Below are positions 1 through 64,000 of a stretch of DNA of 64,000 bases, piece after piece. The stretch is from the NCBI GenBank assembly GCA_025526995.1, contig JAHLKG010000033.1, positions 1 through 64,000 on the forward strand, read 5' to 3'. The notes under the pieces were generated by a model. The model did no database searches. It had not been told where the DNA came from and saw only the letters and a list, made by a program, of their open reading frames with translations. The position numbers were made by a program, and so were the translations under genes. The DNA is from Powellomyces hirtus. Lineage: Eukaryota; Chytridiomycota; Chytridiomycetes; Spizellomycetales; Powellomycetaceae. Position 1 is the stretch's first letter, and every line of letters starts with the position of its first letter.

Positions 1-1
1 C

Positions 2-1460
2 TTCTTGGCATATTGTGTCCAGCATGGGCTGGACATCCACAGTATGGACGCTGTTACCGCCTTCCTTAACAGTGATATTGATAAGGATATCTATATCAAG
101 CAGTTTGAGGGATTTGAAGATCCGGATCACCCCAAAGGCGATTGGGTCCTGAACCTACTGAAAGCTCTCTACGGCCTGAAGCAATCACCTCTTCTTTGGT
201 ATGAGACCTTGAAGACTGCACTGTTAAAGCTCAGCTACGAAACGGTTTCTGTATGCCCGTGTATCTTTTTCAAGTACGCGACAGATGACCGTACACCTCC
301 GTCGAACGACAACTTGGTCCTTATTCTCGTCTTTGTCGACGACCTGCTTATTGCAGCGAAGGATCCGGAAATTCTGGCGAACAGCAAAATGGAGCTACAT
401 TCGAAGTTCAAGTTTACGGAACAAGGTCGCGTAACCAGTCACCTTGGTCTCGTCTACAAATATGACTTTGAATCTCCTGTTCGTACCCTCGAAATCTCAA
501 ACGTCAAGTACATTGACGATGCTCTTGAACAATTCAACATGAGTGACTGCCATCCTGTCTCCACCCCGTATGCCGTGTGAGCGCGTAACCAACAACCGGA
601 GGATTCATCACCATTCACGAATCTCAAAGTGTATCAGGAAGCAGTGGGGATCCTCACTTGGGCCTCCATCACATAGCGATGGGATATCGCCACTGCAGTC
701 GGTTACGTTGCGCGCCGCGTGGCCGCACCTACCAACTCCGACTGGAACAATGTTAAGCGCATTTTCCGCTATTTGAAGGGTACCCGCGATTATGCCCTCA
801 AGTTTACATCTGAAAGAAATGATCCGCGTGGCCTACGCGTATACACGGATGCGGACTATGCAGGAGAACTCACCGACCGGACGACCACTACAGGTATCTT
901 GGCCCTTTACAATGGGTTTCCTGTTCTGTGGAAAAGCAGCAAGCAGAAGTGCACTGCCCAAAGTACGACCGAAGCGGAGTATATAGCTGCCAGTACCAGC
1001 CACAACGAAGCCAAATGGCTACACCAACTCTTGGCGGAAGTTTTGGGACCTCACCGGATTACAAATCTCGACCGGTCCCTCTACATGTTGATAATCAGAG
1101 CGCCGGGGCCTTGATCCAGTCTAAGGCTATCAACCAACGCACCAAACACATCGACGTTCAGTACCACGCTATACGTGATTCGTTTGCGAAGCAAATTATC
1201 GAAATCATCGACACCAATACGGACGATCAACTGGCGGACATCTTTACGAAGCCGTTTCCCACTGTGAAACATAAGGACACTGTCCTGAGGATTACAAATG
1301 GGACTCATATATTTGATGAACGCATACGCAATGAGGGCGCGTCTATGGAAGCACACCGAACCCAAGTGTTACTCGCTGAATGTCAGGAGCATTCGTCACC
1401 ACACTGGCTTACCTGGGCATCTACACCGCAATTGCGGAACCCAAAGCAATGCCCCCCAAG
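2..1460 (+). pseudogene. Copia A pol, copy 1, 3' part: end of RT and RNase H
   Basis: The frame opens in the reverse transcriptase: an AFLNSD box, the LYGLKQSP box and the catalytic VFVDDLL near 330-350. RNase H follows, with the YTDADYAG, STTEAEYIA and NQRTKHID motifs and the usual copia end DIFTKPFP near 1,230-1,260. The frame is broken by TGA (578-580), TAG (674-676) and a one-base deletion near 1,053, where A3 has one more A. The same three lesions occur in the tandem copy; the TAG also occurs in A3. After the RNase H the sense frame stays open to 2,064 through the antisense ORF, but that stretch is proline-rich low complexity and probably not coding. The 5' part lies outside the window. 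Confidence 0.9.
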
Positions 1461-2044
1461 GAGGATGGGCCTGCCCCTCCTCCACCATCCTCATCACTTG
1501 AGGGTGAGCGTCGGCTTGAAGAACCCGATGGTCCCTCCAACTCCTCGGCTGCCCCCTCCTCCTCCTCCTCTTCCTCATCATTATATGGAGCTTCACGCTC
1601 CAGGATGTCCCACATCCTCTTCACCTCCGCTACAGACTTCTTGTCTGCAGCCCTCTTCTTCGCCTGGGCAGTATCCTTGCCCTTCCCAACCGCCAGCTTC
1701 CCGCTCCGCCAGTCCTCTAGTATGGACCTCAGTCCATCAAGCGTCCCGGTCGCCCATGCGCGACCCAGAGGCATACCAGACCTTGCCCGGTCTTTTACCC
1801 GGTCTTTTGCCTGCTCGATGTGACGTTCAAGGACCCCTTGACGGTCCTTCCGGTGGAACTGTCGGGCATGCGCTGCCGACATCGTTCGAATCTCCGCTCG
1901 GGACAACCCCGCAGCGGGTGCGCCTCCCTGTGGCGCAGAGGGCACCACTGACGATGGCACAGCAGGAGCTGTGGTTGTCGCAGGAGCGGTTACCGGCGGT
2001 CCCGTCTTTCTCGCCGTCTGCTTCGCTTTGCCTGAACCTGACAA
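1421..2044 (-). CDS. Antisense accessory ORF D of copia A, copy 1 (unknown function)
   Basis: A 207-residue open frame lies antisense to copia A, between the RNase H end and the 3' LTR, overlapping the pol 3' end. The N-terminal third is rich in Ala, Pro and Thr. The middle is basic and probably helical (RKDRQGVLERHIEQAKDRVK), then come a Lys/Ala stretch, a run of seven Glu and a Ser/Asp/Gly tail. No known domain is recognised. There is no ATG: the frame follows TAG and starts TTG TCA right after a TTGTCAG that looks like a 3' splice site, so an upstream exon is likely. A tiny ATGAGG exon with a GTAAGT donor exists, but the implied 33-nt intron is very short. The same frame is kept in all three A copies. 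Confidence 0.6.
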   Translation of the reverse strand: MSGSGKAKQTARKTGPPVTAPATTTAPAVPSSVVPSAPQGGAPAAGLSRAEIRTMSAAHARQFHRKDRQGVLERHIEQAKDRVKDRARSGMPLGRAWATGTLDGLRSILEDWRSGKLAVGKGKDTAQAKKRAADKKSVAEVKRMWDILEREAPYNDEEEEEEEGAAEELEGPSGSSSRRSPSSDEDGGGGAGPSSLGGIALGSAIAV

Positions 2045-2224
2045 CTACACCGGCACATAGTTAGACTTACCCCTCATTTGCGCGGATCTCATAGACGTAC
2101 CCTAGCCATTCCTTGTATTCTCAAAGTGTAATAAATGGGGGTGTTTGGGGGTGTGCGCGGGGCTGTGTAGTAAAAGTAGATAGAGCAACTCTCTCACTGC
2201 CAGACTGACAGGTCTGAGTGGGGG

Positions 2225-2463
2225 TGTTAGCACGTACAGACTCTGTCATTGAGTCACAACTGCGCCATCGCAGGGCGTATCATGCGATCACGTGAGCCCA
2301 CGTGATCAACTCCAATATAAGTAGTTTTCCTTCCATACTTAATATATCGGCGGGACTTTTCTCTTTTTCTCCAATAGAGCGGGATTAAGTTACTTCGTTG
2401 TTCTACTCAGTCAACTACCCTAAAGCTTCCTCAATCATCTACCCAGATACTCTCAGACCAACA
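2225..2463 (+). repeat. 3' LTR of copia A, copy 1
   Basis: The 239-bp LTR begins TGTTAG and ends CCAACA. It is preceded by a purine tract GAGTGGGGG (2,216-2,224) that serves as polypurine tract. It carries two CACGTG boxes in an inverted repeat (2,289-2,294 and 2,299-2,304) and a TATA-like ATATAAGTAG near 2,312-2,321. Downstream is a B-like LTR interrupted at GTGAT (2,464-2,468), the probable target site. Confidence 0.85.
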
Positions 2464-2970
2464 GTGATGCAGTTGACGATGTAGCGCTGTCAGATGCACA
2501 GAGATGTAATGTATGTGAATGTATTTCTTGTCTTTTTAAGTCTTATCGGGAATGTCTTGCTTTGAGCGTTCTAACCTACTTTTTCTCCAATCACGTGATC
2601 ACACGTGATCCAATTCAGCTCTTAGCGTTACCGGTATGGTGGTCACGCATTCTAGTCGGAGAATCCAAGTAAGGATCTAATGTAAGGACCAAACATTGAG
2701 TACGCAAGTCTCAACATTCCAATAGGGGAATGCCGACAAAAGTGAGGGGCAATGGGGCCTTCAAGTTCACTGTGAGTAAGAAAGTTTCAAGTGTAGGGGT
2801 ACTCTGGGCCAGCTTTTGTGCTGTGCATCAGTGAAACGGGTTGATCTTGCATTGTATAATTTGCAGGACCATTATAGCCGCTGATGTGGGTGTTCTCGTT
2901 TTTGAACTTTTTGTGTTGATGAGAAAATGATGTAACGAGAGGATTTGACTTCATCAATAGATTCTTCTCC

Positions 2971-3337
2971 TATTGAAGATATTGATGTTTCCAGTACTTT
3001 ATCGGAAATGCAGAGGATTGGACGAATTCAAGGCAGTCTGCTTGTATTGCCTTTGTAGGGGGTTTACAGAGCTTTTCTGTGATGCAGTTGACGGTGTAGC
3101 GTTGTCAGATGCACGGAGATGTAATGTATGTGAATGTATTTTATGTCTCAAGTCTTATCGGTAATGTTTCACTTGTCGAGCGTTCTAATCTACTTTTTCT
3201 TTGATCACTTGATCACACGTGATCCAATTCAGCTCTTAGCATTACCGGTATCACGGTCACGCGTTCCAGCCAGAGAATCCAAGTAAGGATCTAATGTAAG
3301 GACTAACATTGAGTACGCAAGGCTCAACATTCCAATA
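2971..3337 (-). repeat. Solo LTR, B-like family, in element I gag (copy 1)
   Basis: A 367-bp LTR with TATTG...CCAATA ends (complement orientation) is flanked by TCTCC at 2,966-2,970 and 3,338-3,342. Removing LTR and one TSD rejoins the element I gag relic, as comparison with the B gag shows. The second copy is 9,168-9,534. Confidence 0.85.
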
Positions 3338-3517
3338 TCTCCAACTTCTCCATCCAATGGTCGAATTTTTTGTCCATTTCTGTTTTGAACCTTTGCAAAA
3401 TGTGCAAGACTATATCAGCCTGCGATCTGGACAGTTCTGTTGCCAGTTGGAAGTGCATTTCTCCAGGATTCATCTCACCTGCAACAGCATCTTCATCGTG
3501 GGAATCGTGATAGAAGG

Positions 3518-3933
3518 TGTGAGATGGCCATCATGGCATATTTATACTTTACTCATTTTTCGGCTAGTAGACATATCCCAAGTTAAGGTAGACGCGCCTC
3601 ATAAGCAATTACCAAATCCCTCATAAGCAGAACTCCCCACAAGTTTACCCTGCAGTCTCAGTATTGCGCAGCTACACTGCCGTTGCTGCACTGCCATAGA
3701 TTCCTAGATCATCTCTCCGTACTCCAAAGTTAGCTAAAGACATTAGCCCAGGAAAAACTGCATATATAAATGGGAAGGAAAGTATCTCCCAAGAGGGGGG
3801 CATGATCATCAATTCATCAATACATCCACCTTCTACCTTTGATATATCACTTTTCCTTACTTCTTCAACTCTTTGCCCATACCCTCAACACTTGATTTCT
3901 ACATCTCCCGCCTTGAAATACAAGCACCTCACA
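3518..3933 (+). repeat. Solo LTR of a separate family (J), copy 1
   Basis: This 416-bp insertion splits the B-like gag relic: sequence homologous to B ends near 3,517 and resumes near 3,934. Its ends are TGTGAG and CTCACA. The flanking 5-mers are GAAGG and AAAGG, a TSD with one mismatch. A TATA box (CATATATAAA) lies at 3,761-3,770 on the plus strand, so the LTR is oriented plus. No internal region of this family is in the window. The second copy is 9,715-10,130. Confidence 0.7.
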
Positions 3934-4031
3934 AAAGGAGGCTTCATTGTTAACATTTCCTTCACCGTCAGGACTCTGTTCTGCTCGGTACTTTTTTTGG
4001 CACTTGACTTTGACGGAAAAGCTGTAGTTCC

Positions 4032-7000
4032 ACACACTGACGCCTCTAAGAAACAAAAGGGTGGTAAGAACCACGGGGAGAAGTCAACGAACGGCAAGAA
4101 GGACAAGGAATCTACTCCATCAAACAAAGGCCAAACCCCAAAGTTGGGTTGTTGGGCCTGTGGAGACCCTAAACACCAAACACAGGAGTGCGAAGTGTTA
4201 AGGAAGTTCAAATCCGAGATGGAGAAGAACAAGACAAAGCAGTCGTCTGATCGTGCTGTTAGCACAAATGCTGTGGAAGCATTACACGTCTGGGTCCGCC
4301 AAGAACAACTGTATGAAGCCCTCATCGACTCTGGCGCTACGGACCACATGACACCTCACAAAGCGACCTTAGATCACTCAACCGTGTACAGTGATGTCAG
4401 AGCTGTTATGCTTGCTGACAAAACATCACTCCCCTCTACAGTTCGAGGTACGGTACGAGTAGAAGTTAACGACTATCCGAATCCGCTCAAGTTGGGCGGA
4501 GTCCTGCATGTGCCAGGACTACGACAAGATCTCGTATCGGTAGCAAAATGCAACGATCAAGGCGTTGACGTGCTCTTCAAGTCGAATGGAGACGTCATTT
4601 TCACGCGAGACGGCAAAGATATTGCCAAAGGCGTACGCCGCAACAACGCGTATTACCTGCAAGGTACGCTGCTGTCTGAAAGTCTGTGGACGGATTCAGA
4701 AGCATGCACTGTTGAAGTCTCTCCTACACTCGCTCATGCTCGTCTTGGACACGTTGGCAAACACGTCCTGGAAAAGATGGCATCGGTTACGGACGGTTGG
4801 TCCGTAGTGGGGGATCTAAGCGACTTCAAAGATTGTGAAGCCTGCGTGCTAGGAAAAGCTGCTCGTCTTCCATTCTCCCCTGGTAACGTTGAAACCAGGG
4901 AGATCTGTGAGCTGATTCATTCAGACTTACAGGGACCATTTCGCATCCCTGGTTATGAAGGATCACGCTATTCGCTGGAGTTCATTGAACACACATCCAG
5001 ATATGTGACTGTTTTCCCTATTCCTTCAAAGGATTCAGCAGTCATACTCGAAAAGTTTCTCATCTACAAGGTGTGGATTGAGAAACAGACTGACCGACAA
5101 ATCAAGATTCTACGTACGGATTGAGGCACCGAATACTTTGGCGAGGTTCTAGAGTACCTATTGCAAAATGGTATCACTCATCAAAAGTCCGCGGCCTATT
5201 CGAGTCAGCAAAACGGGATTGCCAAACAATGGCATCGCACGGCGCTGGACAGGGTCCGCGCCACCTTCGTGGATACAAAACTACCTCGAAGATTCTGGCC
5301 TGCTTTACTGGTAGCGGCTGGATACATCTATTCCCTTACATACAACCGCATCAACAAGAAGATGCCGTACGAAATACTGTTTGGCCGGCGTCCTGATGTC
5401 GCCCACCTTCGGCGTATCGGTTGCGTGGCGTATTCCGTTCTAACAAGCAAAGGACGCGATAAAATGGGGAATCAAGCGAAGAAGGCTTACTTGGTAGGCT
5501 ATGCTCAACCCTCAGGTACCAATGGGTATCTGGTTTGGGATCCTATCACCGACAAGGTCAAAGTGTCACAAGACGTGATCTTCAAAGAAGACTTGGGACT
5601 CGAACCCAAATATCAGCAGGATCCAGCACATCTTGACCTTCTAGATGAGGAGAGTCAGGAGGATGACGTCAAATACGCCGTGGAGGCGATTATCAACGAG
5701 CGCCGCAGTAAGGTGCACACAAAAGAGTACTTGGTTAAGTGGGAGGGATATCAAGAACCTACTTGGGAGTCCCGACTTTCACTACTCGATACTACCGCCT
5801 TGGATGACTGGGAGAATCGAGTAGCCGCGTATGATGTCGGCACACGTCGAAATGACCCCATTGCTGCATACGCCGCCCGCGCGCGGACTCAAGCAACGAT
5901 CAATGAAGACGCCATGACATGGAAGCAAGCGATGAAAACACCTCAGAAGGAGGAATTTCTCAAGGCTGCACGCATCGAGTACCAATCCCTGGTCGACAAC
6001 GGCACATGGGAGCTCACCAAGCGTCCACGTAACAAGCGCGTGATCGGCACAACATGGGTCTTTCGAACGAAGGTCAATCCCGATGGCACTTTTAACAAGG
6101 GCAAAGCCAGAGCAGTAGCTCAAGGCTTCTCTCAACAACCCGGTCGCGACTTTGGTGATACATATTCACCTACGCTACCATTCACAGCGCTACGCCTCTT
6201 CTTGGCATATTGTGTCCAGCATGGGCTGGACATCCACAGTATGGACGCTGTTACCGCCTTCCTTAACAGTGATATTGATAAGGATATCTATATCAAGCAG
6301 TTTGAGGGATTCGAAGATCCGGATCACCCCAAAGGCGATTGGGTCCTGAACCTACTGAAAGCTCTCTACGGCCTGAAGCAATCACCTCTTCTTTGGTATG
6401 AGACCTTGAAGACTGCACTGTTAAAGCTCAGCTACGAAACGGTTTCTGTATGCCCGTGTATCTTTTTCAAGTACGCGACAGATGACCGTACACCTCCGTC
6501 GAACGACAACTTGGTCCTTATTCTCGTCTTTGTCGACGACCTGCTTATTGCAGCGAAGGATCCGGAAATTCTGGCGAACAGCAAAATGGAGCTACATTCG
6601 AAGTTCAAGTTTACGGAACAAGGTCGCGTAACCAGTCACCTTGGTCTCGTCTACAAATATGACTTTGAATCTCCTGTTCGTACCCTCGAAATCTCAAACG
6701 TCAAGTACATTGACGATGCTCTTGAACAATTCAACATGAGTGACTGCCATCCTGTCTCCACCCCGTATGCCGTGTGAGCGCGTAACCAACAACCGGAGGA
6801 TTCATCACCATTCACGAATCTCAAAGTGTATCAGGAAGCAGTGGGGATCCTCACTTGGGCCTCCATCACATAGCGATGGGATATCGCCACTGCAGTCGGT
6901 TACGTTGCGCGCCGCGTGGCCGCACCTACCAACTCCGACTGGAACAATGTTAAGCGCATTTTCCGCTATTTGAAGGGTACCCGCGATTATGCCCTCAAGT

Positions 7001-7657
7001 TTACATCCGAAAGAAATGATCCGCGTGGCCTACGCGTATACACGGATGCGGACTATGCAGGAGAACTCACCGACCGGACGACCACTACAGGTATCTTGGC
7101 CCTTTACAATGGGTTTCCTGTTCTGTGGAAAAGCAGCAAGCAGAAGTGCACTGCCCAAAGTACGACCGAAGCGGAGTATATAGCTGCCAGTACCAGCCAC
7201 AACGAAGCCAAATGGCTACGCCAACTCTTGGCGGAAGTTTTGGGACCTCACCGGATTACAAATCTCGACCGGTCCCTCTACATGTTGATAATCAGAGCGC
7301 CGGGGCCTTGATCCAGTCTAAGGCTATCAACCAACGCACCAAACACATCGACGTTCGGTACCACGCTATACGTGATTCGTTCGCGAAGCAAATTATCGAA
7401 ATCATCGACACCAATACGGACGATCAACTGGCGGACATCTTTACGAAGCCGTTTCCCACTGTGAAACATAAGGACACTGTCCTGAGGATTACAAATGGGA
7501 CTCATATATTTGATGAACGCATACGCAATGAGGGCGCGTCTATGGAAGCACACCGAACCCAAGTGTTACTCGCTGAATGTCAGGAGCATTCGTCACCACA
7601 CTGGCTTACCTGGGCATCTACACCGCAATTGCGGAACCCAAAGCAATGCCCCCCAAG
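4032..7657 (+). pseudogene. Copia A gag-pol, copy 2 (5' truncated)
   Basis: Order of domains: CCHC zinc knuckle (C at 4,150, 4,159), protease LIDSGATDHM near 4,320, the integrase HHCC domain, the integrase core, a chromodomain (about 5,670-5,790, YLVKWEGY...PTWE), RT (about 6,040-6,560, VFVDD) and RNase H (about 7,000-7,480). The gag N-terminus is missing: 4,032 is fused to the element I leader. Lesions are TGA 5,122-5,124 inside the integrase core, TGA 6,775-6,777, TAG 6,871-6,873 and a one-base loss near 7,250. The integrase catalytic Glu codon is Lys here (5,224-5,226), whereas A3 keeps Glu. The element cannot be autonomous. Confidence 0.9.
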
Positions 7658-8241
7658 GAGGATGGGCCTGCCCCTCCTCCACCATCCTCATCACTTGAGG
7701 GTGAGCGTCGGCTTGAAGAACCCGATGGTCCCTCCAACTCCTCGGCTGCCCCCTCCTCCTCCTCCTCTTCCTCATCATTATATGGAGCTTCACGCTCCAG
7801 GATGTCCCACATCCTCTTCACCTCCGCTACAGACTTCTTGTCTGCAGCCCTCTTCTTCGCCTGGGCAGTATCCTTGCCCTTCCCAACCGCCAGCTTCCCG
7901 CTCCGCCAGTCCTCTAGTATGGACCTCAGTCCATCAAGCGTCCCGGTCGCCCATGCGCGACCCAGAGGCATACCAGACCTTGCCCGGTCTTTTACCCGGT
8001 CTTTTGCCTGCTCGATGTGACGTTCAAGGACCCCTTGACGGTCCTTCCGGTGGAACTGTCGGGCATGCGCTGCCGACATCGTTCGAATCTCCGCTTGGGA
8101 CAACCCCGCAGCGGGTGCGCCTCCCTGTGGCGCAGAGGGCACCACTGACGATGGCACAGCAGGAGCTGTGGTTGTCGCAGGAGCGGTTACCGGCGGTCCC
8201 GTCTTTCTCGCCGTCTGCTTCGCTTTGCCTGAACCTGACAA
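7618..8241 (-). CDS. Antisense accessory ORF D of copia A, copy 2
   Basis: This is the tandem-duplicate of the ORF at 1,421-2,044 and differs by one residue (Gln for Arg in the middle domain). It has the same organisation: Ala/Pro/Thr-rich head, basic helical middle, poly-Glu run and Ser-rich tail. It is antisense to pol and reads away from the A 3' LTR at 8,422-8,660, so transcription could start in or near that LTR (inference). Start is uncertain because the frame opens with TTG directly after a stop. Confidence 0.6.
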   Translation of the reverse strand: MSGSGKAKQTARKTGPPVTAPATTTAPAVPSSVVPSAPQGGAPAAGLSQAEIRTMSAAHARQFHRKDRQGVLERHIEQAKDRVKDRARSGMPLGRAWATGTLDGLRSILEDWRSGKLAVGKGKDTAQAKKRAADKKSVAEVKRMWDILEREAPYNDEEEEEEEGAAEELEGPSGSSSRRSPSSDEDGGGGAGPSSLGGIALGSAIAV

Positions 8242-8421
8242 CTACACCGGCACATAGTTAGACTTACCCCTCATTTGCGCGGATCTCATAGACGTACCCT
8301 AGCCATTCCTTGTATTCTCAAAGTGTAATAAATGGGGGTGTTTGGGGGTGTGCGCGGGGCTGTGTAGTAAAAGTAGATAGAGCAACTCTCTCACTGCCAG
8401 ACTGACAGGTCTGAGTGGGGG

Positions 8422-8660
8422 TGTTAGCACGTACAGACTCTGTCATTGAGTCACAACTGCGCCATCGCAGGGCGTATCATGCGATCACGTGAGCCCACGT
8501 GATCAACTCCGATATAGGTAGTTTTCCTTCCATACTTAATATATCGGCGGGACTTTTCTCTTTTTCTCCAATAGAGCGGGATTAAGTTACTTCGTTGTTC
8601 TACTCAGTCAACTACCCTAAAGCTTCCTCAATCATCTACCCAGATACTCTCAGACCAACA
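8422..8660 (+). repeat. 3' LTR of copia A, copy 2
   Basis: Duplicate of 2,225-2,463 with TGTTAG...CCAACA ends and the same polypurine tract. Two substitutions destroy the match to the first copy in the TATA region (GATATAGG instead of AATATAAG), so the promoter may be weakened. Confidence 0.85.
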
Positions 8661-10228
8661 GTGATGCAGTTGACGATGTAGCGCTGTCAGATGCACAGAG
8701 ATGTAATGTATGTGAATGTATTTCTTGTCTTTTTAAGTCTTATCGGGAATGTCTTGCTTTGAGTGTTCTAACCTACTTTTTCTCCAATCACGTGATCACA
8801 CGTGATCCAATTCAGCTCTTAGCGTTACCGGTATGGTGGTCACGCATTCTAGTCGGAGAATCCAAGTAAGGATCTAATGTAAGGACCAAACATTGAGTAT
8901 GCAAGTCTCAACATTCCAATAGGGGAATGCCGACAAAAGTGAGGGGCAATGGGGCCTTCAAGTTCACTGTGAGTAAGAAAGTTTCAAGTGTAGGGGTACT
9001 CTGGGCCAGCTTTTGTGCTGTGCATCAGTGAAACGGGTTGATCTTGCATTGTATAATTTGCAGGACCATTATAGCCGCTGATGTGGGTGTTCTCGTTTTT
9101 GAACTTTTTGTGTTGATGAGAAAATGATGTAACGAGAGGATTTGACTTCATCAATAGATTCTTCTCCTATTGAAGATATTGATGTTTCCAGTACTTTATC
9201 GGAAATGCAGAGGATTGGACGAATTCAAGGCAGTCTGCTTGTATTGCCTTTGTAGGGGGTTTACAGAGCTTTTCTGTGATGCAGTTGACGGTGTAGCGTT
9301 GTCAGATGCACGGAGATGTAATGTATGTGAATGTATTTTATGTCTCAAGTCTTATCGGTAATGTTTCACTTGTCAAGCGTTCTAATCTACTTTTTCTTTG
9401 ATCACTTGATCACACGTGATCCAATTCAGCTCTTAGCATTACCGGTATCACGGTCACGCGTTCCAGCCAGAGAATCCAAGTAAGGATCTAATGTAAGGAC
9501 TAACATTGAGTACGCAAGGCTCAACATTCCAATATCTCCAACTTCTCCATCCAATGGTCGAATTTTTTGTCCATTTCTGTTTTGAACCTTTGCAAAATGT
9601 GCAAGACTATATCAGCCTGCGATCTGGACAGTTCTGTTGCCAGTTGGAAGTGCATTTCTCCAGGATTCATCTCACCTGCAACAGCATCTTCATCGTGGGA
9701 ATCGTGATAGAAGGTGTGAGATGGCCATCATGGCATATTTATACTTTACTCATTTTTCGGCTAGTAGACATATCCCAAGTTAAGGTAGACGCGCCTCATA
9801 AGCACTTACCAAATCCCTCATAAGCAGAACTCCCCACAAGTTTACCCCGCAGTCTCAGTATTGCGCAGCTACACTGCCGTTGCTGCACTGCCATAGATTC
9901 CTAGATCATCTCTCCGTACTCCAAGGTTAGCTAAAGACATTAGCCCAGGAAAAACTGCATATATAAATGGGAAGGAAAGTATCTCCCAAGAGGGGGGCAT
10001 GATCATCAATTCATCAATACATCCACCTTCTACCTTTGATATATCACTTTTCCTTACTTCTTCAACTCTTTGCCCATACCCTCAACACTTGATTTCTACA
10101 TCTCCCGCCTTGAAATACAAGCACCTCACAAAAGGAGGCTTCATTGTTAACATTTCCTTCACCGTCAGGACTCTGTTCTGCTCGGTACTTTTTTTGGCAC
10201 TTGACTTTGATGGAAAAGCTGTAGTTCC
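8661..10228 (-). mobile_element. Decayed B-like copia element I, copy 2; host of element C
   Basis: Duplicate of 2,464-4,031, with the LTR fragment (8,661-8,921), solo B-like LTR (9,168-9,534) and solo LTR J (9,715-10,130). At 10,228 the leader is interrupted by the C 5' LTR. It resumes at 55,317 on the far side of C, with GTTCC before and GTTTC after (TSD with one change), then runs to the 5' LTR at 55,379-55,744. So I is the outermost host of the nest. Confidence 0.8.
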
Positions 10229-10485
10229 TGTTGAGATTGGACTTGTGAGATAAACCTGTCAAATCAACAGCGCTCCAAGACTCAACGTGACTTCTACTGT
10301 GCAATGGTGCTTCATCTGACTGCGTATGCTTAGATACCTTGCACAGCCACTTTTCCTTCTTCTTCTTAGCTTAGATCTTCTTCTTCCCACTGGTTTACAC
10401 TAAGAACAATCATACCATTGTCATTGAGAGTGTCGAGCTAGCTTCCCTCTGTTGCACTACACCTTAACCGGATCTACGCACAGCA
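10229..10485 (+). repeat. 5' LTR of copia C
   Basis: The 257-bp LTR has ends TGTTGAG and CACAGCA. It matches the two halves of the 3' LTR (113 + 144 bp = 257), which confirms both boundaries. Confidence 0.9.
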
Positions 10486-10499
10486 GGTTATGAGCCCTG
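10486..10499 (+). other. Primer binding site of C, tRNAiMet anticodon-arm type
   Basis: GGTTATGAGCCCTG follows the LTR directly. It is complementary to the anticodon stem-loop of eukaryotic initiator tRNA-Met (GGGCTCATAACC), not to a tRNA 3' end. That is the half-tRNA priming known from Drosophila copia. The same site follows the B LTRs. Confidence 0.75.
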
Positions 10500-10566
10500 T
10501 TAGCCCGCTCAACGCTTAAAACAACAAGCACCCTGCATCCTTCTTCACGTTGTTCAATACTCAACC

Positions 10567-12805
10567 ATGCCATTGTCCCATAGCCCCATTCGGACCAGGT
10601 CCGGAACAGACACTGCCCCTGTGCCGACGCAGGATTCTGCAGATGAGGGTCCTCACAGTGAGGACAACAAGAGTCGAGCCGCTTGACCTGACGACAAGGT
10701 CGTCACCAAGGAGTATTTGGAGAAGGCGCTGTTGGAATCCCAACACATTATCGCCGAAATGCAGGAACGCATGCTGCTGGAATCGCAGCAACTCGCCGCT
10801 GAGTCACAAAGGGAGTCTCAGCACCTTGCAGCTGAATCCCAACGAGAGATGATGGAGAAGATGATTTCTACCTTCGCACAAATGCAAATGCAGACGGCCG
10901 CCGCTGCAAACCCTCATGTCTTCCCGGAGGACCGCCCACACTCTTGCTCATCGGAGAATTCTTCTCCCACATCGTCCTCAATGAATTCCGTCGCAAAGGA
11001 GCTCCTTAAACAGGTTCCCAACTTTGATGGCGATATGAGTAGTCCGCAATTACTTCTCGAATTCATTGCAAAACTGGACGACTTCTTCGAGGTTGTATAA
11101 CTTCTGCCACTTCTCGAAGCAAAAATGGCGGTAAGCAAACTCACATCCACCGCTCACATCTGGTGGAGGACCCAGGAAAGCCAGGGGACCGCCCCTCGAA
11201 CATGGAACCATCTCAAAACAACGCTACGCCTGAGATTCACACCACCAGCGTTCAGCTCAATGATCCGTGATAAACTGGATGATCTTTCGCAGACCACGTC
11301 AGTCATTGCATACAACAATGCGTTCAACAAACTTGTCATGCAGATCCCCGACATGAACAAAGGAGAAATCGAGCATCGCTATCTCAAGGGACTCAAGCGT
11401 CCTATCTACTCGGCCATCATCTCAAAGGATCTCTTACCATGCAGGAAGCCGCAATCCGTCAGGAACAGCTTACCTCAGAACGGGGCGCTTGTGTGCCCAA
11501 AACCGAGTCTCACGTTGAAGCCCATGTGATGCATGGCAATTTGGACGCCAACGCAAATGAACACGCACCTCGAAAATCGTGGAAAAAACAACGACGTTGC
11601 TCAGTTCCAGGATCTCCCTGCCTCCTCTGTGAACAAATCGGTCACTGGATGAAGGACTGCCCGAAAATGAAGGACGCGCGCGAGTTCCTAAAACAACATC
11701 AGCAAGAACCCGCTGCCGAAGCAAACCTCATTCTGGCAATTAACCACAGATCCTTGCATTCAATTGCCCTTGACTCTTGCGCAACGCACCACATTATCAA
11801 GGATGCTATCCTCCTTACTGACCTGCGACCCATCCCGGCAGTCCAAATCAGCGTCGCAAACGGCGAAAACCTTATCGCTCGCGAAGCAGGCACTTTCACC
11901 ATCAGCAATAACGACATGGACAAAGCCATTGTCTGCGTCGACGTGCTCTATGTACCTGAAGCGAGCCGAAACCTGGTTTCTACATCGCCCCTGAACTGGG
12001 ACGGTTATGAAATCACGCTCTCAACTAACGGTTCCTCCATCTTAAAAAACGGCCGCGTTATCCTACCGCTCTGCCACAATGGAAACCTACCATTTATCAA
12101 TGGCTATGTTGAAACCACCGCTGCTGCTTTTGCGACCGAAGCTGCAAAACAAAGGACCGCAATGTCTATAAACTATGGCATCAACGCTTTGGGCACATCG
12201 GACAACGAGCGCTTCAAGCTGCAAATCTGATCTATTCTCTCGACCTGCCAAACAACGTCGAACCGGAGCACGCGTTGTGCTCCGGCTGCTCTCTCGGTAA
12301 ATCCACCCGGCTGCCCTTCAATGGGCAAAACTCTCGACCTGCGACCAAACCACTTGATCGCATACACTCGGACATTCTTGACATGGGCGCAAATCTTCTC
12401 TCCCTCTCTGGCGCCCGCTACATCCTCACGTTCATCGACAAATACACACGGTATTCCGTCATCTACCCCCTCAAGACCAAAGATCAAACCAACGATTATT
12501 GGCAAAACTATTGCACGTACGCTGAACGTCATCTTGACTCCAAGATCAAGGAGCTGCGCTGCGATAACAGCGGTGAATACTATCCCCTACAGGCTGAGCT
12601 GCTCGCCGATGGGATCACGTTAAACCCTACTCAACTGTACTCCTCCCAGCAAAATGGCATTGCTGAACGGTTCAACTGTGCGCTCATAGACCAGGTCCGA
12701 GCGATTCTTCATGACAGCTGCGCTCCTTTCAAACTTTGGGGAGAGCTTGCTATGGCCGTCAACTATCTGCGTCAACAGACGCCATCAACGTCTCTCAACA
12801 GAGAG
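10567..12805 (+). pseudogene. Copia C gag-protease-integrase, broken
   Basis: Start ATG is at 10,567. The gag has a Gln/Glu-rich coiled coil with SQQLAAESQRE-type repeats (about 10,720-10,850). A CCHC knuckle (CLLCEQIGHWMKDC) lies near 11,618-11,660, a protease-like ALDSCATHH (Cys for the usual Gly) near 11,765, then the integrase HHCC domain and core (HSD; RCDNSGEY; QQNGIAER with its Glu kept) near 12,360-12,670. Lesions are TGA 10,684-10,686, TAA 11,098-11,100 and frameshifts near 11,435 and 12,165. At 12,805 the frame is interrupted by G1 and resumes at 39,770. Confidence 0.85.
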
Positions 12806-13081
12806 TGTAACGTCAAAGGAAGCTTTGATAGTTGATAGTAATAAATACTGTGTATTATCGTGTGTTGTAAGGTGACGAGAGCGGAAGAGTGACCAGCGGC
12901 TGACAGCTTTATATCATGAGTGTCAGGGTGGCGCACATAATTTACCCGGGAGGCGCTTTATTGCCTATGAGTCAGGAGTCATGTGTATCACCAATGAACA
13001 GGTGGCCAGCCCGAACAAAGGATCGCGTATAACGTAGTCAAAAAGAACGAAAAAGTATAAGAATATGAGGTTTCCCCGACA
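12806..13081 (-). repeat. 3' LTR of gypsy G1
   Basis: A 276-bp LTR reading TGTCGGGG...GACGTTACA on the minus strand, preceded on that strand by a purine tract GAGGGAGG. The same LTR occurs at 42,663-42,941, 54,889-55,167 and as solo copy 42,141-42,416. The stretch 13,082-13,224 is untranslated 3' sequence of G1 with short direct repeats. Confidence 0.9.
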
Positions 13082-13224
13082 CCTCCCTCAGACCCTGTGG
13101 AAGCATCGAAGATGAATGTGAAGGGGATGAAAAGAAGGGAGAGCTCATGTTCAGTTTAGACTGTTGACGCAGTGCTCAGTTCTTGCATTGGCGCGTGATA
13201 TAATGTATGTGACAGAAATGTCCC

Positions 13225-16200
13225 TCATGTCAAAGTGTTTGTATGTGTATGTAGGTCGGTTCTTGCGTCGCCCCGCATGAGATTTGGTTGTAGGTCGGTT
13301 CTTGCGTCGCTGCGCGTGATGTGAGGTGAGACGAGGCGAAGCCAATCCGTCTTTGTGGAGTAGCGATGAGGTCTATCTTTTCTTCGTACTTGGCTGAATT
13401 GCCAGGGAATGAGGATGGGCTGTTTGCCATCGTTTGTATGCAGGTGTTTGTCGGAGTTCAGACTCAGGTTCCCATGTAGGGTCGGCCCATCCTGTCCATT
13501 TAACCAAGAGATTTCACTTATGGCCTCGTTCATCAATGATGTCTTCAACAACCCATTCCTGTTCCCGACAAACTTCGATCGGTTCGGGTGGTTGTTCAAC
13601 TTCGCGTTGCGGATACTGGTCTGTTGCATGAGGGTGTGGAATATCAACGTGGAAGATAGGCCAAATGCCACTGATTTTTGAAGGCGAGAGGTCGAGTTCG
13701 TAGGTATCAGGATGGTCACCTTTGGCGATGACTTTGCATGGTCCAATCCATATAGTAGAGAATTGAGGGCCTCTTCTTACGTCAACCTCAAGGTCTATAC
13801 CTTTGCGATTGAGGTCAACGAGATCTCCGATATTGTAAGCGATAGGAGTCTGGCCTGTGTCATGTTGTCGGGCATATTGATCTTGTGCTCGACGTAGGTT
13901 TTCGCGTCCGATTCGGGCTATCTCTTCCTGTCCTTTGTGATATCTTTCGAGTTCGGCCTTATCGACTCCGCGTAAATGAAGTTCTTGTCCTTCCAGAAGT
14001 GGATTTCATCCGGGTAAGATGACTGTTCGACCAAGATCTACTTCGAATGGTGTCAAGCCTTCGTATTCGCTTCCAGGGGCGGTATTGAAGGCGAACTCGA
14101 CAAGCGGGAGTAGCTTCTTCCAATTGCTCTTATCGTAGTTGAGATACTGCTTAAAGATTCACTTCAATGTTTGAATGGCTCGCTCAACTTTCCCATCAGT
14201 TTGCTGATGTCGAGCCGTGGCGAATTCATGTTTAACGCCAAGTAAAATATCGAAAGCAAGGAAGAAATCTGAAAGTGCTCGAGGTTCGCGGTCCGTAATG
14301 AAGACTTTTGGAGTCCCGACATATTTCCATACTCGATCCAGAAAAACGGCAGCGAGTTCTTTACCGCCAATGTTCTTGTTGACAGCTGAAAGAATAGCAC
14401 GTCCTGATAGATAATCGATACAGGCGAGACATGCTTCATCTCCAATGTAGAAGATGTCGAATCCAATCGTATGCCATCTCCCCAATGGTACAGGACGTGG
14501 CCGTAGAAATCCGTATCGGCGATGACCAGGCTTGAATTGTCCGCAGGATTTACATGTTCCGACATACTTCATGACGTCTTGTCTAACGTTGGGCCAATAA
14601 TAATCAACAAGGATTTGGGCAAGAGTTTTCTTGACACCGAGATGTTCTCCAGTAGCTAAATCATCATGGAATTGTCGCAGTACTTTTGGGCGTAGGCTTT
14701 CAGGTACATAGAGGCATCCTTCATGGCGAGCGATCCCATCTTGGAAAGTGTATCGTCGCCCTCTTGCAGTCTTTTCGTGATCGGGTTTCTGACAGATCTC
14801 TTCAAGGTATTCAGAATAGGGATCTGTAGCTAAAGCTTGTTTCCATTCTTCAGCAGAATATGTTGGTGTTGTGCAAAGATCCACCGTTGTGCCTACTATG
14901 GGGGGAATGCCATCCATCATGTTGTTGAACCTGAATATGCATATCGATACGTCTTTGACATTCAACACAACGTGGAGCGTAAATAGCACTTTGGGAGAGA
15001 ATGACCGCAATGTGATTCCACCTCCCTGGAATGTACTGAATCGTAAAATCGTATTCTTGTAGAATCTCAACCCATCGAGCTTGTCTTCGGCTAAGGTGAG
15101 GTTGTGTTTGGATAAATTCTAAGCCCTTGTGATCGCTGAAGCACCGAAACGGTCGTCCAACCAGGTATGGTCTATTGGCAACAAGCATCTTGACTAATGC
15201 GAGTAATTCTTGTTCATGGGCCGGATACCGAGTCTCAGCGCCCTTCATCTTGCGAGAATAAAAAATGACAGGTTGGAGGCGAGGAAATTGTTTCCATTCG
15301 CCAACGAGACGAGGAAAATTGGTTGGTATGGTCTCGTCATCATATGGTTGTCCGATCCATCCAGCAATGGCGTAGCCAGACGAATCTGTGTAGACGTAGA
15401 TAGGTTTACTCTCATCGATAGTGGCTAAAGCTGGCGCATTGATGAGTGCTTCCTTCAGATTCTGGAACGCTTGTTCTTGATCGGCTTCCCATTTGAACTT
15501 GACTTTCGCCGATTGAATGTTGGATAATGGGAGAGCAATGTTCAAATAATCTTTAACAAAATCGAGGAAGTAGTTGGCGAGACCAAGGAATGATTGAACT
15601 CCTTTCGTAGATGTGGGTCTAGGCCAGTCCTTGATTACTTGGATCTTCGAAGGGGTGATGCGGATTCCATTTCTACCCAAGACATGTCCACACCATTCGA
15701 CTTCGGGTACGGCCCAGACACATTTGGAAGGTTTGACGTAGAGTTGATGTTCTTCGAGCTTCTTAAGGACTAGGTCTACATGTTTCTGATGTCCCTCCAA
15801 TGTCTTTGAGAAAATGAGGATGTCGTCGAGATATGAGTTGACAAAGTCGTCGTAATCTTTGTGGAAAATTTTGTTCATTAATCGTTGGAATGCGGCAGGA
15901 GCGTTGGTCAAGCCGAAAGGCATGACAAGATATTCGAAATGACCAAATCTTGTGCGTATGGCGGTCTTTTCCCGATCTTGTTTTCGAATGAGCAAACGAT
16001 GATAGGCTTCCTTAATATCGATAAGACTGAAGTATTCGCATCCTTGAATTCGGTCATGCATTTCGCGGATATTTGGAAGAGGTGTTCGATCTTTCTTTGT
16101 GACGGAGTTGAGACCTCGATAGTCCCAACAAATACGTAGTCCTCCATCTTTCTTCTTGGCGAAGACGACACTAGCTCGCCATGGGCTTGAGGAGTGCTGT

Positions 16201-17057
16201 ATCCAGCCTTTCTCGAGCATCATTTGAATTTGCTTTTTCAGTTCGGCTAATTCTTCCTTATTCATGTGGCGGAGAGGTTGCCAGACAGGTTCAGCGCCTT
16301 CGACGAGTTTGATTTGGAAATTATCTTCTCCCCGATCAGGTGGTAAGCCTTGCGGTTCCTTGAATAGGGTATCAACGTACTTTTCCAAAGAATCTTTCAA
16401 AAGTTCGGGGTTTCCCCTAAACCGTTCCGGATCCTCAGAAATTTCGTTGAGGGCCAATCGGCACACAGTATTATCTTTGAATTTATTTCGTCGCCATGCT
16501 TTGTTGAATCACTTAGGTGTAACTTCGATCATTTGAATATTGCGATGAGCAGCGGCTTTGGTGAATGTAGATTGTTTCGTAGATGGAGTGGTGTCAAAAT
16601 GAGAGAGACAATTCCTAGGGAGAAAGTCTAAAGGTTGCCATTTTTGTGATGTTCGTTCGCATTTGATGGTGACGGAGAGAGATGCGTTTGGTATCTGTGA
16701 ATGATTAGTAAAATAGAGAATAGGTTGTTTTTCGTGTAAGTATTGTTCAGCATGAGTAAAGAGGTTCCAGAAAGGTGTTCCGATGATTGCATCATATATG
16801 AGGTCGCTAACGAGCCATGGGAGTTGTCCGACGAGAAAAGGCGCACGGGATTCGATGTTCCAAAGTTCTAATGGTTCAGAGACAACAGTGTCTAGGAGCA
16901 TGTGAGATTTTTTGTTGGCCAGAGTTATTTGTTGTGGTTTGGTAGGCCTAGTTTCGAACTTATGCTTTTCGACGAAGGTCTTGTTGAGAAATATTCCAGT
17001 TGCTCCGCTATCGAATAATACTCGGGCAAATTTCTTTCCAATACGGCAATGTGCAAT
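13225..17057 (-). pseudogene. Gypsy G1 pol (protease-RT-RNase H-integrase-chromodomain)
   Basis: From the A3 break downward: protease LFDSGATG near 17,010, RT with YLDDILIFSK near 15,800, RNase H (DSSGYAIAGW; RYPAHEQELLAL), integrase with H2C2 and the HQQTDGKVER Glu motif near 14,190, and a chromovirus-type C-terminal chromodomain (LLVKW.GW.DPTWEPE) near 13,470-13,600. Lesions are a stop at 16,509-16,511, a shift near 14,930, a stop at 14,159-14,161 and further stops beyond. The gag is missing because A3 inserted at 17,058 and the rest was deleted. Confidence 0.9.
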
Positions 17058-17320
17058 TGTTGGTCTGAGAGTATCTGGGTAGATAGTTGAGGAAGCTTTC
17101 AGGGTAGTTGACGGGGCAAAACAACAAAGTAACTTAATCCCTCTCTATTAGAGAAAAAGAGAAAAGTCCCCCGCCGATATATTAAGTATGGAAGGAAAAC
17201 TACTTATATCGGAGTTGATCACGTGGTTTGCACGTGATCTCGTGACTCATCATATTGGCGTAGCATACGCCCTGCGATGGCGCAGTTGTGACTCGATGAC
17301 AGAGTCTGCACACGCCAACA
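17058..17320 (-). repeat. 3' LTR of copia A3
   Basis: The LTR reads TGTTGG...GCCAACA on the plus strand and directly abuts G1 sequence (..GTGCAAT), probable target GCAAT. At 263 bp it is 24 bp longer than the LTRs at 2,225 and 8,422, owing to extra sequence between the CACGTG boxes. It is clearly more divergent from them than the pol genes are. Confidence 0.85.
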
Positions 17321-17470
17321 CCCTCACTCAGACCTACTTTTACTACACACACCCACGCACACACCCCACACACCCCATTTATTACATTTTTAAGAATACG
17401 AGGAATGGCTAAGGTATGTCTATGAGATCCGCGCAAATGAGGCGTAAGCTCTAACTATGTGCCGGTGTAG

Positions 17471-18058
17471 TTGTCAGGTTCGGGCAAGAAGACGAAGATG
17501 ACGGCGAGAAAAACGGGACCGCCGGCAACTGCTCCTGCGGCAACCACGGCTCCGGCTGTGCCGTCGGCAGTGGTGCCCGCTGCGCCATTGGGAGGCGCAC
17601 CTGCTGCGGGGTTGTCCCGAGCGGAGATTCGAATGATGTCGGCAGCGTATGCCCGACAGTTCTACCGCAAGGACCGTCAAGAGGTCCTTGAACGCCATAT
17701 CGAGCAAGCAAAAGACCGGGTGAAGGAGTGGTCGAGGTCTGGTACACCTCTTGGTCGCGCACGGGCGACCGGGATGCTTGATGGACTGAGATCCGTGCTA
17801 GAGGACCGTCGGGGCCGGAAGATGGCTGTGGGGAAGGGCAAGGATAAAGCCCAGGCGAAGAAGAAGGCTGCAGACAAGAAGTCGGCAGCGGAGGTGAAGA
17901 GGATGTGGGACATCCTGGAGCGGGAGGCTCCCTATAATGATGAGGAAGAGGAGGGGGAGGAGGGGGAAGCCGAGGAGTTGGAGGGATCACCGATCTCTCC
18001 AAGCCGACGCTCACCCTCAAGCGATGAGGATGATGGAGGGGGGGCAGGCCCATCCTCC
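17471..18058 (+). pseudogene. Antisense ORF D of copia A3, split by B1 near its end
   Basis: It has the same architecture as the copies at 1,421 and 7,618 but about 78% identical by eye. There are many substitutions in the head (KKTKMTARK) and middle, while the frame, the acidic run and the Ser-rich tail are kept. The open frame has no ATG and starts at TTG right after TAG and a TTGTCAG splice-acceptor-like site. B1 enters 15 codons before the original stop; those codons lie beyond 37,204 and end in the same SAIAV-stop as the other copies. Function unknown; the charged composition suggests a nuclear or nucleic-acid-associated protein (inference). Confidence 0.6.
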
Positions 18059-18641
18059 TATTGGAATGTTGAGACTTGCGTACTCAACGTTTGGTCCTTA
18101 CATTAGATCCTTACTTGGATTCTCTGACTAGAACGCGTGACCACTATACCGGTAATGCTAAGAGCTGAATTGGATCACGTGTGATCACGTGATTGGAGAA
18201 AAAGTAGATTAGAGCATCTTTAACGGGGGGCATTTAATTGTGGCACAGTCAGAATTTGAAGCCCGTGGTTCCCAAAGCACTGTTATAGGTGTGGCGCGGG
18301 GCGCTATTTTGTACTAAGCGTTGCTACTTTCCTGCGCCACATTTCATATTTGAAACCGGTCGGCTCCCAGCTTTAAAAATGAAGCCTGCTGTGCCACAAT
18401 TAAATGCCCGCCGTTAAAGATGCTCTTAGAACGCTCGAAGTGAGACATTGCCGATAAGACTTTAAGACAAAAAATACATTCACATACAATACATCTCTGT
18501 GCATCTGACAACGCTACACCGTTATCTGCATCAGAGAAGAGCTCTGTAACCACCTCTTACGAAGTTTACTGGAGGCCACATCGAATTCGGCCAATCCTCT
18601 GCAATTCCGATAAAGTACTGGAAGTGCCGATATCTCCAATA
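18059..18641 (+). repeat. 5' LTR of B1 (366 bp) interrupted by a MITE
   Basis: Ends TATTGGA and TCCAATA. Without the 214-bp MITE and its TTA duplication the LTR is 366 bp. Diagnostic bases (GACAAAAAATACATTCAC; ACCACCTCTTACGAAGTTT) match the LTR at 36,834-37,199 and not those at 23,671 or 30,745. It carries paired CACGTG boxes. Confidence 0.9.
18212..18425. mobile_element. PIF/Harbinger-type MITE, 214 bp
   Basis: Terminal inverted repeats start GAGCATCTTTAACGG and extend about 37 bp with a single mismatch. The target duplication is TTA (18,209-18,211 and 18,426-18,428). The empty site is seen in the other three B LTRs. No ORF. TTA/TAA 3-bp TSD plus this type of end is typical of PIF/Harbinger and its Tourist-like MITEs. 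Confidence 0.9.
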
Positions 18642-18655
18642 GGTTATGAGCCCTG
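18642..18655 (+). other. Primer binding site of B1, tRNAiMet anticodon-arm type
   Basis: GGTTATGAGCCCTG directly follows the LTR, as in C and in B2 (30,731-30,744, minus). Confidence 0.75.
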
Positions 18656-18756
18656 AGACTGGTCGAATTCGAATCATTCTCCCTTCGTAAAACCTGTAAA
18701 CTACAAGTCTTCCGTCGAAATTCAAGTGCCAAGAAAGTACCGAGCACACCGTCAAG

Positions 18757-21700
18757 ATGCCTACTGCAAGATCTCCCATTCAAGGAGTGCAGACCCGCCA
18801 ACAAGCCCGTCAAGCCACACGAGAAGCCCAACGGGGTCCTGACGCTGAAGAAGATGTTAATATCGATGCCTCGATCTACCATGATTCCCACGACGCAGAT
18901 GCCGAAGTGGATGAGATGAATCATGGAGAAATTCATGCAGACTCGGCGATAGTACCGACCGAAGTACCGACTGACATTGTCATGGAAATTCTGCAGAGGT
19001 TCAAGATGGAAATCAACGAAAAGCTCAAACATCGGATGGACAGGTTGGAGAGGACTTTATTGACTAGTTCAAACCCTCTCGCTACATCAATTTCCCATCA
19101 ACAACCCGAGAAGTACGAAAAGCCTCATATCGGTGGTCATCCCACGGCCGTTTCACTGATGAGAAGCCCAAAAGCGGGCCTTGAGTACCCTTTTCTACAT
19201 CAACAAATTACTCACGGCGAAGTTGAAGCCCCAGTTGCCCCTCACTTTCGTCCGCCTTCCCCGACGGAGAGCACAACAACTACGAGCAGCAGAAAGAGTG
19301 ATGATCGCGACGCACAACGTACATCATTCGCATACTTCAAATCTGCGATTGATGCAGTATCTACATTCGACAGGACGGGAAATCTCTCAAAACTCGCCGA
19401 CTTTGTCAATCAACTTACTCTGGTCTTTCGTCTAAAACCTGTATCTGAAGAAGAACAACTCTCATTCATCTTCACGAAGCTCTCTGGCGAAGCAAAACAA
19501 TGGTATCGTAATCACCAGAAAGATGCAGAACAAGGGATGGTGGAGTCCATCACAGATTGGGAATCCTTCAAGCCTCCCTTCCTCTTGCGTTACCAACCAA
19601 CCGATCACGAAGAAACTTTGCTCACTCAACTTGAAAGACTCCGACAAGGAAGTCATTCCATCTCGCAGTACAATACCTCATTCACGAAGATCACAAGTCA
19701 AATCCCCTTGAAGGTGCCGTTCGAAATCTACAAGTGGTTCTATCTTTGCGGAATGAATGAACATCATGCAGAGCTCGTCAGAACTCAAAGTTTCAAGGAT
19801 CTCCATGGCCTCATGGCAGCTGCCAAGCGTCTGGATAACGGTAGTAACAAGAGTAACCAAAACAACCGTTTCGCCAAGAAGAGCGAAAACATCGCGCTCG
19901 AAGCCCAACCTTCAAAGAAAGACGGCTCAAGTCACAAGAAGACCGACGCGAAGAAGACCACAGACTCGAAGAAGAGACAGAACTTCCCCTGTTGGTTATG
20001 CAATTCGAATGAACATACCCCATTCAATTGTCCCCTCAAAGCCAAGGCAGTCGAAGCCTTAAAACCCCTTGCTAATGCCAACATTGCAGAAGCACATAAC
20101 GCCACTACATTGGCATACCTGGATTCGGGCTGTTCACAGCAGATGACGAATGACATTTCCATTCTCGAATCCTATGAAGAGCACTCAACGCGCGTCAGAT
20201 TTGGAAACAACGCCTTTCTCGATGCCGAAGCGAAAGGGAACGCTATCTTGAAGCTTCCAGATGGAGATGTACCCCTCACAGATGTTCTCTACGTTCCGAA
20301 GCTCGCCAAGACTCTCATCTCGGTCTCCGCACTCACCAAAGATGGAAAGAGAGTCACCTTTGAAGATGAGAGCGCCATCATTCAAGACTGCAATGGCACT
20401 ACGAACGACATCACCATACCTCTCGTTCGAGGAATGTATCACATCTCGCCAACTCCGATGGCTTTCGTTACTCAAACTCGCTCAAGGACACACGCGTCCA
20501 ATGTACCAACACACGCGTCGAAAAATACATCTACCGAATTGACAAAATGGACAAACGCGTCCAATGTACCAACACACGCGTCCGATACATCGATTCAAGC
20601 ACTCAACCTGTCGACAGATGCTACCGGTATGGCGGTCACGCGTTCTACCCCGCTCCAAGCCATGTCGGAGGGGCCGGCTGCCCCGAATGGGGGGCCAGCC
20701 GGCCCCATACTCTCCAGTGAGGGGGCTGGCCGCCCCAATTTGGGGATGGCCAGCCCCCCACTGGAGAGTGAGAGTTGTGGGTGCTGCGGTGGGGGGCCGG
20801 CCGCCCCAAAAGCATCGGATGATGCTGAGGATGGTGCCCCCTCGGGGGCACCATCCGCCGATGGCGCCGCCGCCGCCGCCGCTGCTTCGGCGGCTTCTTC
20901 TGGGGCTTGTTCTGGTCCCTCTTTTCCAGTCAACGAAGGAACCCTCTGGCATCACCGATTGGGCCATCCTGGCACTCACATCATGAAGCAACTCAAGCTC
21001 CCAATGACCAACGAAGTCTGCAAAGGTTGCGAGTTTGGTAAGCACAAGCGCTCACCATTCAACGGTACGATGACTCGGTCCAAGACGCCACTCGATCGCC
21101 TACATTTCGACCTAAACGGTCCGCACATACCCGCGGTTGGCGATGAGAAATATGCCCTTGTTATGATCGATGACTATTCACGCTTCACATGGATCTTCTT
21201 CTTGAAGACGAAGAGCGAATCTACTGCAAAATTGATTGAATTCATCAATTTCATCGAAAAACAGACCAACGAAAGGGTCAGACGACTTCATTCCGATTGA
21301 GGGGGGGAGTTTGTCAATCACGATCTGAAAGAATTCATTTCGAAAAAGGGCATTCTGCACGAACTCACCGCTGCAGATTCCCCACAGTCTAACAGTGTAG
21401 CTGAAAGGTTCAACCTCACCCTGTTCGACACCATTCGTTCTTTGGAACACTCATACGGCATCCCGAAACAACTCTGGACCGAGTTAGCGGCTACATCAGT
21501 CTACTTACGGAATCGCCTACCCCACAAGTCCAATAACAACATTTCGCCGTACGAACGGCTCAACGGTGAAGAGCCCTCACTTTCTCACCTTCGTGTGATT
21601 TGGGCCGATGCCTTCATGCATCTCGTCAAGAGAAAACAAGTCTCAAAGTTGGCACCGCGCGCCACACGGCTCAAACTCATCGGTTACGAATTTGACGGCG

Positions 21701-23631
21701 CTTACCGCTGTTGGGATGACAACCGTCAAGAAATAGTCATTTCTTGCGATGTAACATTCAACGAAACCTCAGCACTCGAACTAGCGAAAGACTACATTCC
21801 GCCCAAAGAACTCTACGAAGTCGAAGAGATTCTCGGCTCACGTGATGGCCCGGAAGGGCCCGAATTCCTCTGCAAATGGCTAGGATTCGAAGACAAAGAC
21901 AATACTTGGGAACCACTCGAAAATGTCAATCATTTGACGGTCTTCGCTGACTACATCAACGAGAAGACGGCCAGCGCTCTTTCGGCTGCAAGTACCGAAG
22001 AACCCCAAACCTACAAACAAGCGCTCTCATCAGACGACGCGCCGAAGTGGACCAAGGCCATAAATGCCGAATTGAAGTCCCTTCATACCAATGAAACATG
22101 GGAAGTCATTAACCCCAAATCCTTACCGCACAAGCAGCGGCCCATCCGCACTAAATGGGTATTCAAGATTAAGCGAGACCTGAATGGTCAACCCCAACGA
22201 TACAAGGCCCGGCTTGTAGTGAAAGGCTTCGAACAACGCTACGGCATCGACTACAACAAAACCTACGCTCCGGTTGCCAAGATTGCTACCCAACGCGTCC
22301 TTCTCGCTCTCGCCGCCAGTCTAGGCTTGAAATGCCATCAAATGGATGTAGTAACCGCATTCCTGAATGGGATTGTTACCGAGACCATCCTAATCTATGC
22401 CCCTGAAGGCTCTGGCTTTCCGCCCGGGACCATCCTTCGACTCCGAAAGGCCCTCTACGGCCTGAAACAAGCCCCGCGCGAATGGTACTCCCTACTTCAC
22501 AAAGAACTGACTTCCTTGGGATTCAAACGCCTGGCAAATGATAATGCCGTCTACATCAGAACTCTACCTGAAAATGACTCATCGCAGTACATCTTGGTCT
22601 ACGTCGACGATCTCCTCATTTTCGCAAAGACCGAATCGGAAATCTCGTCAATCAAGACATCCCTGCACAACGAGTTCAACATGACAGACCTAGGCGAAGT
22701 CAACCACTACCTAGGAATGAGAGTTCGACGCGACTTCTCAAGGCACGTCATCTATCTCGATCAAGAGTCATATGTAAATGACATCCTCGAGCGCTTTGGT
22801 ATGCAAGATTGCAAGCCCGTCAACACTCCGATGGACCAGACCAAGCTCGAACCCTACGAAGTCGAAAATACAAAGACTTCACCTAACCCGCAAGAAGGAG
22901 AATATCGCAAAATCGTTGGTTCTCTCATGTACCTGATGATATGCACGCGTCCTGACATCGCTGTTGCAGTCAGTATGCTTTCTCGCTTCGCAAGCAACCC
23001 TTCACCTCAACATCTGCAAGCTGCAAAGCGCGTTCTGCGCTACCTACGGGGAACATCAGATTACAGCCTCTGCATCGGCAGAAATAACGTCACCCTTCAC
23101 GGCTACAGTGATGCCGATTGGGGAAATAACATCATTGATCAACGGTCAATCACTGGCTACCTTTTCTACATTGGAAATGCGGGCCCCGTTACTTGGGCTT
23201 CGAAGCGCCAACCCACTGTTGCTCTCTCATCTACCGAAGCTGAATACATGGCACTTTCCTTCGCCACTCAAGAGACAATTTGGCTTTGCTCACTTCTGCA
23301 AGAACTCCAAATCCCCAAATATCTCGATGAAAATGCTCGACCTACAACGATCTACGAAGACAATCAGTCATGCATCTCGTTGGCAATGAATCCCATGCAT
23401 CACGCCCGTACCAAGCACATCGACATTCGACATCACTTCATTCGTGATCACATTGACAAGGAGATTCACCTGGAGTACTTACCTACCGCTGAAATGGTAG
23501 CCGACTCACTTACAAAGCCTTTACCGGCCCCGGCATTCAAATACCATTGCGAAAGCATGTGCATCAAGCATTACAACAACACCATCACGCCAATGACGAA
23601 AGCGTCCATGACGGAGCTCCCGAATGAGTAA
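18757..23631 (+). pseudogene. Copia B gag-pol, left copy; open except one TGA
   Basis: The ATG at 18,757 starts a frame of 1,624 codons ending with TAA 23,629-23,631, 39 bp before the 3' LTR. Approximate residues: gag 1-400; CCHC knuckle CWLCNSNEHTPFNC at 412; protease LDSGCS at 456; hairpin-encoded Ala/Gly/Pro-rich linker 625-720; integrase HHCC at 732, first Asp 785, TGA as codon 848 (21,298-21,300) one codon after the second catalytic Asp, Glu at 883; chromodomain 1,020-1,070 (FLCKWLGF..NTWEP); RT from 1,130 with YVDD at 1,282; RNase H from about 1,450 (YSDADWG). After the inversion the 5' part belongs to B1 and the 3' part to B2. Confidence 0.92.
20640..20905. repeat. GC-rich cluster of hairpins inside the B coding region
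   Basis: Four or more near-perfect inverted repeats lie head to tail. They are a GGGGCCGGCTG stem with an inner CCCC-GAAT-GGGG, a stem of more than 25 bp starting ACTCTCCAGTG, AGCATC-GGAT-GATGCT, and a 13-bp GGATGGTGCCCCC stem. A GCC run follows. All of it is read in frame as low-complexity protein between protease and integrase. It is kept in the right B copy (about 28,480-28,745). Confidence 0.85.
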
Positions 23632-23670
23632 AATCCCATCATCGTGGATCGATTGCTCGGACAGGGGGTG

Positions 23671-24037
23671 TATTGGAATGTTGAGACTTGCGTACTCAAC
23701 GTTTGGTCCTTACATTAGATCCTTACTTGGATTCTCCGACTAGAACGTGTGACCACTATACCGGTAACGCTAAGAGCTGAATTGGATCACGTGTGATCAC
23801 GTGATTGGAGAAAAAGTAGATTAGAACGCTCGAAGCGAGACATTACCGATAAGACTTTAAGACATAAAAATACATTTACATACATTACATCTCCGTGCAT
23901 CTGACAACGCTACATCGTCATCTGCATCACAGAAGAGCTCTGTAAACCCCCTTTACGAAGTATACTGGAGGCCACATCGAATTCGGCCAATCCTCTGCAT
24001 TTCCGATAAAGTACTGGAAACGCCGATATCTCCAATA
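23671..24037 (+). repeat. 3' LTR of B2 (displaced by inversion)
   Basis: A 367-bp LTR with TATTGG...CCAATA ends, preceded by purine tract ACAGGGGG, followed by GGAAG and then F1 sequence. Most diagnostic bases (GACATAAAAATACATTTAC; ACCCCCTTTACGAAGTATA) match the LTR at 30,745-31,111. A few bases in its first 100 positions match 36,834 instead, perhaps by conversion. Confidence 0.9.
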
Positions 24038-24042
24038 GGAAG

Positions 24043-24113
24043 AATGGCTCCGGGAGCACCCCGGAGAGGACCGCGGCCAAAGGCTAGCAGCCAGGCGACG
24101 TAAGAGAACCTAG
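24043..24113 (+). pseudogene. F1 pol C-terminal fragment
   Basis: The end of the F chromodomain region (EWLREHPGED..., basic tail) ends with TAG 24,111-24,113. It is the continuation of the F1 pol that stops at 31,112 on the minus strand; B2 entered between them with TSD GGAAG. The F2 counterpart is uninterrupted at 49,349-49,430. Confidence 0.88.
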
Positions 24114-24186
24114 ATAGCGAGCTGTACCGTAAATTAACAAAAGATATGCTCCTTGAGGTAGAGGACCTTATAGCGCGAGATCTCGG

Positions 24187-24413
24187 CATCGTTGGACGAT
24201 GGCCGAAGGCTGCTGGGCAGCATACCTTGCTGGGCGAGATGCCGGCATCGTTGCACGATGGCCGAAGGCTGCTGGGCAGCATATCTCGCTGGGCGAGACG
24301 CCGGGATCGCTGGGCGATGAGCCGAAGACTGCGAGGCAGTAGACCTCACTAGGTGAGATACCGGCATCGTTGGACGATGGCCGGGGAACCGCTGAGTGGT
24401 CTCCCCAATGGGG
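24187..24413. repeat. Array of about 12 short hairpins in the F1 3' region
   Basis: Perfect or near-perfect 11-15-nt hairpins follow each other: CATCGT-TGG-ACGATG, GCTGC-TGG-GCAGC, CTTGC-TGG-GCGAG, CTCGC-TGG-GCGAG, ATCGC-TGG-GCGAT, ACTGC-GAG-GCAGT, CTCAC-TAG-GTGAG, ACCGC-TGA-GTGGT, CCCC-AAT-GGGG. Linkers GCCGAAG, ATAC and TGCCGG recur with a period near 57 bp for three hairpins. It lies between the pol stop (24,113) and the stop of the antisense cargo gene (24,650). The F2 copy is 49,047-49,275. Confidence 0.88.
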
Positions 24414-24649
24414 AAGTGTGATGCAGGGCATCTACCATGAGCACCATAGCCGGGAGGAAGCCGAGTGACATTGGACACAGCGGACGCATACAAAATGCTA
24501 CAAGGCTCAAAGGAGCACAGCGATGAGAAGGCAAGTACAGCGATGAGATTTTGGTACTGAATTTGATTACGGCCCGAGGGCCAGGCCCCAAGGGAGCAAC
24601 AGGACGAAATTATGTACAAGAAAAAGGGAAAAAGGGGGGGGGGACCCAA

Positions 24650-25383
24650 CTAGTTGATACGGGTGAATGAGAAGAGGCATTTTGCCCCGTGGCAGCGCTC
24701 CCCCATGCCGCATCGGAGCGGAGTGAAATTCGCAATGTTCATTTCGCTATGGGAGAAATGGATCAGCCGATAAGGTAAGCGCACAATCGACGAGAAGAGA
24801 TGACTTACGCGCGAATGTGCGCCATGCAGTTGACATGGGTGCAGGGGAGCCAACGGAGGGCCGCCACGGCGGAGGGGCATGCGTCATGGACGCAACAGAC
24901 CGGGATTGCACCGAAGTGCAGCGTCCTCCCGCACCGGTCGACACCACACACAAACTGGCCCAGAGGGCCAGTGTCCTACAGAAGGGAGGAGGAGAGAGAG
25001 GAAATGAGTATCAAACGACACCGGGAAGCCTCATAACCAGCGGGAACGTACTGTGGCGTTGGCCAAGGCCACGATACATGGCCGACAAATCATGTGGTGA
25101 CATTCCCCGAGGAACATCTTGCCACCCTTGTGCAGGCGGCATTTCCAGCAGATGCTGGTTGCGGCCACGACCTCCGGGGTCGAATCGTAGTGGACGGTCG
25201 GCTCCTGTGAGACGGCGTAAGGGGATTACCGCGACCGACGGGAACAGTCAAGACTTCACTCACCCCGGCGAGCTGGACCTTCTTTGCGGCTGCCTTCTGC
25301 AGCTGTTGGTTGTTACGGCGTTTAGCCGTGGTGGTGGTGGTGGTGGTGTCGGGGGACGGGGAGTTGTTGCGGTCGACATCCAT
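24650..25383 (-). CDS. F1 antisense cargo gene: double RING-like zinc protein, 4 exons
   Basis: Exons on the minus strand: 25,383-25,264, 25,204-25,052, 24,975-24,809, 24,746-24,650. All introns (59-76 bp) are GT-AG. The product is 178 residues. After a basic, Thr-rich head come two zinc clusters: C59-x2-C62-x12-C75-x-H77-x2-C80-x2-C83...C101-x4-C106, and C119-x4-C124-x11-C136-x-H138-x2-C141-x2-H144-x14-C159-x5-C165. This resembles RING fingers with an unusual last pair, suggesting a ubiquitin-ligase-like or protein-binding role (inference). Every ligand is conserved in the F2 homologue though the proteins are only about 50-55% identical; exons 2 and 3 have equal lengths in both. The gene reads from the 3' LTR side toward pol. 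Confidence 0.78.
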
Positions 25384-25797
25384 TGTTGTTCTTTTGTTAG
25401 TTACAGAAGAAAGAAAGAAGCGAGGGGGAACTTAGCGGGCAGCGCCTTTTGAAGGCTCGTCACGGCTGGGAACGCTCGGGAATTCAGGTGTCAGTGTTTC
25501 ATTCCCTACAAAGCGCAGCAGATGTTACTTATCAGATTTTGCATGGAGAAAACTAGTCGTGAGTCATTTAGGGCCCCTGCGACGAGAAAATAGACTTTTC
25601 GACGAATTCGCGCCCTACGAAGGGCGGAGACTACCCGCCGGAGACTACCGCGATGCGACCCGCACCAGGGCCGCCTCCCCAGCCTCATCTTCCCACAACC
25701 ACGTCAGCATCCGTTCAACCGCAGCCGTTCGGCTTAGGCAAGCTTCGCCCCGCTGAAGAGATTCGAGCCTGAGAGATAGTCGCAAATCTAAGGGGGG

Positions 25798-26072
25798 TGT
25801 AATGAGGCGTGGCTCGCCAACCTAAGCCTAGATACGCACCGGGAAGGGCCCCGCGCAAGATGGATGCTAGCGTCAGCATCCCGAAGGGTACTAGACATTA
25901 GGGATGGCCACGGATGGCCATCACGTGACCGGGACCGCCCCGCAGTCCAGAAGAAAAGTAGGAATACTCCGACGAGGGCGTATTCAAGACTTAGAGATCT
26001 TACAGTAGAATTACACATAGGGAATTCCAGAATAGAAGACTAGACTCTGGCAACGGACCTAGTATTATTACA
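25798..26072 (+). repeat. 3' LTR of gypsy F1
   Basis: A 275-bp LTR, TGTAATGAGG...TATTATTACA, preceded by purine tract AAGGGGGG. It is followed by TATTC, one half of the F1 TSD, and then B pol. It contains a CACGTG box. Bases 25,384-25,797 between cargo start and LTR hold an untranslated region similar to 47,640-48,087 of F2. Confidence 0.9.
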
Positions 26073-26077
26073 TATTC

Positions 26078-29000
26078 GGGGATTTGGAGTTCTTGCAGAA
26101 GTGAGCAAAGCCAAATTGTCTCTTGAGTGGCGAAGGAAAGTGCCATGTATTCAGCTTCGGTAGATGAGAGAGCAACGGTGGGTTGGCGCTTCGAAGCCCA
26201 AGTAACGGGGCCCGCATTTCCAATGTAGAAAAGGTAGCCAGTGATTGACCGTTGATCAATGATGTTATTTCCCCAATCGGCATCACTGTAGCCGTGAAGG
26301 GTGACGTTATTTCTGCCGATGCAGAGGCTGTAATCTGATGTTCCCCGTAGGTAGCGCAGAACGCGCTTTGCAGCTTGCAGATGTTGAGGTGAAGGGTTGC
26401 TTGCGAAGCGAGAAAGCATACTGACTGCAACAGCGATGTCAGGACGCGTGCATATCATCAGGTACATGAGAGAACCAACGATTTTGCGATATTCTCCTTC
26501 TTGCGGGTTAGGTGAAGTCTTTGTATTTTCGACTTCGTAGGGTTCGAGCTTGGTCTGGTCCATCGGAGTGTTGACGGGCTTGCAATCTTGCATACCAAAG
26601 CGCTCGAGGATGTCATTTACATATGACTCTTGATCGAGATAGATGACGTGCCTTGAGAAGTCGCGTCGAACTCTCATTCCTAGGTAGTGGTTGACTTCGC
26701 CTAGGTCTGTCATGTTGAACTCGTTGTGCAGGGATGTCTTGATTGACAAGATTTCCGATTCGGTCTTTGCGAAAATGAGGAGATCGTCGACGTAGACCGA
26801 GATGTACTGCGATGAGTCATTTTCAGGTAGAGTTCTGATGTAGACGGCATTATCATTTGCCAGGCGTTTGAATCCCAAGGAAGTCAGTTCTTTGTGAAGT
26901 AGGGAGTACCATTCGTGCGGGGCTTGTTTCAGGCCGTAGAGGGCCTTTCGGAGTCGAAGGATGGTCCCGGGCGGAAAGCCAGAGCCTTCAGGGGCATAGA
27001 TTAGGATGGTCTCGGTAACAATCCCATTCAGGAATGCGGTTACTACATCCATTTGATGGCATTTCAAGCCTAGACTGGCGGCGAGAGCGAGAAGGACGCG
27101 TTGGGTAGCAATCTTGGCAACCGGAGCGTAGGTTTCGTTGTAGTCGATGCCGTAGCGTTGTTCGAAGCCTTTCACTACAAGCCGGGCCTTGTATCGTTGG
27201 GGTTGACCATTCAGGTCTCGCTTAATCTTGAATACCCATTTAGTGCGGATGGGCCGCTGCTTGTGCGGTAAGGATTTGGGGTTAATGACTTCCCATGTTT
27301 CATTGGTATGAAGGGACTTCAATTCGGCATTTATGGCCTCGGTCCACTTCGGCGCGTCGTCTGATGAGAGCGCTTGTTTGTAGGTTTGGGGTTCTTCGGT
27401 ACTTGCAGCCGAAAGAGCGCTGGCCGTCTTCTCGTTGATGTAGTCAGCGAAGACCGTCAAATGATTGACATTTTCGAGTGGTTCCCAAGTATTGTCTTTG
27501 TCTTCGAATCCTAGCCATTTGCAGAGGAATTCGGGCCCTTCCGGGCCATCACGTGAGCCGAGAATCTCTTTGACTTTGTAGAGTTCTTCGGGCGGAATGT
27601 AGTCTTTCGCTAGTTCGAGTGCTGAGGTTTCGTTGAACGTTACATCGCAAGAAATGACTATTTCTTGACGGTTGTCATCCCAACAGCGGTAAGCGCCGTC
27701 AAATTCGTAACCGATGAGTTTGAGCCGTGTGGCGCGCGGTGCCAACTTTGAGACTTGTTTTCTCTTGACGAGATGCATGAAGGCATCGGCCCAAATCACA
27801 CGAAGGTGAGAAAGTGAGGGCTCTTCACCGTTGAGCCGTTCGTACGGCGAAATGTTGTTATTGGACTTGTGGGGTAGGCGATTCCGTAAGTAGACTGATG
27901 TAGCCGCTAACTCGGTCCAGAGTTGTTTCGGGATGCCGTATGAGTGTTACGAATGGTGTCGAACAGGGTGAGGTTGAACCTTTCAGCTACACTGTTAGAC
28001 TGTGGGGAATCTGCAGCGGTGAGTTCGTGCAGAATGCCCTTTTTCGAAATGAATTCTTTCAGATCGTGATTGACAAACTCCCCCCCTCAATCGGAATGAA
28101 GTCGTCTGACCCTTTCGTTGGTCTGTTTTTCGATGAAATTGATGAATTCAATCAATTTTGCAGTAGATTCGCTCTTCGTCTTCAAGAAGAAGATCCATGT
28201 GAAGCGTGAATAGTCATCGATCACAACAAGGGCATATTTCTCATCGCCAACCGCGGGTATGTGCGGACCGTTTAGGTCGAAATGTAGGCGATCGAGTGGC
28301 GTCTTGGACCGAGTCATCGTACCGTTGAATGGTGAGCGCTTGTGCTTACCAAACTCGCAACCTTTGCAGACTTCGTTGGTCATTGGGAGCTTGAGTTGCT
28401 TCATGATGTGAGTGCCAGGATGGCCCAATCGGTGATGCCAGAGGGTTCCTTCGTTGACTGGAAAAGAGGGACCAGAACAAGCCCCAGAAGAAGCCGCCGA
28501 AGCAGCGGCGGCGGCGGCGGCGCCATCGGCGGATGGTGCCCCCGAGGGGGCACCATCCTCAGCATCATCCGATGCTTTTGGGGCGGCCGGGCCCCCACCG
28601 CAGCACCCACAACTCTCACTCTCCAGTGGGGGGCTGGCCATCCCCAAATTGGGGCGGCCAGCCCCCTCACTGGAGAGTATGGGGCCGGCTGGCCCCCCAT
28701 TCGGGGCAGCCAGCCCCTCCGACATGGCTTGGAGGGGGGTAGAACGCGTGACCGCCATACCGGTAGCATCTGTCGACAGGTTGAGTGCTTGAATCGATGT
28801 ATCGGACGCGTGTGTCGGTACATTGGACGCGTTTGTCCATTTTGTCAATTCGGTAGATGTATTTTTCGACGCGTGTGTTGGTACATTGGACGCGTGTGTC
28901 CTTGAGCGAGTTTGAGTAACGAAAGCCATCGGAGTTGGCGAGATGTGATACATTCCTCGAACGAGAGGTATGGTGATGTCGTTCGTAGTGCCATTGCAGT

Positions 29001-30630
29001 CTTGAATGATGGCGCTCTCATCTTCAAAGGTGACTCTCTTTCCATCTTTGGTGAGTGCGGAGACCGAGATGAGAGTCTTGGCGAGCTTCGGAACGTAGAG
29101 AACATCTGTGAGGGGTACATCTCCATCTGGAAGCTTCAAGATAGCGTTCCCTTTCGCTTCGGCATCGAGAAAGGCGTTGTTTCCAAATCTGACGCGCGTT
29201 GAGTGCTCTTCATAGGATTCGAGAATGGAAATGTCATTCGTCATCTGCTGTGAACAGCCCGAATCCAGGTATGCCAATGTAGTGGCGTTATGTGCTTCTG
29301 CAATGTTGGCATTAGCAACGGGTTTTAAGGCTTCGACTGCCTTGGCTTTGAGGGGACAATTGAATGGGGTATGTTCATTCGAATTGCATAACCAACAGGG
29401 GAAGTTCTGTCTCTTCTTCGAGTCTGTGGTCTTCTTCGTGTCGGTCTTCTTGTGACTTGAGCCGTCTTTCTTTGAAGGTTGGGCTTCGAGCGCGATGTTT
29501 TCGCTCTTCTTGGCGAAACGGTTGTTTTGGTTACTCTTGTTACTTCCGTTATCCAGACGCTTGGCAGCTGCCATGAGGCCATGGAGATCCTTGAAACTTT
29601 GATTTCTGACGAGCTCTGCATGATGTTCATTCATTCCGCAAAGTTAGAACCACTTGTAGATTTCGAACGGCACCTTCAAGGGGATTTGACTTGTGATCTT
29701 TGTGAATGAGGTATTGTACTGCGAGATGGAATGACTTCCTTGTCGGAGTCTTTCAAGTTGAGTGAGCAAAGTTTCTTCGTGATCGGTTGGTTGGTAACGC
29801 AAGAGGAAGGGAGGCTTGAAGGATTCCCAATCTGTGATGGACTCCACCATCCCTTGTTCTGCATCTTTCTGGTGATTACGATACCATTGTTTTGCTTCGC
29901 CAGAGAGCTTCGTGAAGATGAATGAGAGTTGTTCTTCTTCAGATACAGGTTTTAGACGAAAGACCAGAGTAAGTTGATCGACGAAGTCGGCGAGTTTTGA
30001 GAGATTTCCCGTCCTGTCGAATGTAGATACTGCATCGATCGCAGATTTGAAGTATGCGAATGATGTACGTTGTGCGTCGCGATCATCACTCTTTCTGCTG
30101 CTCGTAGTTGTTGTGCTCTCCGTTGGGGAAGACGGACGAAAGTGAGGGGCAACTGGGGCTTCAACTTTGCCGTGAGTAATGTGTTGATGTAGAAAAGGGT
30201 ACTCAAGGCCCGCTTTTGGGCTTCTCATCGGTGAAACGGCCGTAGTATGACCACCGATATGAGGCTTTTCGTACTTCTCGGGTTGTTGATGGGAAGTTGA
30301 TGTAGCGAGAGGGTTTGAACTAGTCAATAAAGTCCTCTCCAACCTGTCCATCGGATGGTTGAGCTTTTCGTCGATTTCCATCTTGAACCTCTGCAGAATT
30401 TGCATGACAATGTCAGTCGGTACTTCGGACGGTACTATCGCCGAGTCTGCATGAATTTCTCCATGACTCATCTCATCCACATTGGCATCTGCGTCGTGGG
30501 AATCATGGTAGATTGAGGCATCGATATTAACGTCTTCTTCAGCGTCAAGACCCCGTTGGGCTTCTCGTGTGGCTTGACGGGCTTGTTGGCGGGTCTGCAC
30601 TCCTAGAATGGGAGATCTTGCAGTAGGCAT
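26078..30630 (-). pseudogene. Copia B gag-pol, right copy, 3' end cut by F1
   Basis: The frame starts at 30,630 with the same gag as 18,757. Lesions are TAA 29,644-29,646 (Tyr codon in the left copy), TGA 28,087-28,089 at the same integrase codon as in the left copy, and a 7-bp deletion near 27,947. Chromodomain, RT (YVDD near 26,790) and RNase H then continue to 26,078, where the F1 LTR interrupts the frame at GAATA. The missing last 100 codons are at 36,485-36,794. After the inversion the 5' part belongs to B2 and the 3' part to B1. Confidence 0.9.
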
Positions 30631-30744
30631 CTTGACGGTGTGCTCGGTACTTTCTTGGCACTTGAATTTGACGGAAGACTTGTAGTTTACAGGTTTTACG
30701 AAGGGAGAATGATTCGAATTTGACCGGTCTCAGGGCTCATAACC

Positions 30745-31111
30745 TATTGGAGATATTGGCATTTCCAGTACTTTATCGGAAATGCAGAGGATTGGCCGAA
30801 TTAGATGTGGCCTCCAGTATACTTCGTAAAGGGGGTTTACAGAGCTCTTCTGTGATGCAGATGACGATGTAGCGTTGTCAGATGCACGGAGATGTAATGT
30901 ATGTAAATGTATTTTTATGTCTTAAAGTCTTATCGGTAATGTCTCGCTTCGAGCGTTCTAATCTACTTTTTCTCCAATCACGTGATCCCACGTGATCCAA
31001 TTCAGCTCTTAGCGTTACCGGTATGATGGTCACGCGTTCTAGTCGGAGAATCCAAGTAAGGATCTAATGTAAGGACCAAACGTTGAGTACGCAAGTCTCA
31101 ACATTCCAATA
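30745..31111 (-). repeat. 5' LTR of B2
   Basis: A 367-bp LTR on the minus strand, followed on that strand by the GGTTATGAGCCCTG primer site (30,731-30,744). Its outer edge abuts CTTCC (31,112-31,116) and F1 pol. It pairs with 23,671-24,037 by diagnostic bases. Confidence 0.9.
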
Positions 31112-34100
31112 CTTCCAGTGTGGTCGTCCCCTTCACGTGTGCATACGGCTCCCACGTGTTCTGAGTGCTGTCGTAACCTGTCCACTTGACTAAGAACTGC
31201 TCGGTGTTCCTGTGCCATCTGGCATTTAGGATCTTGTCCACTTGGTAGGTCTCCTGACCGTCTTTGTCCTTCCCAGGCTCAGGCGGGGCGGTGACCTGTC
31301 TGTACGGGGTACCGCCCGGGTCATGGTAACGTCTCAGAATGCTGACATGAAAGACTGGGTGCAACCCGGTGAACTCTTTGGGTAGTTCGAGCTCGTAGGT
31401 GTCAGGATGCGGGCCCTTGCCGCATACTGTGAATGGCCCAATCCATTGTTCAGCCAGCTTTTTGTTCCTTGTGGTGACGCTGGTAATCGCGATACCCTCA
31501 CGATGGAGTAAGACCTTGTCACCCTCTCGGTATGCTTCCGTGTGCTTCTTGCGGTCGTAGTACTTTGCCTGCTGGTCCTGTGCATCTCGGAGCCGTTGCT
31601 GCACGATGCGACTCACATCGGCGAATTCCTTAACCCGTCTCTCCACGGCGGTTCGTGCCGATTGCCTTATCATCTCTCCGGGGTTAGGTGCTACCCATTG
31701 GTTCGGTACCCGGGGAACGCGGCCTAGGTCAATCTCGAAAGGGGATAGTCCCGTCGACGTCTGCGGCGTTCGGTTGTAGTTGTACTCGAGTGTGGGGAGT
31801 AAACTCTTCCAGTTGGAGCCGGCATAGTCGAGAAAGGGGCCCATGATTCCCTTGATCGTCTTGATGGCGTTCTCCGCCTTGCCGTCGGTCTGTTGGTGTC
31901 GTGCCGACGAGAGTTCTTGCTTGACGTCGAGTGCCCGCATGAGGTACCGCCAGAATTCTGATAGCCACTTGGGGTCCCAATCGCTCACAATGGTGTGGGG
32001 TAACCCCGTGTGGCGAAATGCCTGTTCCAGAAAGAGTTGAGCCGTCTCCTGAGCTGTAGCGCGTGTGTTAGTTGGTAGGAGTATCACGCGGCATGAAAGG
32101 TAGTCGACAATGAGGAGTACGGTGTCTGCCGTCTTGGTCAGTCTCTCGCCGGTGTGGTGCGGAGGGTTCTTCATCACGTCGGGCTCTACCAGAGGTTCCC
32201 CCCCCTTAGAGCCTGACGTGGGGAAGAATATATCCATGCCGATTTGTTGCCAACGGGCGTCGGGGATCGGTAAGCTGCGGAGGAAACCGATCGGCGCAGT
32301 TCGCTTGTGACGTTGGCAGGTAGGGCAGGTGCGGACATATTGGTACACATCACGCTCCATGTGAGGCCAATAGTACGACTCCAGAAGTTTGGCGAGCGTT
32401 TGTTGGACACCGGAGTGACCACCGTTCGTGAGGGAGTCGTGATGAATCTGAAGGAGTGGCCCCCGCAAGCTGTCGGGGACGTACCGACGGTCATGGTACA
32501 TCAAGAAGCGGTGCGGAGGGGAGTCCACTGTCCGGAATCGGCGTGCATGGCCGGATAGGTTCTCCGGTGGACTGTTGATGGTTAGTAAGATGTTTTGGCC
32601 GAAATCATCCAATGCGAGTGCTTGGGTCCAGTCCGCATCGGTTGGCATGTGCGTCGTGACGGGCTTCTCCGTCTGCACGATGGCGGTGACCACGTCGATC
32701 TTGGCCTGGCAGGTTGCACACTTGGGGGCGTAAGTCGGGTCGCAACTGAGGAAGTCGGCGATCGAATTCCATGTGCCGGGGAGGTATTCCACTGAGAAAT
32801 CGAACTGTTGGAGGAACTCGACCCAGCCTGCTTGGCGACGTGACAGGTGGGGTTGTTCCTGGAGGTAGATCAGGGATTTGTGGTCAACAAACGCGCGGAA
32901 TGGGCGGCCGATGAGGTAATGGCGGTTGGCGCGTATGGACTTGACTAATCCCAGTAGTTCTTGTTCATGCACGGGGTATCGAGTCTCGGCGGGTTGCATC
33001 TTGCGGGAGTAGTATGTCACCGGGCGAAGTTGCGGAAGGTTGGCTAAGCCCGATTTGGTGGTTGGTAGTGGGTGAGGGTAAGGGAAATCCCCTTTGGCTG
33101 GCTGTGCCAGCCATCCGCCGTAGGCGTAGCCCGATGCGTCCGTGAACAAGTAGGTGTCGAGCGCCGGGTCGAAGTACGCTAGGGTGGGTGCCGAGGAGCA
33201 TAATTCTTTTAAGCAATTGAACGCTTGATCTTCCTCGTCACCCCACTGCCATGGGCGGTTGCCGGATTGCAAGTTCGTTAGTGGCAGGGCAATCTGTGCA
33301 TACTCGGGAATGTATTCCTTGACGTAGTTGACGAGGCTCATGAAGCTAAGGAGCTCCAGGGAGTTGGTCAGGCGAGGCCGTTCCCGGACCGTGGTCACCT
33401 TGGAGGGGGCGATACTCAGGCCATCCCTGCCGACTTGGTGGCCGCAGAACTCGACTTTGTCAACCGCCCATTGACATTTGCTGGGTTTGACGTGAAGGCG
33501 ATGTTCCGCCAGGGTCTTGAGAACCTCGTCGACGTGCTGAATGTGCGAACTCATGTTGGTGCTGAATATGAGAATATCGTCGAGGTATGAGATCACATAA
33601 GCGTCGTATTTGTCGCCCAAGAGTTTGTTGGTTAGTCGCTGGAATGTAGCAGGTGCATTAGTTAAGCCGAAAGGTAGAACATTGTATTCGAAATGCCCAA
33701 AACATGTTCGGAACGCTGTTTTCTCCCTATCTTCTGGTCGAATCATGATGCAGTGATACGCGTCGCGGATGTCGATTGCGGTAAATACCCGCATGTTGAC
33801 AAGCCTGTCGCACAGTTCCGAGAGGTTCGGAAGTGGCGTGGCATCCTTGTGGGTCACCTTGTTCAGTGCCCGGTAGTCAATGCAGCAGCGTAAGCCGCCG
33901 TCCTTCTTTGGGGCAAATAGGACGGGCGCGCCCCATGGGCTGCGAGAGTGTGAGATCCAACCCTTGTCCATTAAGCGCTGCATCTGCCGGCCGAGCTCGT
34001 CCAATTCGTCAGGGCTCAAATGCCGGAGTGGCTGCATCACGGGCTTCGAGCCGGGTTTGAGCCAAATGGTGAAATTGTCCTCGCCTCGGTCCGGAGGCAA

Positions 34101-34970
34101 GCCTGACTGCTCGGTGAATAGCGTCGTGACGTATTTCTCTAAGGTCGGTCGGAGTGGGTGGTCGGCCGGCAGTGCATCTAGCGGGTCCTCTTGATCTGCC
34201 GTCTTGGCTTCGGCGTTGGTGTGGCGGCGTTCCTCCAAGATTGCCCTTTTCTTGGCGTCGACCGTCCGTACGAATTGAGCCTCTACGACTGGAATTGCAT
34301 CTACGATGTGTACCTCAAAGACTCCAGTGATCTCGCCCTTCTTCATCAAGCGTTTCCATTGCTTGGCCGTGTAGATTCCTTCTGCATTGAGTGCTGGCTT
34401 CGCTGGCTGGAATCTGCGGGGCCGTACCTCTCGTGGGGAGAGTAGACGGGCGGCGCACGCGGACGGTGCTTCCCAGTGGCGGTTGGTCGATTTGGCTCGA
34501 AGGCTGAGGGTCTGGCCGTCGTGATAGAACGTCATCGTTGGGAAGCCCTCTTGGTCGAAAAGTCCTCGGACGTCCAATCCCAATATGAATGGTAAACCGA
34601 GTATGACATCGACCCTGATCGGTGCGACCATGAACGGTACGGTGTCTTCCCGGTAGGTAATCTTCTCTTCGGTGAACACCGCGAGGTCCCCACAGGTCAT
34701 CTTCGTTGCACCGTAGTTTCCCGCTCTATCGCCTAATCGGACCTCCAGCGGGGTTGGAGAGGTGTAGGTCCGGAGGCCGTGCTTGGCTGCCCAAGTGTCG
34801 CTGATGATCAGGGTGTTACACCCAGTGTCGATTAGGATGCGGGCAAAGTGCCCTTGTATCTTCCCGTGAACCACAAATGTCTTCCTGTGGATGCGGGGTC
34901 CCGGCCTGTCCGTGGGGTTCTTGTCTTGCATCCGGGGTTGGGGTACTGAGACGGTGCAAACGTTCAGCAC
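31112..34970 (-). CDS. Gypsy F1 pol (protease to chromodomain), C-terminus cut by B2
   Basis: A single long frame of nearly 1,290 codons. Protease LIDTGCNTL lies near 34,830, RT with YLDDILIFS near 33,580, RNase H (TDASGYAYGGW; RYPVHEQELLGL), H2C2 integrase with D-D-E (HQQTDGKAEN near 31,880) and the start of a C-terminal chromodomain (FLVKWTGYDS..NTWEPY). It overlaps the gag end (34,964) in another frame, so gag-pol is joined by a frameshift as in many gypsy elements. B2 cuts the frame at 31,112; the last 24 codons are at 24,043-24,113. Otherwise it looks intact. Confidence 0.9.
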
Positions 34971-36175
34971 CCGGGGCGAAAATCCGAGCTGTTGACGGAG
35001 CCCCCGTCGCTGACCACGTCGTCCCCGGGCTCTTCGGTGATCTCTACAGGGGCGGCGAACGTTCTATGCCCACCGGTCTGACTTCTACCTGCTGAGCACC
35101 CACGGGCATAGTGCCCCTTGCCTCCGCAGTTGAAACAATCGTTGCGTTCACGACGTTCATTATAGGTGATACGCTCATGGTCTGAGATCCCTTGGTGGTT
35201 GTCCCTGCCGCGCATGGGACGACCTGAGCCATAGGGGGTGTGGCGTCCCCTTTCTCGTGCTTGGTAGTTCCCTCGATGTACCTGAGCCGGCTGGACTGCA
35301 GCGTACTGACGTCTCCTTCCGTCGGAGGTTACCCGCGCAACATCGTCCGCATAGCCTCGAATCCTGTAGCATAGTAGAGCTTTTTTCTGTAGCTCGGTGA
35401 TCGGGATCTCGGCGCCATTATTCCTCATGATTGCGGCATAGCAGTGGTCCTGAATGCGCTGGCCGACATGGTTGGTCAAGAATCCCGTTAAGAAATAGTC
35501 ACGCTCTTGCCTTGGGGTAAGCCGCTCCTTGTTGTCGAGCGTCGCGATCTGGGCCCGAAGGGTATTGAACTTGGCGATATACTCCGAGATGCTATTAGTG
35601 AAAACCAGCGACTTCATCTTTGCTTCTGCGGTGTTTTGTAAGTTGGCGGGGTAGAAGCGGACGCGGAGGATCCTCGTGAATTCTTCCAATGTCGTGGGCT
35701 GGTCGCCGGCATCTCTGAGCATTTGCCACCACTCGTCGGCGGTTTCCTTGAGGTACCCCGAAATGTGGTCGACGTCCCGGTGGTCCGTCCTGAAGTCGGT
35801 TGCCTCAGTGTAGCGCGTGGGGACCTTCAAGAACTCATCGACCTTCGACACCATTTCTTCACTGTTCCCTTTTCCGTCAAAGTGTGTCAGCTGCTTGCGA
35901 AGGTTCTCGCGGCGTTCCTTCTTGGCTTGCATTCATGCGCGGTTTTCTTCCGCCAGGATGATGTCGACGTGCAGTGTTGCAACCGCTGGTTGGACTGGAG
36001 TCGGAATCCTTGAGAGAAGGGCTTCGAAGCGGGCCTCTCCCATTGCGATCTGCTCCTGCAGTAGACGTTGGGTCTCCGCCAATTGTGCAGCCAACATTGC
36101 GACGGGGTTGTCGGTCGGTGTGTCGACTTCGGGTTCTCCTACTGCAATTGGGCTGTTCCTGGTGCTACGTGCCAT
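34964..36175 (-). pseudogene. Gypsy F1 gag, one TGA
   Basis: The ATG at 36,175 starts MARSTRNSP. A TGA (35,933-35,935) replaces the CGA codon kept in F2, then the frame runs on to 34,964. It holds the capsid core (about 35,300-35,930, with WWQML and RILRVRFYP typical of Ty3 capsids) and a CCHC knuckle CFNCGGKGHYARGC near 35,100. This copy retains the capsid that F2 lacks. Confidence 0.88.
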
Positions 36176-36203
36176 TGTTGTCGTCTACGGGGTGGTGCTA
36201 CCA

Positions 36204-36479
36204 TGTAATAATACTAGATCCGTTGCCAGAGTCTAGTCTTCTATTCTGAAATTCCCTATGTCTCATTCTACTGTAAGATCTCTAAGTCTTGAATACACCC
36301 TCGTCGGAGTATTCCTCACTTTTCTTCTGGACCGCGGGGCGGTCCCGGTCATGTGATGGCCATCCGTGGCCATCCCTAATGTCTAGTACCCTTCGGGATG
36401 CTGACGCTAGCATCCATCTCGCGTGGGGCCCTTCCCGGCGCGTATCTAGGCTTAGGTTGGCGAGCCACGCCTCATTACA
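36204..36479 (-). repeat. 5' LTR of gypsy F1
   Basis: A 276-bp LTR on the minus strand followed by primer site TGGTAGCACCAC (36,192-36,203). Flanked by GAATA (36,480-36,484), the TSD half that continues into B1 pol. About 4% different from its partner at 25,798 by eye. Confidence 0.9.
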
Positions 36480-36484
36480 GAATA

Positions 36485-36794
36485 TCTCGATGAAAATGCT
36501 CGACCTACAACGATCTACAAAGACAATCAGTCATGCATCTCGTTGGCAATGAATCCCGTGCATCACGCCTGTACCAAGCACATCGACATTCGACATCACT
36601 TCATTCGTGATCACATTGACAAGGAGATTCACCTGGAGTACTTACCTACCGCTGAAATGGTAGCCGACTCACTTACAAAGCCTTTACCGGCCCCGGCATT
36701 CAAATACCATTGCGAAAGCATGTGCATCAAGCATTACAACAACACCATCACGCCAATGACGAAAGCGTCCATGACGGAGCTCCCGAATGAGTAA
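36485..36794 (+). pseudogene. B1 pol, last ~100 codons
   Basis: The end of RNase H (DIRHHFIRDHIDKEIH, DSLTKPLPAP) and TAA 36,792-36,794 continue the frame interrupted at 26,078. It corresponds to 23,322-23,631 in the left copy. Confidence 0.9.
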
Positions 36795-36833
36795 AATCCC
36801 ATCATCGTGGATCGATTGCTCGGACAGGGGGTG

Positions 36834-37199
36834 TATTGGAATGTTGAGACTTGCGTACTCAACGTTTGGTCCTTACATTAGATCCTTACTTGGATTCTCC
36901 GACTAGAACGTGTGACCACTATACCGGTAACGCTAAGAGCTGAATTGGATCACATGTGATCACGTGATTGGAGAAAAAGTAGATTAGAACGCTCAAAGCG
37001 AGACATTGCCGATAAGACTTTAAGACAAAAAATACATTCACATACAATACATCTCTGTGCATCTGACAACGCTACACCGTCATCTGCATCACAGAAGAGC
37101 TCTGTAACCACCTCTTACGAAGTTTACTGGAGGCCACATCAAATTCGGCCAATCCTCTGCAATTCCGATAAAGTACTGGAAGTGCTGATATCTCCAATA
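36834..37199 (+). repeat. 3' LTR of B1
   Basis: A 366-bp LTR preceded by ACAGGGGG and followed by CCTCC (37,200-37,204), the partner of 18,054-18,058. Diagnostic bases match the 18,059 LTR. Confidence 0.9.
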
Positions 37200-37204
37200 C
37201 CTCC

Positions 37205-39687
37205 TGGGGGGGCATGGGTTTGGGTTCTGCAATTGCGGTGTAGGTGCCAAGGTAAGCCAGTGTTGTGAGTAATTCTCCTGACATTCAGCGAGTAACACTT
37301 GAGCTCGGTGTGCTTCCGTAGGCGCGCCCTCATTGCGTATTCTCTCATCAAATATATGAGTCCCATTCGTAATCTTCAGGACAGTGTCTTTATGTTTGAC
37401 AGCTGGGAAAGGCTTCGTAAAGATGTCTGCCAATTGATCTTCCGTATTGGTGTCGATGATTTCGATAATTTGCTTTGCGAACGAATCGCGTATAGCGTGG
37501 TACCAAACGTCGATTTGCTTGGTGTGCTGGTTGATAGCCTTAGACTGAATCAAGGCCCCGGCGCTCTGATTATCGACATGGAGAGGGACCGGTCGAGATT
37601 TGAAATCCGGTTGAGGTCCCAAAACTTCCGACAAGAGTTGGCGTAGCCATTTGGCTTTGTTGTGACCGGTGCTTGCAGCTATGTACTCCGCTTCGGTCGT
37701 ACTTTGGGCGGTACACTTCTGCTTGCTGCTTTTCCACAGAACAGGAAACCCATTGTAAAGGGCCAAAATACCTGTAGTGGACGTACGGTCGGTGAGTTCT
37801 CCTGCATAATCGGCATCCGTGAATACGTGTAGGCCACGCGGATCATTTTGTTCAGATGTGTACTTGAGGGCGTAATCGCGGGTACCCTTCAAATACCGGA
37901 AAATGCATTTAACATTGTTCCAGTCGGAGTTAGTAGGTGCGGCTATGTGGCGCGCAACGTAACCGACTGCAGTGGCGATATCCCATCGCTATGTGATGGA
38001 GGCCCAAGTGAGGATCCCCACTGCTTCCTGATACACTTTGAGATTCGTGAATGGTGATGAATCCTCCGGTTGTTGGTTACGCGCTGACACGGCATACGGG
38101 GTGGAGACAGGATGGCAGTCACTCATGTTGAATTGTTCAAGAGCATTGTCAATGTACTTGACGTTTGAGATTTCGAGGGTACGAACAGGAGATTCAAAGT
38201 CATATTTGTAGACGAGACCAAGGTGACTGGTTACGCGACCTTGTTCCGTAAACTTGAACTTCGAATGTAGCTCCATTTTGCTGTTCGCCAGAATTTCCGG
38301 ATCCTTCGCTGCAATAAGCAGGTCGTCGACGAAGACGAGAATAAGGACCAAGTTGTCGTTCGACGGAGGTGTACGGTCATCTGTTGCGTACTTGAAAAAG
38401 ATACACGGGCATACAGAAACCGTTTCGTAGCCGAGCTTTAACAGTGCAGTCTTCAAGGTCTCATACCAAAGAAGAGGTGATTGCTTCAGGCCGTAGAGAG
38501 CTTTCAGTAGGTTCAGGACCCAATTGCCTTTGGGGTGATCCGGATCTTCGAATCCCTCAAACTGCTCGATATAGATATCCTTATCAATATCACTGTTAAG
38601 GAAGGCGGTAACAGCGTCCATACTGTGGATGTCCAGCCCATGCTGGACACAATATGCCAAGAAGAGGCGTAGCGCTGTGAATGGTAGCGTAGGTGAATAT
38701 GTATCACCAAAGTCGCGACCGGGTTGTTGAGAGAAGCCTTGAGCTACTGCTCTGGCTTTGAACTTGTTAAAAGTGCCATCGGGATTGACCTTCGTTCGAA
38801 AGACCCATGTTGTGCCGATCACGCGCTTGTTACGTGGACGCTTGGTGAGCTCCCATGTGCCGTTGTCGACCAGGGATTGGTACTCGATGCGTGCAGCCTT
38901 GAGAAATTCCTCCTTCTGAGGTGTTTTCATCGCTTGCTTCCATGTCATGGCGTCTTCATTGATCGTTGCTTGAGTCCGCGCGCGGGCGGCGTATGCAGCA
39001 ATGGGGTCATTTCGACGTGTGCCGACATCATACGCGGCTACTCGATTCTCCCAGTCATCCAAGGCGGTAGTATCGAGTAGTGAAAGTCGGGACTCCCAAG
39101 TAGGTTCTTGATATCCCTCCCACTTAACCAAGTACTCTTTTGTGTGCACCTTACTGCGGCGCTCGTTGATAATCGCCTCCACGGCGTATTCGACGTCATC
39201 CTCCTGACTCTCCTCATCTAGAAGGTCAGGATGTGCTGGATCCTGCTGATATTTGGGTTCGAGTCCCAAGTCTTCTTTGAAGATCACGTCTCGTGACACT
39301 TCGACCTTGTCAGTAACAGGATCCCATACCAGATACCCCTTGGTACCTGTGGGTTGAGCATAGCCTACCAAGTAAGCCTTCTTTGCTCGATTCCCCATTT
39401 TATCTCGTCCTTTGCTAGTTAGAACGGAATACGGCACGCAACCGATACGCCGAAGATGGGCGACATCAGGACGCCGGCCAAATAAGATTTCATGCAGCGT
39501 CTTCTTGTTGATGCGGTTGTATGTAAGGGAATAGATGTAACCAGCCGCTACCAGTAGAGCAGGCCAGAACGTTCGGGGTAGTTTCGTATCTGCAAAGGTG
39601 GCGCGGACCCTGTCCAGTGCTGTGCAATGCCATCGTTCGGCAATCCCGTTTTGCTGACTTGAATAGGCCGCGGACGTTTGATGAGTG
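37205..39687 (-). pseudogene. Copia A3 pol: integrase end, chromodomain, RT, RNase H
   Basis: One frame, interrupted only by TAG at 37,989-37,991, which copies 1 and 2 share. It starts within the integrase core just before QQNGIAER, whose catalytic Glu is intact here. A chromodomain lies near 39,100-39,200, RT with VFVDD near 38,320-38,340, and RNase H ends near 37,400. It lacks the one-base deletion and the TGA of copies 1 and 2, so it is the best guide to the family frame. Upstream of 39,687 the sequence is no longer A: the deletion junction leads into the G1 LTR, and the in-frame codons beyond it are accidental. Confidence 0.9.
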
Positions 39688-39764
39688 GCCAGCCCAAACA
39701 AAGGATTGCGTATAACATAATCAAAAAGAACGAAAAAGTATAAGAATATGAGGTTTCCCCGACA
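39685..39764 (-). repeat. Remnant (80 bp) of the G1 5' LTR
   Basis: It matches the outer end of G LTRs and ends CCCCGACA, followed by the GAGAG duplication (39,765-39,769) and C pol. A GTG at 39,685-39,687 belongs to both A3 and the LTR, the mark of end joining at microhomology. Confidence 0.88.
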
Positions 39765-39769
39765 GAGAG

Positions 39770-41815
39770 ACCCCATACCAACGCTGGTTTGGGACCCCTG
39801 CCAATGTATCGAACCTCCGCACCATCTGGAGCGAGGCCTATATGCATCAACCTGTGCGCCGTCGCACACACCGCAAGCTTGGAGCTTGCGCTGTCGGACC
39901 GTTCCGACTAGTGGGATATCACCCCACTAAACAAGGCAACTATTGCCCTTATAATGCATCGACCGATTCGATCATCGACGCACAAGATGTCACAATCAAC
40001 AAGGCTGATTACATCAGCCCTGTCGCTCAGAGAGACACCACTCCCGAATATGTGGTTGAGCGCATCTTGCTCTCTAGCAACGGCGAAGGGGGAGAGCAAT
40101 TCCTGGTCAAGTGGCTTGGCTACGACAAACCAACATGGGAACCCCTCGGCAACGTCAAGGACTCAGAGGCCCTGATGCGATTCACCGGAATCGAAGATGA
40201 CGGCACACCCGTAATCGCCGAACTGCATGCCGCATGCAGCACTGACATTGACGAGCCCGCCACTTACCAGGCGGCAATCAACTCGCCGTACGTGAGAGAG
40301 TGGAAACAAGCGATCGACGCTGAACTCTCATCTCACCGCACTAATAAGACGTGGAACACGGATACCATGCAAACACCGCCCGGCACTCACCTTGTTGATT
40401 CTAAATGGGTCTTCAAAGTCAAACGCAACGCCAATGGTTCCATCAAGAAGTTCAAAGCCCGCCTCATCGCCCGAGGCTTCACGCAGCGTGAAGGCATTGA
40501 CTTCAACAAAACGTACGCGCCCGTCATCAAGTTTAACACCTTGCAGGTGCTACTCACGCTTGCCGCTAAGCTCGACCTTCACGTCCATCAGATGGACGTC
40601 ATCACCGCATTTCTCAACGGAGATCTCGACGTAGAGATCTGGATGCGGCTCCCCGCTGGCATCGCTGACGACATCGTCAAACTACGCCGTTCCCTTTATG
40701 GCCTTAAACAATCGCCGCGCCTATGGAACAAGGTTCTTGACTCCTTCCTTCAACAGCTCGGGTTCTCAGTATCAGAATTCAACACCGTGCTCTACATTAA
40801 GCGGACTGACAACACGAAGATCCTGATTGTTGCCATCTACGTGGATGACCTCACGATTTTTGCATCAGACCTTGATGACCTGCTCACTCTCAAATCCGCA
40901 CTTGCCAAACGCTTCAAGATGGAGGACATGGGGGAGATCCCTTTCCTTCTCGGTCTTCAGATTACGCGCGACCGGTCAAAGCGATGCGTTACCATTGGCC
41001 AACAGAAGTACATCAAAGACATGATTGACAAGTTTAACCTTAACGGCATGCAGCCGCATCACATCCCAATGGACCCGAACTTACATCTTAATGCGAACAA
41101 TGGAGCCAACGCCCTCGACACATCAGGAATCAAGGAATATCAGTTGATCATTGGAACGCTAATGTATCTGATGTTAGGGACTCGCCCCGACCTGGCCTAC
41201 TCAGTCTCTCGCTTATCCCAGTTTCTGGCGGCACCGACAGCCGCACACATGACGGCCGCAAAGAAGGTTTGCGCTTACGCAAACACAACTAGTGATCTCT
41301 CTCTTGTCTTCAAAGATGGGGGAGATATCGTTGGATACTCAGATGCCGACTATGCACGCTGCACGGACACGCGCCGCTCAACCTCTGGCTATGTCTTCAT
41401 GCTTAACGGAGCCACCATTTCATGGAAGTCACAACGTCAAAAATCAACGGCGTTATCCACAGCAGAAGCAGAATACATTGCACTCGCGGAATGCGCAAAG
41501 GAAGCACTTTGGATCCAGGGTCTCCTATCTGAACTGTCAGCAACGGAGCAGACAGCAGTTCCCATCTATGAGGACAATCAGGCCGCCATCAAGCTTGCTG
41601 CCAATCCGACGCATCACCAACGAACCAAACACATCGATGTCCGCTATCACTTTCTGCGAGACCTCATTGGTAACGAGCGCATTCACCTACAGTACATTGA
41701 GTCCAAGCTCATGCTTGCTGATGCCTTGACAAAACCACTACCTCGACCATTACTTGACGATCTGCGACATCGAACTGGACTCCGAAAAAAATCAGATTAT
41801 GCTAAATTTAGTTGA
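39770..41815 (+). CDS. Copia C pol, 3' half: chromodomain-RT-RNase H, open
   Basis: This continues the integrase frame broken at 12,805 and stays open for about 680 codons to TGA 41,813-41,815. A chromodomain (FLVKWLGYDKPTWEPLG) lies near 40,040-40,160. RT has KARLIARGF, QMDVITAFLNGDL, LYGLKQSPRLW and YVDDLTIF near 40,840. RNase H has YSDADYA near 41,340, STAEAEYIAL and HQRTKHIDVRYHFLRD, with the DALTKPLP end near 41,730. The absence of stops contrasts with the broken gag-integrase half. It overlaps the antisense RING gene by 8 bp at the 3' ends. As it stands it is a fragment, not an independent gene. Confidence 0.9.
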   Translation, partial: TPYQRWFGTPANVSNLRTIWSEAYMHQPVRRRTHRKLGACAVGPFRLVGYHPTKQGNYCPYNASTDSIIDAQDVTINKADYISPVAQRDTTPEYVVERILLSSNGEGGEQFLVKWLGYDKPTWEPLGNVKDSEALMRFTGIEDDGTPVIAELHAACSTDIDEPATYQAAINSPYVREWKQAIDAELSSHRTNKTWNTDTMQTPPGTHLVDSKWVFKVKRNANGSIKKFKARLIARGFTQREGIDFNKTYAPVIKFNTLQVLLTLAAKLDLHVHQMDVITAFLNGDLDVEIWMRLPAGIADDIVKLRRSLYGLKQSPRLWNKVLDSFLQQLGFSVSEFNTVLYIKRTDNTKILIVAIYVDDLTIFASDLDDLLTLKSALAKRFKMEDMGEIPFLLGLQITRDRSKRCVTIGQQKYIKDMIDKFNLNGMQPHHIPMDPNLHLNANNGANALDTSGIKEYQLIIGTLMYLMLGTRPDLAYSVSRLSQFLAAPTAAHMTAAKKVCAYANTTSDLSLVFKDGGDIVGYSDADYARCTDTRRSTSGYVFMLNGATISWKSQRQKSTALSTAEAEYIALAECAKEALWIQGLLSELSATEQTAVPIYEDNQAAIKLAANPTHHQRTKHIDVRYHFLRDLIGNERIHLQYIESKLMLADALTKPLPRPLLDDLRHRTGLRKKSDYAKFS

Positions 41816-42525
41816 AATACACCCGCCGCAACCACCATCTCAATCGACGATCCGACTTGTTGCATTTCGGGCAGCATACTTCTCCACTCCGATGCACCAG
41901 ACCCCGTGAACAGCTCTCACACAGAAGACAGGGGTCATTTTCTCCACAGGCGTGCGACGTCTGACAGTCCTTTATCGTATGACACATTGCACACCGCCTT
42001 CTTGTCACGTCCCCTTCAAAGAGGTTAACCCACGACCTCCTGTGTAATACGAAACATCAACATCCTGAAGCACAACAGAACTCCTTCCTCACCTGCAGAT
42101 AGCACATCTGCGTGCAGCATCGTTAGGTGCCACCCAACTGTGTAACGTCAAAAGAAGCTTTGAGAGTTGATGGTAATAAATACTGTGTATTATCATGTGT
42201 TGTAAGGTAACGCGAGCGGAAGAGCGACCAGCGGCTGAAAGCTTTATATAATGCGTGTCAGGGTGGCGCACATAATTTATCCGGGAGGCGCTTTATTGCC
42301 TATAAGTCAGGAGTCATGTGTATCACCGATGAACGGGTGGCCAGCCCGAACAAAGGATCGCGTATAACGTAATCAGAAAGAACAAAAAAGTATAACAATA
42401 TGAAGTTTCCCTGACAAACTGTACTGCAAACACCGGAAGCAAAACAGGTGTCCGCAGCTTCCACAGAACTTGGCATCTCGAAAAAGACAAATGGGACACT
42501 TTGAAGCTTGACCGTTTTGTGGCAT
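41808..42525 (-). pseudogene. C antisense cargo gene: C3HC4 RING-finger protein, disrupted by a solo LTR
   Basis: Start ATG is 42,525-42,523, only 24 bp from the C 3' LTR. The first exon runs to 42,417, is interrupted by a G-family solo LTR (42,141-42,416, TSD AACTG), resumes at 42,135 and ends at 42,093. A 53-bp GT-AG intron (42,040-42,092) follows, then exon 2 to TAA at 41,808-41,810. Ignoring the LTR, the frame is open for 127 residues. Zinc ligands C10-x2-C13-x10-C24-x-H26-x2-C29-x2-C32-x14-C47-x2-C50 form a textbook RING. A second Cys-rich part (CAMCHTIKDC...CLLCESCSRG...CCPKC) follows, with a basic C-terminus. The stop overlaps the pol stop by 8 bp. RING fingers usually act as ubiquitin E3 ligases; the role in an element is inference. 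Confidence 0.8.
42141..42416 (-). repeat. Solo LTR of gypsy G in the C RING gene
   Basis: A 276-bp LTR flanked by AACTG at 42,136-42,140 and 42,417-42,421. Removing it restores the RING reading frame. Confidence 0.92.
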
Positions 42526-42662
42526 GTTTGGTCTCAAAAGTCGGAGGAGTGTTGAGATTGGACTTGTGAGATAAACCTGTCAAATCGACAGCGCTCCAAG
42601 ACTCAACGTGACTTCTACTGCGCAATGGTGCTTCATCTGACCACGTATGCTTAGATAGCTTG

Positions 42663-42941
42663 TGTAACGTCAAAGGAAGCTTTGATAGTTGATAGTAATA
42701 AATAGTGTGTATTATTGTGTGTTGTAAGGTAACAAGCGGAAAAAGGCGACCAGCGGCTGACAGCTTTATATAATGCGTGTCAGGGTGGCGCACATATAAT
42801 TTATTTGGAAGGCGCTTTATTGCCTATGAGTCAGGAGTCATGTGTATCACCGATGAACGGGTGGCCAGCCCGAACAAAGGATCGCGTATAACGTAATCAG
42901 AAACTCACGAAAAAGTATAAGAATATGAGGTTTCCCCGACA
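42663..42941 (-). repeat. 3' LTR of gypsy G2
   Basis: Reads TGTCGGGG...GACGTTACA on the minus strand, after purine tract GAGGGAGG. Between it and the pol stop (42,942-43,151) is an untranslated stretch with three copies of a GGTCGGTTCTTGCGTCGCC-like motif (about 43,038, 43,120 and 43,160, the last reaching into the pol end). Confidence 0.9.
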
Positions 42942-43151
42942 CCTCCCTCAGACCCTGAGGAAGCATCATAGATGAATGTGAAGGGGATGAATAGAAACGG
43001 AGAGCTCATGTTCATTTTAGACTGTTGACACAGTGCTCAGTTCTTGCGTTGGCGCGCGATGTTTGTGTATGCGACAGAGGCGTCCCTCGTGTTGAAGTGT
43101 TTGTGTGTGTGTATATAGGTCGGTTCTTGCGTCGCCGCGCATGTGGTTTTG

Positions 43152-46100
43152 TTATAGGTCAGTTCTTGCGTCGCCGCGCGTGATGAGAGGAGAGACGAGG
43201 CAAAGCCAATCCGTCTTTGTTGAGTAGTGATGAGGTTTATCTCTTCTTTGTACGTGGCTGAATTGCCAGAGAGGATGGGCTGTTCGCCATTGTTGGTATG
43301 CAGGTGTTTGTCGGAGTTCAGACTCAGGTTCCCATGTAGGATCGGCCCATCCTGCCCATTTGACCAAGAGGTTTCGCTTATGACGGCGTTCATCAATGAT
43401 GTCTTTGACAACCCATTCTTGTTCTCCACGAACTTTGATTGGTTCGGGTGGTTGTTCGACTTCGCGTTGTGGATACTGGTCTATTGCGTGAGGGCGTATG
43501 ATATCAACGTGGAAGACAGGCCAAATGCCACTAATCTTTGAAGGCGAGAGGTCGAGTTCGTAGGTGTCAGGATGATCACCTTTGGCGATGACTTTGTAGG
43601 GTCCAATCCATATAGTAGAGAATCGAGGGCCTCTTCTTACGTCAACCTCGAGGTCTATACCCTTGCAATTGAGGTCGACGAGATCTCCGATATTGTAAGC
43701 AATAGGAGTTCGGCCTTTGTCATGTTGTCGGGCATATTCATCTTGTGCTCGACGCAGGTTTTCGCGTATGATTCGGGCTATCTCTTCTTGTCCCTTATGG
43801 TATCTTTTGAGCTCGGCCTTGTCGACTCCGCGTAAACGAAGTTCTTGTCCTTCTAGGAGTGGATTCCATCCAGGTAAGATGACTGTGCAGCCAAGGTCTA
43901 CTTCGAATGGTGTCAGGCCTTCATATTCACTTCTAGGGGCAGTGTTGAAGGCGAACTCAACAAGCGGGAGTAGCTTCTTCCAATTGCTCTTATTGTAGTT
44001 GAGATACTGCTTAAAGATTCTCTTCAGTGTTTGAATGACCCGTTCAACTTTCCCATCAGTTTGCTGGTGTCGAGCCGTTGCGAATTCATGTTTAACGCCG
44101 AGTAAGATATCGAAAGCAAGGAAAAAATCTGAAAGTGCTCGAGGTTCGCAGTCCGTAACAAAGACTTTTGGGGTATCGACGTATTTCCATACTCGATCCA
44201 GAAAAACGGCAGCAAGTTCTTTACCGCCAATGTTTTTATTGACAGCTGAAAGAATAGCACGTCCTGATAGATAATCGATACAGGCAAGACATGCTTCATC
44301 TCCAATGGAGAAGATGTCAAATCCAATTGTACGCCATCTCCCCAACGGTACAGGAAGTGGTCGTAGAAATCCGTAGCAGCAATGACCGGGTTTAAACTGT
44401 CAACAGGATTTACATGTTCCGACATACTTCATGACGTCTTGTCTAACGTTGGGCCAATAATAATCGACAAGGATTCGGGCAAAAGTTTTCTTGACGCCGA
44501 GATGGCCTCCGGTAGCTAAATCATCATGGAATTGCCGCAGTACTTTTGGACGTAAACTTTCAGGTACATAGAGGCGTCCTTCATGTCGAGCGATTCCATC
44601 TTGAAAAGTGTACCGTCGTTCTCTTGCAGTCTTTTCGTGATCGGGTTTCTGGCAGATCTCTTTGAGGTATTCAGAATAAGGATCCGCAGCTAAAGCTTGT
44701 TTCCATTCTTCGATAGAATATGTTGGCGTTGTGCAAAGATCTGCTGTTGTGCCGACTATAGGGGGAATGCCATCCATCATGTTGTTGACCTGAGTATGCA
44801 TATCGACACGTCTTTGACATTCGACACAACGTGGAGCATAAATAGCACTTTGGGAGAGAATGTCCGCAATATGATTACACCTCCCTGGAATGTACTGAAT
44901 TGTAAAATCGTATTCTTGTAGAATCTCGACCCATCGAGCTTGTCTTCGGCTAAGGTGAGGTTGTGTTTGGATAAATTCTAAGCCCTTGTGATCGCTGAAG
45001 CACCGAAACGGTCGTCCAACCAGGTATGGTCTATTAGCAACAAGCATCTTGACTAATGCGAGTAATTCTTGTTCATGGGTCGGATACCGAGTCTCAGCAC
45101 CCTTCATCTTGCGAGAATAAAAAACGACAGGTTGGAGGCGAGGTAATTGTTTCCATTCGCCAACAAGACGAGGAAGATTCGTTGGTATGGTCTCATCGTC
45201 ATATGGTTGTCCGATCCATCCAGCAATGGCGTAGCCAGACGAATCTGTGTAGACGTAGATAGGTTTGCTTTCATCAATAGTTGCTAAAGCTGGTGCATTG
45301 ATGAGTGCTTCCTTCAGTTTCTGGAATGCTTGTTCTTGATCGGCTTCCCATTTGAACTTGACTTTCGCTGATTGAATGTTAGATAACGGTAAAGCAATGT
45401 TGGAATAGTCTTTGACAAAATCGAGAAAGTAGTTGGCGAGGCCAAGGAATGATTGAACTCATTTCGTAGATGTAGGTCTAGGCCAGTCCTTGATCACTTG
45501 GATCTTCGAAGGGGCGATGCGAATTCCATTTCCGCCCAAGACGTGTCCACACCATTCAACTTCGGGCACGGCCCAGACACATTTAGAAGGTTTGACGTAA
45601 AGTTGATGTTCTTTGAGCTTCTTGAGGACTAGGTCTACGTGTTTCTGATGTTCCTCCAATGTCTTTGAGAAAATGAGGATATTGTCCAGGTATGAGTTAA
45701 CGAAGTCGTCGTAGTCTTTGTGGAAAATTTTGTTCATTAATCGTTGGAATGCAGCACGAGCATTGGTTAAGCCGAAAGGCATGACGAGGTATTCGAAATG
45801 ACCAAATCTTGTACGTATGGCGGTCTTTTCCCGATCTTGTTTTCGGATGAGCAAACGATGATAGGCTTCCTTGATATCAATGAGACTGAAGTATTCGCAT
45901 CCTTGTATTCGGTCGCGCATTTCGCGGATGTTTGGAAGAGGTGTTCGGTCTTTCTTTGTGACGGAGTTGAGACCTCGATAGTCCCAACAAATACGTAGTC
46001 CTCCATCTTTCTTCTTAGCGAAGACAACACTAGCTCCCCATGGACTTGAGGAGTGCTGTATCCATCCTTTCTCGAGCATCAGTTGAATTTGCTTTTTCAG

Positions 46101-47364
46101 CTCGGCTAATTCTTCCTTATTCATGTGGCGGAGAGGTTGCCAGACAGGTTCAGCGCCTTCGACGAGTTCAATTTGAAAATTATCTTCTCCCCAATCAGGT
46201 GGTAAGCCTTGCGGTTCCTTGAATAGAATATCAACATACTTTTCCAGAGAATCTTTCAAAAGTTCAGGGTTTCCCTTGAACCGTTCAGGATCCTCCGAAA
46301 TTTCGTTGAGAGCCAATCGGCATACAGTATTGTCTTTGAATTTATTTTGTCGCCAGGCTTTGTTGAATTGCTTAGATGTAACTTCGATCATTTGGATATT
46401 GCGATAAGCAGCGGCTTTGGTGAATACAGATTGTTTCGTAGATGGAGTAGTGCCAAAGTGAGAGAGGCAATTCCAAGGGAGAAAGTCTAATGGTTGCCAT
46501 TTTCGTGATGTTCGTTCGCATTTGATGGTGACGGAGAGAGATGCGTTTGGTATCTGTGAATGATTAGTAAAACGGAGAATAGGTTGTTTTTCGTGTAAGT
46601 ATTGTTCAGCATGAGTAAAGAGGTTCCAGAAAGGTGTTCCGATGATCACATCGTATATAAGATCGCTGACGAGCCATGGGAGTTGTCCAACCATAAAAGG
46701 CGAACGAGATTCAATGTTCCAGAGTTCTAACGGTTCGGAGACAACGGTGTCTAAGAGCATTTGAGATTTTTTGTCGGCCAGAGTTATTTGTTGTGGTTCG
46801 GTAGGCCTAGTTTTGAACTTATGCTTTTTGACGAAGGTCTTGTTGAGAAACATTCCCGTTGCTCCACTATCAAATAATGCTCGGGCAAATTTCTTTCCAA
46901 TACGGCAATGTGCAATCCATAATCCGGTGGCCAAAGGTTTCCACACATCTTGGACGGTAGGTAGATATGGAGGCCGAACAGAGCTACCGATGGGCTCTAA
47001 CGACCGTTGAGAAAACCCACTTGTTGTTGTTGTGGATTGACCGCGGCCTCTTGATTGGTAACCTTGTCTAGGATAATTGTACGGCAGCCTATAGGTAATG
47101 AGGTTACGACTAACGCCAGGTGGATATGGAATGAGGTTGAGATTGTTGAAGTCGTCCGTGAGGTTATCAGTATCGTCTATTCCGGTTATTTGTGGGCTGG
47201 AATAAGGACTATATCGTTGTTGGCTGCTCGACCGCCTTGGCCACGACCGCTTCCACAACCGCGACCGGATCGCCGCACCCACGAGAGGACGTATTGAGAG
47301 GATTATTGTCAGAAAATCCATGAACGACAAAAGCTTGTCAAGCAGCTTCTATGGCTTGCTGAAT
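43152..47364 (-). pseudogene. Gypsy G2 gag end and pol, two nonsense codons in pol
   Basis: From 47,330 down to 43,152 one frame holds a basic gag tail (SRGRG), protease LFDSGATG near 46,870, RT with a YLDNILIFSK box (Asn for the second catalytic Asp) near 45,690, RNase H, H2C2 integrase and C-terminal chromodomain (LLVKWAGWADPTWEPE near 43,340). Stops lie at 45,459-45,461 and 44,400-44,402; both are GGA to TGA compared with G1. The YLDN change alone would inactivate RT. Between 47,331 and the F2 insertion at 47,364 the gag frame is shifted and has a TGA. Confidence 0.9.
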
Positions 47365-47639
47365 TGTAATAATACTAGGTCCGTTGCCAGAGTCTAGTCT
47401 TCTATTCGGGAACTCCCTATGTCTAATTCTACTGTAAGATCTCTAAGTCTTGAATGCACCTTCGTCGGAGCATTCCTACTATTCTTCTAGGCCGCAGAGC
47501 GGCCCTGGTCACGTGATGGCCATCCGTGGCCATCCCTGAGGTCTAGTACCCTTCGGGATGCTGACGCTAGCATCCATCTCGCGCGGGACCCCTCCCGACG
47601 CGTGTCTAGGCTTAGGCTGGTGAGCCACACCTCATTACA
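47365..47639 (-). repeat. 3' LTR of gypsy F2
   Basis: 275 bp, TGTAATGAGG...TATTATTACA on the minus strand, after purine tract AAGGGGGG (47,640-47,647 region). About 10% different from the F1 LTRs. Bases 47,640-48,087 are the putative promoter and 5' leader of the cargo gene, with a TTTAAAAGG near 47,984 and CA/TACA microsatellites at 48,044-48,081. Confidence 0.9.
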
Positions 47640-48087
47640 CCCCCCTTGGATTCGCGACTATCTCTTAGGCCCGAATCTCTTCAGCGAGGCGAAGCTTGCC
47701 TAAGCCGGGCGGCGGCGGGTTAACGGATGCTGACGTGGTTGTGGGAAGATGAGGCTGGGGAGGCGGCCCTGGCGCGGGTCGCGTCGCGGTAGTCTCCGAC
47801 GGGTAGTCTCTGCCCTTTGTGGTGCACGAAATCGTCGGAAAGTCTATTTCTCTCTTCGCAGGGGCCCTAGATGAATCACGAGTAGCTTCCTCCATGCGGA
47901 TTTCGATAAGTAACATCTGCTGCGCTCCGTAGGGGATGAAACACTAACACCTGAATTTCCGAGCGTTCCCAAGCAGGTCGAGCCTTTAAAAGGTACTGCC
48001 CGTTGAATCTCCCCCCTCTTGCTCTTCTTTCCTTTGTAGCCCGACACACACACATCACACACACATACATACATACATACAAACAAC

Positions 48088-48811
48088 ATGGCCGACGTCG
48101 CCAACAACTCTCCTCTCCCCTCCAACACCACCACCGCGGGCAAGCGCCGGCCCACCCAACAACTCGCAAAGGGCGCGACCAAGCGGGCCCAGCCCGCCCG
48201 GGTAAGTAGGGGTCGGTGCTCATCCTCGGCTGTGGCAACTCGTCTCATGTTCCCCGTCTTCCCTTGTTGTCTCCAGGACCCCTCGGTCCATGAAAAGTCC
48301 ACCCCCGAGAGGTCGGCCGACTTGCCCGCCTGCTGGAAGTGCCGCCACTTCCGCAAAAGCAAGATGTTTATGTCTGAATGCCACCATCTGGTGTGCCGGC
48401 CCTGCATCGTGGCGGCGGCCGACAACACGGTAAGTTCCCTTTCGCTGAGAGGCGGCCTGATGTCTTCCTAACGGTATAGTTCCCTTGTTCCTTTGCTTTC
48501 CAGAACAACGGCCCTCAGGGCCAGTTGACGTGCGGCGCCCCCCACTGCGACCGGGTCCTCTTCTTTGCGGCCATCCCCGCCGGGTGTCAGTTCGCTGGCT
48601 GCAACCATGTCGGAGCGGACCTCCGCATGTTTCCATGCAACCATCTCCACTGCATGGGCCACGTCCGCGCGTAAGTAGTACTCTTCGGCCTGCTGCTGTC
48701 TTACCTGACTAACTCAGCTCTCTTCGCAGCGAGATGAACGTGGCAAATTACACCCCCCTCCGGTGCGGGTTGGGCGACCGGTGCCAGTTCTCCTTCACCA
48801 AGATTGGTTGA
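48088..48811 (+). CDS. F2 antisense cargo gene: double RING-like zinc protein, 4 exons
   Basis: Exons 48,088-48,201, 48,277-48,429, 48,504-48,670 and 48,730-48,811. All three introns (59-75 bp) start GTAAGT and end CAG. The product is 171 residues. A basic head is followed by cluster 1 (C57, C60, C73, H75, C78, C81, C99, C104) and cluster 2 (C117, C122, C134, H136, C139, H142, C157, C163). The introns survive because the gene is antisense to the genomic RNA, so splicing of the element transcript cannot remove them. It reads away from the 3' LTR. It is homologous to 24,650-25,383 with identical intron positions but only about 50-55% identity, while the pols around them are about 98% identical. 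The match to RING is by ligand spacing only. Confidence 0.8.
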
Positions 48812-49046
48812 TTAGTCTCCCCCCCCCCTCCTTCTTGTACATACTTTCACTTGTTGTCTGTTGCTCCTTCGGGGCCTGGCCTTCGGCCCGTATAATCAAA
48901 TTCAGTACCACAATCTCATCGCTGTACTTGCCTTCTCATCGCTGTGCTCCCTTGAGTCTTGTGGCATTTTGTATGCGTCCGCTGTGTCCAATGTCACTCG
49001 GCTTCCTCCCGGCTATGGTGCTCATGGTAGATGCCCTGCATCACAC

Positions 49047-49275
49047 TTCCCCGTTGGGAAGACCGTCCAGCGGTTCCCCGGCCATCGTCCAACGATGCCG
49101 GTATCTCATCTAGTGAGGTCTACTGCCTCGCAGTCTTCGGCTCATCGCCCAGCGATCCCGGCGTCTCGCCCAGCGAGATATGCTGCCCAGCAGCCTTCGG
49201 CCATCGTCCAACGATGCCGGCATCTCGCCCAGCAAGGTATGCTGCCCAGCAGCCTTCGGCCATCGTCCAACGATG
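49047..49275. repeat. Array of short hairpins in the F2 3' region
   Basis: Reverse complement of the array at 24,187-24,413, over 95% identical by eye. Most stems are kept; loops read CCA on the plus strand. It sits between the stops of the cargo gene (48,811) and pol (49,349). Confidence 0.88.
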
Positions 49276-49348
49276 CCGAGATCTCGCGCTATAAGGTCCT
49301 CTACCTCAAGGAGCATATCTTTTGTTAATTTACGGTACAGCTCGCTAT

Positions 49349-52300
49349 CTAGGTTCTCTTACGTCGCCTGGCTGCTAGCCTTTGGCCGCGGTCCTCTCCG
49401 GGGTGCTCCCGGAGCCATTCTTCCAGTGTGGTCGTCCCCTTCACGTGTGCATACGGCTCCCACGTGTTCTGAGTGCTGTCGTAACCTGTCCACTTGACTA
49501 AGAACTGCTCGGTGTTCCTGTGCCATCTGGCATTTAGGATCTTGTCCACTTGGTAGGTCTCCTGACCGTCTTCGTCCTTCTCGGGCTCAGGTGGGGCGGT
49601 GACCTGTCTGTACGGGGTACCGCCCGGGTCATGGTAACGTCTCAGAATGCTGACATGAAAGACTGGGTGCAACCCGGTGAACTCTTTGGGTAGTTCGAGC
49701 TCGTAGGTGTCAGGATGCGGGCCCTTGCCGCATACTGTGAATGGCCCAATCCATTGTTCAGCCAGCTTTTTGTTCCTTGTGGTGACGCTGGTAATCGCGA
49801 TACCCTCACAATGGAGTAAGACCTTGTCACCCTCTTGGTATGCTTCCGTGTGCTTCTTGCGGTCGTAGTACTTTGCCTGCTGGTCCTGTGCATCTCGGAG
49901 CCGTTGCTGCACGATGCGACTCACATCGGCGAATTCCTTAACCCGTCTCTCCACGGCGGTTTGTGCCGATTGCCTTATCATCTCTCCGGGGTTAGGTGCT
50001 ACCCATTGGTTCGGTACCCGGGGAACGCGGCCTAGGTCAATCTCGAAAGGGGATAGTCCCGTCGACGTCTGCGGCGTTCGGTTGTAGTTGTACTCGAGTG
50101 TGGGGAGTAAACTCTTCCAGTTGGAGCCGGCATAGTCAAGAAAGGGGCCCATGATTCCCTTGATCGTCTTGATGGCGTTCTCCGCCTTGCCGTCGGTCTG
50201 TTGGTGTTGTGCCGACGAGAGTTCTTGCTTGACGTCGAGTGCCCGCATGAGGTACCGCCAGAATTCTGATAGCCACTTGGGGTCCCGATTGCTCATGATG
50301 GTGTGGGGTAACCCCGTGTGGCGAAATGCCTGTTCCAGAAAGAGTTGAGCCGTCTCCTGAGCTGTAGCGCGTGTGTTAGTTGGTAGGAGTATCACGCGGC
50401 ATGAAAGGTAGTCGACGATGAGGAGTACGGTGTCTGCCGTCTTGGTCAGTCTCTCGCCGGTGTGGTGCGGAGGGTTCTTCATCACGTCGGGCTCTACCCG
50501 AGGTTCCCCCCCCTTAGAGCCTGACGTGGGGAAGAATATATCCATGCCGATTTGTTGCCAACGGGCGTCGGGGATCGGTAAGCTGCGGAGGAAACCGATC
50601 AGCACAGTTCGCTTGTGACGTTGGCAGGTAGGGCAGGTGCGGACATATTGGTACACATCACGCTCCATGTTAGGCCAATAGTACGACTCCAGAAGTTTGG
50701 CGAGCGTTCGTTGGACACCGGAGTGACCACCGTTCGTGAGGGAGTCGTGATGAATCTGAAGGAGTGGCCCCCGCAAGCTGTCGGGGATGTACCGACGGTC
50801 ATGGTACATCAAGAAGCGGTGCGGAGGGGAGTCCACTGTCCGGAATCGGCGTGCATGGCCGGATAGGTTCTCCGGTGGACTGTTGATGGTTAGTAAGATG
50901 TTTTGGCCAAAATCATCCGATGCGAGTGCTTGGGTCCAGTCCGCATCGGTCGGCATGTGCGTCGTGACGGGCTTCTCCGTCTGCACGATGGCGGTGACCA
51001 CGTCGATCTTGGCCTGGCAGGTTGCACACTTGGGGGCGTAAGTCGGGTCGCAACTGAGGAAGTCGGCGATCGAATTCCATGTGCCGGGGAGGTATTCCAC
51101 TGAGAAATCGAACTGTTGGAGGAACTCAACCCAGCCTGCTTGGCGACGTGACAGGTGGGGTTGTTCCTGGAGGTAGATCAGGGATTTGTGGTCAACAAAC
51201 GCGCGGAATGGGCGGCCAATGAGGTAATGGCGGTTGGCGCGTATGGACTTGACTAATCCCAGTAGTTCTTGTTCATGCACGGGGTATCGAGTCTCGGCGG
51301 GTTGCATCTTGCGGGAGTAGTATGTCACCGGGCGAAGTGGCGGGAGGTTGGCTAAGCCCGATTTGGTGGTTGGTAGTGGGTGAGGGTAAGGGAAATCCCC
51401 TTTGGCCGGCTGCACCAGCCATCCGCCGTAGGCGTAGCCCGATGCGTCCGTGAACAAGTAGGTGTCAAGCGCCGGGTCAAAGTACGCTAGGGTGGGTGCC
51501 GAGGAGCATAATTCCTTTAAGCGATTGAACGGTCGATCTTCCTTGTCACCCCACTGCCATGGGCGGTTGCCGGATTGCAGACTCGTTAGGGGTAGGGCAA
51601 TCTGTGCATACTCGGGGATGTATTCCTTGACATAGTTGACAAGGCCCATGAAGCTAAGGAGCTCCAGGGAGTTGGTCGGGCGAGGTCGTTCCCGGACCGC
51701 GGTCACCTTGGAGGGGGCGATACTCAGGCCATCCCTGCCGACTCGGTGGCCGCAGAACTCGACTTTGTCAACCGCCCATTGACATTTGCTGGGTTTGACG
51801 TGAAGGCGATGTTCCGCCAGGGTCTTGAGAACCTCGTCGACGTGCTGAATGTGCGAACTCATGTCGGTGCTGAATATGAGAATATCGTCGAGGTATGAGA
51901 TCACATAAGCGTCGTACTTGTCGCCCAAGAGTTTGTTGGTTAGTCGCTGGAATGTAGCAGGTGCATTAGTTAAGCCGAAAGGTAGAACATTGTATTCGAA
52001 ATGCCCAAAACATGTTCGGAACGCTGTTTTCTCCCTATCTTCTGGTCGAATCATGATGCAGTGATATGCGTCGCGGATGTCGATCGCGGTAAATACCCGC
52101 ATGTTGACAAGCCTGTCGCACAGTTCCGAGAGGTTCGGAAGTGGCGTGGCATCCTTGTGGGTCATCTTGTTCAGTGCCCGGTAGTCAATGCAGCAGCGTA
52201 AGCCGCCGTCCTTCTTTGGGGCAAATAGGACGGGCGCGCCCCATGGGCTGCGAGAGTGTGAGATCCGACCCTTGTCCATTAAGCGCTGCATCTGCCGGCC

Positions 52301-53286
52301 GAGCTCGTCCAATTCGTCAGGGCTCAAATGCCGGAGTGGCTGCATCACGGGCTTCGAGCCGGGTTTGAGCCAAATGGTGAAATTGTCCTCGCCTCGGTCC
52401 GGAGGCAAGCCTGACTGCTCGGTGAATAGCGTCGTGACGTATTTCTCTAAGGTCGGTCGGAGTGGGTGGTCGGCCGGCAGTGCATCTAGCGGGTCCTCTT
52501 GATCTGCCGTCTTGGCTTCGGCGTTGGTGTGGCGGCGTTCCTCCAAGATTGCCCTTTTCTTGGCGTCAACCGTCCGTACGAATTGAGCCTCTACGACTGG
52601 AATTGCATCTACGATGTGTACCTCGAAGACTCCAGTGATCTCGCCCTTCTTCATCAAGCGTTTCCATTGCTTGGCCGTGTAGATTCCTTCTGCATTGAGT
52701 GCTGGCTTCGCTGGCTGGAATCTGCGGGGCCGTACCTCTCGTGGGGAGAGTAGACGGGCGGCGCACGCGGACGGTGCTTCCCAGTGGCGGTTGGTCGATT
52801 TGGCTCGAAGGCTGAGGGTCTGGCCGTCGTGGTAGAATGTCATCGTTGGAAAGCCCCCTTGTCGAAAAGCCCTCGGGCGTCCAGCCCCAATATGAATGGC
52901 AAGCCCAGTATGGCATCGACCCTGATCGGCGCGACCACGAACGGTACGGTATCCTCCCAGTAGATGATCTTCTCCTCGGTGAACACCGAGAGGTCCCCAC
53001 AGGTCATCTTTGTTGCCCCGTAGTTTCCCGCTCTGTCGCCCCACCGGACCTCCAGCGGAGTTGGAGAGGTGTAGGTCCGGAGGCCGTGTTTGGCGGCCCA
53101 AGTGTCGCTGATGATCAGGGTGTTACATCCGGTATCGATTAGGATGCGGGCAAAGTGCCCTTGTACCTTCCCGTGGACCACAAATGTCTTCCTGTGAATG
53201 CGGGGTCCCGGTCTGTCCGTGGGGATCTTGTCTTGCATCCGGGGTTTGGGTACTGAGACGGTGCAAGCGTTCAGCACCCGGGACAA
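49349..53286 (-). pseudogene. Gypsy F2 pol, one frameshift in the protease region
   Basis: The N-terminal frame (53,286-52,840) has the protease LIDTGCNTL. A one-base loss near 52,860 shifts to the frame that stays open to 49,349: RT with YLDDILIFS near 51,880, RNase H, H2C2 integrase (HQQTDGKAEN near 50,190) and C-terminal chromodomain (FLVKWTGYDS..NTWEPY near 49,450-49,530) with a basic tail. It is about 98% identical to F1 pol. The pol start overlaps the gag end by about 16 bp in another frame. Confidence 0.9.
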
Positions 53287-53816
53287 AAATCCGAGCTGTT
53301 GACTGAGCCCCCGTCGCTGGCCGCCTCGTCTCCGGACCCTTCGGTGATCTCTACAGGGGCAGCGAACGTCCTATGCTCACCGGTTTTACCTTTACTTGCT
53401 GGGCACCCACGGGCGTAATGCCCCTTGCCCCCGCAGTTGAAACATTCGTTGCGCTCACGGCGTTTGTCGTAGATGGTGTGCTCACGGCGTGAAATCCCTT
53501 GGTAGTTGTCCATACCGCATGTGGGACGACCTGAGCCATAGGGGGTGTGGCGTCCCCTTTCTCGTGCTTGCATTCGTGCGCGGTTTTCTTCCGCCAGGAT
53601 GATGTCGACGTGCGGTGTTGCAACTGCTGGTTGGACTGGAGTCGGAATCCTTGAGAGAAGGGCTTCGAAGCGGGCCTCTCCCATTGCGATCTGTTCCTGC
53701 AGTAGGCGTTGGGTCTCCGCCAATTGTGCAGCTAACATTGCGATGGGGTTGTTGGTCGGTGTGTCGACTTTGGGTTCTCCTACTGCCATTGGGCTGTTCC
53801 TGGTGCTACGTGCCAT
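53271..53816 (-). CDS. Gypsy F2 gag with in-frame capsid deletion
   Basis: A 181-residue open frame. It has the same N-terminus as F1 (coiled-coil AAQLAETQRLLQEQI), then jumps from residue ~84 to the basic region and CCHC knuckle CFNCGGKGHYARGC. About 225 residues, the capsid core, are missing compared with F1. The break is at GCTTG, which in F1 occurs at both deletion ends (about 35,257 and 35,930): a microhomology deletion that preserved the frame. F2 would need capsid from another copy. Confidence 0.88.
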   Translation of the reverse strand: MARSTRNSPMAVGEPKVDTPTNNPIAMLAAQLAETQRLLQEQIAMGEARFEALLSRIPTPVQPAVATPHVDIILAEENRARMQARERGRHTPYGSGRPTCGMDNYQGISRREHTIYDKRRERNECFNCGGKGHYARGCPASKGKTGEHRTFAAPVEITEGSGDEAASDGGSVNSSDFCPGC

Positions 53817-53844
53817 TGTTGTCGTCTACAGGGTGGTGCTACCA

Positions 53845-54119
53845 TGTAATAATACTAGGTCCGTTGCCAGAATCTAGTCTTCTATTCGGGAACTCTCTAT
53901 GTCTAATTCTACTGTAAGATCTCTAAGTCTTGAATGCGCCTTCGTCGGAGCATTCCTACCTTTCTTCTAGGCCGCGGAGCGGCCCTGGTCACGTGATGGC
54001 CATCCGTGGCCATCCCTGAGGTCTAGTACCCTTTGGGATGCTGACGTGAGCATCCATCTCGCGCGGGACCCCTCCCGATGCGTGTCTAGGCTTAAGCTGG
54101 TGAGCCACGCCTCATTACA
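53845..54119 (-). repeat. 5' LTR of gypsy F2
   Basis: 275 bp, followed on the minus strand by primer site TGGTAGCACCAC (53,833-53,844) and flanked by TGAAT (54,120-54,124). Differs from its partner at about 11 positions. Contains a CACGTG box. Confidence 0.92.
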
Positions 54120-54833
54120 TGAATGGTAATGGGTGCAGCAGCTGCGGCGGCGAGGTTTTGATTGATTTCGAAAGTATTGATTGCATTGTATAGATAGTGA
54201 CCGATGATAGGGTTCTTAAGGAGATCTGCTTTAAAAATACGAATAATATCAGCAGCAGGAATAGTAGCTTGTGTAGGATCAAGACGCAAAGCGGCATCAA
54301 GTTCATGACATTCATCTTGGAACTTTGTAACAAATTCTTCAAGTGAGTTCCCGAGGGCGAGATTGGTCAATCTGAGTTCAATTGCATTGCGAAGATTGCG
54401 AGGGAAGAATTCGGTAATGAGGGCTGTTTGAAAGGCCACCCATGTGGCAGGTGGTCCTGCGGCAGAAGTAGTGTTGTACCACTCAAGAGCGGTACCCTTG
54501 AGGTAGGATTGGAGGGTGCTAACGTAATCGGCCATGGGCAATGGTACGGCAGGAACTGCAGGAACAGGAGGAGGACCGACGACTGCAGGAATAGCAGGAG
54601 TAGCAAGAGCCCAATAAAAGTTACTGTGGGAAGTCAAAAACTCCTCTATCTTCTTAGCAGACTTGGTGCCATTGTATTCGGAGAGCTTAGCCTTTTGTGC
54701 GTCGAGAAGGGTCTTAGCTCGGGTTGAGGCGAGCGGAAGCTGCAGCAGCGACGACAGGAGCAGCGGCGATAACACCGGCTGTAATGGCAGCAACGATAGC
54801 AGCTTGTTAAGCGGCAGTAAGTGCAGGGGGCAT
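54120..54833 (-). pseudogene. Gypsy G2 gag, N-terminal part
   Basis: A capsid-like frame (54,793 downward) with AEYNGTKS-type start, Pro/Val-rich spacer, WYNTTSAAGPPATW and FFPRNLRNAIELRL, as in Ty3-type capsids. The likely start ATG (54,833-54,831) is followed by a stop after eight codons and the frame shifts near 54,720, so the N-terminus is broken. At 54,120 F2 interrupts it; the rest is at 47,364 downward. Confidence 0.8.
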
Positions 54834-54888
54834 GTTGTTCAATTGGAGTGATCATGGTTGATGGTGCTAGTGTGGAGTGGTGCTACCA

Positions 54889-55167
54889 TGTAACGTCAAA
54901 GGAAGCTTTGATAGTTGATAGTAATAAATAGTGTGTATTATCGTGTGTTGTAAGGTAACGAGCGGAGAAAGGCGACCAGCGGCTGACAGCTTTATATAAT
55001 GCGTGTCAGGGTGGCGCACATCTAATTTATCCGGGAGGCGCTTTATTGCCTATGAGTCAGGAGTCATGTGTATCACCGATGAACGGATGGCCAGCCCGAA
55101 CAAAGGATCACGTATAACGTAATCAGAAAATCACGAAAAAGTATAAGAATATGAGGTTTCCCCGACA
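54889..55167 (-). repeat. 5' LTR of gypsy G2
   Basis: 279 bp; followed on the minus strand by primer site TGGTAGCACCAC (54,877-54,888), identical to that of F. Flanked by GCTTG (55,168-55,172). Confidence 0.92.
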
Positions 55168-55378
55168 GCTTGCACATCCACTTTTCCTTCTTCTTCTTAG
55201 TTTAGATCTTCTTCTTCCCACCGGTTTACACTAAGAACAATCATACCATTGTCATTGAGAGTGTCAAGCTAGCTTCCCTCTGTTGCACTACACCTTAACC
55301 GAATCTACGCACAGCAGTTTCAAGTATTTACAAAAGGAGAATGATTTGAATTCGATTGGTGTTCTCAAGGTTATAACC

Positions 55379-55744
55379 TATTGGAGATATTGGTGTTTTC
55401 AGTAATTGATCGAAAATGCAAAGGATTGGCTGATCTCGAGTCACACTATTTGTATGGCCTTTGTACAGACATTACAGAGCTTTTTGGTGATGCAGATGAT
55501 GGTGTATTGTTGTCAGATGCACGGAGATATATGTATAAGAATGTATTTCTATGTCTTAAGTCTTATCGGTAATGCCTTGCTTATTGAGCAATCCTATCTA
55601 CTTTTTTTTCAATCATATGATTATATGTGATTCATTCAGCCCTTAGCATTACCAGTATAACGGTTACGCGTTCTGCACAGAGATTTCAAGTTAGGATCCA
55701 ATGTAAGGACTATTCTTGAGTACGCGAGGCTCAACATTCCAATA
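55379..55744 (-). repeat. 5' LTR of the old B-like element I
   Basis: A 366-bp, strongly diverged B-type LTR on the minus strand (TATTGGAATG...CCAATA). After it on that strand comes a decayed primer site GGTTATAACCTTG (55,366-55,378) and leader to 55,317, where C is inserted. It is the right edge of the retrotransposon nest. Confidence 0.85.
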
Positions 55745-56363
55745 CCATCATCATCTGCATTGTCTATATAGTATTCATAACACTGATAGCTCCAATAGGA
55801 ATTTTTCACATTTTGCACTCAGTCTAGTTGAATTATGTCCACTTTTTTGCAAGTACTTTCATTTGTATTTGCCAATTTATTCAATAGTCTGTATACTGTT
55901 GGGGCAGCAGCTTTTCAAGTTTCCAAGGCTGGAAACACTTGTGTTTTGTTGAAAGCATTGTGGATTTCTTCTTTCCAACTTATTTGGTGATTGCAACAGG
56001 GTAGAGATCAAAATTTGATTGACAATCTTCATGAATGCAGTCATGAATTGAATGAGCCCTTGATGTAAGCGTTTGACCCTGGGAGAACAGCATTTCATCA
56101 TAACTGCTGGCTTTGGCAGTGATGTCATGAAGTTACAGATGGTATTTTCGGCGGACGGATGCCGTCATTGAGACCCTTCGGCATTGGAACAAACGGTGAT
56201 TCTCTCATCGATGTTACCGGGAGATCGGTCCTTCCATTGATTCTACATTTGACTTTTCGCATTTGAGCAAGTCCTTTTCCCGCAACAGCCATGATCATAG
56301 ATTGCTTCTCGAAGCACAGTATATTAACGAAGACGACCAGGAAGTGAAGAGCTGTTTAGCATC
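55745..56363. other. Transition to gene space; no gene seen
   Basis: It holds a short relic resembling a B LTR end (GATAGCTCCAATAGGAA near 55,786), AT-rich sequence and the upstream region of the phosphatase gene. No ORF with recognisable features and no clear TATA box. Confidence 0.6.
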
Positions 56364-57434
56364 ATGAACTGCTCGACCATAGATGCGTCTGCTGTGAAGC
56401 TCATTGTTTCTGACGTGGACGGAACCTTGCTGGACAACGAGCATGAACTCCACCCGCGAAATGTAAGCGCATCTACCAAGCATGTCGTGCTCGTTGCCGT
56501 GGTACTAATGATCCTCTCGCCACGCGCTTAGGAGGCTGCAATTCTGAAAATACGCAAACAGTACCCGAACATTCCCTTTGTCATTGCCACAGGTAAGTGC
56601 TTACTTCTCAATTTTTGCGTGTAAAGTACCGTGTGTTGCAAAGGAACAAGTACTCATTCGCCCGCCATGTAACAGGCAAGCCATTTGGCGCCACCGCGGA
56701 CATCCGGAAGAAACTTGGGCTGTCCGACTCCCCAGCCATTCATACAAACGGTTGTTTGTTATACCAGAATGGGCATGTAACGAAAGAATTCACGCTCGAC
56801 CCTTCAGTTGTGCTGGACATTGTGGAAATGGGAAGGAAGGATGGGAAAGCTGTGTATTTGTACGTGAAAGATGAGGTCTTTCAGGTTGTAGAGGATCCTG
56901 CGGGCAGAGGTGGACGTACGTGGTTTGACGTAATGAGGTCGTTCGGGGAGGATATCAAACTTCCGACCCAGGCCCTCTTGCAAAGCGTGGAAAGTGGAGA
57001 GATCGGTGTGCAGAAGATTGTTCTTCTGTCTGACGAGAAATATGTCCCAGGTTCGCATCGCGTCATTTTTGTCTCGGAACTGGAAAGCTCACTGTGACAT
57101 TCCAAACGCTTCAGATGTCCGACAAAAGCTGACGGACAACTGGGGTCAGCACTTCCATCTAACCCAAGCGCTCTCATATGCGATCGAGCTGCTTCCCCAT
57201 TTGGCCTCAAAGTCCTCGGCATTGGCTGAACTCCTTCCGTTGTACGGCATCACTGCGGACAATGTGCTCGTCTTTGGGGATGGCGAGAACGATGCAAGCA
57301 TGCTGAAGATGGCAAAGTACGGCGTAGCAATGGCCAATGCCATGCCGGTTGCCAAGGACTCTGCTTCCTACAGGACACTTTCTAACGATGAAGGAGGTGT
57401 TGGCGCCGCTTTAGAAGTTATTTTTAAACTGTAG
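56364..57434 (+). CDS. HAD-superfamily hydrolase, Cof-like phosphatase
   Basis: Four exons: 56,364-56,462, 56,532-56,592, 56,676-57,050 and 57,115-57,434. Introns are 69, 83 and 64 bp, GT-AG, the first with a TACTAAT branch site. The product is 284 residues, usual for Cof-type IIB HAD phosphatases. Motif I is SDVDGTLLD (nucleophile Asp17, Asp19). Motif II is the HTNG segment. The motif III Lys is probably in ASKSSALAEL. Motif IV is GDGENDASML, followed by YGVAMANA as in Cof/YbiV proteins. Such enzymes are Mg-dependent cytosolic phosphatases of sugar or nucleotide phosphates; the substrate cannot be told. Spliced frame is consistent throughout, so it looks functional. Confidence 0.9.
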
Positions 57435-59932
57435 ACGATTTAGTATATATCCAATAGACAGACGTAATACTGCTCAAATGGGGCCTCAGATGTGGCCTCT
57501 CCCTCAGCAGTGCGCAGCTTTCGTCTCCATTCGCCTCGGACGATAGCAAAGCTTAGGGGAAGGAGCGTCTGCCATCCCCAAGATTTTCTTTCCATATTTA
57601 CGTAAGTTCAGTCCCATACTACTTTCGCAAGAAGCGCAATTTGTGCCCGGCAGCAATATATAGGGAAAGGAGAGCAATGGGAAAAGGCTCAGGCTTCTTG
57701 CCGGGAATCGAATGACAGCTACATGATCTAAGTCCCTAATGATCGGAATTGAACACGACGCTTATTATAATGCACTTGTTGTTAATAAAGTCAATCACCT
57801 TTGCACATCAAGCCAATCCGCACATCGAAGACATCACACACACGCTGGACCCATCACTGTTGAGGGCAAATCGGTATATGTAAAGAAGCAGAAAAGAGAA
57901 ATTCTGTGACATTGATACTGTACATGCAAAGAAATACAAATACGTATTTGTTTGCCGATGGTGATTGATGCAATTCGGTCTTATTACTGGTAGCGCTTGG
58001 CGCGTATGTACACCAAAGCCCTCTTGCTCAACTCTACGATACTTCATGATAATTGCAATTCTTTTGAACGTCCTCCCACAGTCGCCGGGGCAGGTTGCAT
58101 GGCTAGTTTTCCGACGCTTGGATGGAACTGCTTGTTACATGAACTTTGCCTCCAACTATCAAGTTCTCGGTACTGCACCAAAGGTACCAGCGGCTGCGCC
58201 TGTCCCACCGTCGAGTACATCTCTTGACCGCTCTATGAATGCACCGCACATCTTTGAGCTCATCGTCATTGTCCAATTCTACTATTTTTTTGCCGTCGAC
58301 ATCCAAGTATCCTGGTGGCCAATTGACTTCGCGCGCACACAAATAAAATCAAACAATGGCATAATGACATAACCATTTTGGCACTTTGACTTCACGCAAA
58401 AGCGGCTTGCTTTCGACAAGCAGCAGTTCATAACACCATCCCAAGAAATTCATTTTCACCATCTCTTGGTCCCTAATTTCAACAATGAGATGGCGAAATG
58501 GTGAAATAGCGAGATGGCAAAATGGTGAAATGGTGAAATGGCGATCTCAATTTGCAGTTTGCGTGAAATTGATCAATTGACAATGGTGAAAATAAATGCC
58601 AGATGTCTAAACGAATTTGGCCTGTTATGTCGAAACGCTCGCGCGCCCTGGCGAAGTCAATCGGCCACCAGGATAGCTTTCTTGAAGGTGGTTTTCCTTC
58701 ACTCGTAATTTCTTCCTATGACTGACGAGGTACCTCACAGTTTCCTTGTGCGATCTCCTCACCTGCCGCAACCTCCCTGTCTTGTTCTTTAGGTCATAAG
58801 GCTTAACGGTTGTATATGGCTTCTCACTGGCATTCTGGCAAGAGTTTTAACATTGTCATCAGAATTCTTCCAGACAGTATCAGACAGTTGACTATGGACA
58901 TTGGCTTCACTCTTCATGTGGTTAGCTCCGCGCTGCGTGTACTGCGTTCTGTTTAAGATTCAAGGCGTCTTGTAGAGGGTTCTACTTGAGCGTTGCGCTC
59001 GTCTGTAAAGGTAGATAGCAAGGCTGACGCCGTTGACACTGTTGTAGGGTGCTTGATGTCGCCGCTAGCTATCTTTGTCTTCCTCATCGGTGATCTGCCT
59101 CGTTTTCTTCAAAGCGTACACAACTCATGGTTCTTGTCGACGGCCATGAGAACGAGGTCGTCCCGACGGACGCGCACGCTGGGAAAGCTCCCCTGTCGAT
59201 CACTCATTGCTATTGCCAAATCAAACCTGGCTTGTGATGGCTTATCGTTGATTTACCATCTACCCTGATGCCCTGAGCTGCGTATGGAGAGCGAAAGAAT
59301 TTGAAGCGAGTGTCAAACTTTCGGGATGCTGACTGATGTGGATTGAAATGAGCGCAACGCGTTCCCGCGAGTTCGGTAACGCTGAAAAATTATTCTTCTC
59401 TTCCGCTGGTTCCTTCGGCCTTGCGCGTAGTCCGATCAGGCCGACGTGCCGATACTGAGAGGCAATCCGTGCGCGTCTGCCAGAACATTCATCCAAGCGA
59501 GGAACCAGTCGGGCGCCCATTCGTTTAATGAATATTTTTTTTCGCAACGCACGCACAACCAGGCATTGGGTCGATGTCCCACAACTTTTCAGTAGCAGTA
59601 TTGCCAAAGCTCTCTGGCAATTTATTATCTCTTTGTCATGAATGTTGCCGAAGGAATGCAGTTGTAAACAAACGACATCCCACCCTCGCCAGCCCCCAAT
59701 TGCTCGTCTTCAGCAACACTACGGCTAACATCATATGAAAATACGTTGATCGCTAATCCAATACTGCAACTCAGACCAGACAGCAATGGGAATGATCTCC
59801 ACAAATCTTGATTACAAAATGTCGGTTCATGATGTGTATTCGGATTGCGTCAAATCAACCATATAGATGACACAATAAGAAGAGAGATGTGCCATTGCCT
59901 AAGTAATACATCAAATTCCGCTTTTGTTTTCT
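57435..59932. other. Gene-poor stretch between phosphatase and GST genes
   Basis: The 3' ends of two convergent genes and about 2 kb without a supported gene. ORFs of 60-135 codons at 57,965-58,372 (+), 58,103-58,342 (-) and 59,260-59,607 (-) lack recognisable domains and good context. The inverted-repeat region 58,306-58,676 is described separately. A short Met-initiated minus frame near 59,090-59,195 ends early and could be part of an unrecognised gene. Confidence 0.55.
58306..58676. repeat. Imperfect inverted repeat, possible MITE relic
   Basis: TATCCTGGTGGCCAATTG with GACTTCGC (from 58,307) recurs inverted at 58,650-58,675 with one mismatch. Inside are more inverted matches (CATTTTCACCATCTC against copies of GAGATGG..AAATGGTGAAA) and an irregular tandem run of GAAATGGTGAAATGGCGA-like units at 58,487-58,548. 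No TSD recognised. Confidence 0.5.
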
Positions 59933-60775
59933 CTACTGTTGAGCAGCGGCTTGAGTTTCCTGAAGCACGATGAGAGAATTATGAGCAAAAAATGAAAAAA
60001 GGACAGAAAGGAGAGAACATCTCCGTTTACCTTCCAGGATTGACGGGCCGAGAGCCTGTCAAACCAAGCCTTGACATTAGGGCGACTGGCGATTGCGTCG
60101 CCGTGTCCGGCGGGGGTCAAAAGCGATCCGTATGGAAGATGAAACAGATCGGCGAATGACACTTCCTCGCCCGCCAGGTAGGACCGTGTCGACAGGATCT
60201 TTTCGTACACATCCAACTTTTCATCCAGTTTTGATCGCAATTCCTTGACCTTGGACTCATCTGCTTCGCCGAGTCCGAACATTCTGGGTTGGACACAGAG
60301 GCGGTCAGAAATTTGCCCATTTCAGCACTTTGTACCGTACATACCCTTTGAAGACCTTCTCGAACACAATGGCCGAGGCATACGGGTCAAAGTCGGCGAC
60401 CTCAACAGAGGCCCATTGCTCCACCAACGCAGCGCCCTTGACATCCGTGGGGATGAGACGAGTTCCTTGGTCCTTGTACTTGTTGGCAATGTAGCGAACG
60501 ATGGCACGAGATTCGAAGAGGAAAAAGCCGTCGTCTTCCATCACGGGCACCTGTCCGAACGGCTGACAACGGAAAAGAATCAGAAAAGGATATGGTCTGC
60601 TCTATGCCATGCTGCCTTTGTACTCTACCTGGATTTTGAGATGTTCGGGACCCTTGTGTTGACCCTTCGCGAAATCAATGGGGACAATCTCGAAAGGAAC
60701 GTTCTTCTCACGCAGGGCGATTGCGACGCGTTGCGTGCAGGTGGACATGGCCATTCCGTGGATCTTGACAACCAT
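59933..60775 (-). CDS. Glutathione S-transferase, phi-class type
   Basis: Four exons on the minus strand: 60,775-60,629, 60,562-60,345, 60,283-60,031 and 59,959-59,933, total 214 residues. Introns are 66, 61 and 71 bp, GT-AG. The N-terminal thioredoxin fold has the STCTQRV segment (catalytic Ser/Thr near residue 11) and the glutathione-binding GQVPVMEDDGFFLFESRAIVRYI. The C-terminal helical domain follows (YLAGEEVSFADLFHLPYG; RPNVKAWFDRL). Such cytosolic enzymes conjugate glutathione to electrophiles or reduce peroxides. Start choice: first ATG, giving the normal GST beginning MVVKIHG. A TATA box lies about 120 bp upstream. It appears intact. Confidence 0.93.
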
Positions 60776-60892
60776 TGTGGAGTATGAAGATGAGAGTAAG
60801 GTGTGAGGTGAGTGTTGGCGAGAGTGTGTCCGGTATTGAATGCCGAGTTAATGGTGCTTTGGAGATGGAGGAATAGCGAAGCGGATGGTGAG

Positions 60893-60903
60893 CTTTATAT
60901 ATT
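60893..60903 (-). promoter_or_regulatory. TATA box of the GST gene
   Basis: TATATAAAG on the minus strand, about 120 bp before the ATG at 60,775, the only strong TATA motif in that upstream region. Confidence 0.6.
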
Positions 60904-62337
60904 CGCAACCACAGGGGTGGGTGGGGATGAGGCACGAGGCGCATGCATTGTAAGGGAAAGCCTCGCGTCCAACCTCCGAGTCCGAGTCCGTCTGATCTCA
61001 CACTCACGGCAACGCGTGTTCCTTTCGCGTCAGTGACACACGCTTGCAGCTGGCATTTGTAATCATCAAATTGACCATTACAAATGAAATGATTGGCACT
61101 GCTGGCAGTTGACAAAAGCCTTCCAGTTGTTGGGTTGCACACGGAGGGCCGAAGGACAGTAAAAAGGGTGTGTTCACAGTACGTCATTCCGACCAATGTC
61201 GATTCACGCAAGTGTTTTCGTTACTGGTCAAATGAAAGAATCCGAAATGCCACGTACAGTATATGGTATGGCTGCCAATTCGAATACAACACATGAAATG
61301 AAATGCTCAGAGTTCTTTGAAATGCCACCTACAGTCAGTTACAGAAAAGCAGCGCCCCGCTCTAGGTTACACACGGGAATGGACAGGATATGTAAGCAGC
61401 GAAAAGGCACCGCGGGGGGGAGGGGGGCGGCTGTTTGTCTGTAACTGACTGCATATGGCTGCCTTTGGGGTCCCCTGTATGGTGCATTTGGTACGATGAA
61501 TAAAGTAATCATTGCTCATGATATTTCTCTCCGCCGTTGATGGTTCACCACTGCTGGATATTGTGCTGACACTCTCGTTACTTGCCGACCGGCAAGCATA
61601 CTGTACTAATTTTTCATAGATGATTCATCAGGGTGCTGTCTCAAAAAATGCATCGTCAGTATATCTATCAACTGTCAGTACGCCTGATGAGTGCACAGGT
61701 TGCGGCAGTTTTGTATGTGCCGTGCTTTAGCTTCCGTCAGCGTGTCGCGAGTTAACACAATTCGAAGCGCTCAGAAATTCTAAACTGCATTCACAAACGC
61801 AGAGACTATTCAGACGATGGCAGCAGATCCCAACAATCGCAACCCCAGAGCAAATGACACCTGGGCGGCTCATGCCAAACGAGCGCTGGGTGAAACCGTT
61901 ACAGGTGGTGGGAATGGGTCGCGAGAATCATCCACCCACGAAGAGCTACCTCATGCCCCAGTTCATTTCGAAGGCACTTACATACCGGACGAGGACGCAA
62001 ACAAGGCAGTCAAAGAGGAAGAGAGGGATGTTTAAGAGCTTCTCATGTGGAACCGAGTGGACGAACATAAGCGCAGAGCTATTGGACGCCCGTTGACAAA
62101 ATCAGTCCCCTTCCTGAACCCTTGTATCTCTCACCAAAGAGCTTATCCTTCCCGCATTGTTACAATATACCATCTCGAAGTTTAATGTCAGGTGTCCATC
62201 AGGGTATATCCGCCTTTATGTTTCTGAACTGGCGTGGGCAGCTACGTTGGCGGGCTATGTACTGTCTAAAAAGGGGAGGAATCCGTGAGAACTACGGATG
62301 AGCTGTAGGGTTAAGATTAGGCGGGTCATAGTGTCGA
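60904..62337. other. Intergenic region with minor repeats
   Basis: The upstream part of the GST gene and the region beyond the CAP-Gly gene stop. Besides the doubtful ORF 61,817-62,035 it holds a near-duplicate GAAATGCCAC(G/C)TACAGT (61,244 and 61,319 areas) and a perfect 13-bp inverted repeat CAGTCAGTTACAG / CTGTAACTGACTG (about 61,332 and 61,439). No gene supported. Confidence 0.5.
61817..62035 (+). CDS. Small hydrophilic ORF, doubtful
   Basis: 72 residues from ATG at 61,817: MAADPNNRNPRANDTWAAHA, then Gly-rich and acidic (YIPDEDANKAVKEEERDV). There is no signal peptide, membrane segment or known domain. Composition resembles a soluble, partly disordered fungal protein rather than chance, and it lies between two genes on the other strand. 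It could equally be noise. Confidence 0.35.
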   Translation: MAADPNNRNPRANDTWAAHAKRALGETVTGGGNGSRESSTHEELPHAPVHFEGTYIPDEDANKAVKEEERDV

Positions 62338-64000
62338 TTACTGGACGGTGGTTTCTTGAGGTCGTGGGACTCGATATGTTGAGGCGGGCTGAAAAGGCGA
62401 GGATATGTCTTGATGGTCAGCGACCTGAACATGCAAATACAAAGAACCCGCCAGCCTCACCTGTTCGCCGTGGTTTCGCAGTGACAGGGTTTTGTTCCAT
62501 TTGACGAATAGTCCATGCGATGGTTCACATGTGAAGTAGCGCTTTCCTTGTATAATACCATCGTGCTTTCCCACTATGACCGCAAACAGATCAGACTCAG
62601 CACGATCCTCTCCGCATGCAAAGGGGTACGTGTGAGGTCCATCCACTCACCTGGTAGGTCTAGCGCTACTCCACACCAGATACCGGTTTCTGGATGTGCT
62701 TCGAAGGTTCCGACATATGTCAAGGTACCCAAATATGGCTGTCCTCGAATATTGATTGCCACGCGATCTCCGAGTTTCCGATCGCACGCTACAGCGTCGC
62801 CCGGTGCTTGGAAATTTGCTTCGGCGGGTTGTTGATGACGAGCCGAGTGCAGGTTGCGCGACGTTTGTATAGGCGCGGTCTTGGGGCGAGGCACTAAGGT
62901 AAAATGGCATAAAGAGGTGCAGAACCCACTGTGAGCGCCTAGATCAGACGGTTGCTGGCAATCTGTGTAAAGAACTTACAGTGCTCTGACAAATTGGGAC
63001 CCGACCCCCACCACCATCGGTTTCCACTTTCCGGATGATTGCCCGTGGCCGGCGGCGGGTTCATGGCAAAGTAGTCCGAGTTCAGTGAGCGCGTTGCTCC
63101 AGCAGCTGTGCGCGTGAGACTGCGTGCGGTAACTCCATCTACTGTGCGTGGTAAATATGGGAAGTAGTTCGTCTGAGTGCGTGAGAAAAGAAAGATCAGA
63201 TCCTGCAGACGGTAGTTCGCTCGGGTTATTTGAAGCGATGCATGTACTAACTTCGATCAATGGATCTGCTAATGAATTTCGCTGGAATCTAAGTCTTCGC
63301 ACTTCTCGACGAAGCTTTTGCACAAGGATCTGATAAGCCTGTTGGGCGGAACGCAAATGTTAGGCTATCTTGGGTAGCGGGTCACGATTTCCTATGTTGC
63401 GGTATTACCTTTTTCTGTCTATCATAAAGGATTCGAGCTTCCTTGTCCAAGGGGTGGTTTGTCTGCGCCCGCGGAGACATCGCATTAGCCTGTAAGATGA
63501 CATGAGTACACTCTGGTATCCAGTCGACTTGGCTGGCAGCGCTCGTTCTTACTGCGCGCAGCTCAGCTTCTCGTGACCGCAGCAGGTCTATGGCGTTCTC
63601 GCGTTCGCCGAGTTGTTGCTTGAGCGCCGCCACCTGATTTCGCAGCTGCAGGACAAGCGACTGGCCCGTGGCATCTTTTTTTCGCTTCATTTCCAGTTCA
63701 TCCCGAGGGGCCTGATACACCAACCAGAATCACCGGATTAGGCACGCGAAAAGCACGCATGGAGGTCGAGAACCAGTAGCTATCTCATACCTTCTTGGGA
63801 GCCACGATGTGTACGGCATGAGTGTCCTTTGGATCTAGCTTTTTGTCCGATGGATGAGATTTGAGGTTGCTGCGAGATGCAGACCGGGATGTGACAGAAG
63901 GGATTGCGGCTTCGGACTGAGTAGTCTGTGCTCGTTGTTCGTGTAATGATGATGATGATGCGGTAGACAGAACCCGAGAGCCCCCGCGTGAGGATTGTGG
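62338..64000 (-). CDS. Coiled-coil protein with CAP-Gly domain (5' end outside window)
   Basis: Seven exons fit one frame on the minus strand: 64,000-63,791 (partial), 63,711-63,409, 63,338-63,252, 63,202-62,980, 62,893-62,651, 62,573-62,461 and 62,388-62,338 (TAA). Introns are 49-84 bp, GT-AG. The Ser-rich start is followed by a coiled coil (LVLQLRNQVAALKQQLGERE; QKLRREVRRLRFQR), a disordered linker and a CAP-Gly domain LGDRVAIN...YLGTLTYVG...TGIWCGVALD...GKHDG...YFTC...HGLFVK. GKHDG corresponds to the GKNDG motif that binds C-terminal EEY/F tails of tubulin and EB1. A microtubule plus-end or dynactin-like role is likely. The CAP-Gly domain lies near the C-terminus here. The last intron (72 bp) is a multiple of three, so retention would also stay in frame. 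Confidence 0.8.

Follow-up and report, generated by a model that had tools for sequence, protein, structure and literature searches.

A family of Ty3/Gypsy chromoviruses in the chytrid Powellomyces hirtus carries an accessory gene that runs antisense to the element, contains three introns and encodes a protein of 171-178 aa, in which a basic stretch near the N terminus is followed by two RING-like Cys/His clusters. The gene has been maintained by purifying selection during propagation of the family. We place the probability that it is a real, spliced-type and selected gene of the element at about 0.93. The analysis started from a 64,000-nucleotide stretch of contig JAHLKG010000033.1 (hereafter the window), which contains two copies of the element, F1 and F2, and was extended to the genome (29.26 Mb in 60 contigs).

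The carrier element

F2 occupies positions 47365-54119 on the minus strand. Its pol (49349-53101, minus strand) matches the Pfam domains for reverse transcriptase (RT), RNase H, the integrase zinc domain, SH3 and a C-terminal chromodomain, and its gag part (53271-53816, minus strand) matches a CCHC zinc knuckle; together with the LTRs, the pol domains identify F2 as a Ty3/Gypsy chromovirus. Part of pol is 91% and 79% identical to two P. hirtus proteins, in alignments that cover 67% and 75% of the query, respectively. The 3' LTR (47365-47639, minus strand; 275 bp, TGTAATGA...ATTATTACA) is 95.6% identical to the 275-bp 5' LTR (53845-54119, minus strand), which is followed by a TGGTAGC stretch that we take to be the PBS. 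A G-rich polypurine-like tract, CCAAGGGGGG on the element strand (47640-47649, minus strand), abuts the 3' LTR and is presumably the PPT. The insertion is bounded on the minus strand by a 5-bp target site duplication, ATTCA, at 47360-47364 after the 3' LTR and at 54120-54124 before the 5' LTR. These features surround the gene on both sides and bear out an earlier note on this DNA, which had placed it inside a gypsy element.

The gap between pol and the 3' LTR measures 1,709 bp in F2, compared with 207 bp in element B, the Gypsy element into which F2 is inserted (42663-55170; LTRs 42663-42944 and 54889-55170). The pol pieces of B are 36% and 60% identical to those of F. Between the gene and pol lies a segment (48812-49348, plus strand) with a tandem repeat of about 59 bp, which was seen as self-overlapping BLAST matches and varies in length between copies; from 48893 on, the segment is 98% identical between F1 and F2.

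The window also holds three Copia-type pol ORFs (RVT_2; 5161-6777, 21442-23631 and 39842-41815) with a Pfam chromodomain upstream of RT (E-values 3e-8, 7e-12 and 1e-7), preceded in the first two by an integrase SH3-like domain. Chromodomains are usually tied to Gypsy chromoviruses, and a possible chromodomain-bearing Copia lineage is worth a look. In a single ORF at 18757-21300, Ty3-type capsid/gag matches occur together with Pol_BBD and gag_pre-integrase domains.

Structure of the antisense gene

The gene spans 48088-48811 on the plus strand, antisense to F2 and between the pol stop and the 3' LTR, which is the position of an aORF-3R. The model proposed earlier (four exons, GT-AG introns, 171 residues and 16 Cys/His ligands in two clusters) was re-derived from the sequence by spliced translation. 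All parts lie on the plus strand. Exon 1 (48088-48201) provides the start codon and a Thr/Pro-rich beginning, shows codon-position bias and includes the basic stretch KRR...KR, which we take to be a possible bipartite NLS. Intron 1 (48202-48276; 75 nt, GTAAGT..CAG, phase 0) is open in frame and lacks a coding-like pattern of change. Exon 2 (48277-48429) holds ligands 1-6 of cluster 1; after intron 2 (48430-48503, 74 nt), exon 3 (48504-48670) supplies the final two ligands of that cluster and ligands 1-6 of cluster 2. Intron 3 (48671-48729; 59 nt, phase 2) has to be spliced out to reach the final two ligands of cluster 2, which are encoded in exon 4 (48730-48811) ahead of the stop. Exon 4 of F2 is atypical in length, since it is longer in all 46 other aligned copies, by 15 nt in 45 of them and by 33 nt in one.

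A TATA-like box, CCTTTAAAAGG (47983-47993, plus strand), precedes the gene and is, judging from its sequence, a candidate promoter element for it. Counted as an exact pattern, CCTTTAAAAGG is found in 29 of 47 copies and CCTTCAAAAGG in one, giving 30/47.

All three introns are kept in every one of the 47 aligned copies. This fits the earlier proposal that the antisense orientation lets introns survive retrotransposition: the sense genomic RNA would carry the antisense introns uncut, and the gene would be inherited with them. Intron 1 measures 75 nt in 46 of the 47 copies, and introns 1 and 2 are open in many of them, suggesting that an intron-retaining product is possible.

Copies across the genome

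Genome searches located at least 73 F2-like gene places, two of them only about 62% alike and several fragmentary, and at least 19 F1-like places. Of the 73 F2-like places listed, 47 were aligned and one more (L061) was read; of the 19 F1-like places, four were read (F1 of the window, L062, L063 and L064). An open frame is present in 37 of the aligned copies, all six splice sites in 38 and both in 30, while 17 are broken in the ORF or at a splice site. One of the open-frame copies, L007, has a shifted stretch in exon 1.

The copies sit in the element. An LTR lies upstream of the gene in 46 of the 47 copies, and the LTR, post-gene segment and pol end occur in the expected order in 44; in the other three (L010, L030 and L054) one flanking part is absent from the fetched stretch. 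Conversely, 40 pol 3' ends were scored from 99 candidates, and 33 have the gene on the other strand at a distance of no more than 3 kb (30 of the F2 type and three of the F1 type). The seven that do not adjoin it differ among themselves. In L065 (C1:127400-129900) the gene has been lost by a deletion that begins at roughly codon 10 and reaches the 3' flank, with the junction at short C-rich repeats; a second lies at C1:134633 on the same contig. Another Gypsy pol intervenes in L066 and L067, and other repeat sequence, resembling by eye the repeat family D4 of the window, in L068; one pol end lies less than 1 kb from a contig end and one is rearranged. The survey thus revealed neither F copies generally lacking the gene nor a single insertion with its own target site duplication, the two patterns that the earlier note had set against its proposal; L065 alone is read as a deletion. 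A single insertion or passenger is excluded by the 33 of 40 pol ends with the gene and the 44 of 47 copies with element flanks.

Selection on the gene

Selection was analysed in 38 copies; nine were dropped for shifted frames, and among those kept, two carry a stop and seven have lost a splice site. Internal branches carry 72 replacement, 68 silent and 1 stop change, against 97.9, 41.0 and 2.1 expected from context-matched placement. The resulting omega is 0.44, and none of 1000 context-matched simulations was as low. On terminal branches omega is 0.86 and close to neutral, with 98/1000 simulations as low. The 3' end of pol, treated by the same method in 38 elements as a control, gave 0.42 on internal branches (0/1000) and 0.70 on terminal branches (13/1000), showing that the gene is conserved like another protein of the element. 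This is the usual picture for a gene of an element, with constraint during propagation and decay after insertion. Pooled pairwise omega among the 36 in-frame copies is 0.39 or 0.51, depending on the weight given to transitions. Furthermore, internal branches carry 73 amino-acid changes, counting one stop, and none of these affects any of the 16 ligands (P 0.0008); on terminal branches, 5 of 189 do (P 0.0003).

The constraint on exons is visible in the codon pattern only. Within the F2 type, the rate per site is no lower in exons than in introns (0.80-1.22 versus 0.78-1.01 changes per site), but every one of the four exons changes least at the second codon position; in exon 4 the fastest position is the first, not the third. 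An unspliced reading as the main product was rejected because the coding pattern seen in the exons is missing from introns 1 and 2 and because exon 4 holds the final two ligands, with the caveat that intron 3 is uneven by position (1.30, 0.30 and 0.74, with 19-20 sites per class) and that some intron retention may occur. A chance ORF is ruled out by the selection, by the conservation of the ligands and by an independent gene model, P0090.

The same data bear on whether the gene is a captured host gene that merely hitch-hikes without benefit to the element. Its host-type introns and RING-like look would suit such an origin, but the constraint on internal branches equals that on pol, and no copy outside the element occurred among the 52 of at least 92 gene places read with flanks, a survey that a distant host relative would escape. 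We regard hitch-hiking as very improbable, and favour a gene that is selected as part of the element.

The RING-like protein

The 16 ligands of the F2 protein are C57, C60, C73, H75, C78, C81, C99 and C104 in cluster 1, and C117, C122, C134, H136, C139, H142, C157 and C163 in cluster 2. Their spacings are C-x2-C-x12-C-x-H-x2-C-x2-C-x17-C-x4-C and C-x4-C-x11-C-x-H-x2-C-x2-H-x14-C-x5-C, respectively, so that each cluster presents eight Cys/His in the cross-brace order of a RING. The outer ligand pairs of RING fingers are usually x2, and wider pairs occur in the clusters here. In 20,000 shuffles of the protein, one relaxed RING pattern appeared in 28 and two appeared in none. A resemblance of the N terminus to the tail of histone H3 was considered and not retained.

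The profile comparison suggested by the earlier note gave no RING match above a curated Pfam cut-off. Cluster 1 resembles RING models below their cut-offs: the best Pfam match, PF00097, scored 16.4 bits against a curated cut-off of 21 and covered cluster 1 only, two other full proteins also fell below the Pfam RING cut-off, and cluster 2 alone matched nothing. We therefore call the protein RING-like only. A five-sequence profile found its best PDB match in the Polycomb RING of PCGF5 (E 0.013), followed by RING2 (E 0.15), again for cluster 1 only. The likeness to these Polycomb RINGs is weak and comes without a Polycomb context, and the last ligand pair is x4 here, where x2 is usual. AlphaFold2 models from one and three input sequences reached a mean pLDDT of 35 and 32 and were unusable.

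Reading these features together, we lean slightly towards a RING-like protein that works in the nucleus to the benefit of the element. As position and sequence suggest, a host-type promoter inside the element would transcribe the gene and the transcript would be spliced. With less certainty, the protein would be a trans-acting nuclear scaffold or ubiquitin ligase of the RING type, and the element might profit from the change that it makes to a protein of the host or of the element itself.

Two gene types in one backbone

The F1 version of the gene lies at 24650-25383 on the minus strand and encodes 178 aa in a spliced model of four exons (25383-25264, 25204-25052, 24975-24809 and 24746-24650). 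Its introns of 59, 76 and 62 nt occupy the same positions as those of F2 (75, 74 and 59 nt). The earlier note had reported the same gene in the same place in F1; the gene itself stands, with its four exons and intron positions, and the place calls for a qualification, because F1 is split by an inversion and the gene lies in the inverted 3' part (24038-26072). This part is separated from the rest of F1 (31109-36479), between two Copia copies in inverted orientation, whose arms flanking the F1 part (18718-23322 and 26072-30669) are 99% identical.

The F1 and F2 proteins are 54% identical (93/171) and share all 16 ligands (P 3e-5). At the DNA level, identity between F1 and F2 of the window is 62-71% in exons and 46-54% in introns, compared with 91% in the LTR, 98% in the post-gene segment and 100% over 76 bases at the pol end. 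Low identity sets in at about 47965, close to the TATA-like box, and ends at about 48865, beyond the gene stop. Likewise, the F1-type copies L064 and L063 match the F2 LTR (90% and 87%) and flanks (80-90%) over long stretches, while F2 gene DNA has at most short matches in them.

The contrast between exons and introns also bears on a role for the antisense transcript itself, which might tune copy number or feed small RNAs by pairing with the genomic RNA near its 3' end. The positions of the gene and of the sense genomic RNA overlap, and PMC7264820 discusses regulation by antisense RNA in elements of this kind. Introns that are barely alike between the types argue against a role at the RNA level, and the codon-specific constraint on internal branches, the lack of ligand changes there and the 16 of 16 ligands kept between the types favour the protein. 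We consider a role of the RNA itself improbable, and retain the encoded protein as the likely object of selection.

The pol ends do not follow the two gene types. Four F1-type pol ends (three fetched and that of the window) are scattered at different places among 38 F2-type ones in a tree built on at most 330 bases per element, a reading that does not draw on branch support. The types are no more distant from each other than copies of one type are, with a pol-end identity of 95.8% between the types, and 95.1% and 96.2% within them. Among relics with more diverged LTRs, L061 carries an F2-like and L062 an F1-like gene, suggesting that both gene lineages are old. The divergent gene block in nearly identical backbones (about 96% at the pol end) indicates that the cassette has apparently been exchanged. 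On the simplest reading, the exchange would have occurred between elements by recombination, with template switching as the obvious route, and two long-separated gene versions would have come to share one backbone in this way.

The coexistence of these types in one backbone could also be expected if the protein acted as a brake on its own element, through copy-number control or exclusion of relatives, with the two types as two specificities; the existence of L065, a gene-less deletion derivative, points in the same direction. Selection on the element alone would hardly keep such a brake. We therefore think this unlikely, if less so than a role of the RNA, and prefer a protein that helps the element.

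Public gene models and the MELD label

Two public gene models of P. hirtus correspond to the gene, both added by a profile search of proteins. P0090 (DFJ77DRAFT_512327; 178 aa) has the same spliced form as our F1-type model, and P0091 (DFJ77DRAFT_528235) agrees with F1 of the window through exons 1 and 2 into exon 3 and then differs. With a single sequence as the query, the sole match among 5.8 billion proteins was P0001, an 'oncoid' of Powellomyces chytrid fungus MELD virus 1, whose longest contig measures 21,205 bp. P0001 is the same gene read through introns 1 and 2 and ended at the start of intron 3. According to PMC11071296, nothing but short linear motifs defines the Oncoid class.

The name of P0001 raises the question of whether the gene belongs to the MELD DNA virus, and was picked up by the retrotransposon or merely adjoins it. 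Several observations disfavour this origin. Element sequence lies on both sides in 44 of 47 copies. Matches of the Pox_A32 type occur at five places in the genome, and of these C26 alone has a listed gene copy within 20 kb, with a pol 3' end beside that copy; 8.6 kb of the C26 island gave no significant match to the gene, F pol or F LTR. Moreover, P0001 runs through two introns and stops at the third. A scan of viral contigs found no relative. A search for the PF03175 polymerase had no match, and as its controls likewise had none it is uninformative. We consider a viral origin very improbable; most likely, the 'oncoid' label reflects a retrotransposon beside a viral island, which suggests that P0001, at present assigned to a DNA virus, belongs to a retrotransposon.

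The island (L072, C26:287000-295600) is virus-like in its own right: one of its ORFs is of the Dda-like helicase/HNH kind, and another, large ORF matched nothing. It lies near the Pox_A32-type match at C26:295663, and four further such places exist in the genome.

Comparison with known antisense genes

Antisense ORFs of plant elements, which the earlier note had named as precedent, are well matched in position. For fungi it had known of no RING example, and none emerged among the papers listed here; an antisense gene in a fungal Gypsy element as such does have a precedent. This is brtn of the Boty-like elements of Botrytis cinerea (section 5 of PMC7264820; also PMC8365987 and PMC4227169). Like the F gene, brtn belongs to a fungal Gypsy element with a chromodomain in gag-pol (PMC4227169) and is an additional antisense gene grouped with those between pol and the 3' LTR (PMC7264820, section 5). 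The parts of these sources that describe brtn mention neither a RING nor introns, whereas the F gene encodes a double RING-like protein, is interrupted by three introns and occurs in two types that can be exchanged; the comparison is one of descriptions. No protein named Botrytis was among the relatives of the F gene in the single-sequence and profile searches.

The aORFs of plant Retand-type elements (TRP28 domain; gene23 of Grande) are likewise antisense, placed between pol and the 3' LTR and conserved within families, and tandem repeats often occupy the same interval, as in F2 (PMC11963269). Nuclear localisation is reported there for the Grande antisense product. Neither PMC11963269 nor PMC7264820 contains the word 'intron'. 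The plant aORFs differ from the F gene in belonging to a non-chromovirus lineage and in encoding a TRP28 protein, not a RING-like one.

HBZ of HTLV-1 is spliced and encodes a bZIP protein. It resembles the F gene as an antisense accessory gene of a retroelement with a nuclear product (PMC11963269), and differs in belonging to an animal retrovirus and in having its antisense promoter inside the 3' LTR (PMC7264820). The MELD 'oncoid' P0001, which is the same gene under the same genus name, differs in its assignment to a DNA virus and in its unspliced reading. Among the titles and abstract openings listed in searches of open-licence papers, none mentions a RING gene carried by a retrotransposon of a fungus. 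As far as could be seen, the RING-like protein, the three conserved introns and the two exchangeable types set the F gene apart from known antisense ORFs.

We tentatively propose, as a doubtful but specific extension, that the gene may be an idiomorph-like accessory locus: two anciently separated antisense, intron-containing genes for a double RING-like nuclear factor would be swapped as whole transcription units between nearly identical elements, and would stay distinct because the two act on separate host targets or define separate exclusion groups. If this is true, a transposon would encode a factor of the ubiquitin pathway whose specificity is allelic.

What the antisense additional ORFs in LTR retrotransposons do is described as not known (PMC7264820, section 5; for TRP28 proteins, the abstract of PMC11963269). 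In the F family, the Cys/His clusters have a recognisable arrangement, the gene has three introns, selection can be measured over dozens of copies and two exchangeable versions exist, which makes protein function, antisense expression and cassette exchange directly testable.
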